Source: Omphalotus guepiniiformis (taxonomy: Eukaryota > Basidiomycota > Agaricomycetes > Agaricales > Omphalotaceae). From it: 64,000 nucleotides of DNA. The notes below the pieces were generated by a model. The model was given only the letters and a program-made list of their open reading frames with translations. It was not told the DNA's origin and made no database searches. The translations under genes and the position numbers were made by a program. Location: contig JAQOOI010000068.1 in assembly GCA_028554645.1 (NCBI GenBank), forward strand, positions 1 to 64,000, read 5' to 3'. This document shows, one piece after another, positions 1 to 64,000 of the stretch. Numbering within the stretch: the stretch's first letter is position 1; each line of letters begins with the position of its first letter.

Positions 1-34
1 CTGGAACTGTCAACATCAATACTGCGAGTGTCAA

Positions 35-1095
35 TCAAATAACCGTAACCCAGTCTGCTGAAAACGGGACAACTGTACAAGTCGATGAAGTGCAGGCGGG
101 GCCTTCAGAACCTAGCGGGTCAAGATAAGAAGGTAAAGTGGCAATTTGACTTGGAATTTTCCCATTGGACTGTAGAGGAGACTTGTCCTGTGATTTACAG
201 TCCGGGAAAGGTATATCTAATGTCGGTACTAAGCATAACTTAGTAGAAGTAGTACTGGAAGTCTTGTGTAAATAGTATTGCTCGCACAAAGAAATTATGT
301 TTAAAACTTTCCAGTGACGACTTTGGGCATTTGGAGATAAAAGTGCAAGACCGAGGCTGTTGGTGATTCTAGGGGCCACAACCAAATTTCAATCAACAAA
401 ACTTTTGTTGAAAGTGTCACCTGGTAACACAAAAAATTGGGCACTCCGTATGATGTTCATAATGATGGAATGGAATCTCATCCAATGTTGGCAGGACAAA
501 TCGGAGAATATTGTCTGTGTCTATATAGAAACTGGCACACACAAGACCGGCCATTATCTGTTTTCGTCACTTAATTTAGGTGACCAAAGACATGATGAGT
601 GGTTACTCTTTCCTTGTTCAAACTATCATAATCCCGGAAATTGAACTGGGACAAGTCCAGTGAATGGGAAGGTCACCAGTTGCCCAGTATACATGTGCCA
701 CTAGAGCCCGTTAAACATGAGTTTATTAAAAGCAGGTGCCGATGAGCTTTAAATCAAGGCGGCGATTTGCCATGGGAATCTTCGCCTGGACAATTTAAGG
801 AAGGAAAGGAAAACGACGATGGACAATCCATATATTAACCTGGTCCATATTGGAAGAACTGCGCAGAACCATGAAACAGGGCAAGGACTACTTCGCCCCT
901 GTCAGATGTTTGCATATAATTAACCCGGTTACCATGAGGGGACAAAGGAGAGTAGTCCCTTCTTCTTAGGACTAGGGTCGTCATCCAATGAGCTTAATCC
1001 ACTGCTCACAAGAGACACTCAAGAAGTTGATCTCAATGACATTAATGCAAAGAAGGCATGAATCACCGGAGCAGGTGACAGCCGCTCTTGTCCTC
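35..1095. other. decayed sequence, no gene recognised
   Basis: No intact gene is visible. A short open plus-strand tail ends in a stop near position 127 and reads like the C-terminus of a protein with Thr/Val/Gln-rich composition, but it is cut by the window edge. The rest is broken by stops in all frames. Because recognisable Gypsy integrase sequence follows immediately to the right on the plus strand, part of this stretch may be further upstream pol sequence of that element, but I could not align it to a known domain. Confidence 0.35.
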
Positions 1096-1295
1096 AGCAG
1101 CAGAGTGCAATGGAAATGGTACTATGACACAGCTGTACAACATGTTCCCTTTTAAAAGTTGGGGACAAAAGTACTGCTGCATCTCACAAAATTACCAGAC
1201 TACAGAACCCACGGGCACTTCAACTCCTGATATGAAGGTCCTTATCACAATTCTTTACTCACCTGCTACTTGTTGGGCAAAGATGTGGGGAAAGA
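1095..1295 (+). pseudogene. Ty3/Gypsy integrase C-terminal remnant
   Basis: With one single-base frame correction, the plus strand around 1155-1245 reads as the post-catalytic part of a Gypsy integrase. It has the typical VGDKVLLHLTKLP stretch followed by a YEGPY-type GPY/F motif. An extra A near 1165 and an in-frame stop near 1228 show that the copy is dead. The sequence continues across an inserted LTR into the chromodomain remnant at 1680-2086. Known for the family: this region lies between the DDE core and the chromodomain in chromoviruses. Seen here: the motif remnants. Inferred: one ancestral element. Confidence 0.6.
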
Positions 1296-1299
1296 GTTG

Positions 1300-1672
1300 A
1301 GCTTAGTGTGAGAGAAGATGATTGCTTGTCAACGACAATAAGATTTATCTTGCGTCTGAGCTTTAAGAGCTTAGACCTGTCTACTTATATACATGGGCAT
1401 CAGGACCCCAGATACCTTTCTAAAGACCCATGCTACCTAGCTGACCGATCAATGATGTCATATGGCTGACTGATGCGCTGACTGATATCCACGACATAGC
1501 CCTGCCAAGGCTGATGCCAAGGTAGTCTAGAGACCATAGCCTATTCCCATATACCTCAGTTCCTATCTAATCTAATCTAATCTAATCTTATAGCTAAGCC
1601 TTATCTGGGGCATATGATACAAGTCACTACATGTCCCAGATAACACAGAATCAGGGAAAAACTGTGACAGTC
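1300..1672 (-). repeat. inverted LTR fragment inside the Gypsy remnant
   Basis: Read on the minus strand from 1672 leftwards, this begins TGTCACAGTTTTTCC and matches the LTR that starts at 2087 on the plus strand. Shared features are the TCTAATC-type tandem repeats, the TGCCAAGG/CCTTGGCA segment and the GGGGTCCTGATGCCC block near the TATA-like sequence. Similarity fades beyond about 1385, so the left end is approximate. It separates the integrase tail from the chromodomain, which suggests a solo LTR of the same family inserted in the opposite direction. Confidence 0.6.
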
Positions 1673-1679
1673 CTTTTGA

Positions 1680-2086
1680 AATCGTTGAGAAGTTCTCTTT
1701 AGATTTATAGCTCTACCACCAAAGTTCAGAGCTAATACACCCAGTCTTTCATGCTAGCAAGTTAGCCACCTACCGTGAACCAACCATCGATGGTCAGAAG
1801 CAACCTACCCCTCATCCTGTTACTATTCAGAGGGAGAAGAGGAGTTGGAAGTTGAAAAAATTCTAACAACACTTTGTGGCGTGGAAAAATCAACCCAATA
1901 TCTGGTACAATGGAGAAGGTTTTGGACGTGACAGGTGACAGCTGGGAGCCTGTAGAAGAACTTGAAGAATGCTCAGTAGAAGATTCAGGAGTACAAGAAC
2001 CTTGGATTTCAGGCTGCAGCGTACTATTCGAGTTAACTGACTAAATATCTTCTCATTGGAGCTCGAACCTGGAAAGAGGGGGTAAT
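1680..2086 (+). pseudogene. Gypsy chromodomain remnant with polypurine tract
   Basis: Frames on the plus strand read FEIVEKFSLDL, then HPVFHASKLATY, then ELEVEKILTTLCG and YLVQW, followed by SWEPVEELEE. This is the standard order of a chromovirus integrase tail: HP-FH-S-L linker, chromodomain beta strands with EVEKIL, YLVKW-like and W-EP-E motifs. Frameshifts and stops interrupt it. It ends in the purine run GGAAAGAGGGGGT at about 2071-2084, directly before the LTR, as expected for a plus-strand priming site. The chromodomain assignment is firm; the element is inactive. Confidence 0.75.
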
Positions 2087-2510
2087 GTCACAGTTTTTCC
2101 TTATTCTGTTTATCTGTGACTATGTATTGACTTTTACCAGAATGCCCATAAAGGCATTAGATTAGAGATTAGATTAGATTAGATAGGACTTAGATATATG
2201 GGGATAGGCTATGGTCTAGACTACCTTGGCATCAGCCTTGGCAGGGCTATGTCTTGGCATCAGTCAGTGTATGCAGTCGCCGTATGATATTCACATATGA
2301 CATCATTGACATCATTATTGATCAGTCCGCTAAGGTATCAAGGGTCTCTGGGGTCCTGATGCCCCAAGTATATAAGGGCCTGATCGGGTCGTGTGAACCC
2401 GTGTTTATGGCAACAAGAGCTTGCCTCAGCTCATTAGTCACCATCATTAGTCACCTTAAGTCACCTAAGTCAACACGTTTTACCGAAGAGTGTCTGTCAA
2501 GCCTGAAAAA
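2087..2510 (+). repeat. 3' LTR of the decayed chromovirus
   Basis: This begins with TGTCACAG immediately after the polypurine tract and contains (AGATT)n-like repeats at 2160-2185 and a TATA-like TATATAAGGG at about 2369. It is the inverted counterpart of 1300-1672. The right border is not resolved; about 2510 is a guess based on where the recognisable promoter-like part ends. Tandem TTAGTCACC-type repeats lie at 2435-2470. Confidence 0.6.
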
Positions 2511-3020
2511 ATGAGCTTTTCTCTCTTCTTCCTTCCATGGTGTCACTGCGGCTTCAGATTGCAAGAATCGCACGAAGATCACTTTCCAGCATTCTCCAGG
2601 ACACTATTTAATGAGAACAGAAGAAGCAGGAAGCCCGTCAACGCTTGCAAAGGCTGGCAAGTTTTGGCTTCTATCTGTGCATCTGTTGACCTTTGCAGCG
2701 TGCAACTGAGACTGCAATCCCTACAACCCATCCCAATGTACACATCTGGGGGGGGGGGTTTTTTTAGTACTCACTAGTCGCGCCGCTAGATTGAATGAAC
2801 TGCTCAACGGACATTCCTTACGCTTCCGTGAGCAGCTCCTCGTCATGCCTAAATATGTCTTTTATGTGTTCTACTAGGATTGTGCATTACGAGCTAGGCT
2901 CCTACGGCATAATGGGTGAGCGTAATTTATCACGAAAAAGCATTTACTATATCTTTGTATGTAGTAGACAGCAATTAAGAACAAATTAATCATCATAAAA
3001 TTCTAAGTCACTAAGGTCAA
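2511..3020. other. no gene seen
   Basis: Short open frames only, none with recognisable content. A run of ten G residues near 2749-2758 precedes a T run. The interval separates the chromovirus LTR from the Helitron helicase end, and one Helitron terminus should lie somewhere here, but I found no convincing CTRR end with a hairpin. Confidence 0.4.
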
Positions 3021-3029
3021 CCCCATAGT

Positions 3030-5019
3030 CATCAAGAACTTTAATCCCCTCTCTTCTCTGAACATCATCCTGCAACATTTGTCTTGTTGGAGTTTCCTTG
3101 TCTTTACGCAAAACGACCTTCTGGGAACGGATCACAGAAAGCAATTCCTTTCAAGGTCTTCACTCTGGATATGGCCTCAAAGGACAATCCTGAGGCAAAA
3201 TCCTTCTCACTAAGAGACATAGTGGCCTTTGTCTAGAGTCAAACCTTGACTCTTGTGAATTGTGATAGCCCAAGCCATAGTAAGAGGTATGCTGTGGTCC
3301 CTGCTCAATTCAGTGTCCCCTTCTAGTATGCCATCTGGCTGTCATAGGAGCAAATGGAATCCAGGAAGCATCAACTCCTTCCCAGCCCAGATTTGGAGGA
3401 CCTATAATATATCTCAGTACAATGCTTGTTGCAGAAAATTTGTCATTTACAACCTGAATAATCCTTCACATTCCACAAAACACTAACAGAAGGTAGATCT
3501 CCATGCTGAACATTTGCTGAGGGAGGGATCATACCAAATCTTCCTTAAAAAAGCCTCTTGCACCAATTCACCATACCTATATAAACATTAAAACATTACT
3601 TCAGCGCAAAGTGAAGCACTAGAAATCACCTTTAGAATTTCCACAAATTTCTTGTAATCATAACTCTAGCACCTTCTGCCAAAAGAAATTTCCTTTTCCA
3701 ACCCTTTAGTCATCCTTCTTCCTGAAGCCTTGTTAGCTTCAGCGTTTTTTGTGTTTTGCTTTACAGCGAACAACTGGCCCACCACACAGTTGGCTAGATG
3801 CAAGGGATTAAGAGTCTTGACTTGTTCTCTCTGTGGAAGCAAATGAAGGGCTTTGTCATGTTCAGAATGTTCCTCAGGAGAGAGGTTTTTCCCAAAGCGA
3901 GTTCTGAATTGCTTATAATCAGCAGAAGTTGGACTGATAGTCTCGTAGACGGGGAAGCATATTTTCTAAAACAGCTCTTGCCTCTGGATTACCTCCAGCT
4001 TGACTGAAGATTTGAGTGAGAGTAATAGACTTTGTGAAAGCATGGTATGTTCTGAAACCCTTCAACCTTTAGAAGTGGGTGGATGACCTGTTTGGCTTTT
4101 TGATGACTAGTGGAATAGAGAGGAGACTCTCCAACAAGGAGGGAGCTGAGCAAAATCGCCAAATAGCCAAGTGGGAATATCACCCAAGACTTCATCATGA
4201 GTATCAGGCTGAGCTTGACGAAGTTGTCTAGCAAACCTTTCCAAACTGCTTTTGGCCAAATCATTGACTTCTCATCAATAATAAAGCAGTTTAGCAGAGT
4301 TCCAATCCATCGAGATTGTATGCGCTTTGAATAGTTGAGGCCAAAGCGGTTCAAAACCCAGTAGTAGGATCCCTAATACTGGAATATTGAGACGCATAAT
4401 TCAATGTCCAACCTCTAATACCAAAGGCAGCAACACCTGTTGGGGGCTATAGTCTAGCAACTGGATCACAATCATCTCCACGCTCAATGCGCAAAGTGCT
4501 CTCTAAGAGCATGTGGTGATAGCCCATATCAAGTAGGAACTTTCCAGTGCCTGCAGTTCCATCCACATTGATCCTAAAGAGTAGGAGGCTTGTTTCCCGG
4601 TCTTGCTTGAGTTTTCTGAAATCAGCCATGACTTTGAAGGAACACAGTCCTCTGAGAGCCTTTCAGTGTCTGGTAGGGAGCCTCTGGTAGAACCTGCACA
4701 ACATCATTGGTAGATTCCTTGGACAGAGTCTATGAGCCATTTTGCTGCATCATTAGAGACATGTCTTGAAGGAGAATGCTGATGCCATTTCATACAACAG
4801 ATCCATGTCCCTTCTTCCAAGTGTAATCACATTGGGTTTGAAGAACAGAATGTCCAGGAGCTTGATCAGAACAAAGATAGCAAGAAAAACGCAAAACAAG
4901 AAAATAATCAAGAGAGCAAGAGGATAGACCTCAACCATCCATTGAAGCTGAATTGGTGCATGGTCAGGGTCATCCATCAGGAACAGATTTCTGAGTCTGA
5001 GTCTTCCTGACTCCTCCAC
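3030..5019 (-). pseudogene. Helitron Pif1-type helicase region
   Basis: Recognisable superfamily 1 helicase motifs are scattered over several frames. Walker A is NVDGTAGTGKF (within 4629-4447), altered from the usual GTAGTGKS. A Walker B-like segment reads PTWLFGDFAQLPP (about 4190-4130). The C-terminal motif reads AITIHKSQGLTLDKG (about 3280-3235), followed by a fragment matching the EKDF-GL-F-AISRV tail. Stops and frameshifts occur throughout. It is the downstream part of the same Helitron. Confidence 0.7.
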
Positions 5020-5677
5020 CTCAGGAACCTACTTTGGGTAAACTATCAATGTGGACATGGTCATTGTCCAGCCATGAATTGACAAATGCATCTGTATAAG
5101 TGGGTTCCATCCATCTAGGATCTCCTCTGGACTCTTTTCAAAATGGGGGATGATGTAGAACCAATCTTGCATAGCAGTACTTTCTCATATAGGTCTGGAG
5201 ATGAGGGAAATCTGGAGGATAGAGAGGTCAAACACTAACAACAAAGGGCAGTGCAACAAGTGCGTTTTGTGATAACCACCCTTCCAATCCCAGTTTGTAG
5301 CAAATTCCAGTAGAGACAAACATTTCTTGAGTTCAGGTAGAGTAAGGACTGGGCGAACCTTGTGTAGTGCTTAATAATTGGATTTTTCTCTCCACAGTGG
5401 AAGAATTTTCAAAGTTTAGAAAAGTGGTAGTGACACCTGGAGTAAACACAGATACTGCGAATTTGTCAAGAGGAACTGGTGAGAGGGCACTGAAATAGGA
5501 TGTGACAGGTTTCCTGAGCTGATATATTCCACGTTCAGGCTACAAAAAGTTTGACAACAATTTGGTCTTACTGAATAGCAATTTTAGCAGGTGTTTGTAG
5601 TGTCAAGTCGTGAGATAAGCAGTGTGTAGAATGCTTTTATAGATAGTGGATGTGGTCTCAGCCTTGCTTGGCATACT

Positions 5678-6898
5678 TTAGCAACATATGCCAATGACAG
5701 CCTCTTTGTTGATAACAGGACGTATGTCAATGTTTGCACGCCATCCCAGAGTAAAAGCAGGATTATAAGAATTTAAGAGTGGGTCGTTTCTGCGAGTGTG
5801 AAGTTCAGCAAAGTCACGGCCAGGGTCCTTGACATATTTGGTTTTGTCACGAGTCTTGTGAGAGAATCCAAATCGACAGAATGTCTCACTTGTTCCTTTC
5901 TTGCGCCGCAGACAGTATCCAGTAGTACATTGTCCATGTCTTTGAAAGCGATTCAAGCACTGAGCTAGCTCTCGCTTAGTGTCCTGAAGTGTATCAAATA
6001 GCATAGCTGATGGATGGATTGCTGCAGGTGGACAGTTCTTGTCAGGATGCCAGGTAGAGACTCGCAGATCCCAAAAATCAATAAATGATTGCAGCTGCTC
6101 ATTGTTTGAAATATCCAAGGTGTCAACAGATGGAGCATCATGCAACCACAAAAAGGCCATGTACATGACTACTGCCTCGATGCTGCCACTCATATTTCCA
6201 CCACCAATCCTTGACTTTGAATTTGGGCTTTAAGAAGTGCTCAAAGTATATCTGCCATTGCTTTGAAAGTAGTATGCTGCAATTGCGGGATTGTTGTTCC
6301 AGTCATGCAAACGTACACGGTATGAGTGTGGACCTTCAGGTGCTCCATGCGCATAGGATGGCATATGCTGGTGCATGTCTGGCCACTGTACATTCTGCAG
6401 AAGATGCAGTGATGAATGTATGAGGTGAACCACATTCAGGAGACCGAATTTGTGCGAGTATGTCACTTCGAGCCTTCGACCAGTAGGGACGGGAACCTGG
6501 TAGTTTAAGTTGCAGCCTTTGAAACCAACGTTGAGCCAAGTTCTCTACTTCTCCAGTTTCAAACATTTCCTGGATATCAGTGTGCCACAGTAAGTGCTCC
6601 ATCATCTTTGTGAGTGGTAGTTGTACCAGTTTGCTTCCTTTCTAGCCTTGTCCTGCATAATAGTATTAAGAACCCAATATCTAAAGCGTGGATGACGAGC
6701 AAAACGACCACCTCTCAGACGAAGCAAATGAGCAGCCCATTCAACCATTTTGACCTTTTGAGTGCGATTGGCATTGAAGTCTGCCTGCCTAGTGGGAAAG
6801 AGAGTGGGAAAGGCATCAATAGCAATTGGTAAACCATGATGCTCATTAAGAGGAGTACCATGAACCACATGCATAGTAAGCACAACTGGAGTATTCAC
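5678..6898 (-). pseudogene. Helitron Rep (HUH endonuclease) region
   Basis: The frame 6898-6602 reads HVVHGTPLNEHHGLPIAID, then FPTLFPT and the LRLRGGRFARHPRFRYW segment typical of the Helitron-like N domain. Frames at 6605-6230 continue with GSRPYWSKARSD and QWPDMHQHMPSYAHG. The next block gives YEWQHRGSSHVHG, with the metal-binding HVH (HUH) codons at 6159-6167, then FLWLHDAP and a Cys-rich GYCLRRKKGTSETFCRFGF segment at about 5860-5930. At least three frameshifts separate these pieces. Catalytic function is therefore lost in this copy. Confidence 0.75.
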
Positions 6899-7035
6899 TA
6901 TGGAATGCTGCTGCTCTGAGCTGTTCTAGCTCAGTGTTCTAGTTGGTAGTAGCTGGAACAAAACCACGGGAATACAGAGGCTGTCCAGATGGATCCTCTG
7001 ATGACTCAGTCTCATTTTCTTGAGGTGGGCCTTCT

Positions 7036-8054
7036 TCAGGAGGTTCCTCCATATCCTCGTGTATAAACTGAGCTGTCTTCTGGTAACTGAGCCAAAGCAT
7101 TTGGATCGACTGACACTCGACCTGATAGAAATGTGTGATGATTCTGCTGCAAATACTGCAACCATCTCTCTATAGGAGCACGCCATACACGGAAATCCTG
7201 AGTAGCTGCTAGATTGTTGTCGGTTTCCATTCCCTTGCGCCGCATAATCAACACATCACAGTGCTCAGGCAGCAGAGGTACCTTTGCATGGAAAGAGGCA
7301 GTGTCTCTGGGGAAATTGCATGTATATCCAGTATATTTATACTGTCCTCCCTGCACCTGCCATACCCTGGACCAATGCATGCACTGGAGAGATAAGCATT
7401 TCCTCCATCTGGGTCAATTCTTGGTAACTCTGATAGATCAGGACCGGGATACATGAGATTTATCTCCTGGAACTTTGTACTTCGTCTACACTTGGAGCAG
7501 CGACCATGCCAATCAACATCTAAGTCAAACCATTCCTCATGACAGTGTAGACAATGCTCCATATGGATGTTCATAATCTTCTGACGGACATTATTGAGTA
7601 GAACTTTGTCCTCAGGAGAAACAGCAGACTGATCAAGGGGTGGGACAGGGTGATTTGGAAGAGCAGAGTCATCAAGGCCATTAGGAGCCAACTGAGAAGG
7701 AAGTTGATTATTTGGATCAGGAGTAATCTGTTCTTGTTGCACCACTCTTTCACGTGCTCGACGCTGTGCTCTTTGACGACGTGCATTCTCATTGCAGCGA
7801 GCACATTGTTGATTGGGCCCATAGATATCTTCAACGGACCCCAATGTTTTGTTTCCACAACAGTAAAGCAAGCCAGAGTGATCAGAGTCAGTATAGCGCG
7901 CAGGATGATGTCTGATATTTAAATCACGAGAGCGGCATGCATTACATGTATCCATTTCACCGAACTGATGTGTGAGAACCCAATTGATGACGTCTTGTAC
8001 ACCACAGAGACCCCACATGCTGACTATCAGTATAGCGAGCTGGATGCCGTACAC
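7036..8054 (-). pseudogene. Helitron N-terminal zinc-finger / DUF6570-like region
   Basis: The 268-codon open frame at 8054-7248 has several CX2C pairs (CNACRS, CARC, CLHC, CSKC) and a basic RRQRAQRRARERV stretch. A frameshift near 7380 moves the reading frame to 7380-7036, where the segment VHALVQVWQVQGGQYKYTGY leads to NFPRDT and PLLPEHCDVLIMRR. That matches the conserved block found N-terminal of Rep in many agaricomycete Helitron proteins. Upstream Helitron-like sequence continues slightly past 8054, so the true start is lost. Confidence 0.7.
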
Positions 8055-8110
8055 ACATAGGATGCGGATTAGTTGTTCGGGTACCGGCCACTCTATGGGC
8101 TGGAGACAGA

Positions 8111-11100
8111 CTGAGAAACAGATGGCTGAATAGATGGGCTAGCAGCTGGAGTGGGCAAAGGAGAAGAAGACTGAGGTGGTGGTGAATGGATGTGTTAGAA
8201 TCTAAGACAATGCACTACCAGTGATACACTGATCAGACACAATGAATAGAGTTCAATTTACAGTTCACTGAGATCACTAAAGCGTTGTAATAGTAGCTTA
8301 ATGCACAAGAATTGCTTTCCAAGTGTCTTAGATTTCTCCAGACATGTAAGGATTTAGCGATATTTGTTTGGATGCCTGTTTGTAGGTGTCATAGGCTCTG
8401 CGCATGAGGGCGTGAAAATGGAGTGTCCACTATCTTTTGCCGGCCAGGGCGCTCTAAAACATCTCCTAGAATGTGACCCTAAGCATACATGGGGTATAAA
8501 CTATCTCATCAATAGGTTGTATATAGCTAAAAGTGCACTTAGTATATTGTATATTATATTGTTAGCGTTGAAGGACTTTCTAAATGATATGCTACAGCTT
8601 ACTTTTGTATAGTAATTCTAACAAGTGTTCGCTGATAGCATCTTCATTCACAACGACGTAGCCCACCCTGATAGATCATGCACTTGTGTAATGGAGGTGC
8701 TCTATTTGATGGAAAGTGTTGTCTATCACCAATATCACCCTGCAAACTACTTACTGCTCGGCGACTGCTACTTTCTCAACTTCTTTCATCAGCCCCCTGA
8801 TGATGCAGTTGGCCTTCTTCAACCTAGGGGTTCACTGTATTAGTGTGGCAATCGCTCTATGCGTCTCTTTCACACCACTCAACTTCTTACCACCTCTGGG
8901 GCTTATACTGAGCAGGCTTTGGTGAGCAATATCAGTCTGCATTCTCATGCAGTAGGGCAGATATTGCAGTGAGCCATGACCTTGTATCTTCACTTGGTCC
9001 TCCTCCAGGCCAGTAGTATATGCCGGGTCAATAGAAATGCTTTGCATCCTCCCTATGATATGCTCAGGATTCTTAGCAACCTTGATTGTGGGATGTGATT
9101 GTGCCATTAGCAACGCTGGCTGGGCTGAGGTGTCTGGTATGCCACCTCAAAATCCTTTGTAACAGATCCTGGGTTTTTGCATGGGTCACAAATCTCCTTG
9201 TGCCATAAAAAGAGAAATTAGGGCAGCAGCAATCACCTGCCACATAATTCTGCCTTCTGTAAGAGGAGAGTAAGTGTACAAAGGGCTGTATGCCTTACCT
9301 TGCTGCGCAACTAAAGGTAACGCACGACCTGAGTCGACAAGTTTGACGGCATATACCCACTAGGTGGAACTTTTGAGTTGTCCCTGTTTACCCCTACCGT
9401 GAAAGTTCTGGCATCACAGTATGTATGTAGACAAATAAATCTGGGCTTGGGCAGGGGATCAGGATCCATATTGCAGAGGCTTTGCATGTTCGGCATTGTT
9501 CTCCCGCTGCTTTCAGATATCTGACATGCATGGCTCTTACTGGGGCAACCCGAGTGTGCCATGCCACAGGATTTGAATATGAACCCGTGCCCAATGATAC
9601 TACTAGTCTGTGTGATGGCAATATCAGGGATGACTCGGTGGTAGGTCGTGGTAGGAATACAACAGAGGAGCCAGGAACAGCACTATATTATATTGATGAA
9701 TTATCTGGCCATCTCTTCGCTTTCCTTGTCAGCAGTCGTTTGGACTACTCGTGCAGTTGACAGAGCCTAGCTTCCGAGAGATTCATGGGTTTACGCAACA
9801 GGTTCATACAATCAGACATTCCTAATACCATCATTAAGAAGTTTGATTGACTGAATATATTGTTGTTCTGACCCATTATAGGATACAGATTTTCCGTCCA
9901 AGTCCTTTTCTTATTTCTTGTGATTTCTATTCCCCAGGGCATGAATATGATGTAGAGACCGTGCATGGATCACAGTGAGTTTTTGATAGTTGGCTTTTTG
10001 CTAGCTTCTGCCACAAAGTGGTTGGCAAAGATGCCTTCTGACTTGGAAGCATAGAGTGATGTCCATCCACAAAAGACAGGTACATAAATACCTTTAAATG
10101 TCATCTTTTGCTGAATGAAGTCACTATAGAGTTTTGGATCGAGAATTGGGTGGTCGACTAAAGCCCATATGATTTGTAACGACTCCTGTGCACAAGGCTT
10201 CTCATACGCTCCAAAGAGTCTGGGTGACTTTGCTTCAAACCTATACAGAGACTTGTTCAGATCCTAGCAGTACTAAATCTTAGGCATCCCACACATCCTT
10301 GAACCCTTTCTGGCTGTGGTCCATGAATGATCTCTGATATCAATGTCCGACTATTGATGACATGCAATGTAGAGATATTCCAGGCAGTGAGCCCCGCGGG
10401 CAATGCATAGTCGCCGACAAAAAAAAACTTTCAATGGCGATGCCAGACGCAAGAATTAGTGGGCGGATTGTAGTGCTGTTCTCATAGATAGATTGAAGAA
10501 TGTCCTCTATGAATAGTCAAAAACTGCAGGTCTTTGGGCTGAATCCTTTTGTGCAACAAGTCTAGCCTTGAACCTTTCAATGGATCCATCAGGCCTTGTG
10601 CTTTTAATCTTGTAATTACCCGCGTTTTTAGATTCCAATTGTCTTCTCTATCTGGGTGGAAGTTTTCACACAACATCCGCAAGTGGCCATTGGTGAGAGT
10701 GTGGCATTGCATCTCTCCTCTCATCATTGGGCCTACACTGCCATTGTCTGGCATTAGGTCCAATTCCATAGCCCTGACTTGAATGTCAAAGGCTCTGGAC
10801 CATTGTCAGTTCTATGATGTGGGCTTCTCTCCATATTATCTATCATCTCAGCATCTGGCATGCATCTGCTATCCTTGTTCGCGTCTTGGGTACGCAGGGG
10901 AGCGTTTCACTTTCCACCAGTTCAGATCAGAAGAACGGCCTAGGAGCCTGTCTGCTTCCGCTCCAGAGAACCTATCTTGGGGAAAACGTGCAATTGGTCC
11001 CGTTACGGATATGCTACAAGAAACATCCTCAGGTGGTTCAAGGGCTGTTCCTCCTCTTGTGGGGCAGAACTAATCCATCTGTCATCAGTACATGGGTGGG

Positions 11101-13690
11101 TGGGGGTGGGGGGGCGTGTTCAATTAATTCCTGCTCAGCGTATGCAGTCGCCAGTATTTGTCTTGTTCTGTAGAGGACTGTTCAATGGTTCTAGTAGGTC
11201 TCCTAGGTAATTGGCAGGGTGCATCCTAGACTTCCCAGAGTCAGAGTCAGAGGTGATGGATTATCATCTAATGAGGAACGATAGGCGAAGCTCATTAGGG
11301 TGGGATGTACTAGTTGAAGGTTTGGTACAGAGTGAAGGCTATGGAAGGAGGTGGTTGTTGAATAGATCCAAGCTTTATAAGTGTAAGGCTCGTGCATCAA
11401 AGTCAGCTCTGCTTCACATGATCACAAACTCGGCTATCTTAGTGACAGATTTCCGGCAGAACCTCGGCTATCCCTTCACAACACCATCATGGATATCCAA
11501 TAGCGAATAGAATAGCACTCTGTTTCCATAATGGGATCCCCGAAGTGTTTTTCCTCTTATCTGCCTTCTGAACATGCCACATATGGCAACAGTTCTAACC
11601 CGCCCCCATTGACCCTCAGATGATCCACCTTATGGTTTCGCTCTTGTACTCTTATCCTCTCATAGGGAGATGCAGTTTGAGTACAAGGCTAGATTGTTAG
11701 GGCATACGATATCGCACACATGAGACGATGTGTAAGTGCAGCCAGGCGACCTCTAACCTCAAAAATGACTTTTGGTAAACTCAGACTCTTCTAGGCATTT
11801 GCTACTAATCCTTCTCTTCCATCACTCTATTTGGCTCCTTTCAGCAACACCATTTCTGTTGAGAAAGCCTATTTCCTGACAGTGTATGTTGACAGCTCTA
11901 ATTTCCCACAGCTGTCCAGAAATGCAAATGAACTCCTTTGGCATATGTACTCTCCCTACTCTCTTTATCGCACATCTCTAAAAGATTTTGATTTTCTCCA
12001 CAGTGGTGTTCTCCGGAGCACCTAGGTCTTTGTAACTTCTTGAATGGCATCAAATGCATCACTACTTCTTGCTTCATATGAGGAAGTGCTGCAACGGAAG
12101 GCACCTACTTGTCCTATCAGAGTGAATGTGATCTTCTAGTATCTGTATCCACACTTAGGATATATGGTAGCAACGGCTACACATCATGGGTTAGATCAGA
12201 ATGGAACTGAGGCCCAGACACTCGTCATCTAGCTCTGTGTTAGTGTGACATGAATCGAAATGAGGTGATGTGTCATGCTGCTTTCCGGAGCCAGACAAGG
12301 TTCACACACAGATTCTGGCTTTGGGGCATTATGAGTCTAGTGTCAACGGGCCGCAATCTGCTTAAATTATCCCTCAGACATGCGCAATATATCATGCGTG
12401 CCTCATGATAGTTCGCAGAAGCGCCTGTGCTCCACAGCTTTCAGATCTAGGAGGTAGTTAGTTGTTGTCAAACAGAGGCTTTCAGCACTTATTCTATACG
12501 ACTATGTCCATATTCACAGTATACCCACATTATTTTGCAGTAACACGGCGGGTACAGGGTGATAAAGAATGTGTACCATGTTCGTATGCGTACATCCATT
12601 CTAGTTATTCAGACGTAACCAAGGCGACAGAAGCAAATTATGTTACTAGAAAAGGCCTTTATGTTTTGTTACAGTACAGAACCAGTAAGTGCAGATTATT
12701 TTTAAAGTGAAGGTACATGCAGAACTCTACTAATTCCCATTCTCACCCCCTAGATACATTTTCCATCAATGTTGATCGGGTTTAACCAACCACAATATTT
12801 CCTACAGCCTTCTAGACATATATATATTGTCTTATTCATCAGCCACTTTAATAGGTTACTACTTATGAGGCGGTATAGGATTCCTAATCCAATGGTGATG
12901 TGGTGTCCTATGAGAAGTGGCTCTGGCGCACGTGTCTTGTATTCGCAATCTAGGTATGTCAGAAGTATGAGAGTATCATTAGAAAGAGATGGTACTTGCA
13001 CTGCCTAGCATTTTTTTGGCTTCGACAACATCTTCCTCCTTGCAGCCTTCAGCCTTATTTGCCTGATTATCCTCCTGCATTCCCACTCTCTATTCCTTCA
13101 TTCGCTTGTTTTCAAGGTGGGCGACATTCAGGCTTCCACATTGCCCTTACTTCTTGCAGTAATGAGCAGTAACCCCTTCTTTTGCTACTTACAAGGCTTG
13201 ATATATGCGTTCTTAGTGCTTTGGCAGCAGGCATTGGGCCTTATGTTAACCTGTCTCTGGCTGTCTTTTGCACAGTATTTGTTGGCTCCAGCAATGAAGT
13301 ACTGAAGAATCTTGTCCTTGTCACAATGTGTCCAATATCAAGTCAAGTTTCCACGTGAGGTTAGATTCTGGGTGCATATGCACGAGCGCAAGGCCAAAGC
13401 CTGCAGCTCTGCATCAAGTTTTCTCCTGATGAAGGGTATATTCGCTTGTCTCTCGAGATCCTTAATAGTAGTGAAGACTGCATTTTGCAATTGCCTTGTC
13501 CACCAGATCACTTAAGACTCTCATTCCTCCTGCGTCTTGGGGGGGGGGGGATGCTGAACAGTATAGCCCCCCCCCTCCCTAGCGTCACTCGGGCATTGAT
13601 CGTGTGCAGCGCTGGTGTCTGTTCCTGGACTACATGCACTTCTCTCTAGAGCCTACCACTATGCCCAACGAGGATCACTCTACGCAGCAA
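8111..13690. other. gene-poor, decayed region
   Basis: No intact gene is recognised over 5.5 kb. One minus-strand stretch (9745-10265) looks coding and is listed separately. Other pieces that could belong with it lie on the minus strand at 10482-10769 and 8832-9113, but I could not join them. A G run at 13541-13550 is followed 17 bases later by a C run (13568-13576), which may form a local hairpin or reflect slippage. Otherwise I see only short shadow frames. Confidence 0.4.
9745..10265 (-). pseudogene. unrecognised coding-like relic
   Basis: Read on the minus strand, the sequence is open for about 85 codons upstream of 10010 with protein-like composition (for example AKSPRLFGAYEKPCAQESL, then ALVDHPILDPKLYSDFI and YVPVFCGWTSLYASKSEG). 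After a stop it resumes as SMHGLYIIFMPWGIEI and continues to about 9745. No initiator methionine or splice structure is clear. I do not recognise the family. Its place in repeat-rich DNA suggests a multi-copy or mobile-element-associated gene in decay. Confidence 0.35.
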
Positions 13691-14558
13691 GATAGGACTT
13701 GAGACATGCAACCCGTTCTGATGCTGTGGACATGAGAAGGTTATGTGGCCGGGGCCCCGCTAGCGCAGCCTCCACTTTTCGGACAGTGGCTGTGCGCGCG
13801 GGCCAATTTTGGGATCACGCACTTAAAACAATTTTTGTGATTACCGCAGGCGACGCGGTGCAGTCGGCGTGTCTAGGGTCTCCTCAGAATGGATTTTGTA
13901 GATACGATAACGGCTCTTGTATTTCTATCCCTTATTACTCAATGTCTCTAGCTCGGGCACACGCCGGCGCAATAACGTCTAATATAGCTATATCTGCTGC
14001 TCAACATGCTTGCTCTACCATTAGTACGCAATAGAAAACAGGCCGAAACTCCAACATCGTTGACGACTTACTGCAACTGGCAAACAATCGAGAGAGTGCC
14101 GGGGAAAGCGATCCTGAGCAGGAGTAAGCTGAACATGATAAGGAGGAGAATTCAACAGAATGTGATTGGGGATATGCTGACACTGGAATCACGTGTACCC
14201 TCACAGTTCTGAGTAGCGAGCCTCATCATCACGACAGACTCTGAGTTTCGAGTCTTCTCTGGGAGTGATGAGGGCTCGGAGGTACGGCTCGGGATTCTCG
14301 AGCCTGATGCTCAGGGTGGATGAATTGGACAGGGGCAGGAGTTTACTAGCTTGAAAAAGTCTTGAGGCTAGTAATCGAGGATGGAGGGCTGGAAGCTTCT
14401 GGTCAACGAGAGGTGACTGACTGTCATATCACGAAGAACTGAGCAGGGGGATAGTTAAATATCGGAGGTGGGGAGTCACAAGCAGACAAAGAACAGGGAA
14501 TGCCGAGCTTGCAAATACAATTGGCCGGAGCCTGAAGCGAAACTGTAGCCGCGAGGTT
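13691..14558. other. left flank of the Gypsy insertion, no gene resolved
   Basis: A plus-strand frame at 13699-14034 is GC-rich and open for 111 codons but has no recognisable domain. The minus strand directly left of the element should hold the downstream part of the host ORF interrupted at 29740. Three candidate frames there run only 25-45 codons to a stop, so the original continuation cannot be stated with confidence. Confidence 0.3.
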
Positions 14559-16135
14559 TAATAGCAGGCGGAAATGAGCACCTCTCTTTAAAGGGACGTA
14601 TGGAACTCGTCTAAACTCAAAGGTTGCCTTGTAAAAGCGATGTGGTAGTCTGGCGTTTGTGCAAAGATTTCCCGCACGCAGAAAACTGACTAAAGTCGAG
14701 AGCTAGACTGTTGGAAAAGACTAACTGAACTGTAAGATCACCGTCTAGACCCTTCGGACGAGTACCATAAACAGCCAAACAGACAGACACAGACAGACAG
14801 ACACAGACAGACAGACACAGACAGACAACAGACAGACAGACAGTTCAAAACACAAACAGATGTTCAGATATTTAGCACGTCTATTAAAGCACTGCAATTC
14901 CTAATAGTCTGCCTCTACCAGCTTGAAGAACCGGCGGGCCTGACGTTCACAATCAAGAGGCCTTCTGCGATTTTAAAACGCCTCTAGAAGATACGTAAAG
15001 TTCTCCAATTTGGCGAGGCAGTCGTAACCTGGGGGCGCTCGACCCCTTTATACATGGACAGTATATGTACTCTACTGCTTGTAAGTATTTCATAAATAGA
15101 TAGAAAAACTGAAGCTGGAGTAATTAAAAGGCAACCAGACGGGATAACATCGAGTATAAAATGGATAATAAACAGAAAACAAATATGACTGAGCTTGGGT
15201 AAGTAGAGGCACGTCTAGCGGGTAATTATGTTGCAGTTCTTTGGTGTATGATATGTGTAAAGTATTATGTTTTAGTGATGTTTTTGGTTTAACATCTAGA
15301 CCTCTTCTTATCATGCCGCATCGAGCCCATTCTAAACGAACTACTCCTATGCCATTTCGTTATTATTCATCTTCGTAACTGTTTTACAGTGTACTTATAG
15401 GGGCCGCCGCCCCGAGGGCAATAGTTTCTAGTGCATTTATCCCGTCCGGGCGTTCTCTGATTTTCCTCCTCATTTCAACATCTAGACCCCATAGCACCTC
15501 GTAGATATACCAATATCCAGCGCTCGAAAGGTCAATTCTGTCATTACTTTACTAATAAGTTATTATACAGTCATCGAGACTGATCATTTTCATAGCTTTG
15601 ACCATCTAGTATCTCGGAACGGAATCGTTGATCATATATTTCCGATCATAAAGCGTTATCTCCAGTATATCATCAATCTGCAGGTTCTAGGAGGTCGGCT
15701 AAGTTCGAACAAACCATTTTGATGGCTCGGCGATACCTCTAGCTTTGTGCCTTTCGACATTATCGAGGCTCATGAGGCTATTACGCCTGTGTGTGTGTAG
15801 TTTCTTCCTTCCTAAGTCCCGTGGATTACACAGATACTTGAATAGCGACTTCCAGACGAAGGGCTCTTTGCCAGGCAGGGTGGGTCTGACCATACTGTAC
15901 AGTCTCGCAGCAGGTAGTTACTTCGCCGAAGGTCTAGAGGCATATCAGCCATAAGGTCTTGATGCATACTACTCGTACATCGTAGTCCTTTCACTTCGAG
16001 CCTTTAACTATTCGTGTTCTATGTTTTAGCTAGCACTATGGGACATAGTCTAGCCCTTTATTCCCATCATATTCACAGTAGAAAATCGTTTTAAATTTCA
16101 GGTATTTCAGGTGTGTATGCGTTTTCAGCGCAACA
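14559..16135 (-). repeat. 3' LTR of the Gypsy element
   Basis: This 1577-bp direct copy matches 28246-29739. In element orientation it starts TGTTGCGCTG (plus-strand end CAGCGCAACA at 16135) and ends near a CTATTA at 14559. It contains a CAGACAGA microsatellite (14775-14842). It differs from the other LTR almost only by small gaps, concentrated before about 15500. The outer end is placed where similarity stops and could be off by a few bases. It also holds a conserved stretch (15699-15993) with short shadow frames. Confidence 0.9.
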
Positions 16136-16152
16136 TCTCCCCCAAACCAAAT
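16136..16152 (-). promoter_or_regulatory. polypurine tract
   Basis: On the minus strand the sequence GTTTGGGGGAGA immediately precedes the TGTTGCGC start of the 3' LTR. This is the standard priming site for plus-strand DNA synthesis and independently confirms that the element points leftwards. Confidence 0.8.
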
Positions 16153-16645
16153 CTAGACCGTCCCCGGTCTGGTGATCGGTCAGTCATACAGCCAAAGATA
16201 CATTCTAAAGCTTCGCAGGACAGCCTGTTGATTATATATACTTATTCACACACATCTCAGAGTTCGCCGAAGCAGTGGTACACTGTTCATTGCTTTTGCC
16301 GGTCTATGCCGATCATCAAATTTTCAAACTCCGACCAAAATACTCTCGGCCAGTTGTTGTGCCTTCGGCAATTGCCGTATGTTCTTTTCAGGCAAGTGAC
16401 TTTCCGTCTCTTTTCCTCTTTCCCGTTTCTTATTCAGTTTCTTGCTTCTCTATTCTTTCTTTTCACGCATCTCTCAGCCTTTCACTGGTCCGTGCGCTGT
16501 GGGGAACGTGGTCAGGTGAGTCGTTCCATAAGTAAACGGACTTCAACTTTTTCACGCCCATTCTTCCTTTCTCTCTATTTTTCACTCAGAGTGGCTCTAG
16601 CCTTCTGTTTTTCTCTATACATACTTGTTCTTTTCTTTTCTTCTA

Positions 16646-18569
16646 ATGGCGCGTACTACTGGTAAAGCTTCCAAAGGGAAGAGCAAAGCAGCCTCTTCTT
16701 CTCAAATTTCGGCAGTGGCCAAGAAAACTCGCGCCGGTCGAAAGACCGCGCAGATCAACCCTCACGAACAAGCCAATGAAGTCATCGCATGTATTGTCGA
16801 CGTCTATCGTCGTTACTTTGATAAACCACGAAAGAATCCTCCCAAGGTTTCTGAAATGACCAAGGCTGTGGAAAGTGCAACCCCTTTCATGGTATGTTTT
16901 ATTTCTTATAGTTTAATCTTTCCTTCTTACATTTTCTTTTCTAGGATACTCTCTTTGAGCACGTTGACTTCGACATCGAGGATTTTTGTCCGCATGTGCG
17001 CCCGGTGTGGCTAGCATTAGTATGACTTTGCAACCCACTCAAATTCCGACTTCCATTTCTTCATAAGACTGGTTGGTACATCTCGAAGGACGACCGACAG
17101 GAGAAACATAGTCTCGAACCTGTAAGTCCTTATTCCCTTATGACCTTTATATATCTTATTCATTATAATTTCCTAGTTCCATGACTTTGATACCATCCTC
17201 GGCGACAATTGTGGCGACGACAATACCGTTCTTAGCAACTCAGAGGACAAGGTTCTTGAGTCTGACGACAAGTCCGTCCAGGTCAAGCCCAAGGTTCGTT
17301 CTCTTCTTCTTATTTCCTTCAAATCTCTTTTCTTATATCATTTCTTATTCTAGCCTGTTCTTACTTCGAAAAAGCGAGCGCTCGAGTTGCTAGAAGACGA
17401 CGGCGACATGGATCTCTTCTCTTTCAAGAAGCCTCACGCATCTACTCCTTCCAAAACACTCAAGACTGGCCCACCCGTTCGCGCAGTGAAGCCCAAACCA
17501 AAGCCCAAGCCTAAGGCAAAGGCCCCGACTCCCAAAGAGCCATCTCCTGTTGCTAGCGAAAGGTCGCTGACCCCTGCTCCTGCTTCATCAGTGAGGGCCG
17601 TTCCTTCTTATCAGGTCTCCGAGGCTGGCCTCTTCACACATCCTGCTAGCGACACGGTTTTCAACCTCGCCGACTTGCTTCATGCAACTCGAATCATCGA
17701 TGCAGTAAGTCTCTTTCTTATTTATTTTATCACTCTTTTATTTATCTTTTCATAGCTCACTGGCAGCTTGCCATGTACGTGATGTACTGCAGCTCACGCA
17801 GCAGAGAAGTGTGTCCCTCCTGGAATACAGAGCACCTCCTACAAATGCGCCGTCTGCTTCAAGAGCAGGCAACCTTGTTCATGGACCCTGACGCCGGCTC
17901 GCGCCCTCAAGATGCAAAATACAATCTACGGGTTGGCTCGTCAAGGTTCTCATAGTAAGTTATTCCTTTATTTCTTTTTTATTTAACATCTTTTCTCATT
18001 TCCTTCCTTATTCAGACCTCGGCGCAGAAGTTATTGGTCTTGTCAAGAAGATCTCTGTATACGACCAACTTCGCTGCAGCGTCTTGGACCTCGCCGACAA
18101 CGCCAATAAGCTTTGCGAGTCCATTGAGCGGGACCAAGAGCACCTTCAAGGTTCAGTCACCGATCCTATCCTCCTTTTCAACATCCTTCATCGTAACGAC
18201 CCGTCTTTCAAGGACAAAATTGAAGATTTGAAGATGATAGGTGTGGGCTTGGGCTGGGACATGTTGGTGGTGGATCGAGACTCGAGCTTGGTGAAGACAA
18301 AGACTGGTTTTCAGATCCAACCGACTTCGTCACGCCTCTCCATCGACTTCTCTAAGTCCGATACTTGCAGCACCATCGAGTGCATGGTTACCTCGGCTCT
18401 CACGCCTCTTCGCTCTTCGGCGAATGCTTCATCTTCCCGGGTACCTGTGTCGGCTGGCTCTTTCTTTCCATCCTCCCTCCCTACCATTATGACACTCAAC
18501 ACCGCCCGTTCCCCGGTGGAGGAGGAAAGCATTGGTCAGATCTTGGCAGAGGACAGTCCAGAGAGGTGA
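16646..18569 (+). pseudogene. antisense spliced gene 1 inside the Gypsy element
   Basis: This plus-strand gene, opposite to pol, starts MARTTGKASKGKSKAASSSQ and runs through about seven exons with GT-AG introns (for example near 16892-16944, 17020-17068, 17121-17176, 17294-17353, 17704-17756 and 17955-18016). It has a Lys/Pro repeat (KPKPKPKPKAKAP) and a Cys cluster C-X2-C-X8-C-X11-C-X2-C-X6-C ending in CSW, which resembles a zinc-knuckle-like module. A C-terminal helical region is rich in charged residues, and the last exon ends at 18569. An in-frame TGA at 17780-17782 sits inside the first CX2C, as a CGA-to-TGA change would give. Function is unknown. Its place between pol and the LTR makes it element cargo. 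Confidence 0.65.
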
Positions 18570-19343
18570 CTCGAGGTCTTCATTGAGGCGTAGCCTACAG
18601 TCTTCGGGCTTTAAATAATATTTTCATTACATTGCAGCAAGGAGTCTCTTTATAGAGCTCCAAAATTACTACATCTAGCAAGGGTTCTCTTCAAAGAGGC
18701 CCAAATATCTTTGTTTTTCATTTCTTGTACCATGTACATAGAAATCTCGTGGCCTTAGTGCCAAAATAAAAGCTTTCATGTTCCTTCTTTATGTGTGAAT
18801 TCTTTCTTAAGTTCAAATTTAATTTAATATCTTTAAGATTGCCTTCGTCGAAGCTATAAGTATGGACTCGACTTAGAGAAATCCCAGCTCGAAGGTAATA
18901 AGTAGTAGCTAGAACCCTTTTTTTATAAGTCTCGTGCCATTACTTATCACTTCTGTGCCTCAGGCACTTATTTGTTCGTTTCAACCAATCTTAGATATAG
19001 ATTTATTGAAATCTAAAACACTTAAGTTTCGATTTTATGAAATCTTTAGAAATTTCAATATTCTATGTCAAAATTCTATGTCCTAGACGGACTTCTCTCC
19101 CCCAAACCAAAAGAAATTCAGCGTCCCCGCTGCATATCTCGGCTAGACCTTAGTTAAGTCTCTGGGTGCCTTAATCAGTCGGGCATGGCACTTCGTCGAA
19201 GGGACCAGGAGTTCCGTTCTCAGTCAGAAAAGTATAAAAGAGGGTCAGCAAAGGTTGGTCAAAGTTATCAATACTTGTTTAAGCCTTCAACCTGCATTCA
19301 CAACCTTACTTCTGTCTACTTCTCATTCATATTTCATCTTCAC
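18570..19343. other. spacer between antisense genes
   Basis: AT-rich sequence follows the stop of antisense gene 1 and contains AATAAA-like motifs near 18614 and 18765, compatible with its 3' end. The right part should hold the promoter of antisense gene 2. A CTCCCCCAAACCAAA stretch near 19098 repeats the sequence next to the left LTR (16137), so a polypurine-tract-like segment occurs twice inside the element. Confidence 0.5.
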
Positions 19344-20669
19344 ATGGCTCGAGGATCCAACAAGACCTGGCCCGAGAGGGATCAATGGTTAAAGGAGACT
19401 CAAGAGGCCATTACTGCCACTCAAGCCGTTCAAGCCTTCCCCAAAGCCAGTCCCAAGCTTCTAGGACCAGTCGTGACACCTCTAGCCGATCATATGGTTT
19501 GTTTATTATATCCATCAGGCTTTGTCGAGCTCATATTTCTTCATAGTCCAAGCCCTTGAATGCCAAAGTGGTGGCCAAGGATGATATCACCTTTGATACC
19601 TTCCAGAAAGGACTCAACACTGTGATAGCTATTACAGAGATTGATGGGGTCAATCGTCCCTACCATCTAAATGGGCTCGAGAAATTCTTTGCCAAGCTCG
19701 AGGTGCTTTGACAGCCCACTCGTAAGCACAAGGTAACTCTCCTCTTTCCGCATTAATCTTTACAAGCTTCATTCTATACTCTTCGCAAAACGTTAAATCC
19801 CCTCTTATCATCAAAGACGAAGATGATGATGATGAGATCGAGTTCGTTGGAGGTCGTATTGCTTCTACTCCAGTAAGTATCAATATTCCCTAGGTCGAGA
19901 CTCCAACTTGACCTAGCTTTAGGACTATAAAGCCGGACTCGCAGCCGCATTGGGTCTTTCTGCATCTATGCATGCCCCTTCTCAAGAATTAAGCCTTCCT
20001 CCTGGCCTCAAGTTCAACAAGAAGGTCAGGGTAAGTAATGGTGTCTTCTTATTCATCATATTCTAACTTCGCCGAACGTTCAGGACGTCGTGAATCGTGC
20101 TTCTACTCTTTCATTGGCCCTCGGCGATGTACCTGGAATGGATGTACGTTCTCGTTCCTACCTCAAGGCCATGTATTACTTATCAGTTGCTCAGGATAAC
20201 ATTGCAGCTGCCAATGGCAAGCGCATTCGCCTCGAGCAACCCATTTCCGATCTTCGTGAGGATATTGAGGGTAAGTAAGCGTGGGTTCTCCCTGTCTCGA
20301 CCCTACTGACCATATTGATCAGAGGATAAGACCCTTTGAGAGGCCGCCATCACTACAACTTTCCGCCATATCGTGCTCACTCCATATCTCGAACTGCCCA
20401 AGCTTAGCGTCGAAGCTTTACGCTCAGTTCTCAATTTCCTTCGTACTGAACAAGTCACTCTTCAGCATGCTGTACATTTCCATGCCAATCAGTACCAGTT
20501 TGTTGTTAAACAGATGGACAACATCCAACGAGAGCAATTTAGTCGTCTCTCAGTCGAGGACAAGCAAACCGCTGATTCTTCATCTTCGGAGACCCCTCAA
20601 GATGCTACCATGGAGGAGGCTGGGTCTAGCTCGGCTGATACCACAGCTACCAACTCTAGCAGTGCCTAA
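19344..20669 (+). pseudogene. antisense spliced gene 2 inside the Gypsy element
   Basis: The plus-strand gene starts MARGSNKTWPERDQWLKE and continues through about six exons with GT-AG introns (near 19498-19548, 19733-19800, 19873-19921, 20031-20082 and 20271-20322). Exons read DITFDTFQKGLNTVIAITEI, an acidic DEDDDDEIEFVGGRI segment, AGLAAALGLSASM, then a helical domain (RSYLKAMYYLSVAQDNIAAA) and a Ser/Thr-rich tail. Two in-frame TGA codons (19709-19711, 20337-20339) fit CGA-to-TGA changes. It ends 178 bp from the convergent pol stop. No known domain is recognised. It resembles gene 1 in basic N-terminus and layout. Confidence 0.6.
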
Positions 20670-20846
20670 GTAAGTTTTGTCGATCTCCGTAATCTAGTTC
20701 TTTCTAACTGAATTGTTGTGAGAATAGGCACTAGACCCTGTATTCAGAGTCTCCAACCTACTTTACACTCCCAACTCATGATATAGTTCATATACCTTTG
20801 TACATATAACTCTTTCTGTCATTACTTTGAGCCTTCAGAATATCGA

Positions 20847-23800
20847 TTAAGTACCACTTCGACGCAATAGAACAAACTGTTTATTGCTTCTAGTTCGCAC
20901 TCCAGTGATCTCTTCAGGTTCTGCGCTTAAATCCCTCTCAGGAGAAGGAAGATCATCTTCTTCATCAGAATCATCTTTGTATTCCTCATCTCGAGGCATT
21001 CTTAAGTTCGGAATGGAGTCAAAAATGTAATCTCGACTTTGTTCGTCGTAAGTATCCTCATCTTCATTCACCATACGTTCTAGCTGTTCCGCAGTAAGGT
21101 CTATGAGGTCTAGCACGTTTGTAGGTAGGTCTATAGGCTCATATCTTGCGAAATGCGGCAGTACACGAAAGGCAGCAATCTTTTCTTTAAGTACAGAGCC
21201 ATCCATTTCTGCAATAATGTAGGCACCACCCTTAGTTCGTCTGATGACAATCATAGGTCCTCTATACCTTGGATACATCTTCCTGTCCAAGCTCTTCTCA
21301 ATTTGAGTGTTTCGAACTTGTACTAGAGTTCCAGGTTTGAAATCATAGTCTTTTATTACATGTTCATAATCTTGTTCAAACTTCTTCATAGTTCTTCTTT
21401 TCTCTTCGTCAACCCTGGAAATCATGTCCATAACATGAGTTCTATGCTTTGCCAAGGCTCTAGCCCTGTAGCCGATCAATTCTTCGTAAGTAAGGACTCT
21501 ATCTGGTACTTCTACCAACCAAGTTGATTCTATAAGGTCTAGAGGCAGTATTGGTTCTGCTCCAGTTACTAAGAAGTAAGGAGAACATCCAAATCCTCTT
21601 CTAGTTGTTACTCTGTCTGCCCAAAGCACATGTTTGAGAAACCAGTACCAACGTTTAAGATCACCTCCCGTCGCTTTTACTAAAGCTTGACGGATATCAA
21701 AGTGTGCTCTTTCAATCTTTCCATTGGCTTGAGAATTATAGGCTGAGATACGAATCCCTTTAATCCCATACTTCTCTTCCAGCCATTTCAACATTGCAAT
21801 CATGCTTTTAGCATTATCAGTTACCACTTCTTGAGGGCAACCCCATCTACATATTATATCTTCAAAGAACCATTCGCCTAAGGCTCGAGCTGTCTCATCT
21901 CTGATTGCTCGTCCCTCTGACCAAGAAGATAAAGCACATCGGCCATGTACAACGTTCTTACAGCCATTACTAGCCGGAGATACTTTGAATACATCCACAT
22001 GTACCTTCTGGAACAGAGAAGGGGTGTGAGTAAGGGTAGGTGGTATTTTCAATAGCGCTAGAGCTCGATCTTGACATGCCTGACACGTTTTCACGAACCA
22101 GTTGACATCTCGCTCCAGTTCTGGCCACCAGAACCTCTTTTCTATCACAGCCTTCGTAGCATACATTCCTTTGTGTCCCAAATGATCATGAGCACTATGC
22201 AGGATATACATACGGCGTTCTTTCTCAACTATCAGCTGATGTTGTCCACCAACTTCATCATTTCTTCGATACATACGTCCTTTCTTGTCGACAAAGTATC
22301 GAGACGCCTTCGAAAGAAATTTCTTTCGAGCTCGAGCATCCATCTCATCCAGCATGTCCGATTCAGGATGCATTAAAAACTCTTTTATTCTCGATAGCAG
22401 TCGATCTAGCTCAATCCCTATGGTAGTTCTATGTTCTTCCATATAAGGATGATCATGTTTCCATTCTTCTGTCGATTCAGGAGCTACTAGAACCTGTGCA
22501 AACTGGTCTAGAGTCTTTCCTTGTTCAAATAGTATGTGTTCTTGCCAGTAGGCGAATCTTCGTTCTTCTTCAATTAATTCTTGAATATCATCTTCGAAGT
22601 CTTCTACTGACAAGGCTAGACCCTGTAAGTATCCACCTCTAGAGTCTATCTCATGCTTAAAGTCTTCAAAGTCATAAGGGCCCTGCTCATTCTCATCTTC
22701 CTGACGAAATCGCAATGGTTCCCCATCATCTTCATCTAGATAATCTTCCTCTTCAGCAGGTAATCTCTCTGTTGGTTCACTACCCGGTGGTGGTCTAGAT
22801 AGTCCATCAGGTCCATGTATAGACCCCTTGATATGTACCAATTCAAAGTGATACTTTCTTATTTCTTCAATCCAACGATTAATAGTTGCATTTGGGCCAC
22901 TACTTGGGTTATCTAACATCCCTTTTATGTAGCTAGCATCTGTTTCTACAGTTAGATCCCTACAACCATAAGTTTGGTAGTAAGTATGGGCTAGTGCGAG
23001 CTTGAGCCCATATAACTCTCTTTTAGGCTGTGAGAACCTTGCTTCTCGTTCATTTAATGTTATAGATCCAAAGTAGTTATAAAACTTCTTCTTAGGATCA
23101 TTAGGATCTCTTTGGTATAAATAATATCCTACAGCCATCCATGATGTATCCACTGCTAGCGTAATGCCGCTAGACAACGAATAATCAATTGGTTTCAATG
23201 CAGGAGCATGTCTAATGCCTTCTTTTAATAGCTCGACGGCTTCTAACTCTTTTTCTCCTATCTCAAAGGGAACTTGTGAACTAGTCAACCTCGTGAGGGG
23301 TCTAGCCTTCTTTGCATAGTCTTTAATGAACATCCTGAGTTGTCCTGCAGTCCCCAAGAATGATTTAACGTGTGTACGCTTCGTCCATTGAGTTGCATCC
23401 CATGACAAAATGGTCTTAGCCATCTTTTCTTCAGGTAATTCGCCCTCATACGAGACTCTATGTCCCACAACATTTCCTTCTGCGCAGCAAATGAATGCTT
23501 TAGGTCCTGAGAAGGTTCCTCCAGCATGTTTCATTCGTTGAACAATTCTATTCATATTTTGCATGTGTTCCCATACAAATCTTCTAATTCCACTGTTCTC
23601 AGGAATTGTTTCGTATCCTCCACCTTCGAGCTCATACCTAGTAGACGGTCCTTTCACTGGAACATCATCTATATAGGGTCTCGTTATGTGTGGAATTTCT
23701 TCTTTCAATATATAAGTGATATCATCATGATAGATTGGTACTGAGTTAGTCCAACCCATTGGTAGTTTTACAAGTCGGTGAGGGCCAAAAGGAGTTTGAA

Positions 23801-24722
23801 ACGTCGTCAAATCCCTAGATCCCTCATCTACGAGCCTTTCATCATAGCCTACAAATACATCTAGCAGTCCAATACAAGATCTGCCTGCAAAGCTTCTAGC
23901 TATATCAGCTGTAGCAGGAGGTATGCCTGAGTGTTGAATTGTGACCTTATTTAACGGTTCTAGACTGTGTACTAGCCGTAAACTTTTGCCATCCTTCTTC
24001 AAAACACAGAACCATCTGGATCTATAAGAGGAGCTCGAGGGTTCGTAGACCCCAGAATCAATCTTATCTTTAATTATTTTGCATACATCTCCATAGATCC
24101 CGGGCGGAATAGGTATATTCCTCTCGACCCATGGAGTATGTGGTATAACAGGAAATTTAACAGGTGGAAAGAACTCGGTCTTGAAAGTTCCCCCTTCTGA
24201 AGCTTCCCATGCGAAACCTTTCTCTTGTACCTTCATTAAGTGATGTACTAGCTTCATTTCTTCTGGCCATAAGAAGTCTTCATCACGATTCTTCTCAATA
24301 ATAGATTTTCTTTCTTCATTATAACGTTCTCCAGGTGTGAAGTCCGGTGGATTTGGTGACAAAGTCGGCATCCCTTCTAGCGGGTCACCAGTTATGTGCC
24401 TTTCTATCCTGAACTCTTCTGGAAGCGTAGTTTTTACTGGTTTCACTTTTATTGCCACCGGTTTATACTTACTGCCAAATACTGCAAACGGTTTTCGAAA
24501 TCTAGCCTTACTTCCACGAGGTAGGATCCTACAGTGTAAGTTTGGCATTCGCCGAACCATTTTCTCAGTTCGAGCAGCCGTATTGAATACAGTAGCTGCC
24601 TCGAGACCCTCATACGCAGGTCTCGAAGGTACTTTCTCATCCTGTACCTTAGCTTCACGCCAAGTACAATATACCTTGCAATTATCTTCGGTTATTTCCT
24701 TCTTCATGTAGCTTTTAAGCAT
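20847..24722 (-). CDS. pol: Gypsy Pol: reverse transcriptase, RNase H, integrase
   Basis: The frame gives 1291 codons from the first ATG, but it is open further upstream to overlap the protease end, so translation probably enters by -1 frameshift near 24914. The reverse transcriptase holds SRWFCVLKKDGKSLR, TTFQTPFGPHRLVKLPMGWT and a YIDD catalytic box (TRPYIDDVPVKG, about residue 330-350). RNase H follows with LAVDTSWMAVGYYLYQ and ETDASYIKGML. The integrase zinc finger (HSAHDHLGHKG to CQAC) precedes the DDE core, with D in VHVDVFKV, D in EVVTDNAKSM and E in SQANGKIERAHFD. A GPY-like LVQVRN...YRGPMIV segment follows. No chromodomain is seen. The frame is intact. Confidence 0.95.
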   Translation of the reverse strand: MLKSYMKKEITEDNCKVYCTWREAKVQDEKVPSRPAYEGLEAATVFNTAARTEKMVRRMPNLHCRILPRGSKARFRKPFAVFGSKYKPVAIKVKPVKTTLPEEFRIERHITGDPLEGMPTLSPNPPDFTPGERYNEERKSIIEKNRDEDFLWPEEMKLVHHLMKVQEKGFAWEASEGGTFKTEFFPPVKFPVIPHTPWVERNIPIPPGIYGDVCKIIKDKIDSGVYEPSSSSYRSRWFCVLKKDGKSLRLVHSLEPLNKVTIQHSGIPPATADIARSFAGRSCIGLLDVFVGYDERLVDEGSRDLTTFQTPFGPHRLVKLPMGWTNSVPIYHDDITYILKEEIPHITRPYIDDVPVKGPSTRYELEGGGYETIPENSGIRRFVWEHMQNMNRIVQRMKHAGGTFSGPKAFICCAEGNVVGHRVSYEGELPEEKMAKTILSWDATQWTKRTHVKSFLGTAGQLRMFIKDYAKKARPLTRLTSSQVPFEIGEKELEAVELLKEGIRHAPALKPIDYSLSSGITLAVDTSWMAVGYYLYQRDPNDPKKKFYNYFGSITLNEREARFSQPKRELYGLKLALAHTYYQTYGCRDLTVETDASYIKGMLDNPSSGPNATINRWIEEIRKYHFELVHIKGSIHGPDGLSRPPPGSEPTERLPAEEEDYLDEDDGEPLRFRQEDENEQGPYDFEDFKHEIDSRGGYLQGLALSVEDFEDDIQELIEEERRFAYWQEHILFEQGKTLDQFAQVLVAPESTEEWKHDHPYMEEHRTTIGIELDRLLSRIKEFLMHPESDMLDEMDARARKKFLSKASRYFVDKKGRMYRRNDEVGGQHQLIVEKERRMYILHSAHDHLGHKGMYATKAVIEKRFWWPELERDVNWFVKTCQACQDRALALLKIPPTLTHTPSLFQKVHVDVFKVSPASNGCKNVVHGRCALSSWSEGRAIRDETARALGEWFFEDIICRWGCPQEVVTDNAKSMIAMLKWLEEKYGIKGIRISAYNSQANGKIERAHFDIRQALVKATGGDLKRWYWFLKHVLWADRVTTRRGFGCSPYFLVTGAEPILPLDLIESTWLVEVPDRVLTYEELIGYRARALAKHRTHVMDMISRVDEEKRRTMKKFEQDYEHVIKDYDFKPGTLVQVRNTQIEKSLDRKMYPRYRGPMIVIRRTKGGAYIIAEMDGSVLKEKIAAFRVLPHFARYEPIDLPTNVLDLIDLTAEQLERMVNEDEDTYDEQSRDYIFDSIPNLRMPRDEEYKDDSDEEDDLPSPERDLSAEPEEITGVRTRSNKQFVLLRRSGT

Positions 24723-24895
24723 AAGGGCAGCCTTGGGATCACTCTCTTCAATGCTAGCTCGAGATGCATATACATATGCCTCAGCCTTCTCATTATCAGA
24801 GAATGTCTCCTCATCAGGCAGTCTATACCCAGTTATTTCATATCTACCATCTTCTCCTAGGCCAATACTTACAGCAACCTCTCCCTGATGGCCTG

Positions 24896-26248
24896 TCAGA
24901 TCTTCGAGGATTGAAAATTTCCATCTTGTGGACTTCTTTCCTCTTCTGCAGCTTTTTGGGTAGCTGGTGTAAGTTTTTCTTCTCCTTCAGGCTTTGATCC
25001 AATACCTCTGCCTCGTTCATATGTTCCCATTGTGCAGGTCATGCCAGAATTAGGGTCTCGAATCGTTAATTCTTGACTTCCATCCTTATTTGTCTTAATA
25101 TTACTTTCTGTTAAAACATCGAAGGGTCTTCCCAACAGAACTTTATATGGAGCTTTATCCATCACATGAATCTGCATATAAACGACTATTTCACCAAAGG
25201 TAAACGGTACGTTCCTAGCTAGACCCCTGGTTGGGCTTAGCTGTCCACTAGCACTTTGCATATGGATAACAGTCTTTGGATCCCAGGCTAGACCTAGTCC
25301 CATTGCTATATCCGTGTCCATTGATACTATTTGAGACCCACTGTCAAGTATACACTCGACTGGCCCTTGTTTATTAATATCAGGAAAGATAACTCGCAGA
25401 CTATCACTTGGTCTGGCTACAATGATAATCTTTCCTCGTTCAGACGGCGGAACATCTTCGAGATATTGTTCTACAACATCTACATGGACTAAAGATCCTG
25501 TTTGCAAGCCGCTCGAGCCTTCGAGGACCTGTACAAAGCAGTCTCCCCATGCTAGATCATCAATATCCACTACTTGAGTGTCATATGGCAAAGAGATGGA
25601 ATCCTCAGGTAGATCAGTGTCTTCTGGGTTTTCCTCGTCTCTAATCTCTTGTACAAATGCCTTTAGAGGCCTCTTATATACTCGACTATTCTTAGTCTTT
25701 CTATTCAATATTTTCTGCAAAGTAGGGGAAATAGCAATTACTTCTTCCATACTTATAGGTATTTCACTCTTTAATATCTTCGTTGCAACTTCTTCAGCAA
25801 CCCCAGGCCTGTACACGCCACTTTGTAGTTTGTATTCAGGTCCCTTAGGCAAATCAAATGTTACTTTCTTCTTCGCCGAGCCTCGAGACTCTTCTATATC
25901 CGCACTAGGTGTTCTAGCGGTCACTGGGGACGTTTCTAGACCCTCTTTTGGTGGTTGGATTCGTCTCTCAATAGGCTTTATGTTATCAAATGGTCTTTTA
26001 TTTAAGTTTTTCGTTTCCGGGACGTTATGCGCGGGCGCCTCTTTGCCTAATTCGGGCTCAGGGGTTTCCAACGACTCATCCGTCATGTTTATGGGTTTAT
26101 ACAAGTGTCGATTAAAGTTCTTAGGACGCTCTAGCACCACTTCGAGGCGTCTAGACGTCTTTCCAGCATTATCTTCCTCCGGAGCTTTGCTGGGAACAGG
26201 GCTAGGTAACTTCTTTGCACCAACTAGCACCTGTTTAAGCTTCTTCAT
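24896..26248 (-). CDS. pro: Gypsy aspartic protease
   Basis: This frame gives 450 codons from an ATG at 26248, and the frame is open upstream so that it overlaps the gag end in the -1 register. A low-complexity, Pro/Glu/Lys-rich N-terminal half is followed by a retropepsin-like domain: ECILDSGSQIVSMDTDIA contains the DSGS catalytic motif (variant of DTG/DSG), then FTFGEIVVYMQIHVMD and VLLGRPFD, a typical ILGRPF-type flap/core segment. It would cleave the polyprotein. It ends at 24896-24898 after an AAATTTT heptamer at 24914-24920 from which a -1 slip enters the pol frame. Confidence 0.88.
   Translation of the reverse strand: MKKLKQVLVGAKKLPSPVPSKAPEEDNAGKTSRRLEVVLERPKNFNRHLYKPINMTDESLETPEPELGKEAPAHNVPETKNLNKRPFDNIKPIERRIQPPKEGLETSPVTARTPSADIEESRGSAKKKVTFDLPKGPEYKLQSGVYRPGVAEEVATKILKSEIPISMEEVIAISPTLQKILNRKTKNSRVYKRPLKAFVQEIRDEENPEDTDLPEDSISLPYDTQVVDIDDLAWGDCFVQVLEGSSGLQTGSLVHVDVVEQYLEDVPPSERGKIIIVARPSDSLRVIFPDINKQGPVECILDSGSQIVSMDTDIAMGLGLAWDPKTVIHMQSASGQLSPTRGLARNVPFTFGEIVVYMQIHVMDKAPYKVLLGRPFDVLTESNIKTNKDGSQELTIRDPNSGMTCTMGTYERGRGIGSKPEGEEKLTPATQKAAEEERSPQDGNFQSSKI
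24914..24920 (-). promoter_or_regulatory. candidate -1 ribosomal frameshift site, pro-pol
   Basis: Minus-strand AAATTTT is positioned as A AAT TTT in the protease frame, the exact X XXY YYZ arrangement. After a one-base backward slip the next codon is TCA in the frame that runs without a stop into pol. The protease stop follows 16 bases downstream. A downstream pseudoknot was not evaluated. Confidence 0.65.
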
Positions 26249-26256
26249 CGAAAGTA

Positions 26257-27924
26257 TTAGTTTTTCGAACCTCCAGGAGTGTTTATAGACACTTGTCCAT
26301 CAGACAAGGCCTTATACTCAACTCCCATCCTTTCTAGCTGTTCAAGTACTTGTACAGCCAATGTATCAACTTCATTATTTTCCATTCCCAGGGGGCTAGC
26401 TTCGTGCAGCTGCACCTGGTATGCATTTGGCATAGATTCTACTTCATATAAGAACTGATCTGGGTGGACTTCTACATCCCATCCCTTCTCTTTTGCAATT
26501 TTCTCAATCTTTTCCTTCCTAGTCTCTTTATCTCCTTCATTTATCCAAGGAAGTGGTGAACCATCCTTTAGTTCCCATCTATTCCTCGCATTTCGCTTCA
26601 TCCATCCCTTACTTACAAAGTGATGTTGAGCTGGACAGTCTTGTGAACCATGTCCTCTGCCTCCACACATGAAACAAGCTAGATCACGGGCAGGCATAAC
26701 CCTACTCGTGTCCAGAAGTCCTCTGTTAGGCATAGACGACATACCAACATTCGTCGAAGACGCTAGACCCATATTTCCAGTGTTTCTACTTGACATTTGT
26801 ACCATCCTTATCAAGGACTTCATCATCTCTTGATTCTGGTTCGTCATAGTGTCTAGCTTCTGGTGAATGGTCTTAATTTTCGTCTCGTTATCATCTACTG
26901 TGTACGAAATCTTTCGTTCCCACTCATTCTGTGCTTCTTCCTGCTTTATAGCAGTTAACCTGTCAGTCATAGATGGTCGGCTCGAGAGGGGTCTAGCTCC
27001 AGTGTTTATGACACCTGGTAGGCTCCAACTCGCTCCTACATCATATAATTCCTCAGGAGGAATAGCACATACAGCTTTTGCAGCTTTTACAACTTGCTCT
27101 AGAGTCCAAGGATCATCTCTTCGACGAACCCCTTCTCCAGTACCATTAGTTGATAACTTTCGAATAACTCTCTTTCTAAACTGTTCTTCTAGAGCAGCTA
27201 GATATCCTTGTACTGCCTCGAAGTTCGAGATGACAGCATGTCCACTCATTAACTTCTTTGCTTCAATCTGATACGCCCTCGAGAAGGCCAAAAGCTTCTC
27301 TAGTTGACCAGATGGCACTAGCATGTACTTTTCAATTACACTCATGAGCCTCTGCTTCGAGCCATATCCGTCCTTATCACTAGAATCCGGATAGCAGTCA
27401 AGCAAGGCAACTCTAAATGTTTCCCAATCATCTTCTGAAGCTGCATCAAGCGTAGCTAGCTCCTTTCTCGTCTCATAGGTCATGTATTTCAAGGCTAGAT
27501 GGATCTTCGCCATCTCAGATCTGATATTTAAAGTCCTAAAGATTTCCTCTAAGTCCTCGAGCCATCCTGCAAGTTTCTCAGGACGATCTCTATCAAATAT
27601 GGGTGCCTTCTTCGAGACTTTCGGTAACTGCTCGTTTTGTACTTCGGCGAGCACCTCAGCAGGTAGCTCTCGTAAGTATGCATCTACTACTTCAGTTTGT
27701 TGAGGTCGGCGCGGCCGATTTCCTCCAGGATTTCGATTCGCCGCAGCCTCATCAATATTTGGTTGTCTCTGCTGCTGTGGGTTTCGCCCTTGACCAGCAG
27801 GTCCAGCAGTAGCATTATTTCCTTCATCAGGCATGTTTGTAAAATCAGAGAATTCAGGACTTGGTAGTCTTATATCTCCTATAACTTCGTTTGTTCCTCT
27901 ATACCTCTCTCTAGACAGAGGCAA
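26257..27924 (-). CDS. gag: Gypsy Gag (nucleocapsid) protein
   Basis: The frame is about 555 codons, but the codon at 27924 is TTG. The first in-frame ATG is at 27834, giving 525 residues unless an upstream exon or non-AUG start is used; the frame is open upstream to a stop near 28095. The N-terminus is Gln/Asn/Pro-rich, the middle holds a retrotransposon-gag-like helical domain (KLAGWLEDLEEIFRTL, then ALKYMTYETRKEL), a coiled stretch follows, and the zinc knuckle CFMCGGRGHGSQDC fits CX2CX4HX4C. Gag would package element RNA. Its stop at 26257 lies 1 base after a GAAAAAC heptamer (26260-26266) that fits the -1 frame of the next ORF. Confidence 0.9.
   Translation of the reverse strand: MPLSRERYRGTNEVIGDIRLPSPEFSDFTNMPDEGNNATAGPAGQGRNPQQQRQPNIDEAAANRNPGGNRPRRPQQTEVVDAYLRELPAEVLAEVQNEQLPKVSKKAPIFDRDRPEKLAGWLEDLEEIFRTLNIRSEMAKIHLALKYMTYETRKELATLDAASEDDWETFRVALLDCYPDSSDKDGYGSKQRLMSVIEKYMLVPSGQLEKLLAFSRAYQIEAKKLMSGHAVISNFEAVQGYLAALEEQFRKRVIRKLSTNGTGEGVRRRDDPWTLEQVVKAAKAVCAIPPEELYDVGASWSLPGVINTGARPLSSRPSMTDRLTAIKQEEAQNEWERKISYTVDDNETKIKTIHQKLDTMTNQNQEMMKSLIRMVQMSSRNTGNMGLASSTNVGMSSMPNRGLLDTSRVMPARDLACFMCGGRGHGSQDCPAQHHFVSKGWMKRNARNRWELKDGSPLPWINEGDKETRKEKIEKIAKEKGWDVEVHPDQFLYEVESMPNAYQVQLHEASPLGMENNEVDTLAVQVLEQLERMGVEYKALSDGQVSINTPGGSKN
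26260..26266 (-). promoter_or_regulatory. candidate -1 frameshift site, gag-pro
   Basis: Minus-strand G AAA AAC lies directly before the gag stop TAA. A -1 slip gives CTA ATA CTT TCG ATG, which joins the protease frame with no stop. The heptamer resembles the strong A AAA AAC site but has G in the first position, so efficiency is uncertain. Reinitiation at the ATG at 26248 is an alternative. Confidence 0.5.
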
Positions 27925-28223
27925 GTTGTTTCGAACAGGGATTCTACTACGACGAGGGGGTCTAGACTCGAATATTAATTCTTCTTGTCCAGCCTCACGG
28001 GAATTTCGTGTAGTTCTAGGTTTTCCACGACGGCTAGAGTCACTAATCTTTGCAAGAGACTCGAATTCGAAGTAGAATACCTTGAAGTGTTATGCAAATG
28101 TACAATTTACACTTCGAGAGGCAAATTAAATCGTCAATTCAATTCGCCGAGGTCAAAAGACAGCGATATTTAGACACAGGGGTCTTTCAAGAGTAAAACT
28201 CGATATAATTGTTTTCTGAAACT

Positions 28224-28243
28224 ACCCCTCGCGGTGGGCTCCA
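28224..28243 (-). promoter_or_regulatory. primer binding site (tRNA-complementary)
   Basis: Two bases inside the 5' LTR, the minus strand reads TGGAGCCCACCGCGAGG. Its complement ends in CCA and looks like a tRNA 3' end (T-stem CTCGC, acceptor half, CCA). This is the expected place and form of a minus-strand primer binding site. I do not name the tRNA. Confidence 0.7.
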
Positions 28244-28245
28244 GA

Positions 28246-29739
28246 TAATAGCAGCGAAATGAGCACTCTAAGACGTAGGAACTCGTCTAAACTCAAAGGT
28301 TGCCTTGTAAAAGCGAGTGTAGTCTGGCGTTGGCAAAGATTCCGCACGCAGAAAACTGACTAAAGTCGAGCTAGACTGTTGGAAAGACTAACTGAACTGT
28401 AAGATCACCGTCTAGACCCTTCGACGAGTACCAGAAACAGCAAAACAGACAGACACAGACAGACAGACACAGACAGACAGACACAGACAGACAGACAGAC
28501 AGACAGACAGTTCAAACACAACAGATGTTCAGATATTTAGCACTCTATTAAAGCACTGCAATTCCTAATAGTCTGCCTCTACCAGCTTGAAGAACCGGGG
28601 CCTGACGTTCACAATCAAGAGGCCTTCTGCGATTTAACGCTCTAGAAGATACGTAAAGTTCTCCAATTTGGCGGGCAGTCGTAACCTGGGGCGCTCGACC
28701 CTATACATGACAGTATATGTACTCTACTGCTTGTAAGTATTTCATAAATAGATAGAAAACTGAGTGGAGTAATTAAAAGGAACAGAGGGATAACATCGAG
28801 TATAAAATGGATATAAACAGAAACAATATGACTGAGTTGGGTAAGTAGGCACGTCTAGCGGGTAATTATGTGCAGTTCTTGGGTATATATGTGTAAGTAT
28901 TATGTTTTAGTGATGTTTTTGGTACATCTAGACCCTTCTTATCATGCGCTCGAGCCATTCTAAACGAACTACTCCTATGCATTTCGTTATTATTCATCTT
29001 CGTAACTGTTTTACAGTGTACTTATAGGGGCGCCGAGGGCAGTTTCTAGTCATTTATCCCGTCGGGCTTCCGTATTTTCTCCTATTTCAACATCTAGACC
29101 CCATAGCACCTCGTAGATATACCAATATCCAGCGCTCGAAGGTCAATTCTGTCATTACTTTACTAATAAGTTATTATACAGTCATCGAGACTGATCATTT
29201 TCATAGCTTTGACCATCTAGTATCTCGGAACGGAATCGTTGATCATATATTTCCGATCATAAAGCGTTATCTCCAGTATATCATCAATCTGCAGGTTCTA
29301 GGAGGTCGGCTAAGTTCGAACAAACCATTTTGATGGCTCGGCGATACCTCTAGCTTTGTCCTTTCGACGTTATCGAGGCTCATGAGGCTATTACGCCTGT
29401 GTGTGTGTAGTTTCTTCCTTCCTAAGTCCCGTGGATTACACAGATACTTGAATAGCGACTTCCAGACGAAGGGCTCTTTGCCAGGCAGGGTGGGTCTGAC
29501 CATACTGTACAGTCTCGCAGCAGGTAGTTACTTCGCCGAAGGTCTAGAGGCATATCAGCCATAAGGTCTTGATGCATACTCGTACATCGTAGTCCTTTCA
29601 CTTCGAGCCTTTAACTATTCGTGTTCTATGTTTTAGCTAGCACTATGGGACATAGTCTAGCCCTTTATTCCCATCATATTCACAGTAGAAATCGTTTAAT
29701 TTCAGGTATTTCAGGTGTGTATGCGTTTTCAGCGCAACA
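28246..29739 (-). repeat. 5' LTR of the Gypsy element
   Basis: This 1494-bp copy is 83 bp shorter than its partner because of many 1-4 base gaps between 28246 and about 29115. From about 29120 to 29739 the two LTRs are nearly identical. It holds the same CAGACAGA microsatellite (28445-28511) and should contain the element's promoter. Its right end, CAGCGCAACA at 29730-29739, abuts the broken host ORF. Confidence 0.9.
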
Positions 29740-30214
29740 GCGCGGTTTTCCACAGCTTGAGCAGATCCATACGTGGTTCAGCATCTGGGAGTTGAAGAGA
29801 AGGGGCAAGAGCCAGGTAGCACGTAGCAGGGTGGGGAAAGGCGGGTTTGAACGGCTGAACTACCACCGAAATGGCGCGAAGGGTACGGTCACGCTTCTGG
29901 ATTTCAGCTACAGCACTTTCCATCGAGTGGACGGGGTCGTGAACTGCATCCGCATCCGAGAAGGCTCCACGTATGATGAGTTTCATCCCTACAGGTCTAA
30001 TTGCCACGGTGCGAGTGCGAGGCGTCGACGGAGTGTCGAGTAGGTTGGCTAACCTCGAGCTGGGTTTCGGGGGAGTGTAGAGAGGCAGAGCGTCAGAGTC
30101 ATCGTGGGCGCGACGACGTTTCGACGGGGTCGTTGGTGGCGATGGGGAAAGGGAGTAGCATGCGGAGCTAGCCGCGTTTTCGGTCATCATTGGCTCGTCT
30201 CCAGATGTCGACAT
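29740..30214 (-). pseudogene. host gene cut by the Gypsy insertion (5' part)
   Basis: The minus-strand frame starts at 30214 (MSTSGDEPMMTENAASS) and stays open for about 158 host codons until the LTR, where it runs into a stop four codons later. The N-terminal half is Ser/Pro-rich and disordered (SPSPPTTPSKRRRAHDD, a possible nuclear signal). The second half is more compact (AIRPVGMKLIIRGAFSDADA, then AEPRMDLLKLWKTA). I do not recognise the family. The open frame right up to the junction suggests the element destroyed a real gene. The rest should lie left of 14559 but is not clear. Confidence 0.5.
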
Positions 30215-30496
30215 GCCTCTTGCCGGGGGCTGTGATATTCTGACCGGTTTTTCTAGAAGTATTTTAGGCGACGGCCGGTTGGCCTGCGGGGTTTTTTTTT
30301 TTTTTTTTTGATACTCTTTTGGGAGTGGTTTGATTGGGGGGTTTTTTTTTTTTAATATAAAGTTTTAGAGCTTATGAGGGTATTTTAATGAGGTTTTTAA
30401 GAGCAATTAGAGCGAGTACAGATGAGCAAAGAGCTGAGGTTTTGGGGCTGGGGGGTTGGGTGGTGGTGGTTGTTGTGGTGGTTGTGGTGGTGGTGG

Positions 30497-30564
<68 letters not shown>

Positions 30565-31021
30565 CCGTACAGCCGCCGTACAGTAACAAACTGATGTGCA
30601 ATTATACATTTTTCAAGAAGAAATACAATGATCTTTTCTGTCATGAATTCTATGATCTTTTCTGTCATGAATTCTAACTTAAGTGGATTTGATTATTTGT
30701 ATCTTGCAGAGGTGAGGAGGGACCCTTGTGAGCTTTCTTAGAATCTCAAGAACAATATATGCATTATTATGGAATACCAGAGAATGCGAGCGAGGGGCGA
30801 AGCCCTGAGCGAGCAATCTCTTAGCCTTGTACTCACCGTTAACCTTAGGATTCATACATGACAGAATTGCTGCTTAGGGCAGCAGTGAGTGGCCCACACG
30901 CACAAGTTTACTAAGTATCTCAAGAACACGATCGAGTGACTATCAACCTCATCTAAATTATTCTGCATATTGTATTCTGCATATTTTCTTGGCCTAAACA
31001 CAGCTATCCATAACCCAGCCA
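30215..31021. repeat. low-complexity intergenic DNA with a TTG microsatellite
   Basis: There is no gene. Two T runs (near 30293-30309 and 30343-30353), a (GTT)n/(GTG)n microsatellite at about 30462-30563, and a perfect tandem duplication of a 24-bp unit containing TGTCATGAATTC at about 30628-30675 are present. The microsatellite yields poly-Thr, poly-Asn, poly-Gln, poly-Val and poly-Cys shadow frames that should not be called genes. Confidence 0.8.
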
Positions 31022-32426
31022 TCATTCGGGTATCGTCGTCCGAGTCGGCCGTGTCAAAACACTATTTGTAAGCCCAGTCCGAGCTGAATAGAAATGCAAA
31101 GACGATAGGGTCCGCAATTCAAGCTCATTCCGAGGAGAATCCCTGCGTTTTCGGTCCATGAAGACAAGTAGAATGACGATGGTAGGATAAATGCCCTAGT
31201 AGAGTAGATACAGAAAAAGGATTGGCATCAGGCGCTCAGGAAGTCAGTAAAGGAGGGCCCGAAAGAAGTTTCCTTACTGTAAGGTGAGGAAGTACACTCC
31301 CAAGTAAATTGATGCCATTTGCTGACATTCGGTTGCAGACTGCAAGTAATGCGACCATCTGTGTACGTGACGTGGCGCATTGACAGAATTAGAGCGCCGG
31401 GAAGCAGGAAGACAAAGCTTTGACTTACCCATATAGAGCAATAAATCAAGCCAGACTCGAAGAATAACGCCAAAATCCATCCAACTTGAGTTGTTCTACT
31501 TCGATGGATTTGTAGCCCCTTTGTCATCATTCTGTACTCCCTAGTCAACGTGCGTTACTTTGTAAATACAATGTCAAGAATCATTAGAGTACACTCTGTG
31601 CTCACCAAGCTCGTAGTGCAAACAGAGACGTAACGACAATGTTTGTAGCAAGAAGAACTGTCGGCAGAATAACTCTTGTATTGAATGGTATACCACCCAT
31701 TCCGTCTTCACTCTTGGCTTCTATGAGAGTAAATGCTCCGTCGACGAATACTGCCACTATCCATTCAAAAACATTAGCTGGATATCCAAGCACTGCCTTG
31801 GCATTTGAAGGCAAAACTCACCAAAGGAACAACAGAAACAGAACGCCAGTATGATACGAAAGAGGCTTTTCCGTTCCATAAAGAGTATCCAAGCACGCCA
31901 TATGACAAGAGCATCGCTCAGCAGATACTAAGAAATCAGCATCAGCATAGAACTTAATTCATGAGATCTTGAGTAGCTTACATTTATTCTCGCCAACACA
32001 ATGATCGCTGTAGCAAGTTGTATCAAAGCTTCGTTTGACTTGTACGGTGGCGGGCCAAGAATTTGAATTTGATACCTCTCCGAAATGATTTCTGTCACCA
32101 GGGACCCAGTATCGCACAGGAACATGAGTACAATAGCAGCCAGTAAAAGTCGGCTGGACAGTTTATCGATGTTTTGGGAGCTATCTCGGAAGAATAAGAA
32201 TTGGGAGTCAAGAGTTACGGTGTACATTGTAAAAACTTACATCAGTACATAACTTGACAGAGCAGTAAACACCAAATACACTCCTGGAAGAATGTCAATG
32301 TCCAACTCGATTCAGAATACGATTCAATGACCCACCGTAGAAAGCACCACCGAGCGATTGAGCAACCGTGCTGGCTTCTAGATCAAGTACGAACTGCTCA
32401 TCCAACAACCCTGGAGCTCCCGACAT
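31022..32426 (-). CDS. seven-helix membrane protein of an agaricomycete family
   Basis: A multi-exon gene can be traced from ATG at 32426 (MSGAPGLLDEQFVLDLEAST) through GVYLVFTALSSYVL, SRLLLAAIVLMFLCDTGSL, LIQLATAIIVLARINYLLSD, the hallmark SDALVIWRAWILFMER, then RVILPTVLLATNIVVTSLF, GLIYCSIW and finally GIYPTIVILLVFMDRKRRD, ending TTIPE at 31022. Seven hydrophobic segments are expected. SDALV-WRAW-L and AIYPTIVIVLV-like motifs recur in large lineage-specific agaricomycete membrane protein families of unknown ligand. About seven short introns are needed; the one near 31780-31830 has two possible acceptors. Location is presumably the plasma membrane. No pathway link to the neighbours is seen. 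Confidence 0.75.
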
Positions 32427-33961
32427 TGTGTGATTATCGCAAATCCAAGGTTGACTGGCAGAAAAGGCGTTTTGACAATTGGATCAGCGTCTACGCACAA
32501 AGAGAGAATGAGGTGGATGAATCACAAAACTGAAAGCAGACTAACCTATATACCAGGAAATAAATCGAGGGCTTTTGAGTTTCCTCGCTGTTATTGCTAT
32601 GGAGGCGATCGAAAGCGAAAGACCGAACATTCAATGTTACTTTAGAACTACTAGAGAATCGCAACGAAAACCTTCGTTAGCACCTCAACTGCACAAAATG
32701 AGATGCCCTCTTAACACGGTCTCAAATGTACTCCAAAAATACGAGGTTGGCCCGCGAAAGATTGATGAAATTTAAGGATTCGACTTTAATGTCCAACAGA
32801 GTTGCGATGAAAGCTCAACCACCCAAAAGATGTTTGACCGATATGCCATGAATCTACTGCAGGAGAATTAGTTCCGCACATGAAGCTTTGAAGTATCAAA
32901 CAGTACCTGTAAACTGGCAGCCCTGTTGCCCGACTCATCTGGTAGCGGTGTCCTCTGGGTGTCCTCAGCTTCCAAGGGCGGAAGTAGCGAGATTTCTTCT
33001 CGATCGCGACCAGGTATATCAAGTGTCGGGAAATTTCGACGCAGGTTTGAGTTGGTGAATCAGAAGAACTTCACAGCTCAGTTTCGGTCAGGTTCTGGTT
33101 CAACCTAAAACTTGATTTTCAATAACATGGGTGTCACTGTGCAAGATAGTAAATGAGTTATGTAAGCGCAAGCGCTCGTAGTTTGTCTATGCGCGCTCAG
33201 TTCAGTTGGGTCACCTACTATTCGTCGCTTCTACATGCCTCGCAAAGGCGCTCTCGATCTTCATGCACATGCATCATCATGTCATGTAGAAACTCGCTAG
33301 CGGGTGAATAAATCAAAAGTTCGAGGCTCGAGATGTATGACAACCATAGCACTCATCCTTGTCCATGAAATGGTGAGGAATTGGAATCTGGCTTTGCTTT
33401 GTTGCATGTTCCGTTTCTCGTGGAATTGCAAGCGAAGGGCATACTCCACTCTCCGTTACACCGGAAATCCATTACAAACGGCGCCCTCTAACTCTTGCGC
33501 GATATGACAATAATATTTTCGCTCTCAGGGGAGATGGTTTATTGGCTTGGCTTTTCACTTTCTATTCGGATTCCCGTGGTTTTCAATTCTCAACGTTCAA
33601 TATTCAATATTCAATGTTCACTGACACGGGATATGATTCAAAAGATTGTGTGTACCAGAACTCTATGGGCCAGGTCTCCGACACGAAGCGCTTAAGAGGC
33701 CCTTACTTTCGGCTATCTTTATCAAAACCGCTGCGCAGCGATTGTTGTATTTGGAGGGAAGGACCGATACTTCGGCTTCTTTCATCCACCAAATTCAAGG
33801 TCACTGCGGCGATCTGGCAGTGCTGCGGACGGCATGGCTGAAGGATTAATATAGCCTTCTTCAATCAGTCAAAAAGAACGAGAAGCCTCCCGCTTTTTCT
33901 ATTACTTATTATTGCTCTGAACAAGCCTGACCCCAGCAAAATATCTAAACTCAGGCAAACC
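32427..33961. other. intergenic region, no gene confirmed
   Basis: A minus-strand stretch at about 32910-33060 (LRRNFPTLDIPGRDREEISL, then PLEAEDTQRTPLPDESG) looks like a disordered protein tail followed by a GTACTG donor, but no complete gene can be built around it. The right part is presumably the promoter of the gene at 33962. Short ATTCAATATTCAATATTCAA repeats lie near 33594-33620. Confidence 0.35.
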
Positions 33962-36099
33962 ATGGCAGTGCCCAAAGCCTGGTTTTCACAGAATTATCGC
34001 TATGTTGGTTTTTCGGTCCTGACCACAGTCCTTCTTTTTCTCTCGATACACACTCTTTTTATTCCTCGTGGGGGTGACTTTTTTCATTCTGATCACTTCC
34101 ATCATCATCATCATCCCCCTCCCCCACACGGTCGTCGTCCTTTCCATGGGCCACCGGGGCCGCCACCACCTCCTGGAGGGTTCCTTGGACACAGGCTTGC
34201 TTTTCAAGAGAGGTTATATCAGGACTCTGTGAAGGAGAGACAAGAACTGATTAGACAGTTTGGTCCAACGCCTGAAGGCTCGGAGTCGTAAGTGATGTTT
34301 CATACGATGATACAGAGTTATTCATTCTTATATTCTTGTTAACGAAACACAGTCCTGATTTTTTGAACACCTCGCCTTTCAATGCTCTTTGTGAGTCTTT
34401 TTCGCATACATATAGGCTTCGATTCGTATTAAATGAGCACGTATCAGGGGAATTCTTTACAGCTTCCTTCCAGTGTCCACACCGTCTTCAGAGAATTGGC
34501 AGACTGGGTGACAATCCCAAATGGGTTTGCGGATTCGAACATCTCGAGCGCAAGAAGGATTGCGTCGTGTATTCAATTGGTGTGTGTTCGTTCCTTCGTC
34601 TGCTGTTGACATCAAAAGCTAACAGCATGAGCATAGGCGTTAGCCCCGAGTCCTCCTTTGAAGCCAGCGTGTTAGCACGAGCGGAAGGCTGCCAAGTCTT
34701 TGCGTATGATCTTAACGTAGACAAGGTCAGCCTTTGTTCCACGATCTTCATCACTAGCTAACTGTAATTCAATACAGCTTGGAGATACAATCAGCTCTTC
34801 CCCCGAGTTTTCCAAGCGCGCGTTTTTGTCTACATCCTCCATTGGAAAAAGAAGTGATGACAATGACAACGACAACGACAACGCAAACAAAGTCTTCACA
34901 CTGTCTTCTCTCATGGAGCGTAACGGTCATTCCTTCATTGACATCCTCAAGATCGACTTGGAAAACGGACAGCTCGAAGCATTAGAAGCCTTCTTCGACG
35001 ACAATGACTTTCCTCGTCTAGCTTCCCCCCGTGCACCTCACCCACCACCTAGGATGATTTCTCGTCGCTCGCCAACTTATGCACCTTTCTTACCTATTGG
35101 TCAACTCCAAGTTGCACTCTCGTCGCAGGAGGAAGTGTATGGTGGTGTTCAGGTTTTCGAGAATTGGTGGCAGAAGCTTGAGAAAATGGGTTTGCGTCCG
35201 TTTTTTGCTTCCCCTCGTCTTGGTGCACGGGGTGAGAGTTTGGGTATGATTGATGTAAGTGCTTTTTTTCTTTGCGTCTACTGGGATGTTGGGACTGAGA
35301 AGCATTTTAGTATTCTTTTATTAACATTCGAGGAGATCATGAACTTGTATCTGATCACCGTCGTCCTCCCCCTCCTCCGCCTGGCCACCCTCACCACCCT
35401 CACCATCCACCGCCACCGCCACCACCACCTGGTTCTCATATGCATTGGTATCACGAAGGTCCTCAACGCAACCCTCACTCCCCCGAGTGGGACAGTAATC
35501 GACCCTCCGAGAAGAAATTCGGTGAATGGGAATTATTCGCTGCTGAGCGTCTTGAGCGTCTTGAAGCCTTCCGTCGTCCCGGATCGAACCACCATCATGG
35601 GTTTGAAGGATATCCCGAGTTTCCCCACCCTCATGGTTTTGACTTTGAGGGTCGTCCTCCTTTTCCTTTCCCTTTCCATGGCGAATTTGAAGATTGCCAC
35701 AAGTTCCATCATCATCATCCTCCACCCCCACCTCACGAATCTGAAAGCTATCCCGACCGTGACTTCCCTCTTCCTCACGAGTTCGAAGACCATCCCCACC
35801 ACTCCGCGGAAAACAGCGTTTCCGAGTCGGAGTTCGATATCCCGAAACACGAACATCGTCCGATGATTCAAGAGGTTAACTCCGAGGTTGTGGACCAACA
35901 CACACGCAAGTGGAGACCGTTACGAGGTTCGAGTAAAGCTCGTCTTGGTCTTAAACTCTTCGATGAGGAGGAGGATAAACTTCGAGTTCAAAATGAGCGT
36001 GTTGTGGCGGATTCAGAAATTGAAGCTGAAGCCGAACCGGTTATTGAATTCTCGGAATCGGAATCGGAATCGGAATCTCAGACTGATTCTGAAGCCTGA
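33962..36099 (+). CDS. membrane-anchored methyltransferase-like protein (Methyltransf_22 type)
   Basis: Five exons (33962-34287, 34353-34579, 34637-34725, 34778-35254, 35311-36099) join in frame to 635 residues. Residues about 13-33 form one hydrophobic anchor, followed by a His/Pro-rich stretch, giving a type II membrane topology. The core reads GRLGDNPKWVCGFEHLERK, CVVYSIGVSPESSFEASVL and GCQVFAYDLNV, then HSFIDILKIDLENGQLEAL and YSFINIRGDHELV. These are the hallmarks of the FkbM/METTL24-like Methyltransf_22 family. The substrate is unknown. The last exon adds a long His/Pro/acidic-rich C-terminal tail. A low-complexity (DN)n insertion occurs in exon 4. Catalytic activity is inferred only. 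Confidence 0.8.
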
Positions 36100-37351
36100 A
36101 CGAGGCAGAGGCGGTTGAGCCGGCTCGTATGTATGTACAGTATGTATGTACAGGTCAAGCCAGCCAGCCAGCCCGAGGGAATCTAATTCCGAATCCGAAT
36201 CCGAATTCAAACTAGTGTTTAGTTGCGTTGCGTTGCGTTGCGTTGCGTTTTGCGTGGAGAGATAGGGAGCGAGGGCGGATTTGTCAACCCTTTCGAGAGA
36301 TTCAGATTGATTTCTTTCTCTCTTCTCTCACTTTTGCCAATTCCTATGTTTCAGTTCATTCATACCTTACTCAGGTCTGGTTGTGCGTCGACTATCGATA
36401 CTCGCTTTGGGATCTTCTTCAGGTGTCCCACTTATCAAGTGGGTCGTCTGACAGTACTAATCAGACCAGACCAACGAGGGAATCTAGTTACATGCCTCTC
36501 ATCAGTCACTGTTACCCTGACTAGCTTCCTTATCATGGACCGCCGCTCGTGGACGCTGCATCGACGTGTTATCTGCCTTTGTGCTACCTTGTTTTTATTC
36601 AGCTCTTTATATACTTGTTCTACCTGTTGACTGTATGGCATCGATGGCAATATAGCTTTTTGAAGTGTTATCGACTAACTCTATTGAGACTTGGTGTGGA
36701 GATATGGCATGAGATTCATACCTAGAGTTACATTGGCGCAAACAATATACACATCGAAGGGTAAATGACATATCTAGGGGGAATAATACAAGGAGCACGA
36801 AAGGTAGGTGAAGATAAGGAGGCTTGAGGTAGTAATGAAGGGCGTTAGTGAAAGGTAGACTAAGAAAGGACTAGTAAGAAACTTCAACACTGCTGATAAG
36901 CCGAAACCTATGTGGGGGGGACCTTATGCGCGAGTTCAACGTAGTGACGGGCGTGCATTGTACGGTGTATTGGGAGGCGTCATCAAATGACCAAAAACAC
37001 TCCGTACAGCACCTCGAAACAAAGGCGAATTTGCTTCAAATCGAGAAACACGCCGCGGTTTAACTTGGCTAGCTTTTGTAATTATATTTGCGTTTTCCTT
37101 CTTGCTGTGTGACGTAGTCTGGGTTGACGATCGGGAAAGAGGTGACTTGATCTTGCGGGCTTGAGGACTTGTATGACGAGATGAACTTGAATGGGACTGG
37201 CTCTTTGAGGTCCGTATAAGTTGCGACCTGCGGCGGTAAGCTTGCTCTGGCTCAATCCGTGTAGATAAGGGAAGCTTTGAAGAGGAATATGATAAGGCTG
37301 AGCGGCCAGGTAAGGGTAAATGTCAACATACCGATTCCGGCATGACACAAT
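36100..37351. other. intergenic, simple repeats
   Basis: The 3' flank of the methyltransferase-like gene. It contains TGTATGTACAG repeats (36128-36153), CAGCCAGCCAGCC (36159-36172) and a GTTGCGTTGCGTTGCG run (36223-36247). A 135-codon open frame at 36223-36630 begins in the repeat and has no protein-like features. An open minus-strand frame at 37082-37348 just downstream of the next gene could be an alternative 3' exon but is unsupported. Confidence 0.5.
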
Positions 37352-38008
37352 TCAAGCAAGACTGAGGTCTTGGAGGGAGTCCAGCTGCCAAAAGTCTCCG
37401 ACGACTCGCCGCTTGCCTAAAGCTCGTTTAAACGCAGTAAAATATACACATGAAGAGTAATACCATTGATCATAAGTTTTCCGAGCTAATATAGCGAACG
37501 AACGCATATTAGAGTTGAACCATTCATCAAGAGCTTTAGAACCAGAGTATTCCACGAGCTTTCCAGAAGATATACAAAGTACATCAAAGCAATAGTCTGG
37601 GTTTCGCATTAGTCTGTGTAATTCCGAGGAGGCGAGTCCTTTGTAGAAGAGAGATGAGAGCATCAAAGTTTGAACAAATTCGGGTGACAAAATGGCGCAG
37701 TGAAGCATCTGGGAAATAATAATATAGATTAGAGGTTAGGCTATGCAAAGAAGTGACGGACGATGAGAAAGACGCGCGCATACATCGAAGAAATCGCTAG
37801 GTCTGCAAGCTACTAGATCTTCAATGTCCTCCCGAAGGTTAGTCCAAAGTTGAAGAGAAAGATTGTGTAGTCCCAATACGCGATAAACTTCACTAGATCC
37901 GGAGTTGAGGTCAAGAACAAATGAATAGTCGGGAATGTCCCATGTAGACGCTTCAGTGTGGTCGACGACTTCGTACAGCGATTGTTTGATAGAATCTTGA
38001 CATGACAT
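37352..38008 (-). CDS. unknown small protein, two exons
   Basis: Exon 1 (38008-37784) starts MSCQDSIKQSLYEVVDHTEA and joins exon 2 (37708-37352) at GAT|ATG with GT-AG borders and matching phase, giving 193 residues. The sequence is leucine-rich and helical (VYRVLGLHNLSLQLWTNLRE, then RPSDFFDMLHCAILSPEFVQ), with no signal peptide or membrane helix. I do not recognise a domain. An in-frame upstream ATG at 38062 would extend it by 18 residues. It is divergent from the exonuclease gene at 38262, with about 250 bp between the starts, so the two may share a promoter. Confidence 0.6.
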
Positions 38009-38261
38009 CTTGAGGAACCTGGGAACTGGAGAAGTCAGCGTTAGTGGATACGTTGAAGTCAAGACGTACCTTGAAGAAGAAACGGTTTCGCGAGGTGAAC
38101 AGGCAAGAAACGCCTGGCGAGGAGGAAATAGAATAAGAAGAGAACGAAAAACGCTCAGCGGGCGGGCGGGCGTCTCTAATACATACCTAACTTATCTAAA
38201 GCTTTTGCCAAACACAAGTAATCCTCGATCACTTTTTACCTCTCCTCGACCGACGACCACT

Positions 38262-40754
38262 ATGAAGAGATCACCATCTTCACCGGACAAGGTAGAGGTT
38301 CCCACTAAAAAAGCCAAAATAATTGAAACGGGTTCTCAGTATGATGTCCAAGGTGATGAAAATCAAGAAGGAGAAGGAGAAGGAGGATGGACTAGAGTCG
38401 TGAAAGGGAAAGGGAAGAAGAAGAAGGCGAGGAAAGCTGAAGTGAAATTGAATGCAAGTTGTTTTCCTTTTTTTTTATGAAGTTGGGTATGGGATGTTAA
38501 TGGGAGCTTTTTGGATTTTTGGATGTGTGGATGTGTAGACGACACAACCTAGGTTTATGTATTCGAATTCGGATATTGTGCAGCGGCATCGTGCTATTGG
38601 AATCGAGGTGATTATGTTCGGGTCTTTTGCTTTATTTCTGTTGACTGAATTTTTGTCTGTAGGAAATCAGAGATCTTGCTTTACACATCATCGCAGATGC
38701 ACCTGCTCCAAATTGGCTTCGCGTCGAGGTACGGTACTTACACTTACCCCCACCCATTCTTCAATCCCAACCAACCAACTAACCAATCATCCACGTCCAC
38801 AGAACGCGCATCTAATCCCAAAAGTCGTCGCACTCCTCATACCAGGTCTAACACACGACATACTCTCACTACCACCCCTCCCAACATCCGCAACTTCAAA
38901 TCCAAATCTTCCTATATCAATACCTCTACCCCCGAGAGCACAACCAGGAACCGCACAAGCACAGACTGGTGGTGTACCGTTCATTGCTTCGACTTTCAGT
39001 CACGCTTGTCCTACCCGTGCGCCTGGTGATGCAACTCGTATGCATAGTGTCCTAAGCACGTTCTTTAATGGACCTATAAGTGGTGCGGAGAAGAAAAGAA
39101 GGATGGAATTGAATGAGAATGGTGTGTATACCCCCGGGGGGATTTATTCTCTAAAGGCGAATTACTGATGATATGACCTTTTTCTTGTTGTTTTGGATTT
39201 GTAGTTACTCGAGCAGACGACAAAGATCCTGCACAGTACATATTAACATTAGAAACAATGGTCGAGAACGACTATCCCATTCCATCTTACATGGCTGATG
39301 TATTTGAGAAGCCGCCTGGGTGGGTAGAGATGCCTGAGCAGCCGAAGGAGTCTATATCTATATTGACGCCTTCAGAAGATAAACCCAAACGAAAAATATA
39401 TAGCATCGACTGTGAAATGGTATGTTATCCCAATCAGCCTACTACGTTTGACGCTAATGGGAGTGTTTTTTATGGACAGTGCTTGACTGAAGATGGCAAA
39501 GAACTCACTCGAGTCTGTATAATTGACTATGAAACGGAAAAGGTCGTCTTTGATCAACTTATAAAACCATCAAAACCTATCGTGGATTATCTTACACGGT
39601 AACTCATTCCAAACCAAAACCATTATATATACTTTTCTGACACCCTTAACTTATGAAGATGGTCAGGTATCACAGCCGAAGCTCTAGCAACAGCCACTAC
39701 AACCTTTTCCGAAGCCCAAACACACATCTTACGTCTTCTAAGTCCTCCTACTCCCAACCCATTCTCAACTGCTTCCAACAACAACAAAACAACCATCCCC
39801 ACACCACCTCCAACCCCAATACTCCTCGGTCATTCCCTGGAATCGGACCTGAAAGCTCTAAAACTCTGTCATCCATTCTGTATCGACACAGCGCTTATAT
39901 ACAGCCACCCTCGTGGAAGACCACTCAAACCAGGATTAGCATGGCTCACGAAAAAATGGTGTAACCGCGAGATTCAAACGCGAGGCGAGGGCGGGCATGA
40001 TCCGGAAGAAGATGCCAGAGCGTGTTTGGAGCTGTTACATAAGAAACTTTTGGGAGGACCGGCTTTTGGGGAGTTTAAGACTGATTATGAGAGTATTTTT
40101 GAGAGAATGGCTAGGTCTAGTAGGCGAGCGGGAGCGGCGGCGGCGGGTGGGGGGAGTATTAGGAGTGCGGTTGTTGATCATGGGAATCCGTCGGTTATGC
40201 ATGGGAGTAAGGCTGGAACGAGTGTTGGATGTGGGAGTGATGAGGAGGTGGTGGAGAAGGTTAAGGATGTTGTTGGGTCGCATCATTTTGTGTTTGGGAG
40301 GTTTATGGCGTTGGCTAATGTTCGTGGATGTGAGTTCATTTTCATTTTTTTTGTATCCTGTATTTTCTTTATACTGATACGCTGTTTTTTTTTTTCTTTT
40401 TTTGGATGGACAACACCAAAAGCCGCACCAGGCGCCCCACTCCCACCCCCAGCATCAGATCCCTCCGAGGAAGAACTCGCCGCTGTTCTGAGCACTCTAA
40501 ACGCGCAACTCAAAGATCTTCATGCTTCGTTACCCCCTCGAACGGCGTTGATAATATTTACGGGACATTCTGATCCAAGACGAATGACGGCGTTGAATGC
40601 TCGAAAGACGGCGTTTGAGTTTGCGATTAGGAATGGGAGACTTACGCAGGATTTGAAGCCTGATGAACAGTGGCGAATGAGTGATATGCGTGCGTTGGAG
40701 GAGGCTGTTGAGTTGGCGAAGAGGGGGTTACTGTTTTTGGGTGTTAAATCTTGA
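38262..40754 (+). CDS. REX1: Rex1-type RNA exonuclease (DEDDh)
   Basis: Eight exons (38262-38453, 38539-38607, 38663-38728, 38803-39121, 39205-39419, 39480-39598, 39659-40329, 40423-40754) join in frame to 660 residues. A basic N-terminus (GKGKKKKARKAEVK) fits nucleolar location. DEDDh exonuclease motifs are clear: SIDCEM (Exo I, D and E), WSGITAEAL, GHSLESDLKALKL (Exo II, D) and GHDPEEDARACLEL (Exo III, H and D). Known role of the family: 3' trimming of 5S rRNA, tRNA and snoRNA precursors. The upstream block with RDLALHIIADAPAPNW and LLIPGLTHDIL is typical of fungal Rex1/Rex3-like proteins. Intron 1 appears to use a GC donor (AAT|GCAAGT). Confidence 0.88.
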
Positions 40755-41033
40755 GTTGAGGTGGATTTGTGGTGGTTGATTAGTTGGTTAGTTAGTTAGT
40801 TAGTTAGCTGCTGTGTATGTGAATCTGAATCTGAAACTACTCACTCTCTCCATTCTCCATAACGACGAGAAAAGGGAAATGGGAGATGCGAGACCTTGGT
40901 TGAATAGGGGAGTCCGAGTAAAGCTGAGACAAGCCCCTTTTTCAAAAGGTATATATTCCTAGGTCCCAGCTCAGATGCTCTCTCACTCGTACACCCATCA
41001 TCTAAACCAACCAAACACTTAAATCTGCTCATC
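40755..41033. other. intergenic, TTAG repeat
   Basis: Contains a (GTTA)n microsatellite at about 40780-40808, and presumably the exonuclease terminator and the promoter of the next gene. No coding signal. Confidence 0.6.
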
Positions 41034-41519
41034 ATGTCCACTTATATTCACAAACTTTCTTCATCGTCGACCGAGTCTCTGACAACGTCCGATGTAGACT
41101 GTAATAAATCTGAAGTAAACTCATCCACATCTTCCTCACCCACGACGCTCTCACCCACCCACTTATCCACCTCATCCACCTCCTCCTCCTCCCCCACCTC
41201 TGATTTTCTCCCACCTTTCGTACCCGCCTTCCCCTATATCCCATCAATCCGCGTTCCTCCCCCACTTCTTCTTTCCGAAACACCTCTACGAGAGCGTCGT
41301 CAGTTTACTTCGTTTATTACTTTCACTCCCCGGTCAGTGCTTGCACCTGGTTCTGCACCGATGCCTGCGAAAGGACAGCTTGGGCCTAAAGTTGGTGCTT
41401 TACCTCGTAGAAGACGGGCTTCGACTTTGAGTTCTTCTTCTTCTACTTTGATGAAGCCTGTGCCTGTTGTTATTCATGAATCGAAGAGATTCGAGATTGA
41501 GCTTTGTGCGTCTTCTTGA
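41034..41519 (+). CDS. small Ser-rich protein of unknown function
   Basis: A single open frame of 161 codons starts MSTYIHKLSSSSTESLTTSD. The N-terminal half is Ser/Thr/Pro-rich and disordered. A more conserved-looking part follows (PLRERRQFTSFITFTPRSV, then GQLGPKVGALPRRRRASTL). The style matches many small basidiomycete proteins with short basic motifs, but I recognise no family. It is convergent with luz, whose stop is 400 bp away. Codon use is protein-like and no intron is needed. Confidence 0.5.
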   Translation: MSTYIHKLSSSSTESLTTSDVDCNKSEVNSSTSSSPTTLSPTHLSTSSTSSSSPTSDFLPPFVPAFPYIPSIRVPPPLLLSETPLRERRQFTSFITFTPRSVLAPGSAPMPAKGQLGPKVGALPRRRRASTLSSSSSTLMKPVPVVIHESKRFEIELCASS

Positions 41520-41921
41520 TGATGGTGAGGAAGGTCGCGATTCGTGAAGAGGGTGTCACTGTACGATATGGACAGAGCAGTTTATCCACTTTGTTATCCA
41601 TTGTTATCCATTGCTATCATTGCTATCATTGCTTTTTTGTTTATTTTGAATTCATTGCTTTCTTGCTTTCTCTAAATCGTTGCGATGAGATTTCTATAAG
41701 TCTACATTGCCCCATAAGTTAGGTGAGTTCTTCTTTACTGACTACTGCCACCATGACAACCCTCGCGTCCGTTGACTTTCAGATAGAGAATGTAACCTTT
41801 TTCGAAGTTGCATAGGTGCGTTTACTGCTATGTGCGTGCAAACCCCTATTCAATAGGCTTTCATTTTTCCTAAGCTCATGAATCTACTCTTTAACACGCT
41901 GTAATACATTCACAAGATTAT
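41520..41921. other. intergenic between convergent genes
   Basis: No gene is seen. Contains TTGTTATCCA repeats (about 41590-41625) and T-rich sequence, presumably the 3' untranslated regions of the Ser-rich gene and of luz. Confidence 0.5.
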
Positions 41922-42740
41922 CTACAATTCCACAATTCTACCCACCGGATCATTCGTCATATATCCAACAGAAGCCTCAACAATCATCTCCACAACCCTA
42001 ACCTCCTCTTCATCCCTCGGTGCATAAAGAAACGTCCACTCCGTCGGTGGACCAGGAACACCAGGCCCAGCAAGTGGATGTCTTTGACCCCACCCTTTCA
42101 CCAAAACTTCCTTCGCATCCTGCGCAGCGAGAGCAAGATGGAGTGTACAATCATGATAATCATGCATATGCGCAACCTCGCGTTTAGTTCGGCGAACTGT
42201 ATCGTGGCTAGGGACGTTCTGGGGGTCGGTAATTGGGATAGAGGGTAAGACGAAGATGGCTTGAGCGTGGAATTCGAATTTGGAGGTGGAGAGGGAGGTT
42301 GTGGTTGTGTGTCGGGATTGGATGCGGGGGATGATTTTATTGATGAGTTGGTTGGTGGCGAAGTCTGGGTTGGGAAGTTGGGTGCGCTGGGAGATGATGG
42401 GCAAGTTAGTGGGGGGTTAATATTCGGAGTTATGTTAGCCCGCTCGAACCTGTCGCTGGATGATATGGCTAGTGATACTCGGTCTTGGCCCCTCGCGAAA
42501 TGGAAGGTCAGTTAACCACCTCCTTTTCTCGGGCAGACGATCATAAATCGCTACGTCTTTCTGTTCTTGACGGAATAGAGAAAGTGCACAGACGATGATG
42601 TACCCTTGAAAGTTCTGCGGGGCGTACGAAGGTCCTACTTCCAGGAATGTTTGATAATCTTTGCGGAGGAAGGGAAAGGCGAGTGCGGAGAAGAGAATGA
42701 GTATGCTGCAAGTGATTGCTGCTAGACTTGGCTTGTACAT
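41922..42740 (-). CDS. luz: fungal luciferase (3-hydroxyhispidin-oxidising)
   Basis: Two exons (42740-42450 and 42386-41922; the intron begins GTTCGAG and ends TCCCAG) give 251 residues. The N-terminus has one hydrophobic anchor (about residues 5-25: SLAAITCSILILFSALAFPF), as in the roughly 267-residue luciferase of Neonothopanus nambi. The body carries blocks I recognise from fungal luciferases: DYQTFLEVGPSYAPQNF, LFRQEQKDVAIYDRLPEKRR, PSHDTVRRTKREVAHMHDY, HDCTLHLALAAQDAKEVL, GWGQRHPLAGPGVPGPPTEW and YAPRDEEEVRVVEMIVEAS. Established role: it oxygenates 3-hydroxyhispidin with O2, giving green light and caffeylpyruvate. No frameshift or missing block is seen, so the gene looks functional. It is head-to-head with h3h. 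Recognition is from memory of the family, not a search. Confidence 0.95.
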
Positions 42741-43094
42741 TTTTTGGGTGTATACGTCGGGTGTTCAGCCAGGCTCGTTTTAAATGATTTTCAGACTGAG
42801 GCAGTTCTTATTCGCGTTACTTGTGTGCAAAGGTTCTGCCTGTCATTGGACGGAACCGAAGAAAGGTCCGCGGATTCGGAGATTTGTATTCCGATTGTGT
42901 GTTCGTCCGAACGACTCGGAGCTGGGGTTGCGGAAATCCGAGTCCGGAAATCCGGTGAATAGCAGTACCACCTTCTTCTCGGACAAAGCGAACACCGTGC
43001 TATGCTCAACCCCAATCCTATCACCGATAATCGGTTCCCCTTCTCTTTATAACGTTCCAATCTCAATCCGATTCGCAATGTCTTTGTTTGCTAC
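42741..43094. promoter_or_regulatory. shared divergent promoter of luz and h3h
   Basis: The 354 bp between the two start codons must hold both promoters. It is rich in CGG/CCG triplets in inverted arrangement: CGGAACCG at 42851-42858, TCCGCGGA at 42867-42874 and CGGAAATCCG at 42931-42940. Gal4-type Zn2Cys6 regulators bind such paired triplets, so a shared activator is plausible but not shown. A TATA-like TTTATAACG lies near 43047 on the h3h side. Confidence 0.6.
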
Positions 43095-45152
43095 ATGGCA
43101 TCCTCCAATCCTTTTCCTTTGAATATCCTAATCGTCGGCGCTGGGCTCGGGGGTCTCGCAGCTGCTATCGCGCTACGTCGTCAAGGTCATATTGTTAATG
43201 TAGGGTTTCCTCCTCATATCCATCGGCGATGTGTTCTCGTATGCTGACTTCGGGTGCGTTGGGTGGATATATAGATATTCGACTCGTCAAGTTTTAGAAC
43301 TGAACTTGGAGCTGGACTTGCTGTTCCGCCTAATACCCTACGCGGTTTGAAGGAACTTGGGTGTGAGATTGGGAATCTTGATGCTGTGGATAATCTTTGT
43401 GTTAGTGGGAGCTTTCCGAACTCGAAGGGTGAAATGTTCTGATACTTATAGGAAGTATGGTTTTTTTCTTTTTTAGTTCACTGCGATGGGGTATGATGGA
43501 AGTGTTGGGATGATGAATAATATGACTGATTATCGTGAGGCGTATGGTTTTGTACGTTTCCTTCGTCGAAACTTTTAGAAGCGCTTCTTTCTCACTAATT
43601 AATATCGTCGATGTCTACTATGTAGCCTTGGGTTATGGTTCATCGCGTTGACCTACATAATGAATTACGACGCGTGGCACTTGATCCAGACGGCCTTGGG
43701 CCTCCTGCGGTATTACACCTAAATCATCGTGTTGTATCCTGCGATGTCAAGTCTTGCACTGTTACGTTCGCGAATGGAATTACATATACTCAGGCGGATC
43801 TTATCGTTGGTGCGGATGGTATACGCGTATGTACCTCATCCCCCCCCCCCCCCCCCCCCCCCTTGGTCTTTCTTCATATATCTTTTATATCTTTAGTGAA
43901 TACTGACTTAGCGCCTGATATAGTCTACAATCCGACGATTCGTACTAGAAGAAGAAGAAGATGTGAAAATACCCCCAACAGGAATCGCAGGTTTTCGATG
44001 GTTGATACAAGCCGATAAATTAGATGCGTATCCTGAACTCGATTGGATCGTTAAGACCCCTCCTCTCGGGGCCCGATTGATTTCTGCTCCCGCGGCGGTC
44101 CCTAGGACTAGTGACTCGGCAAGGGAAGAATCTGGGACTGGGACTGGGACTGGGACTGGGACTGGTGGTAGTGAAGCTAGTAGGGTGGCGGGGGATCGAC
44201 GTACGATTATTATATATGCGTGTCGTGGTGGTAGGTTGGTTAATGTTCTTGCGGTACATGATGATGAACGTGATCAGGATTCTGTAGGTGAGTTACCCCC
44301 TCTTCCTCCCTTTCCCCCACCCCCCCCCCCTCCAACTCGAACTGATTTTTTGTCCTCCCCCCCCCTTCCCCCTACTGCCGGGCCTCGGGGTGTGTAGAAT
44401 GGAGCGTACCAGCCACCAAAGACGACTTGTTTCGTGTATTTAACGATTACCATCCAAGATTTCGAAAACTTTTCGAGTTGGCGGAGGCGGGGGATGGGGA
44501 TATTAATCTTTGGCAGATGCGTGTTGTACCTCCTTTGAGGAAGTGGGTTAATGAGAGGGTTTGTTTGGTGGGTGATGCTGCGCATGGTACTTTACCGAGT
44601 GAGCCACTGTATCTATCACTTCCTCACTTCCTCACTTCCTCACTTCCTCACTTCCTCACTTCCCATTTCTTTCATTCTACATAGAGTTTCAACACTAACA
44701 TTTCTTAACACTAACATTTCCTTGCCCTTCGTAGCTTTAGGTCAAGGATTCGGTATGGGACTCGAAGATGCCATAGCACTCGGTACACTCCTACCACAAG
44801 GAACCACAGTGGGTGATCTTAAGAATCGACTTGGGGTGTATGAGGAGTTGAGGAAGGAAAGAGCGGAGTTTGTTTCGCGGGAATCGGTTGAGGAGCAGGT
44901 TGTTGGGGAGAAGAGGGGGTTGTATTTGAGATGTGGGTGCTTTTTTCTGGGTTTTGTTTTTTTTGGGGTTTTGTTTTTTTGTTTTTTTTTGGTTTGTTTC
45001 ACGTTCTTTTTCTGAGTTGCCTGGCTAACGCGTTGGTGTTTTTGGTAGCGAAGGAATTGAGGGATAGAGTTATGGGGTATGATATTAGATTGGAGAGTGA
45101 GAGGGTTCTTGAGGGGTTAATCCGAGTCGAACATGCGAGTGCTAGCGCTTAG
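43095..45152 (+). CDS. h3h: hispidin-3-hydroxylase (FAD monooxygenase)
   Basis: Eight exons (43095-43199, 43275-43400, 43477-43551, 43626-43826, 43924-44287, 44398-44598, 44735-44932, 45049-45152) join in frame to 457 residues. FAD/NAD(P)H monooxygenase motifs: IVGAGLGGLAAAIALRRQG (GXGXXG, residues about 13-31), VGADGIRSTIRR (DG motif) and VCLVGDAAHGTLP with GQGFGMGLEDA. Blocks specific to H3H, such as GYDGSVGMMNNMTDYREAYG, are present. Established role: NADPH-dependent 3-hydroxylation of hispidin to the luciferin 3-hydroxyhispidin, the substrate of Luz. An inserted Ser/Gly/Thr stretch with a (GT)n dipeptide repeat (about 44115-44170) appears extra relative to the family. Introns hold a 26-base C run (43837-43862) and CTTCCTCA repeats. 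Confidence 0.93.
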
Positions 45153-45492
45153 CGTTTATAATCGTGTTTCAAGTTATGTATCTACAAACACAGGAACAGT
45201 ATTCCAAGACGGAGGATGACTGGATCGATGACTGGATGTGAATTTGGATTTGTACGTACAGAAGACCAGGCGATGATTCACCCCCTCGAAGTTCGCTAAC
45301 CAAACGGCCGAGTCATAGAAGTGCACTGCTAGTAGAGTAGGAGTTAATCACACTGCAATCACACACCACATTTAGACCTGAAACAATTACTCCAGTACAT
45401 GTACATTGTATAAAACTACAAAAACATATACATTTATCGACCCTCAACTAAGCAGCCAGCGTACCCGTACCCATACATACAAACCAACAAAC
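45153..45492. other. intergenic, convergent 3' flanks
   Basis: The tail-to-tail interval between h3h and the MuiA-like gene. Only AT-rich, non-coding sequence is seen. It should hold both terminators. Confidence 0.6.
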
Positions 45493-47692
45493 CTAAAGCC
45501 CTACAACCCTAACACCCACCGGAGCAGAAACCTCCCACTTCAAAACCAAATTAACCTTACAATGAGCCTGTACCTCACAAACCCAATTCATCTTTCCATC
45601 CTTTCCCAGCGCATCAACATCGACCTCGGGGACTTCAGCACCATTCCACTGTGCAATAACACCTTCCGAGAATTTAACTGACCCAGGTCCAGCGGTGGAT
45701 ATTTGATCCAGTGGTGAGTCTGGTGAGGGTGACGATACAGGGGGGGTTTTCGTAGATGATGATGATGCACTACTACCGCCCACACTCAGAAGACTTGACA
45801 TCCCAGAATTCTTGGAATCTTTACTAGACCCAAACATCGATATCGTTCCTCCACCGCTAGTATCTTTGGCAGTGCCAGAATCAGAGGTCGCTGGAGTAAT
45901 CTTCAAAGCCGGGTTAACCAGCTTCACTGTAATTCGCTCATCCTCCGACACTGGTATCTGATCGATGATTTTGAGGAAAGGAACAGCGAAAGACTTGGTA
46001 TTGTGCACCGTCAGTCGCTGCGTATATACATAGTTGGTTGATTTGCCAGAATACAACGAAAACCCGGAGGTAGATGCCTTCTTGGCCAGAGGGTGATAAG
46101 AATTCGGATAGACCGGTCGAGTCTGTGAATACCAAACCAAACCACGTATGAGATCAAGGCAATCATTAATTCATGATTCATAAAGAACAGAGATATATTA
46201 CTTGCCCTAGTGGACACTCAAAAGTTTCATTGGGACTAACAGCGGGTACGTCGGTCTTGGCTATGAAACTACCGTCCTGATAAACGTTCGCTTGCCCCGA
46301 AAGCAACGTGAACTCTGATTCGTTCAAAATCTTGGCCTTCAAAGAAAAAAAATGAGCGGCATAGAACTCCTTGGAGCTATAACTCTTGAAAGACGTTACC
46401 TTCAAAGCCACTTTTGTAGGATCCATCTTTGGTACAGCCTCCCAAGATAAGATTGCGTCTACTTTAAGTGTTGTGATCGTGAAAGTACGTTCGCCAATAT
46501 CGGAAGGGATGGAGACTAGTCCCGGAACTCTGAACGTTGATGTCCCAATTAAGTTGGGCTTGGAGGAGACATATGCTGAGGCGGCTGGGAGAGAACGTCT
46601 GAGGCTGACAACCGTAGCGTCCTCCTTTACAGCCATTCGATGGGCTTCGCGACCAAACTCGCGTTGAATTGGGGGTTTCGGTTCGTAAACTGAAAGTGTC
46701 CAGTTGGTGAGTGGGGCAAGGTGTCCACCATACGTAGGGGAGGCGGTTTCCAGAGTAAGAGGTACGTTCGCCCATGACTATAAACCCTCTGCATTAGAAA
46801 CAGTACAACATTCCAAAAATTTCAATGCAACCAACCTCGCCGGACCCCGGTATTTTGTCTAACTACGGCTTTATAGATCAACGTAACCGACGTCTCTGAT
46901 TCTTCCATATTGACACGAATATCGTAAGATGCTTTCCATGTAGCACCAGAGACGGCTACAAGAAGCAAAAAAAAAAATAGGTGAGGAAGTCTGCGAGAAA
47001 AGTTGTATTCACTCACTGACCATATTTCAGCACAAGGTCAATATCGGTCGCATCTTCTGCGTAGACACCGATAGAAGCGCGAATGCTGTGTTTATCGTGA
47101 TCACGCGATATGGATCCTCGCTCATCCTCGATCGCTTTTTCCAACATTTTCATCTCAGCTTCTTGGTCCAGCAACTTATTATCCAATTTCTCCGCAGTAG
47201 CCTCGTATTCATCCATGACAGAATCAAGGTAACGTGCTGAACGCTCAAAGTACCTAGAAAGGTCTGAATGGATGCAATAGATATCTTCGTGCGGTCGAGT
47301 GAGTTCTTGAGGCGGTCCTTCTTCAACAGGAGCTCCTCGAATTTAGGAGAAGGTGTAAAAGGTGTGGTTGGCGTGTTTAGAATGGTAACATCATGAATGG
47401 TCGCTGATCCTTTCCCCTCAACCCTGTGTCGCAAACCGAAGATGTGAGTGTATAAATCATGGAAGAACGACTCTTGTGATACACACCTAAGGGATTGCCT
47501 ATCCATCATGCTTGACAGTCCGTCAATGTGGACTTGATTATGGCCAGCCTTGACACTGAGCTGAAAAAGACGAGTGATCTCGGCTTGACTCGAATACACA
47601 CTGACACTTTGAATCTTGCCGGAGGTGTTGGAGTCAAGTTGAATCGTATTTGGCTCGAAATCAGGAGGTGCGACAGCGGATTGTGAAGCCAT
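45493..47692 (-). CDS. MuiA-like protein (DUF4140/DUF4139)
   Basis: The gene starts MASQSAVAPPDFEPNTIQLD at 47692 and runs through about seven exons. The DUF4140-like N-terminus (SVSVYSSQAEITRLFQLSV, VHIDGLSSMMDRQSLR) is followed by a coiled coil (SVMDEYEATAEKLDNKLLDQ) and a DUF4139-like beta domain (ATWKASYDIRVNMEESETSV, TYGGHLAPLTNWTLSVYEPK, then DQIPVSEDERITVKLVNPAL). The family is broadly conserved from bacteria (mucoidy inhibitor A) to fungi; its molecular role is not established. Near 46090-46215 the join is odd: the family pattern PLG-LDPSIRITYHP appears here split over two frames, so a one-base loss or an unusual splice is possible. It has no evident role in luminescence. Confidence 0.8.
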
Positions 47693-48200
47693 AGCTATGG
47701 TGGTCGTTTGTGACTATTGTTGTGGGTAGTGCTGCCAGAGCACGAAGGTCTCTGGTCTGGATGGTTGTGGTGAAAGGTAATATACAACCAGGTACCTTGA
47801 TGGCAATATATGTCGCAGATGCATATCAGCTTTGAATAATGCCTCTACAAGTGGGACATTGCCGCGACTTTCTCGTGAATTGTAGCCATGCATAGTAGAA
47901 GCAGAGAGAGCCAGGGCCGCCCAGATGGTGGTAAAGCATGAAGAGCGGGAAGGTTCGCTTATCAAACGCGTGATATTGTCGACCTGCGCGTCTCTCCTGC
48001 GCGTCTCTCCTGCGCGTCGAGACTCTCAGCTACCCACTACGTCCAATGCAAACCCAACACATCTTCCTTACCACTCCTGACAGCATCTTCGGTGACTAAT
48101 GTCTGATTTGCAGTGGTTTGGGCTCATTTCCTTGAAGGTTCTTCAGGAACATACGGCCATTTCAAAGTCGATAAAGGTTTCATCCAAGATGTCGTCTCCT
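47693..48200. other. intergenic region
   Basis: No gene is recognised. Two tandem CTCCTGCGCGTCT copies occur at about 47994-48017. The right end reads VVWAHFLEGSSGTYGHFKVD in one plus frame, which looks protein-like and may be the decayed upstream part of the monooxygenase relic that follows. Confidence 0.4.
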
Positions 48201-48840
48201 TCAGCCGCGGCTGTATTGGATGAAGACGACGACGGGACTTTTTTGCGAAGGTCTTCATCAATCGTTTGGTGTCCCATAAGACTCAGACTCTCCGGATAGA
48301 CTTTGTTTGCAAAATTACACGCCGACACTGGTCGAGAGTCCATCCTCGTCATTCATTCGGAGACGAAACGAAGAATTGCTGAAGGTGAGTATGCTATGCT
48401 CAGCGACCCTTTAGATTGCGATTGGACTGATTCTCTCCCTCTCGCAGAATATTATTGGAGCGTGCCAGCTCTGAGCTTCCAGGGGCGACCAGTTTTCCGA
48501 TTTCAAGAATACCATCTACTATTTTCTGAAGGATTCTGGAGCTGACGGAGGAGCAAGTTGATTAGTCTCTGGGAGAAGTGTGTTGATCTTGAGACGATGG
48601 ATGAACACCGGCAAACGGGTTTTGTTTGGTTTGTTGGGAGATGCTGCTCATGTTCTTACATTTTGGTCGGTTGAGCTTACTTTCTTTCAGTGTTTCATCT
48701 TCTGTTCTGAATTCTCTGTTTCTCAGCGTTGGGGTCAGGATTTTTGGGTTAGGGCCACAGGATGCCGTGCACTTCTCCGACGCGACGAACGGGCACTGTG
48801 TCCCAGATTGACAGCGGATTCGTGGTGTACAACTCAAAGA
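48200..48840 (+). pseudogene. decayed H3H-like FAD monooxygenase
   Basis: Plus-strand pieces match the C-terminal half of h3h in order: ILVIHSETKRRIAEG (compare VLAVHDDERDQDSVG), an intron ending CTCGCAG, WSVPA at 48456 followed by VFRFQEYHLLF, then KRVLFGLLGDAAH (GDAAH codons 48637-48651), an intron ending TTTCTCAG, and a GQDF.../PQDAV segment at about 48732-48772. Both introns sit at the same places as introns 5 and 6 of h3h. Frames change and a stop lies near 48298, so the copy is dead. No N-terminal FAD-binding GXGXXG part is seen. It could derive from h3h itself or from a related monooxygenase. Confidence 0.6.
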
Positions 48841-48944
48841 TGTGCAAGGAGCGTGGCTGCCAGTGAATGGGTTTCGGCTGAATCATATCATAAGAAGAGC
48901 AGCCAGATCATGAAAAGCGGGGGCTTCATTTCATTTGAGATGTG

Positions 48945-49320
48945 TGTTTTCACTGCCTCAATGCTCCTTGCTCCTTACTCCTTGCTCCCTTTCCGGTAGC
49001 ATCAAAATTGCGATTGACTGAAGCCTTCGTCTGTTTGTTCCAGGATTTGCCATAGTGGGGCAGCATAGTGGAGAGCGAGAGAGCTGCTAAATTCTGATTC
49101 TGATTCCATCTGGTTCACGTATGTATTTCACTGCCTCACTGCCTCACTACTCCTTGCTCCTTGCTCCCCGCTTCCCTTCCGGTGCCATCAAAGTTGCGAT
49201 TGACTGAAGCCTTCGTCTGTTTGTTCCAGGAAAAGGAACTTTCAGTGGGTCGTGCCAATTGGAGAGCGAGTCTTGATCTACTGCTAGAATTCTGAATCTG
49301 AATCCATCTGGTGTCGGGCT
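48945..49320 (+). repeat. tandem duplication, about 180 bp unit
   Basis: Positions about 48945-49122 and 49126-49310 are two diverged direct copies sharing CTGCCTCA, CTCCTTGCTCC, the stretch from GCGATTGACTGAAGCC through CTGTTTGTTCCAGGA, and TCCATCTGG. The CTCC-rich starts contain shorter internal repeats. No gene is associated; the unit follows the monooxygenase relic. Confidence 0.75.
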
Positions 49321-50212
49321 CACGAATATGAAGCCATTTGTGCCTTCCTACGTTTGTCTAATCTCGTTGGAATGGATTCCGCAGATGCGACCGATTTTCG
49401 AGGTTGAGGACCATTGGAAGTTGTCGTTTTCAATAGCTGAATGCGATCTATCCTCCGAATTTCCCCATCCCTCAAGATGGAATTTGTGCAGAATGCGAGA
49501 AGAGAAAAGATAATCATCACAGACGGATCCTTGGTCTCCTTGGGTGAGCAATTTTGTCATTTACTGCCGAGTGAACTCTTCCTAACTGCTGACTCTACAT
49601 AACCTTCTGCAGTGTTGGTCCGCGCGTTCTAGAATTGAGTATATGCTCACAGTCAAGAACGTCTAGCGTTGAATGCGATCACCGGTAATCAATCTGGATG
49701 AATGATTGGTTTGGACAGCTGAACAAGTTCAACACCACCACCGTACAGCTTCGGTTCCGTGATGCTCAGGACGGGAGAAGCCTGATTGAAGCCTGAAAAC
49801 AGAGTCGAAATGAGCGATTTTGTTCAAATCTCAACTTCTAGCACTAGCACTAGAACTAGCTCAGAAGGTCTGGTGACTTGGAGAGTGGAACGCCAACGGT
49901 GTCTTGTGGGCGTTGATGTTTATGTCACTTTTTTGAGTCGTGAGTACACTTACTGTCGACCGTCACTCCTTTCTTACGCGATTTGCTCCAGGTCCATCAT
50001 GTACTTCTTCCTAGTTTGAATACAGTGGTACTAAATGTACACGAGTTGAACGTTGCCCGTACCCCACTTTCCAACTGAGTACAGGCGCTTTTACGGAAGT
50101 GGAAATGGGTAATGGTCACAGTTTTCGCATGCCAGTGGGGGGTATCAACTTCGCTATCACGCATATATAGAATGGTGCACGCAACAACCTTCGACTGAGA
50201 ACCCAGACTCAA
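49321..50212. other. intergenic, tyrosinase upstream region
   Basis: No intact gene. A plus frame at 49806-49935 (MSDFVQISTSSTSTRTSSEG, then LVTWRVERQRCLVGVDVYV) looks protein-like and ends in a GTGAGT donor-like site, possibly a relic exon. The last 200 bp should be the tyrosinase promoter, with CATATATAGAATGG at about 50162. Confidence 0.4.
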
Positions 50213-51870
50213 ATGCTTGCTATCTCTGCTGCCCTCTCAGCGGCGTTCTTCCGACTGGTGTTGATACTTGGATTTCGCGATAACTTGAACCGGAAGACTT
50301 GTACGAACCCCGTTGTGCGTAAAGAATGGAGGAGGTTTTCTGTGGATGAACGTGCTGACTGGATCAGCGCTGTTAAAGTGAGTGAATCTTGGTGTCTGTA
50401 TTATTTCCTCACTCCTTCCGACCTTTTTTTTTTAGTGTCTAGCAGAGCTTCCGCATAATCCTGCGCTTAAACCGTTCGTTAATCCAGGAGATATTCCGCC
50501 AGTTAATGAATCGGGGTCTTATTATGATGGTGGGTAGATAGAGTCTCCTTGAGAGTACTGGTGACTCCGGCTCCGAGCTTACCATATAATTAAAATTATA
50601 GATTTTGTCTACATTCATATGGATCTCAATCCTCTCGTAAGTTCTGTTGAATAATAGTTGGACGCTGCTCCGAGTCATTGCTTAGAATTGTGTAATAGAT
50701 ACACTTCACTGGGCTATTCCTACCTTTTCACCGCTGGTACTTGCATGCTTATGAAATTGCTCTGAAGGAGAAGTGTGGGTACACAGGCGGTTCTCCCTAT
50801 TGGGACTGGACCGAAGGTAACTTGACTCACTAACTCAATCGAATTCCTCACCCGCAGTAGTAGCCTTGTCTTATTATCGCAATTTTCAGATGCCTCTGAT
50901 CTTTATGGGTCCACGATGTTTCAAGATTTTGACTCTAAAAGCGGTCTCGGTGGTTGGGGAGACCTCTCGAATGACGCTCAAGTACCTAATGGCGCTTTCT
51001 CGGATTTGAAGTTATCATACCCTTCTCCGCATATACTTAGGAGGAACTTTACCCTCCAGCCATATCTTAACTTTGATCCAGTTCTTTTTCCTGATCGGGC
51101 ATTGTATGCGAATGTAACGTTCACGCGAAATGAGGTGGGTAAGATGGTGAAGGGGTTTGTGGGTGATTTTAGGGGGTTTCAGGGGTATCTTGAGGGTTTT
51201 CAGGTGGGTTATGGGTTTTTGATGATGATGCGATGGTTTATGGATTTATGCTGATTGGCTTTAGGGTGCTCATGGTAGTGTTCATTATATTGTTGGAGGG
51301 TAGTTAAATCATGTTTATCTCAAGTTCATTACGTCTAAGCTAATGCGTATTGCAGGGATCTCGGTGGTACCTGCCCAATGCTTAACCCATCACCAGATTG
51401 TATTCCGGGACCTACATTCTCAGCCAACGGTGAGTCTCTTTTGGTATTGGCTACTAAGTACAGAGAGTCTGACCCCACCCCCTCATTAGAGCCGTTGTTC
51501 TGGATGCACCACGCTGTAAGAAAATCTAACTTGCCTTCTAAGCCGTTACTCAGACATCGATACTCAAACAGATGGTAGATAAGATCTGGTATGATTGGCA
51601 AAACATGAACGAGTCTAATGCTCGTGCATTCCATGGAGGCTCGACGCAACGAATTGATAATTTAACTATTTACGATGAGTATCCTAATGGTGGACCTCCG
51701 ATGTTATCTGTGAGTTCAGAATTTAGAACTACATGCTTGACACTAGTACTAATGCAAAGTGGATGATATAGCTTGATTCGTATATGCATGCGAATGGGAT
51801 GTTTGAAGATGCTACGATTGGGGATGTCATCAGCACTACTGATGGGATCCTTTGTTATGTGTATGAATGA
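50213..51870 (+). CDS. tyrosinase, short form
   Basis: Ten exons (50213-50377, 50436-50529, 50602-50636, 50699-50816, 50890-51203, 51265-51299, 51356-51429, 51490-51515, 51572-51709, 51772-51870) join in frame to 365 residues. The first 20 residues are hydrophobic and may be a signal peptide. The CuA site lies in IHFTGLFLPFHRWYLHAYE and the CuB site in GAHGSVHYIVGG plus EPLFWMHHAMVDKIWYDWQ, so the six copper histidines appear present. SPYWDWTED is the conserved core. The length and early stop after the core fit short tyrosinases without the C-terminal cap. Known activity: o-hydroxylation of phenols and catechol oxidation. It lies 5 kb from h3h; a role in caffeate supply is speculative. Confidence 0.9.
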
Positions 51871-52374
51871 GAATTAGCAATGTTCAGAAAGCTTTGACTG
51901 GTGTCCTTTGACGCTTGCTGCGGGCAGGAAGCCGGATGTCCACGGAAAGAAATTCAGACTTTTCGGAAGTATTTCAATTGCAAAGCAATACCTGGGCGTG
52001 GGGGCCGGTAATCCTCCTGGTAACTCTCCAACGTAGGCCTGCCTTGAGTGAACTCGGCGCTTAGTCACTGCGCTCGCTTGATCACGCTCACATGACCGTA
52101 TCTGATGACTCATCAATGGCTTTTGAGTATCTCGGTTGGTGGCCCTTGACTTTCTCCTCATAACACATTCTGGGGATTCTGGGAATATCACGAAGAGCCA
52201 GGATAATTGAACATAAACCTCTCACTGGTACGTTAATACTGCCCAAGAATTCGGTTTTCTTCTAATCTAAATCCACTTTTGTCTACATTCGTGCTCTTCA
52301 TGTTTCACTTGTAGGATTTTCATTCAAACCCAAGTCTTATTTCCCAAGATATTCATTACACTTTCATCGCAAGG
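51871..52374. other. intergenic, start of inverted repeat
   Basis: No gene. From about 52047 the sequence matches, in inverted form, the region 62921-63266 upstream of the second F-box gene, so the duplicated unit includes the promoter. The F-box 5' untranslated region presumably starts within the last 150 bp. Confidence 0.6.
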
Positions 52375-54445
52375 ATGCCAATTAGACGCCGTCGGACTAC
52401 CAAACCAAAACCACTCATTCCGCTCTGCAAGGAATGCGGCTATGCAACAGTTTTTGCACCTAGTAGACTCATGAACATGTTCAAGGCCCCGAAGGTGGAT
52501 GTTTCATCTACACTCCCAGGTGAAGTGACACCACGGGACGCGTCTGTGATCTCCGAATGGTTGCCCCAAGCACGTCGTGACCTCGCGCTATATACTAGGG
52601 AGTTAAACCGTCTTCGGTCGCGTCTCGTCAGACTCGAGGGTATGCGAGACAGTCTGCAGGAGCGCATTGACTGTCATGCCTCGCTAGTCGCACCTGTTGC
52701 TCGCCTGCCCACTGAGGTGCTGCAGATGATCTTACATCTGAGCTGCATTCCCGATGATAGCGAGGGCCCGCATCACAGGGAGCGAGGTGTCAGTCTGATG
52801 TACCCAGCCGGTCGGACAGCTCTTCGGCTGGCATTGGTCTGCTCGCGGTGGAGGAGTGTGGCATTGGATATCCCGGAGTTGTGGTCATATATCAACGTTT
52901 CGATATTCAGTCACCGCGAGCTTGGACCTATTTTGATGTTGCCTGAGGATCGTGGCAAGCTTCAGGGTTCTAAAGAGCTTGCGCAGTGCATGGAGGCTCA
53001 CCCTGTCCAGAATGTTGTCGAGCTCTATCTCGAACGCTCTCAGGCTCATCCTCTTGACATAACTCTGTACTGCCCATCAGAATTCGAGTCTGCTCCTGAG
53101 CGTGTTGTTGAGCTCTCACCAACAGAAATTGTCTGCAACCATTTTCTCTTGGAGGTTTACAAGATATTCTGTGCACATTCACACCGATGGCGTACCGGTC
53201 ACATCAACATAGCTCACGGTCCTCAGGCTCTGCCTCGAGAGGACGTTTATGGAAGGTGGCATGATGAGGATGAGATAGATGAAGTTGCCAATGGGTACTA
53301 TGACAGTAAAGAACTCAGTGTTCCCCTGCTCGAAGTTTTGGATATATATCCTGGGCCTGCCACGATAAAACTCTCAAAAGCCCCGCGCCTTCATACACTA
53401 CGAGTAACTGCGACGCCGGAGTGGTGCCGTTTTCCCATCGAAAAAGAAATCCTCAAAGCCCCCGCCCTTCGTTCGTTGACTTTACGCAGATACGACGCTT
53501 CTGATTTGCAGAGTATTCTCTCAAAACTTGCAGTTCATTCTCGAGTTGATTTTATCTTTGAATTGCCCCATAAGGATCGGCGTTACGCATTTTATGACAA
53601 TCAGATTCGTGAATACCCAGCTCCAGCAGTGAAATCGATCTTGGTCGACTGTAGTGTTGCACAATCCCTCGACTCCCTTGTCGAGCTTTTAAAATCGTTG
53701 ACCGCGCCGAACGCTACAAAGATGGAGTTTGTACTTGGTCAGAGACAGCAAGCAACAAAGTTTCCTCACAACCTTCTACTAGGGATGATCAAGCGTTCAG
53801 CAATGCCGCTGACAATTCTGAAGATCGACGGGTTTTACATGCCGAATAAGGCGCTGGTGAAGATCTTGAAGCTTTTACCGACCATTGAGGTGCTTGAAGT
53901 GGGTGAAGGTTCTATCTGGGAGCTCAAGCGTACAGTTAGGAAGTACCTCGACGAGCATGGCTCGCAAGTGAAAGAAGCCAAGAGTGAAGGATCTCAGTGG
54001 AGAGACTTGATACGTGGTTCTACGTATGTTGAAGAAACCTTCATCTGTTCCAAACTCATTCGGGAACTCACCCTCTGTTCCTTCTTGAATGACTCGCACT
54101 CGGTCACTCCACTCCTACCCAACCTGACATCCCTCAAATTGACGTTTCGCCCTACACGTGGTTCTCAAGATCTGAAGAACATGGTGTACTCCAGGCGGTG
54201 TGATCTGGATTTATCTGCGTCGAACACTGTCCAGTCTGGATCGAACCCTGAAGCCGTAAGATTGAACTCGACTCGAAGTACAGGAGGTTTGATGTCACTA
54301 AAGCTGGTTCTCATAATGGACACGCTTATACTTGACAATCGAGAGAGAACTATGTTTCGTGAATTCGGGGATGTAATACAGGAGCTGAAGGAAGAAGGAT
54401 TGGATGCACAGATGAAGGGTTTAAAATACCATTGAGCCTAGAGTA
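52047..54445 (+). repeat. inverted repeat, left arm (F-box unit)
   Basis: About 2.4 kb including the promoter, the F-box gene and about 10 bp after its stop. It is the reverse complement of about 60858-63266. The GTCACTGCGCTCGCTTGATC segment marks the outer edge in both arms. Confidence 0.85.
52375..54435 (+). CDS. F-box domain protein, copy 1
   Basis: An intronless frame of 686 residues starts MPIRRRRTTKPKPLIPLC. A CX2C (CKECG) lies near the N-terminus, then a coiled segment (YTRELNRLRSRLVRLEGMRD), and an F-box-like motif LPTEVLQMILHLSCIPD followed by ALRLALVCSRWRSVALDIPE at about residues 110-170. The rest is leucine-rich and repeat-like (LHTLRVTATPEW, LRSLTLRRYDASDL, LTSLKLTFRP), as in agaricomycete F-box/LRR proteins. 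Such proteins recruit substrates to SCF ubiquitin ligases; targets are unknown. It is nearly identical to the gene at 60866-62920 on the other strand. Confidence 0.88.
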   Translation: MPIRRRRTTKPKPLIPLCKECGYATVFAPSRLMNMFKAPKVDVSSTLPGEVTPRDASVISEWLPQARRDLALYTRELNRLRSRLVRLEGMRDSLQERIDCHASLVAPVARLPTEVLQMILHLSCIPDDSEGPHHRERGVSLMYPAGRTALRLALVCSRWRSVALDIPELWSYINVSIFSHRELGPILMLPEDRGKLQGSKELAQCMEAHPVQNVVELYLERSQAHPLDITLYCPSEFESAPERVVELSPTEIVCNHFLLEVYKIFCAHSHRWRTGHINIAHGPQALPREDVYGRWHDEDEIDEVANGYYDSKELSVPLLEVLDIYPGPATIKLSKAPRLHTLRVTATPEWCRFPIEKEILKAPALRSLTLRRYDASDLQSILSKLAVHSRVDFIFELPHKDRRYAFYDNQIREYPAPAVKSILVDCSVAQSLDSLVELLKSLTAPNATKMEFVLGQRQQATKFPHNLLLGMIKRSAMPLTILKIDGFYMPNKALVKILKLLPTIEVLEVGEGSIWELKRTVRKYLDEHGSQVKEAKSEGSQWRDLIRGSTYVEETFICSKLIRELTLCSFLNDSHSVTPLLPNLTSLKLTFRPTRGSQDLKNMVYSRRCDLDLSASNTVQSGSNPEAVRLNSTRSTGGLMSLKLVLIMDTLILDNRERTMFREFGDVIQELKEEGLDAQMKGLKYH

Positions 54446-55695
54446 TATATTATTCAATACACATTGATTGACTTGATGTAAGTAGTCCTTTTATTTTGAA
54501 GATAATTGGACTTTGTGGTCAACACTAAGTAGTATAGATATACACACAATTTTCTGGCATTTGCTCTGAACCACCAATTTTTTGTAAGCCGAAAACAATA
54601 ATATATTCATATCCTACTGTCAGTGTACATGAACATGACAAAAAGAAACACATAAAATGTAAAGGATCCATCAGACAGACACTCCTCTCGCTGGAACAAT
54701 CCTCAAGAGTCTATACGACTCTCAACGGACCACTCCAAAACGTCCTCGAGACTTCACCCAAAGGCAAAGCCATGTTCTCAGTTAGAACGAGGGAGTGCGA
54801 ATATCATCGACTGGATTTGAAGAAGTGGCATTTGTAAAAATGCGAGACTCGGTCAGTTTCTATAAAAAGATCCTGATGAGTATGTTCTAAAGAAACAGAG
54901 AAGCAGGAGGCGGGGTTCTATACAAATTTCGGGTGGTCCGTGCGCTATGAAGCGTCGGACATTAAAGTAACAGAGCCTTTGGTCGGCTCGAGCGGCATAC
55001 ACTTCATGCTCCACTGTCATTTACAATATACCATGGCCCACGGAGGCACATCGACATTTCTTTCGTCGTACGACTTGATTTTTCAATCATAAGGCGCTCC
55101 CGTGCTCGGTCTGCCAAGGCAGGGTTGAGGGGGCATGTGTTCAAGAATCAAATTACACTGACCTAGCGAGTTCCATCCGCCACCGTGACTGTACGCCTCA
55201 TTCTTTTGGGTTTATGTTCACAAGTACTGTACATATCTAACCTCAGACGCCGTTGAATCTCATAACACTGACACTGCGAGGAAACGTAGTATCAAGTCTG
55301 GATCCGAGTTTGCCTCCTTTCGTATCGAAATCTGCGATGAGACTTGGTAAGGACGTGCATTGGAATGTCCATGTCAAGACTACTTACAAGCTATTCGCCC
55401 CCTCCGCACGAATGTTCAGCGACCGAGATCACAGCAGTCATTTGACCGAGAAGACCGAGAATGACATCTTCGCTCGAGTCCAAGCTGTCATTCGACATGT
55501 CATCCCCTCGCCTCGGCATCTGCCGAGCCTTACCTTTCTCAATCTCCCCACTATCGAACTTCAAAGTCAGCAGAATGTCAGAATCCTACATAAACTCGAA
55601 AAAAAGGCTGAAATCTCTTTCAACGGTTCTCTTCTTCTGACCACCGCCATCTTCTACGACACGACATTTCTAGTCTTTCATCAACGCCAGACTCC
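54436..55695. other. intergenic region
   Basis: The inverted-repeat homology ends about 10 bp after the F-box stop. A 148-codon plus frame at 55253-55699 overlaps the ferritin-like start in another frame and lacks domain signals; I treat it as upstream sequence. Otherwise no gene is seen. Confidence 0.5.
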
Positions 55696-56819
55696 ATGAA
55701 GTACTCGATCGTTTTCACTGCTATTCTTCCTATTTTTTGTCATCTCGCTGGTGTACAGGGTAAGTACGTTGAACGAGACGATGGTAACATCACTGGTAGG
55801 TGCATTCATCAACTCGCCTAGAGTATTCCGACTCATAACAGACATAGATGTCGACGTCTTGAACTTTGCTCTTACTCTTGAACACCTCGAGAACGCCTTC
55901 TACTCCCAAGCCCTGCAGAAATTTTCTGCCGAAGATTTCGCTTCTGCTGGGTACCCTCCCTGGGTCCGTGGGCGATATCAACAAGTCGCTGCACACGAAA
56001 AGACCCATGTGGATTTTCTTACCACCGCGCTTAAAGGAGCTGGTGCAACCCCCGTGGAAGCTTGCACGTACAAGTTGTATGTATCCAAATGGTATATCTT
56101 TTTATTGTACGCTCATTGTCTCCCCCGTCGCCCATACAAATAGCCCGTATAACGATCCGAAATCATTCGTTACGCTTAGCGCCGCGTTCGAGACTGTCGG
56201 TACTTCTGCGTATAGTGGAGCCGCTGCATTCATCTCGAATAAGGTCGGTGAACTGAAGATTGGGTATCCTGGAACCACTAATGCTGTTTTCTAGGACTAT
56301 TTGACTGCAGCTGGTACTATTCTAGCTGTGGAGGCTCGCCACTCCGGTTGGATAGACTCTGCTGTTGAGAAAGGCGCAGCCTGGAGCGGTCCCTTTGAAG
56401 TAAATCGCTTTTTTTTGTCATCTATGAGGCGGTGTTGACTGTGCAAATAGGTTCCTCTTGACCCCAACCAGGCGTTCACTATCGCCTCTCAATTCATCGA
56501 TTCCTGCCCTTCTTCGAACCCTACGCTTATAGCCAAAGCCTTCCCTAGTCTCGCTGTGTCACCCAGCACTGCGCAAGCAGGCGAGAAAGTGACTTTGCAG
56601 TTTGAGTCGAATTCAGACTCAGTATATGCTGCTTTCCTCACCTCGAACCTTGGAACCTTGATTGTACCGATCAACAGCGACAAGTCAGTGACGTTCCCTG
56701 ACAATCTTAGGGGAACGGTGTTTATCATCGTTACATCCGACAGCACCAAAGTGACTGACGAGACAACGGTGGCCGGGCCTGCGCTGCTTATGTTGCCACT
56801 TCCATCGTCGGAAAATTAG
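55696..56819 (+). CDS. secreted ferritin-like domain protein (Rds1 type)
   Basis: Five exons (55696-55759, 55842-56076, 56144-56243, 56295-56399, 56451-56819) join in frame to 290 residues. A signal peptide is likely ([19 protein letters not shown]). The ferritin-like four-helix domain follows: [34 protein letters not shown] and [12 protein letters not shown] carry the E..H, E..H and E..RH pattern of di-iron sites. The C-terminal beta domain ends in [14 protein letters not shown] and [13 protein letters not shown]. The family includes fungal stress-responsive Rds1-like proteins; its chemistry is unproven. A second member starts beyond the right edge, with its end at 63711. Confidence 0.85.
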
Positions 56820-57174
56820 TTCTACTGTATAATCGGAATGGGTCTTTGATTTGAATGTACTATATACACTCTTAACCAAATTATACCAGCAACTTGGCGC
56901 TTTCTTACATGAGTCGTGAGGACATTACAAGCAAGCACCTATTTGTATGCGCGTCTAGCGACGCGGCGCGCGTGCATGTAGCACACGCTCACGTGAAAGA
57001 TGACCAGACCGTGACTGTACGTCATATAGTCTCCTTTGACGCCAACAAATTCGTTATGATATCCGGGTTTATTGGGATATCGGCTTTGCGAAGATATTCC
57101 TCATTCCTAAAGGGATTGAATGACGAGAAGTTTCGTCAAAGTCTGGTCGATGAGGAGAAGAAGTGTTTGGGTGC
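56820..57174. other. convergent 3' flanks
   Basis: The region between the stops of the ferritin-like gene and the cysteine synthase-like gene. No real gene is seen; a plus frame at 56894-57250 overlaps the terminal exon of the neighbour and is a shadow. Confidence 0.6.
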
Positions 57175-59671
57175 TTACCAGAACTGGAGGGAAGCAAGAC
57201 ATGTGAGGGAAACGGGTATAAATTTTAGTAGGCAACACGGTACATCGTGATGAGCGCGGGCTCACCTTGGAGTAGTGTCGAGTTCCAGAGTCGCACCTGT
57301 ATGCGGGTTTTGTATTAAGTCAAGCAAGGAAAAAGGAACGAAAATACACTCACAAAATAGTCACAACCTTTTGACCTTCTTTCCACCCCATCTTCTTGAC
57401 TAGCTTGATGCATGCAACGAGGTTACATGCGCTGCTAGAGCCTAGGAAGAGACCGTCGTGTTGTACGAGGTAGCGGGACATGGCGACTGCTTCTGCGTCG
57501 GTTATTCTGTGTGTATGTGTGTGTATAGTAAGTAGGTTAGTTAAGATTGGGAATGGGGAATTTAGATAAAAGTTGGAAGACGTACCGGAATGCATCGTCG
57601 ATAATAGGAAGTGCTAATGAGAGGTTATTCGTTAGGCGGTTGATTCCACTAAAGAAGAAGAGAGATTGGAGATCGTAAGTTCGAGTTCAGTTCGAGGTTT
57701 ATCCGGGGGCGGGGGGTAGGTAGGACGAAGCAGCAGGCGAGAAACCAAGCCGACATATAACATACATTCCTTCAACAACCGTATCGACTTGATGTCTCCT
57801 CTTTGTCCCTTCAGCTTCTTTATAATCGAACATGACACCGTATTTGACCTGATTTTCTCAATTCGTTAGTATAGTATGTCCAGATTCAGATCCAGGTTCG
57901 TGAACGAAAAAGTTACCTTGTTGTATAACCCACTACCCTCTGGATCACTTAACGCGACCAAAACTTGATCGTTTTTCGATTTGATATATCTTCCTGTCCC
58001 AGCAATTGTACCTCCAGTACCTATATTATGTACGGCTCAGTCCGCCGTGATCATAGACTAGATAAACGAAACACACGTACCAGCACCACTAACGAACGCA
58101 TCCAAACGCCCATTAGTCTGCCTCCAAATCTCCGGTCCAGTCCCTTCGAAATGTGCGTCGTGGTTACTTCTATTCTATCAACACATCATGTTTTTTTCCC
58201 GTGTCAATGTCAATGTGGGAAGGGCGACAAAGTGACAGACGGACGGACGGTTAAATGATTTACTTACCTCGAATTGATCAGCGAAGAAACCTCTAGGTTT
58301 AGTTCTGAATTCTTCTGGGTTCATTTGTCCTGCGGATCCGGGATCAGAGTTGTTTTCTTGATTTTCGGCGTCTTCTTCGTCGCCGGCAGCGGTTAAGACG
58401 ATGGATGATGATACGGTTTTTAGGAGGTGGGGTTTAGATTTAGGATCTGAGGATGTTCCGAATGCTAGTGCGCGTTGCCGGGCTAGGTTCTAAGTTGTTG
58501 GGGTTGTTATAAGGCATTGACTGAGTAGGGAAATCTTTAGTTGCTCACGACGAACTGACGATGGGGAGTTATGTATGAGAATACACGAGTTAACGGGTGG
58601 ATGAACAAAACTCACCTGTTTCTTATCAACAATACTCGCAGGTCTAACTCTTTCCACATCAGCTCCGAGAGCTAACAAAGCTTTGACTTTTTCCTCCGCG
58701 ACGTCGTCTGGCATGATAATGGCTGTACGTATCGAGCTCTCAAGGCTGTCTTTACACGAACAGGTTTTTTTGCACGCACTGACATCATATCCTCTGTTGG
58801 AAATCATTGATCATTGGTCAGTGTTTTCTGGTCCTGCCGATGGGTATTGAAGGATATAAGGATATGAACCGACCTGGCACGAGCTACAGTAGCGATAGAT
58901 ATCCCTGTCGATCCAACTGTTCCTTCGAATATTCTAGAGCCTGTGTTAGGTCGGAGAAGGCCTTGAGTTTCTGCTTCGTCGATTACTTGAAGAAAGAAAG
59001 AGTCAGGATCTTGATACGATATGAGATGTTAACGTTTTAGCTACGGAACAACGTACTTTTGAGTGCAACGCGGTCTTTGACGCTTCCTCCTGGGTTTAGG
59101 AACTAAAGTAACGGATAACGGTAAGATGAATGATTTCAGGAAAGATAGGCAACCACGCTTCGTACTTCAGCTTTTCCCAAAATTTCCACACCCAGAGCAT
59201 CGCTAAGAGAGTTTATACGTATGAGTGGTGTATTGCCTTCAAAGTTCATCGATGCATCCATGGGGTCAACAATCAGCCAGAACAACCCTCTCTCAAGCTT
59301 TTTTAATCCATACCTATCAACCCAGTAACACCAGAAAGCACTTCATCACTCCTCAACTCAATCGGTCTCGGTTCAAATCGAGCAACAAGACTTTTTTCAC
59401 GTCGGGCTTTGAAGAAAAGCGCGAGAGAGGTCGATGTTAAAGATAATGAGAATCCTAGGATTAGTCCGTATAGAACGTGCCGGATGGTTGTTTGTGATGG
59501 AAAGCGGATCCAGGATGGTAGGTATGTGCTCGTTGAGGATGGCCACAACATGGAGGTGGTTGTATGCTGAGCCGACGCGTTCGGTGTCAATTCTCGGCTC
59601 ACGACTCCCAAGGCCTTTTCGTCACTGCTGCCACTGGAGACCACCGACTGTCGGCCTATGCAGCTCGTCAC
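57175..59671 (-). CDS. PLP-dependent cysteine synthase-like enzyme, membrane-anchored
   Basis: About ten exons can be followed on the minus strand. The N-terminus holds a hydrophobic anchor (HVLYGLILGFSLSLTSTSLAL), then ELRSDEVLSGVTGLIGNTPL, LSDALGVEILGKAE and NPGGSVKDRVALK with the PLP-binding lysine. RIFEGTVGSTGISIATVARA, AIIMPDDVAEEKVKALLALG, GTGGTIAGTGRY, DGLFLGSSSACNLVACIKLV and VVTILCDSGTRHYSKFW follow, with the stop at 57175-57177. This is the O-acetylserine sulfhydrylase/cystathionine beta-synthase fold of the fungal mitochondrial-outer-membrane type (yeast Mcy1-like). Substrate is unproven. Start is at 59671, or at the internal ATG at 59551. An acidic insertion (GDEEDAENQENNSDPG) lies in the middle. 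Confidence 0.85.
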
Positions 59672-59980
59672 GTTCTGTTTCTCTCATCACTTGTCAGCAA
59701 ATGTCACCTCACCGCAGGGCACTGCACAACCCGGCTTAACCTTACTCATCCAATCTATCAGCCCAACATATTATTGGCCTTAAACAAGCTTGACAATTGG
59801 CACTTCCATGCGGTCCTTACAAGGTATGGGAGGAATAACAGAATGGGCCAAGCAAAGCTCGTGATTACACGCCATCTGATTCCACGAAACTTATCTCTGA
59901 GCCTTCCAAAACTCGTATTTATACTTTCTCATCCCTTGACCCTTCCAAGTTCACTTAGTCTTGATCCACTGTACCTACTC
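59672..59980. promoter_or_regulatory. divergent promoter region
   Basis: About 310 bp lie between the divergent starts of the cysteine synthase-like gene and the CoA-binding gene. No specific motif is recognised beyond CT-rich sequence close to the plus-strand start. Confidence 0.5.
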
Positions 59981-60593
59981 ATGGCTTCCGATACCGCAGC
60001 TATCCAAAAAGTCTTCTTTAACTCGCCTTTCTACGCAGTCGTAGGAGCTTCCAAGGATCAAACAAAGTTCGGTACAAAGGTGAGGACCCGCTTGATGAAA
60101 TCGATGGAGCTGTAAGCTAACTCTAGTTCTGTTAGGTGTTGAATTGGTACAAGGCAAGGAGTATAGATGTCAAGCCTGTACATCCCGTAAGTCCACTTCG
60201 CAAGTCAAGTCTCGTCCATACAAGTTCGACTAACCCCTTGCGGCGTCTTGCGTTTAGAAAGAGTCTGAACTCGAGGGAATTCCGACTATCAAGTCAATCG
60301 ATGAGCTCGCATCCCCAAACACAACCTCAATCAGTGTTATCACCCCCGCACGCGTACGTCCCCCCTGCCAATCCAACATGCATCACTCATCGCTAACCCC
60401 ACTTCTCTCACAGATCACATTAGACATCCTAAAGAAAGCCAAAGAACTAGACGTACCAGCAGTTTGGATCCAACCCGGAGCTACAGACGAGGCCTGTATC
60501 GACTTTATCAAGACGAACGGTTTAGAAGACCGCGTTATCTACGGAGGTCCCTGTATCTTGGTCGAGGGAGATGGTATTCGCAGCAACCTGTAA
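59981..60593 (+). CDS. CoA-binding domain protein (YccU-like)
   Basis: Four exons (59981-60079, 60136-60186, 60258-60353, 60414-60593) join in frame to 141 residues. The Rossmann-type CoA-binding fold is recognisable: FYAVVGASKDQTKFGTKV, NWYKARSIDVKPVHP, GIPTIKSIDELASP and the C-terminal AVWIQPGATDEACIDF with GGPCILVEG. The length fits the small bacterial-like family of unknown function, which occurs widely in fungi. No partner is evident. Confidence 0.85.
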
Positions 60594-60865
60594 TGTAATA
60601 CTAACAGGAGAATCAATAAATTGAAGTAGATGTATTCCTTATTCTTAGACTGTACGAGTACGAATAAATATTGGATTGACCTCTTCACCCAAATCAATCC
60701 CGCCTCATGTATTTCATGTAAAGCTACAGGTCCTTTGCGGAACCCAGCTTGGATCTAGCAAATGACAGTTGTGGGTGGCATATCAACGAAGCGCCATGGT
60801 ATTCAGGGAGGATTTCATGTATTGAATCTGTCGTATATACTATACACTCATACTTTACTATAGGC
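60594..60865. other. intergenic region
   Basis: Non-coding. AATAAA-like signals lie at about 60614 and 60665, compatible with the 3' end of the CoA-binding gene. Inverted-repeat homology starts near 60855. Confidence 0.5.
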
Positions 60866-63266
60866 TCAATAGTATTTTATACCCTTCATCTGTGCATCCA
60901 ATCCTTCTTCCTTCAGCTCCTGTATCACATCCCCGAATTCGCGAAACATAGTTCTCTCTCGATTGTCAAGTATAAGCGTGTCCATTATGAGAACCAGCTT
61001 TAGTGACATCAAACCTCCTGTACTTCGAGTCGAGTTCAATCTTACGGCTTCAGGGCTCGATCCAGACTGGCCAGTGTTCGACGCAGGTAAATCCAGACCA
61101 CGCCGCCTGGAGTACACCATGTTCTTCAAATCCTGAGAGCCACATGTAGGGCGAAACATCAATTTGAGGGATGTTAGATTGGGTAGGAGAGGAGTAACCG
61201 AGTGCGAGTCATTCAAGAAGGAAGAGAGGGTGAGTTCCCGAATGAGTTTGGAACAGATGAACGTTTCTTCAACAAACGTAGAACCGCGTATTTTCAAGTC
61301 TCTCCATTGAGATCCTTCACTCTTGGCTTCTTTCACTTGCGAGCCGCGCTCAAAGTACTTCCTAATTGTACGCTTGAGCTCCCAGATAGAACCTTCACCC
61401 AGTTCAAGCACCTCAATGGTCGGTAAAAGCTTCAAGATATCCACCAGCGCGTCGTTCGGCATGTAAAACCCGTCGATCTTCAGAATTGTCAGCGGCATTG
61501 CTGAACGCTTGATCATCCCAACTAGAAGGTCGTGAGGAAACTCTGTTGCTTGCTTTCTTTGACCAAGTACAAACTCCATCTTTGTAGCGTTCGGCGCGGT
61601 CAACGATTTGAAAAGCCCGTTGAGGGATTTGAGCGTTTGTGAAACACCACAGTCGACCAGTATCGATTTCACCGCTGGAGCTGGGTCAATCTGATTGTCA
61701 TAAAATGCGTAACGCCGATCCTTATGGGGCAATTCAAAGACAAAATCAACTCCAGAATGAACTGCAAGTTCTGAGAGAATACTCTGCAAATCAGAAGCGT
61801 CGTAACTGCGTAAAGTCAACGAACGAAGCGCGGGGGCTTTGAGAATTTCTTTTTCGATGGGAAAACGGCTCCACTTCGGCGTCGCAGTTACTCGTAGTGT
61901 ATGAAGGCGCGGGGCTTTTGAGAGTTTTATAGTGGCAGGCCCGAGATATATATCCAAAACTTCGAGCAGGGGAACACTGAGTTCTTTACTGTAATAGTAC
62001 CCATTGGCAACTTCATCTATCTCGTAGTCATCATGCCACTTTCCATAAGCCACTCGAGGCAGAGCCTGAGGACCGTGAGCTATGTTGATGTGGCCGGTAC
62101 GCCATCGGTGTGAATGTGCACAGAATATCTTGTACAGCTCCAAGAGAAAATGGTTGCAGACACATTCTGTTGGTGAGAGCTCAACAACATACTCAGGACT
62201 AGACTCGAATTCTGATGGGCAGTACAGAGTTATGTCAAGAGGATGAGCGTGAGAGCGTTCGAGATAGAGCTCGACTACATTCTGGACAGGGTGAGCCTCC
62301 ATACACTGTGCAAGCTCGTCAGAACCTTGAAGCTTGCCACGATCCTCAGGCAACATCAAAATAGGTCCAAGCTCGCGGTGGCTGAATATCGAAACATTGA
62401 TATATGACCACAACTCCGGGATATCCAATGCCACGCTCCTCCACCGCGAGCAGACCAATGCCAGCCGAAGAGCTGTCCGACCGGCTGGGTACATCAGACT
62501 GACACCTCGCTCCCTGTGATGCGGGCCCTCGCTATCATCGGGAATGCAGCTCAGATGTAAAATCATCTGCAGCACCTCAGTGGGCAGACGAGCGACAGGT
62601 GCGACGAGCGATGCGTGACGGTCAATGCGCTCCTGCAGACTGTCTCGCATACCCTCGAGTCTAACGAGACGCGACCGAAGACGGTTTAATTCCCTAGTAT
62701 ATAGCGTGAGGTCGCGACGCGCCTTGGGCAACCACTCGGAGATCACAGACGCGTCCCGTGGTGTCACTTCACCTGGGAGTATAGATGAAATATCCACCTT
62801 CGGAGCCTTGAACCTGTTCATGAGTCTACTAGGTGCAAAAACTGTGGCATAACCGCATTCCTCGCAGAGCGGAATAGGTGGTATTGGAGCTTTGGTAGTC
62901 CGACGGCGTCTAATTGGCATCCTTGCAATGAACGTGCAATGAAGATCTTGGGAAAGCTTCAGAAAGAAGACTCGGGTTTGAATGAAAATCCTACAAATGA
63001 AACATGACGAGCACAGAAGTAGACAAAAGTGGATTCAGAAGAAATTTGAAGTCTGTGGGCAGTATGAACGTACCAGTGAGAAGTTGATGTTTAAGGATAC
63101 CAACTCTTCGTGATATTCCAAGAATCCCCAGAAAGTGTTTTATGAGGAGAAAGTCAAGAGCCACCAACCGAGATACCGTTTTTAAAAGCCATTGATGAGT
63201 CATCGAATACGGTCATGTGAGCGTGATCAAGCGAGCGCAGTGACTCAGCGCTAATGAGCTCACCTT
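60858..63266 (-). repeat. inverted repeat, right arm (F-box unit)
   Basis: The mirror copy of the left arm, separated from it by about 6.4 kb of unique genes. The promoter part has more differences and small gaps than the coding part. Confidence 0.85.
60866..62920 (-). CDS. F-box domain protein, copy 2
   Basis: An intronless frame of 684 residues starts MPIRRRRTTKAPIPPIPLC and is nearly the same as copy 1 along its whole length, including the F-box LPTEVLQMILHLSCIPD and the leucine-rich repeats. Differences are scattered substitutions plus small in-frame indels (a lost ED near residue 287, a shortened segment in place of IREYPAP near residue 410, and changes near residue 540). Both copies remain open, which suggests either a recent duplication, gene conversion or selection to keep both. 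Confidence 0.88.
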   Translation of the reverse strand: MPIRRRRTTKAPIPPIPLCEECGYATVFAPSRLMNRFKAPKVDISSILPGEVTPRDASVISEWLPKARRDLTLYTRELNRLRSRLVRLEGMRDSLQERIDRHASLVAPVARLPTEVLQMILHLSCIPDDSEGPHHRERGVSLMYPAGRTALRLALVCSRWRSVALDIPELWSYINVSIFSHRELGPILMLPEDRGKLQGSDELAQCMEAHPVQNVVELYLERSHAHPLDITLYCPSEFESSPEYVVELSPTECVCNHFLLELYKIFCAHSHRWRTGHINIAHGPQALPRVAYGKWHDDYEIDEVANGYYYSKELSVPLLEVLDIYLGPATIKLSKAPRLHTLRVTATPKWSRFPIEKEILKAPALRSLTLRSYDASDLQSILSELAVHSGVDFVFELPHKDRRYAFYDNQIDPAPAVKSILVDCGVSQTLKSLNGLFKSLTAPNATKMEFVLGQRKQATEFPHDLLVGMIKRSAMPLTILKIDGFYMPNDALVDILKLLPTIEVLELGEGSIWELKRTIRKYFERGSQVKEAKSEGSQWRDLKIRGSTFVEETFICSKLIRELTLSSFLNDSHSVTPLLPNLTSLKLMFRPTCGSQDLKNMVYSRRRGLDLPASNTGQSGSSPEAVRLNSTRSTGGLMSLKLVLIMDTLILDNRERTMFREFGDVIQELKEEGLDAQMKGIKYY

Positions 63267-63710
63267 CTAAGGCTCCAACCGTACCGTATAGTATACTGTA
63301 TATACACGGTTAATACCGTATCCGTAAGCGTATGTGTCTAGGCTCCAAGACCGGATTTAAATATACTGTATATACTGTATATACTGTATATATGGATGAC
63401 ACCTTCACTCAACGACGAAATCGCGAAAGTTTCAAATCTTCATTCGGGCCTCACGTTCCAGCCCTAACTCAACGAAAACTATCAGAGGAGCGTGCTACAA
63501 AGCTCAAGTCAATATCACTTACAGAAAGTCCATGGGCGAGATCGTCCTAGCAGCAAGAATGCAGGAAATTGCTTGTTCCAAAGCATACATTCACTGATTA
63601 CGTGCCAAAACGCCGAGCATATTTATCATAGCAAAGTCCATACAACATCGTAATCATCAACAGAGTCCATTCAAGGCTCAACTACAATCCCAAACACTCT
63701 CTTCGTTACT
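63267..63710. other. intergenic, TATACTG repeats
   Basis: The sequence TATACTG or ACTGTATATA is repeated several times at 63285-63305 and 63360-63392, forming a near-palindromic AT-rich cluster. No gene is seen. It lies between the F-box promoter and the 3' end of the ferritin-like gene. Confidence 0.6.
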
Positions 63711-64000
63711 TCACTCCTTAATCGGATTACCCCACGCATCAAAAGGGAACATCAACAACGCAGGCCCAGCAACAATCGTCTCCTTCTTCAAATCCTCCGC
63801 ATCATTGCAGGTAGTAACGATAGCGAACACTGTACCACGAAGGTTATCGGGGAGAGGTACAGTCTTCTTTCCTGATTCGATCGGGACGAATTCTGCACCG
63901 TCAGACGTCAAGAACACGACGTACAGAGACTTGGAACCGAGCGAGGAGGGGTAATCGAATGTCAGAGTCACTTCTTCTCCTGGTTGGGGGTTTGAAGGGG
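63711..64000 (-). CDS. second ferritin-like protein, C-terminal end only
   Basis: The minus-strand frame ends at 63711 and continues past the window edge. Its visible end ([20 protein letters not shown], then [19 protein letters not shown]) aligns with the C-terminus of the ferritin-like gene at 55696-56819 ([27 protein letters not shown]). It is therefore a paralogue. The first methionine seen at 63971 is internal, and the true start is outside the window. Confidence 0.8.
   Translation of the reverse strand, partial: PSNPQPGEEVTLTFDYPSSLGSKSLYVVFLTSDGAEFVPIESGKKTVPLPDNLRGTVFAIVTTCNDAEDLKKETIVAGPALLMFPFDAWGNPIKE

Follow-up and report, generated by a model that had tools for sequence, protein, structure and literature searches.

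An intact luciferase and hispidin-3-hydroxylase gene pair in Omphalotus guepiniiformis, with the hispidin synthase gene on a separate contig

The window analysed here comprises bases 1–64000 of contig C68 (JAQOOI010000068.1; 176,695 bp) of the Omphalotus guepiniiformis assembly GCA_028554645.1 (42.5 Mb, 80 contigs) and carries two divergent genes: a luciferase gene, luz, and a hispidin-3-hydroxylase gene, h3h. On the minus strand, luz (41922–42740) encodes 251 residues in two exons: exon 1 (42450–42740, start codon at 42740) contains the membrane-anchor helix, and exon 2 (41922–42386) the Luciferase domain (PF17648; 70.3 bits, the cut-off being 23.7) and the stop codon, with a GT-AG intron of 63 nt (42387–42449) between them. 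On the plus strand, h3h (43095–45152) encodes a 457-residue FAD monooxygenase (PF01494, 68.6 bits) in eight exons (43095–43199, 43275–43400, 43477–43551, 43626–43826, 43924–44287, 44398–44598, 44735–44932 and 45049–45152), and all seven introns are GT-AG. The sequence-only reading had described two intact, spliceable genes sharing a 354-bp divergent region, and in silico splicing bears this out: both frames are open, and the intergenic region measures exactly 354 bp (42741–43094). Spliced alignment of the Neonothopanus nambi proteins, run separately, returned identical junctions for both genes, with a single addition, a 66-nt in-frame stretch of h3h (44111–44176, plus strand, GTGACT donor) that is either an optional intron or a low-complexity coding insert. 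The frame is kept in both cases, giving 435 residues with the intron and 457 without; the alignment prefers splicing, which would excise the low-complexity stretch, and an insert of such length at this site was found in none of the 29 aligned homologues. A run of 23 C at 43840–43862, whose assembled length may be unreliable, lies within h3h intron 4 and so outside the coding sequence.

Luz finds its best database match in the N. nambi luciferase (LUZ_NEONM; 83% identity over 97%, E = 1e-137; 20 database proteins at E ≤ 0.001), and H3H in the N. nambi hispidin-3-hydroxylase (H3H_NEONM; 73% over 98%, E = 3.5e-209). Among the best 120 of the 329 proteins that match H3H at E ≤ 0.001, further orthologues follow at 54–64%, after which identity drops to at most 43% for paralogues. 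Assignment of the two proteins to the Luz and H3H clades, as first read from the DNA, is upheld by these matches and by the trees, which pair the window proteins with those of N. nambi at support values of 99/98 for Luz (16 rows) and 100/99 for H3H (25 rows, with a long-branch warning among the paralogues). As the best matches reach only 83% and 73%, the species' own Luz and H3H appear to be absent from the protein database. Luz keeps 120 of the 123 columns that are invariant across 13 homologues, and H3H keeps 123 of 127 across 29; the four H3H departures include A354G and S355T immediately after GDAAH. The N-terminal membrane anchor proposed earlier for Luz is supported by hydropathy, with a best 19-residue Kyte-Doolittle mean of 2.26 at residues 6–25 (start 6–7); the N. 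nambi maximum is also 2.26, at residue 21. The FAD motifs said to be kept in H3H are in place, with GAGLGG at 15, GADG at 164 and GDAAH at 349, which we take to be the flavin-binding motifs. A search for solved relatives of Luz gave a best PDB match at E = 0.13, which is not credible, and an AlphaFold2 model (13 homologues, N. nambi Luz first) reached a mean pLDDT of 61, too poor for a fold search. A DNA search and a Luciferase-domain search each find a single Luz locus in the genome, and other H3H-like places show at most 48% identity over short stretches. Judged by sequence, luz–h3h by itself is an ordinary orthologous pair.

What, then, of the remaining enzymes? In the available part of PMC11766655, the pathway is given as established for the family: HispS converts caffeic acid to hispidin, H3H converts hispidin to 3-hydroxyhispidin, Luz turns this into light and oxyluciferin, and caffeylpyruvate hydrolase (CPH) returns oxyluciferin to caffeic acid. 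By orthology, the same pathway would operate here. A ketosynthase search (14 matches, with all 21 candidates scored), a HIPS_NEONM search and spliced alignment located hispS at C74:46010–40065 on the minus strand, with 18 exons encoding 1666 residues, no internal stop and a stop codon at 40067–40065; with a rough hand-joined query, identity to HIPS_NEONM is 74% over 99%. Its Pfam domains are AMP-binding, ACP, KS, AT and ACP, without ketoreductase or dehydratase, which is the HispS layout of luminous species in the accessible text of PMC9866795, and by this domain set the C74 protein is a luminous-type hispidin synthase. FAA-hydrolase matches occur at three places in the genome. The gene on C62 near 356 kb (PF01557, 209.6 bits; spliceable without a stop, one intron having five in-frame placements) is a putative CPH, by its apparent likeness to N. 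nambi CPH. The ACPS-family (phosphopantetheinyl transferase) domain has three matches in the genome; one of them, on C73, is next to a ketosynthase match and could be part of a fatty-acid synthase. Among the 92 of 319 P450 candidates scored, C68 and the first 712 kb of C74 contain none; a Mycena P450 joined to a HispS-type gene has its best genome match, at 40% identity, on C78. That fusion, the M. olivaceomarginata predicted protein P0196, probably represents two neighbouring genes merged in annotation.

Luz and h3h are thus adjacent on C68, with hispS on C74 and the CPH-like gene on C62, and the side-by-side arrangement of luz, h3h and hispS in the fungal bioluminescence cluster is not found here. 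Assuming a correct assembly, luz lies 41.9 kb and hispS 40.1 kb from the start of its contig, so that at least about 82 kb would separate them even if the two contigs abut. The term 'bioluminescence locus', used in the sequence-only reading, holds for two of the enzymes, but hispS and the cph-like gene are elsewhere. The consulted portion of PMC11766655 describes luz, h3h and hisps as a conserved cluster, and its figure of 14 out of 15 luminous species, taken from Ke et al., shows that some kind of exception is already known. As a proxy for co-location, we used equal 'longest contig' values in the Luz, H3H and HispS match lists: among the matches listed, 22 of 24 other species have hispS on one contig with luz or h3h, M. 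olivaceomarginata being counted among the 22 on a HispS-like protein at only 45% identity. The two exceptions are M. citricolor and M. sanguinolenta; for the latter, the names of the matches suggest that two assemblies are involved. By the same proxy, luz and h3h agree on a contig in 12 of 13 species among the matches listed, the exception being M. filopes. M. sanguinolenta also has a second Luz-like protein, P0019 (168 aa, 55%), on the same contig as its main Luz by proxy, perhaps a duplicate. The literature within reach, as listings and selected passages, described no species whose hispS stands apart from luz–h3h.

The reading we favour, and hold with considerable confidence, is that of a working luz–h3h pair in a genetically complete pathway whose cluster occupies three or more contigs, most likely as the result of a move of hispS. 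Against a working pair stand the four altered invariant residues of H3H, two of them just after GDAAH, and the faster change of Luz described below, which might indicate decay. Provided that the genes are expressed and their products active, the intact HispS on C74 would supply hispidin, which H3H, as a flavin monooxygenase, would convert to 3-hydroxyhispidin; Luz, held in the membrane by its N-terminal helix, would use this and oxygen to produce light and oxyluciferin, and the CPH-like hydrolase on C62 would probably recycle the oxyluciferin. The earlier proposal that the organism is luminous or recently was so is a good one and is strengthened by the intact luminous-type HispS; light emission itself we infer from the gene set.

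The move of hispS is suggested by what lies behind it. At C74:39753–39932 there is a fragment with about 72% DNA identity to the F-box genes of C68, its frame broken by gaps, with 133 bp between its end and the stop of hispS; a genome search with it listed five places on C68 (9 of 10 candidates scored), and a second comparison covered C68 pieces. Two genes of this C68 family lie in the window, at 52315–54435 (plus strand) and 60866–63034 (minus strand), and their proteins are 91% identical. Together they make up an inverted repeat with about 95% identity, and further copies on C68 occur at 109–159 kb. Close F-box loci (at least 59% protein identity to the window's F-box protein) number at least nine on C68, including the two in the window, and at least one on C20 at 73%; these counts are lower bounds from 62 of 81 candidates scored, and the fragment itself was compared in this second step with C68 copies only. 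On its upstream side, hispS neighbours a TPR gene whose best relatives are on C74 itself. We consider the fragment a likely relocation scar, and the simplest story is that hispS was carried from the luz–h3h neighbourhood together with a piece of a C68-family F-box gene, the direction and the date of the event being conjectural. A serious competitor, to which we give somewhat less than an even chance, is that luz and h3h moved instead, or that the F-box fragment came independently and is silent on the former neighbourhood of hispS: F-box genes are numerous in this genome, with a close relative on C20, and relatives of the DUF4139 gene next to h3h occur on C14 and C74 (near 162 kb), so that families do disperse here. 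That nine of the ten close F-box loci were found on C68, and that the fragment sits so near the hispS stop, speaks for a departure of hispS from C68.

The promoters offer a possible link between the separated loci. The 354-bp luz–h3h region contains seven copies of TCCGA/TCGGA, a motif chosen after looking at the sequence, and this count is reached by 2 of 747 tiles; before hispS there are four, whether the adjoining 354 bp are counted (a number reached by 5 of 747 tiles) or 600 bp (by 18 of 430). Two in 600 bp, as before the cph-like gene, are unremarkable (136 of 430 tiles). An inverted pair, TCCGA-N5-TCGGA, lies at 42906 between luz and h3h, and another inverted pair with a different spacer lies 172 bp before hispS; with spacers of 0–8, such pairs number 12 in 266.7 kb of background including the window. 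The 354 bp also contain 20 CGG/CCG triplets, where the window averages 5.3 and dinucleotide shuffles average 14.0. The longest word common to the luz–h3h region and the 600 bp before hispS is 10 nt, which 51 of 200 shuffles reach and which is not significant. As a guess, a zinc-cluster regulator might act on TCCGA/TCGGA.

Of the three orthologous enzymes, only Luz is clearly faster than its N. nambi counterpart. With three outgroups, window-specific and N. nambi-specific changes in Luz stand at 25:5, 21:8 and 21:5 (p = 0.0003, 0.024 and 0.0025), compared with 28:17, 24:25 and 27:15 in H3H (p = 0.14, 1 and 0.09) and 79:85, 90:81 and 79:73 in HispS (p ≥ 0.5). The Luz asymmetry is compatible with adaptation, with relaxed constraint and with an N. 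nambi Luz that is itself slow. Taken together with the promoter motifs and the F-box fragment, it allows a more speculative picture, which we regard as possible but doubtful: a pathway in the course of being dispersed, with hispS gone off with its F-box piece, the loci co-regulated through the shared TCCGA/TCGGA motif, and Luz changing faster. The same excess of Luz changes, with none in HispS, would also fit a fading remnant in which light has been lost and Luz has been under relaxed selection since the cluster broke; however, all four reading frames are intact, Luz retains nearly all of its invariant residues (120 of 123), and a slow N. nambi Luz or adaptation may equally explain the asymmetry, which makes such a remnant unlikely.

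The surroundings of the pair contain several further features. A Ty3/Gypsy-like element occupies 20847–28089 on the minus strand, with a 1379-aa ORF carrying RNase H and integrase zinc-binding domains; two more long ORFs upstream in the element look gag- and protease-like by eye, and no direct or inverted repeats of at least 60 nt (LTRs) were found around it between 18 and 33 kb. Repeats flanking the luz–h3h pair are only low-complexity or short ones. Adjoining h3h is a DUF4140/DUF4139 gene (45493–47713, minus strand) with relatives on C14 (78–79%) and on C74 near 162 kb (74%), and next to luz is a serine-rich ORF (41038–41519, plus strand) without a Pfam match but with relatives of 71–75% DNA identity on C63 and C71. 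In a search for an allelic copy of 36000–50000, only matches of 71–87% were listed, mostly to the DUF4139 neighbour and the serine-rich ORF; since the query's own place was also absent, this search alone does not exclude such a copy. Equal PKS match scores on C7 and C72 and near-equal P450 scores on C9 and C45 indicate that the assembly may partly hold both haplotypes. Telomere hexamers on C68 number none in the first 3 kb and one in the last 2.7 kb. An assembly artefact, in which hispS truly adjoins luz–h3h and was put on C74 by a false join, could draw on these seemingly duplicated pieces and on the likeness of the fragment behind hispS to C68 genes, but it is quite improbable: there is no N in the C68 pieces examined or the hispS locus, hispS lies 40 kb inside C74 with an upstream TPR neighbour whose best relatives are on that contig, luz lies 42 kb inside C68, no match to the F-box family on C74 was listed in the protein search (62 of 81 candidates scored), and even with a misjoin at hispS, tens of kilobases would separate it from luz unless C68 were misjoined too.

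The current account ties the persistence or loss of fungal bioluminescence to whether the gene cluster is retained. Core enzymes that are intact yet on separate contigs constitute a natural test of the need for clustering: if the pathway is indeed being dispersed and light persists, tight clustering would be unnecessary for fungal bioluminescence, and if light is gone, we would be looking at a first step of its loss. The genome also provides a new set of Luz, H3H and HispS, 17–27% diverged from the N. nambi set of engineered glowing organisms.

Finally, we would like to compare this arrangement with known systems. N. nambi is the closest: Luz, H3H and HispS are 83%, 73% and 74% identical over 97–99%, the HispS domain set is the same, and the Luz and H3H trees pair the two species. 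They differ in that the window Luz lacks about 16 N-terminal residues, the window H3H may hold a 22-residue insert, and hispS is off the luz contig in O. guepiniiformis, whereas the N. nambi genes are described as clustered in the available part of PMC11766655. The clusters of Armillaria/Desarmillaria and Mycena contain orthologous luz, h3h and hispS; hispS is co-located by proxy in 22 of 24 species among the matches listed but not in O. guepiniiformis, where, among the 92 of 319 candidates scored, no P450 lies near luz–h3h or hispS. Panellus stipticus likewise has hisps, h3h and luz, but in the accessible text of PMC12653593 two scaffolds each carry the three genes in a span of about 10 kb and no cph was detected, while O. 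guepiniiformis has its hispS apart and a cph-like gene present. Guyanagaster shares the core genes, its light being unrecorded in the consulted portion of PMC11766655; its luz is reported there as truncated, whereas that of O. guepiniiformis is full length.
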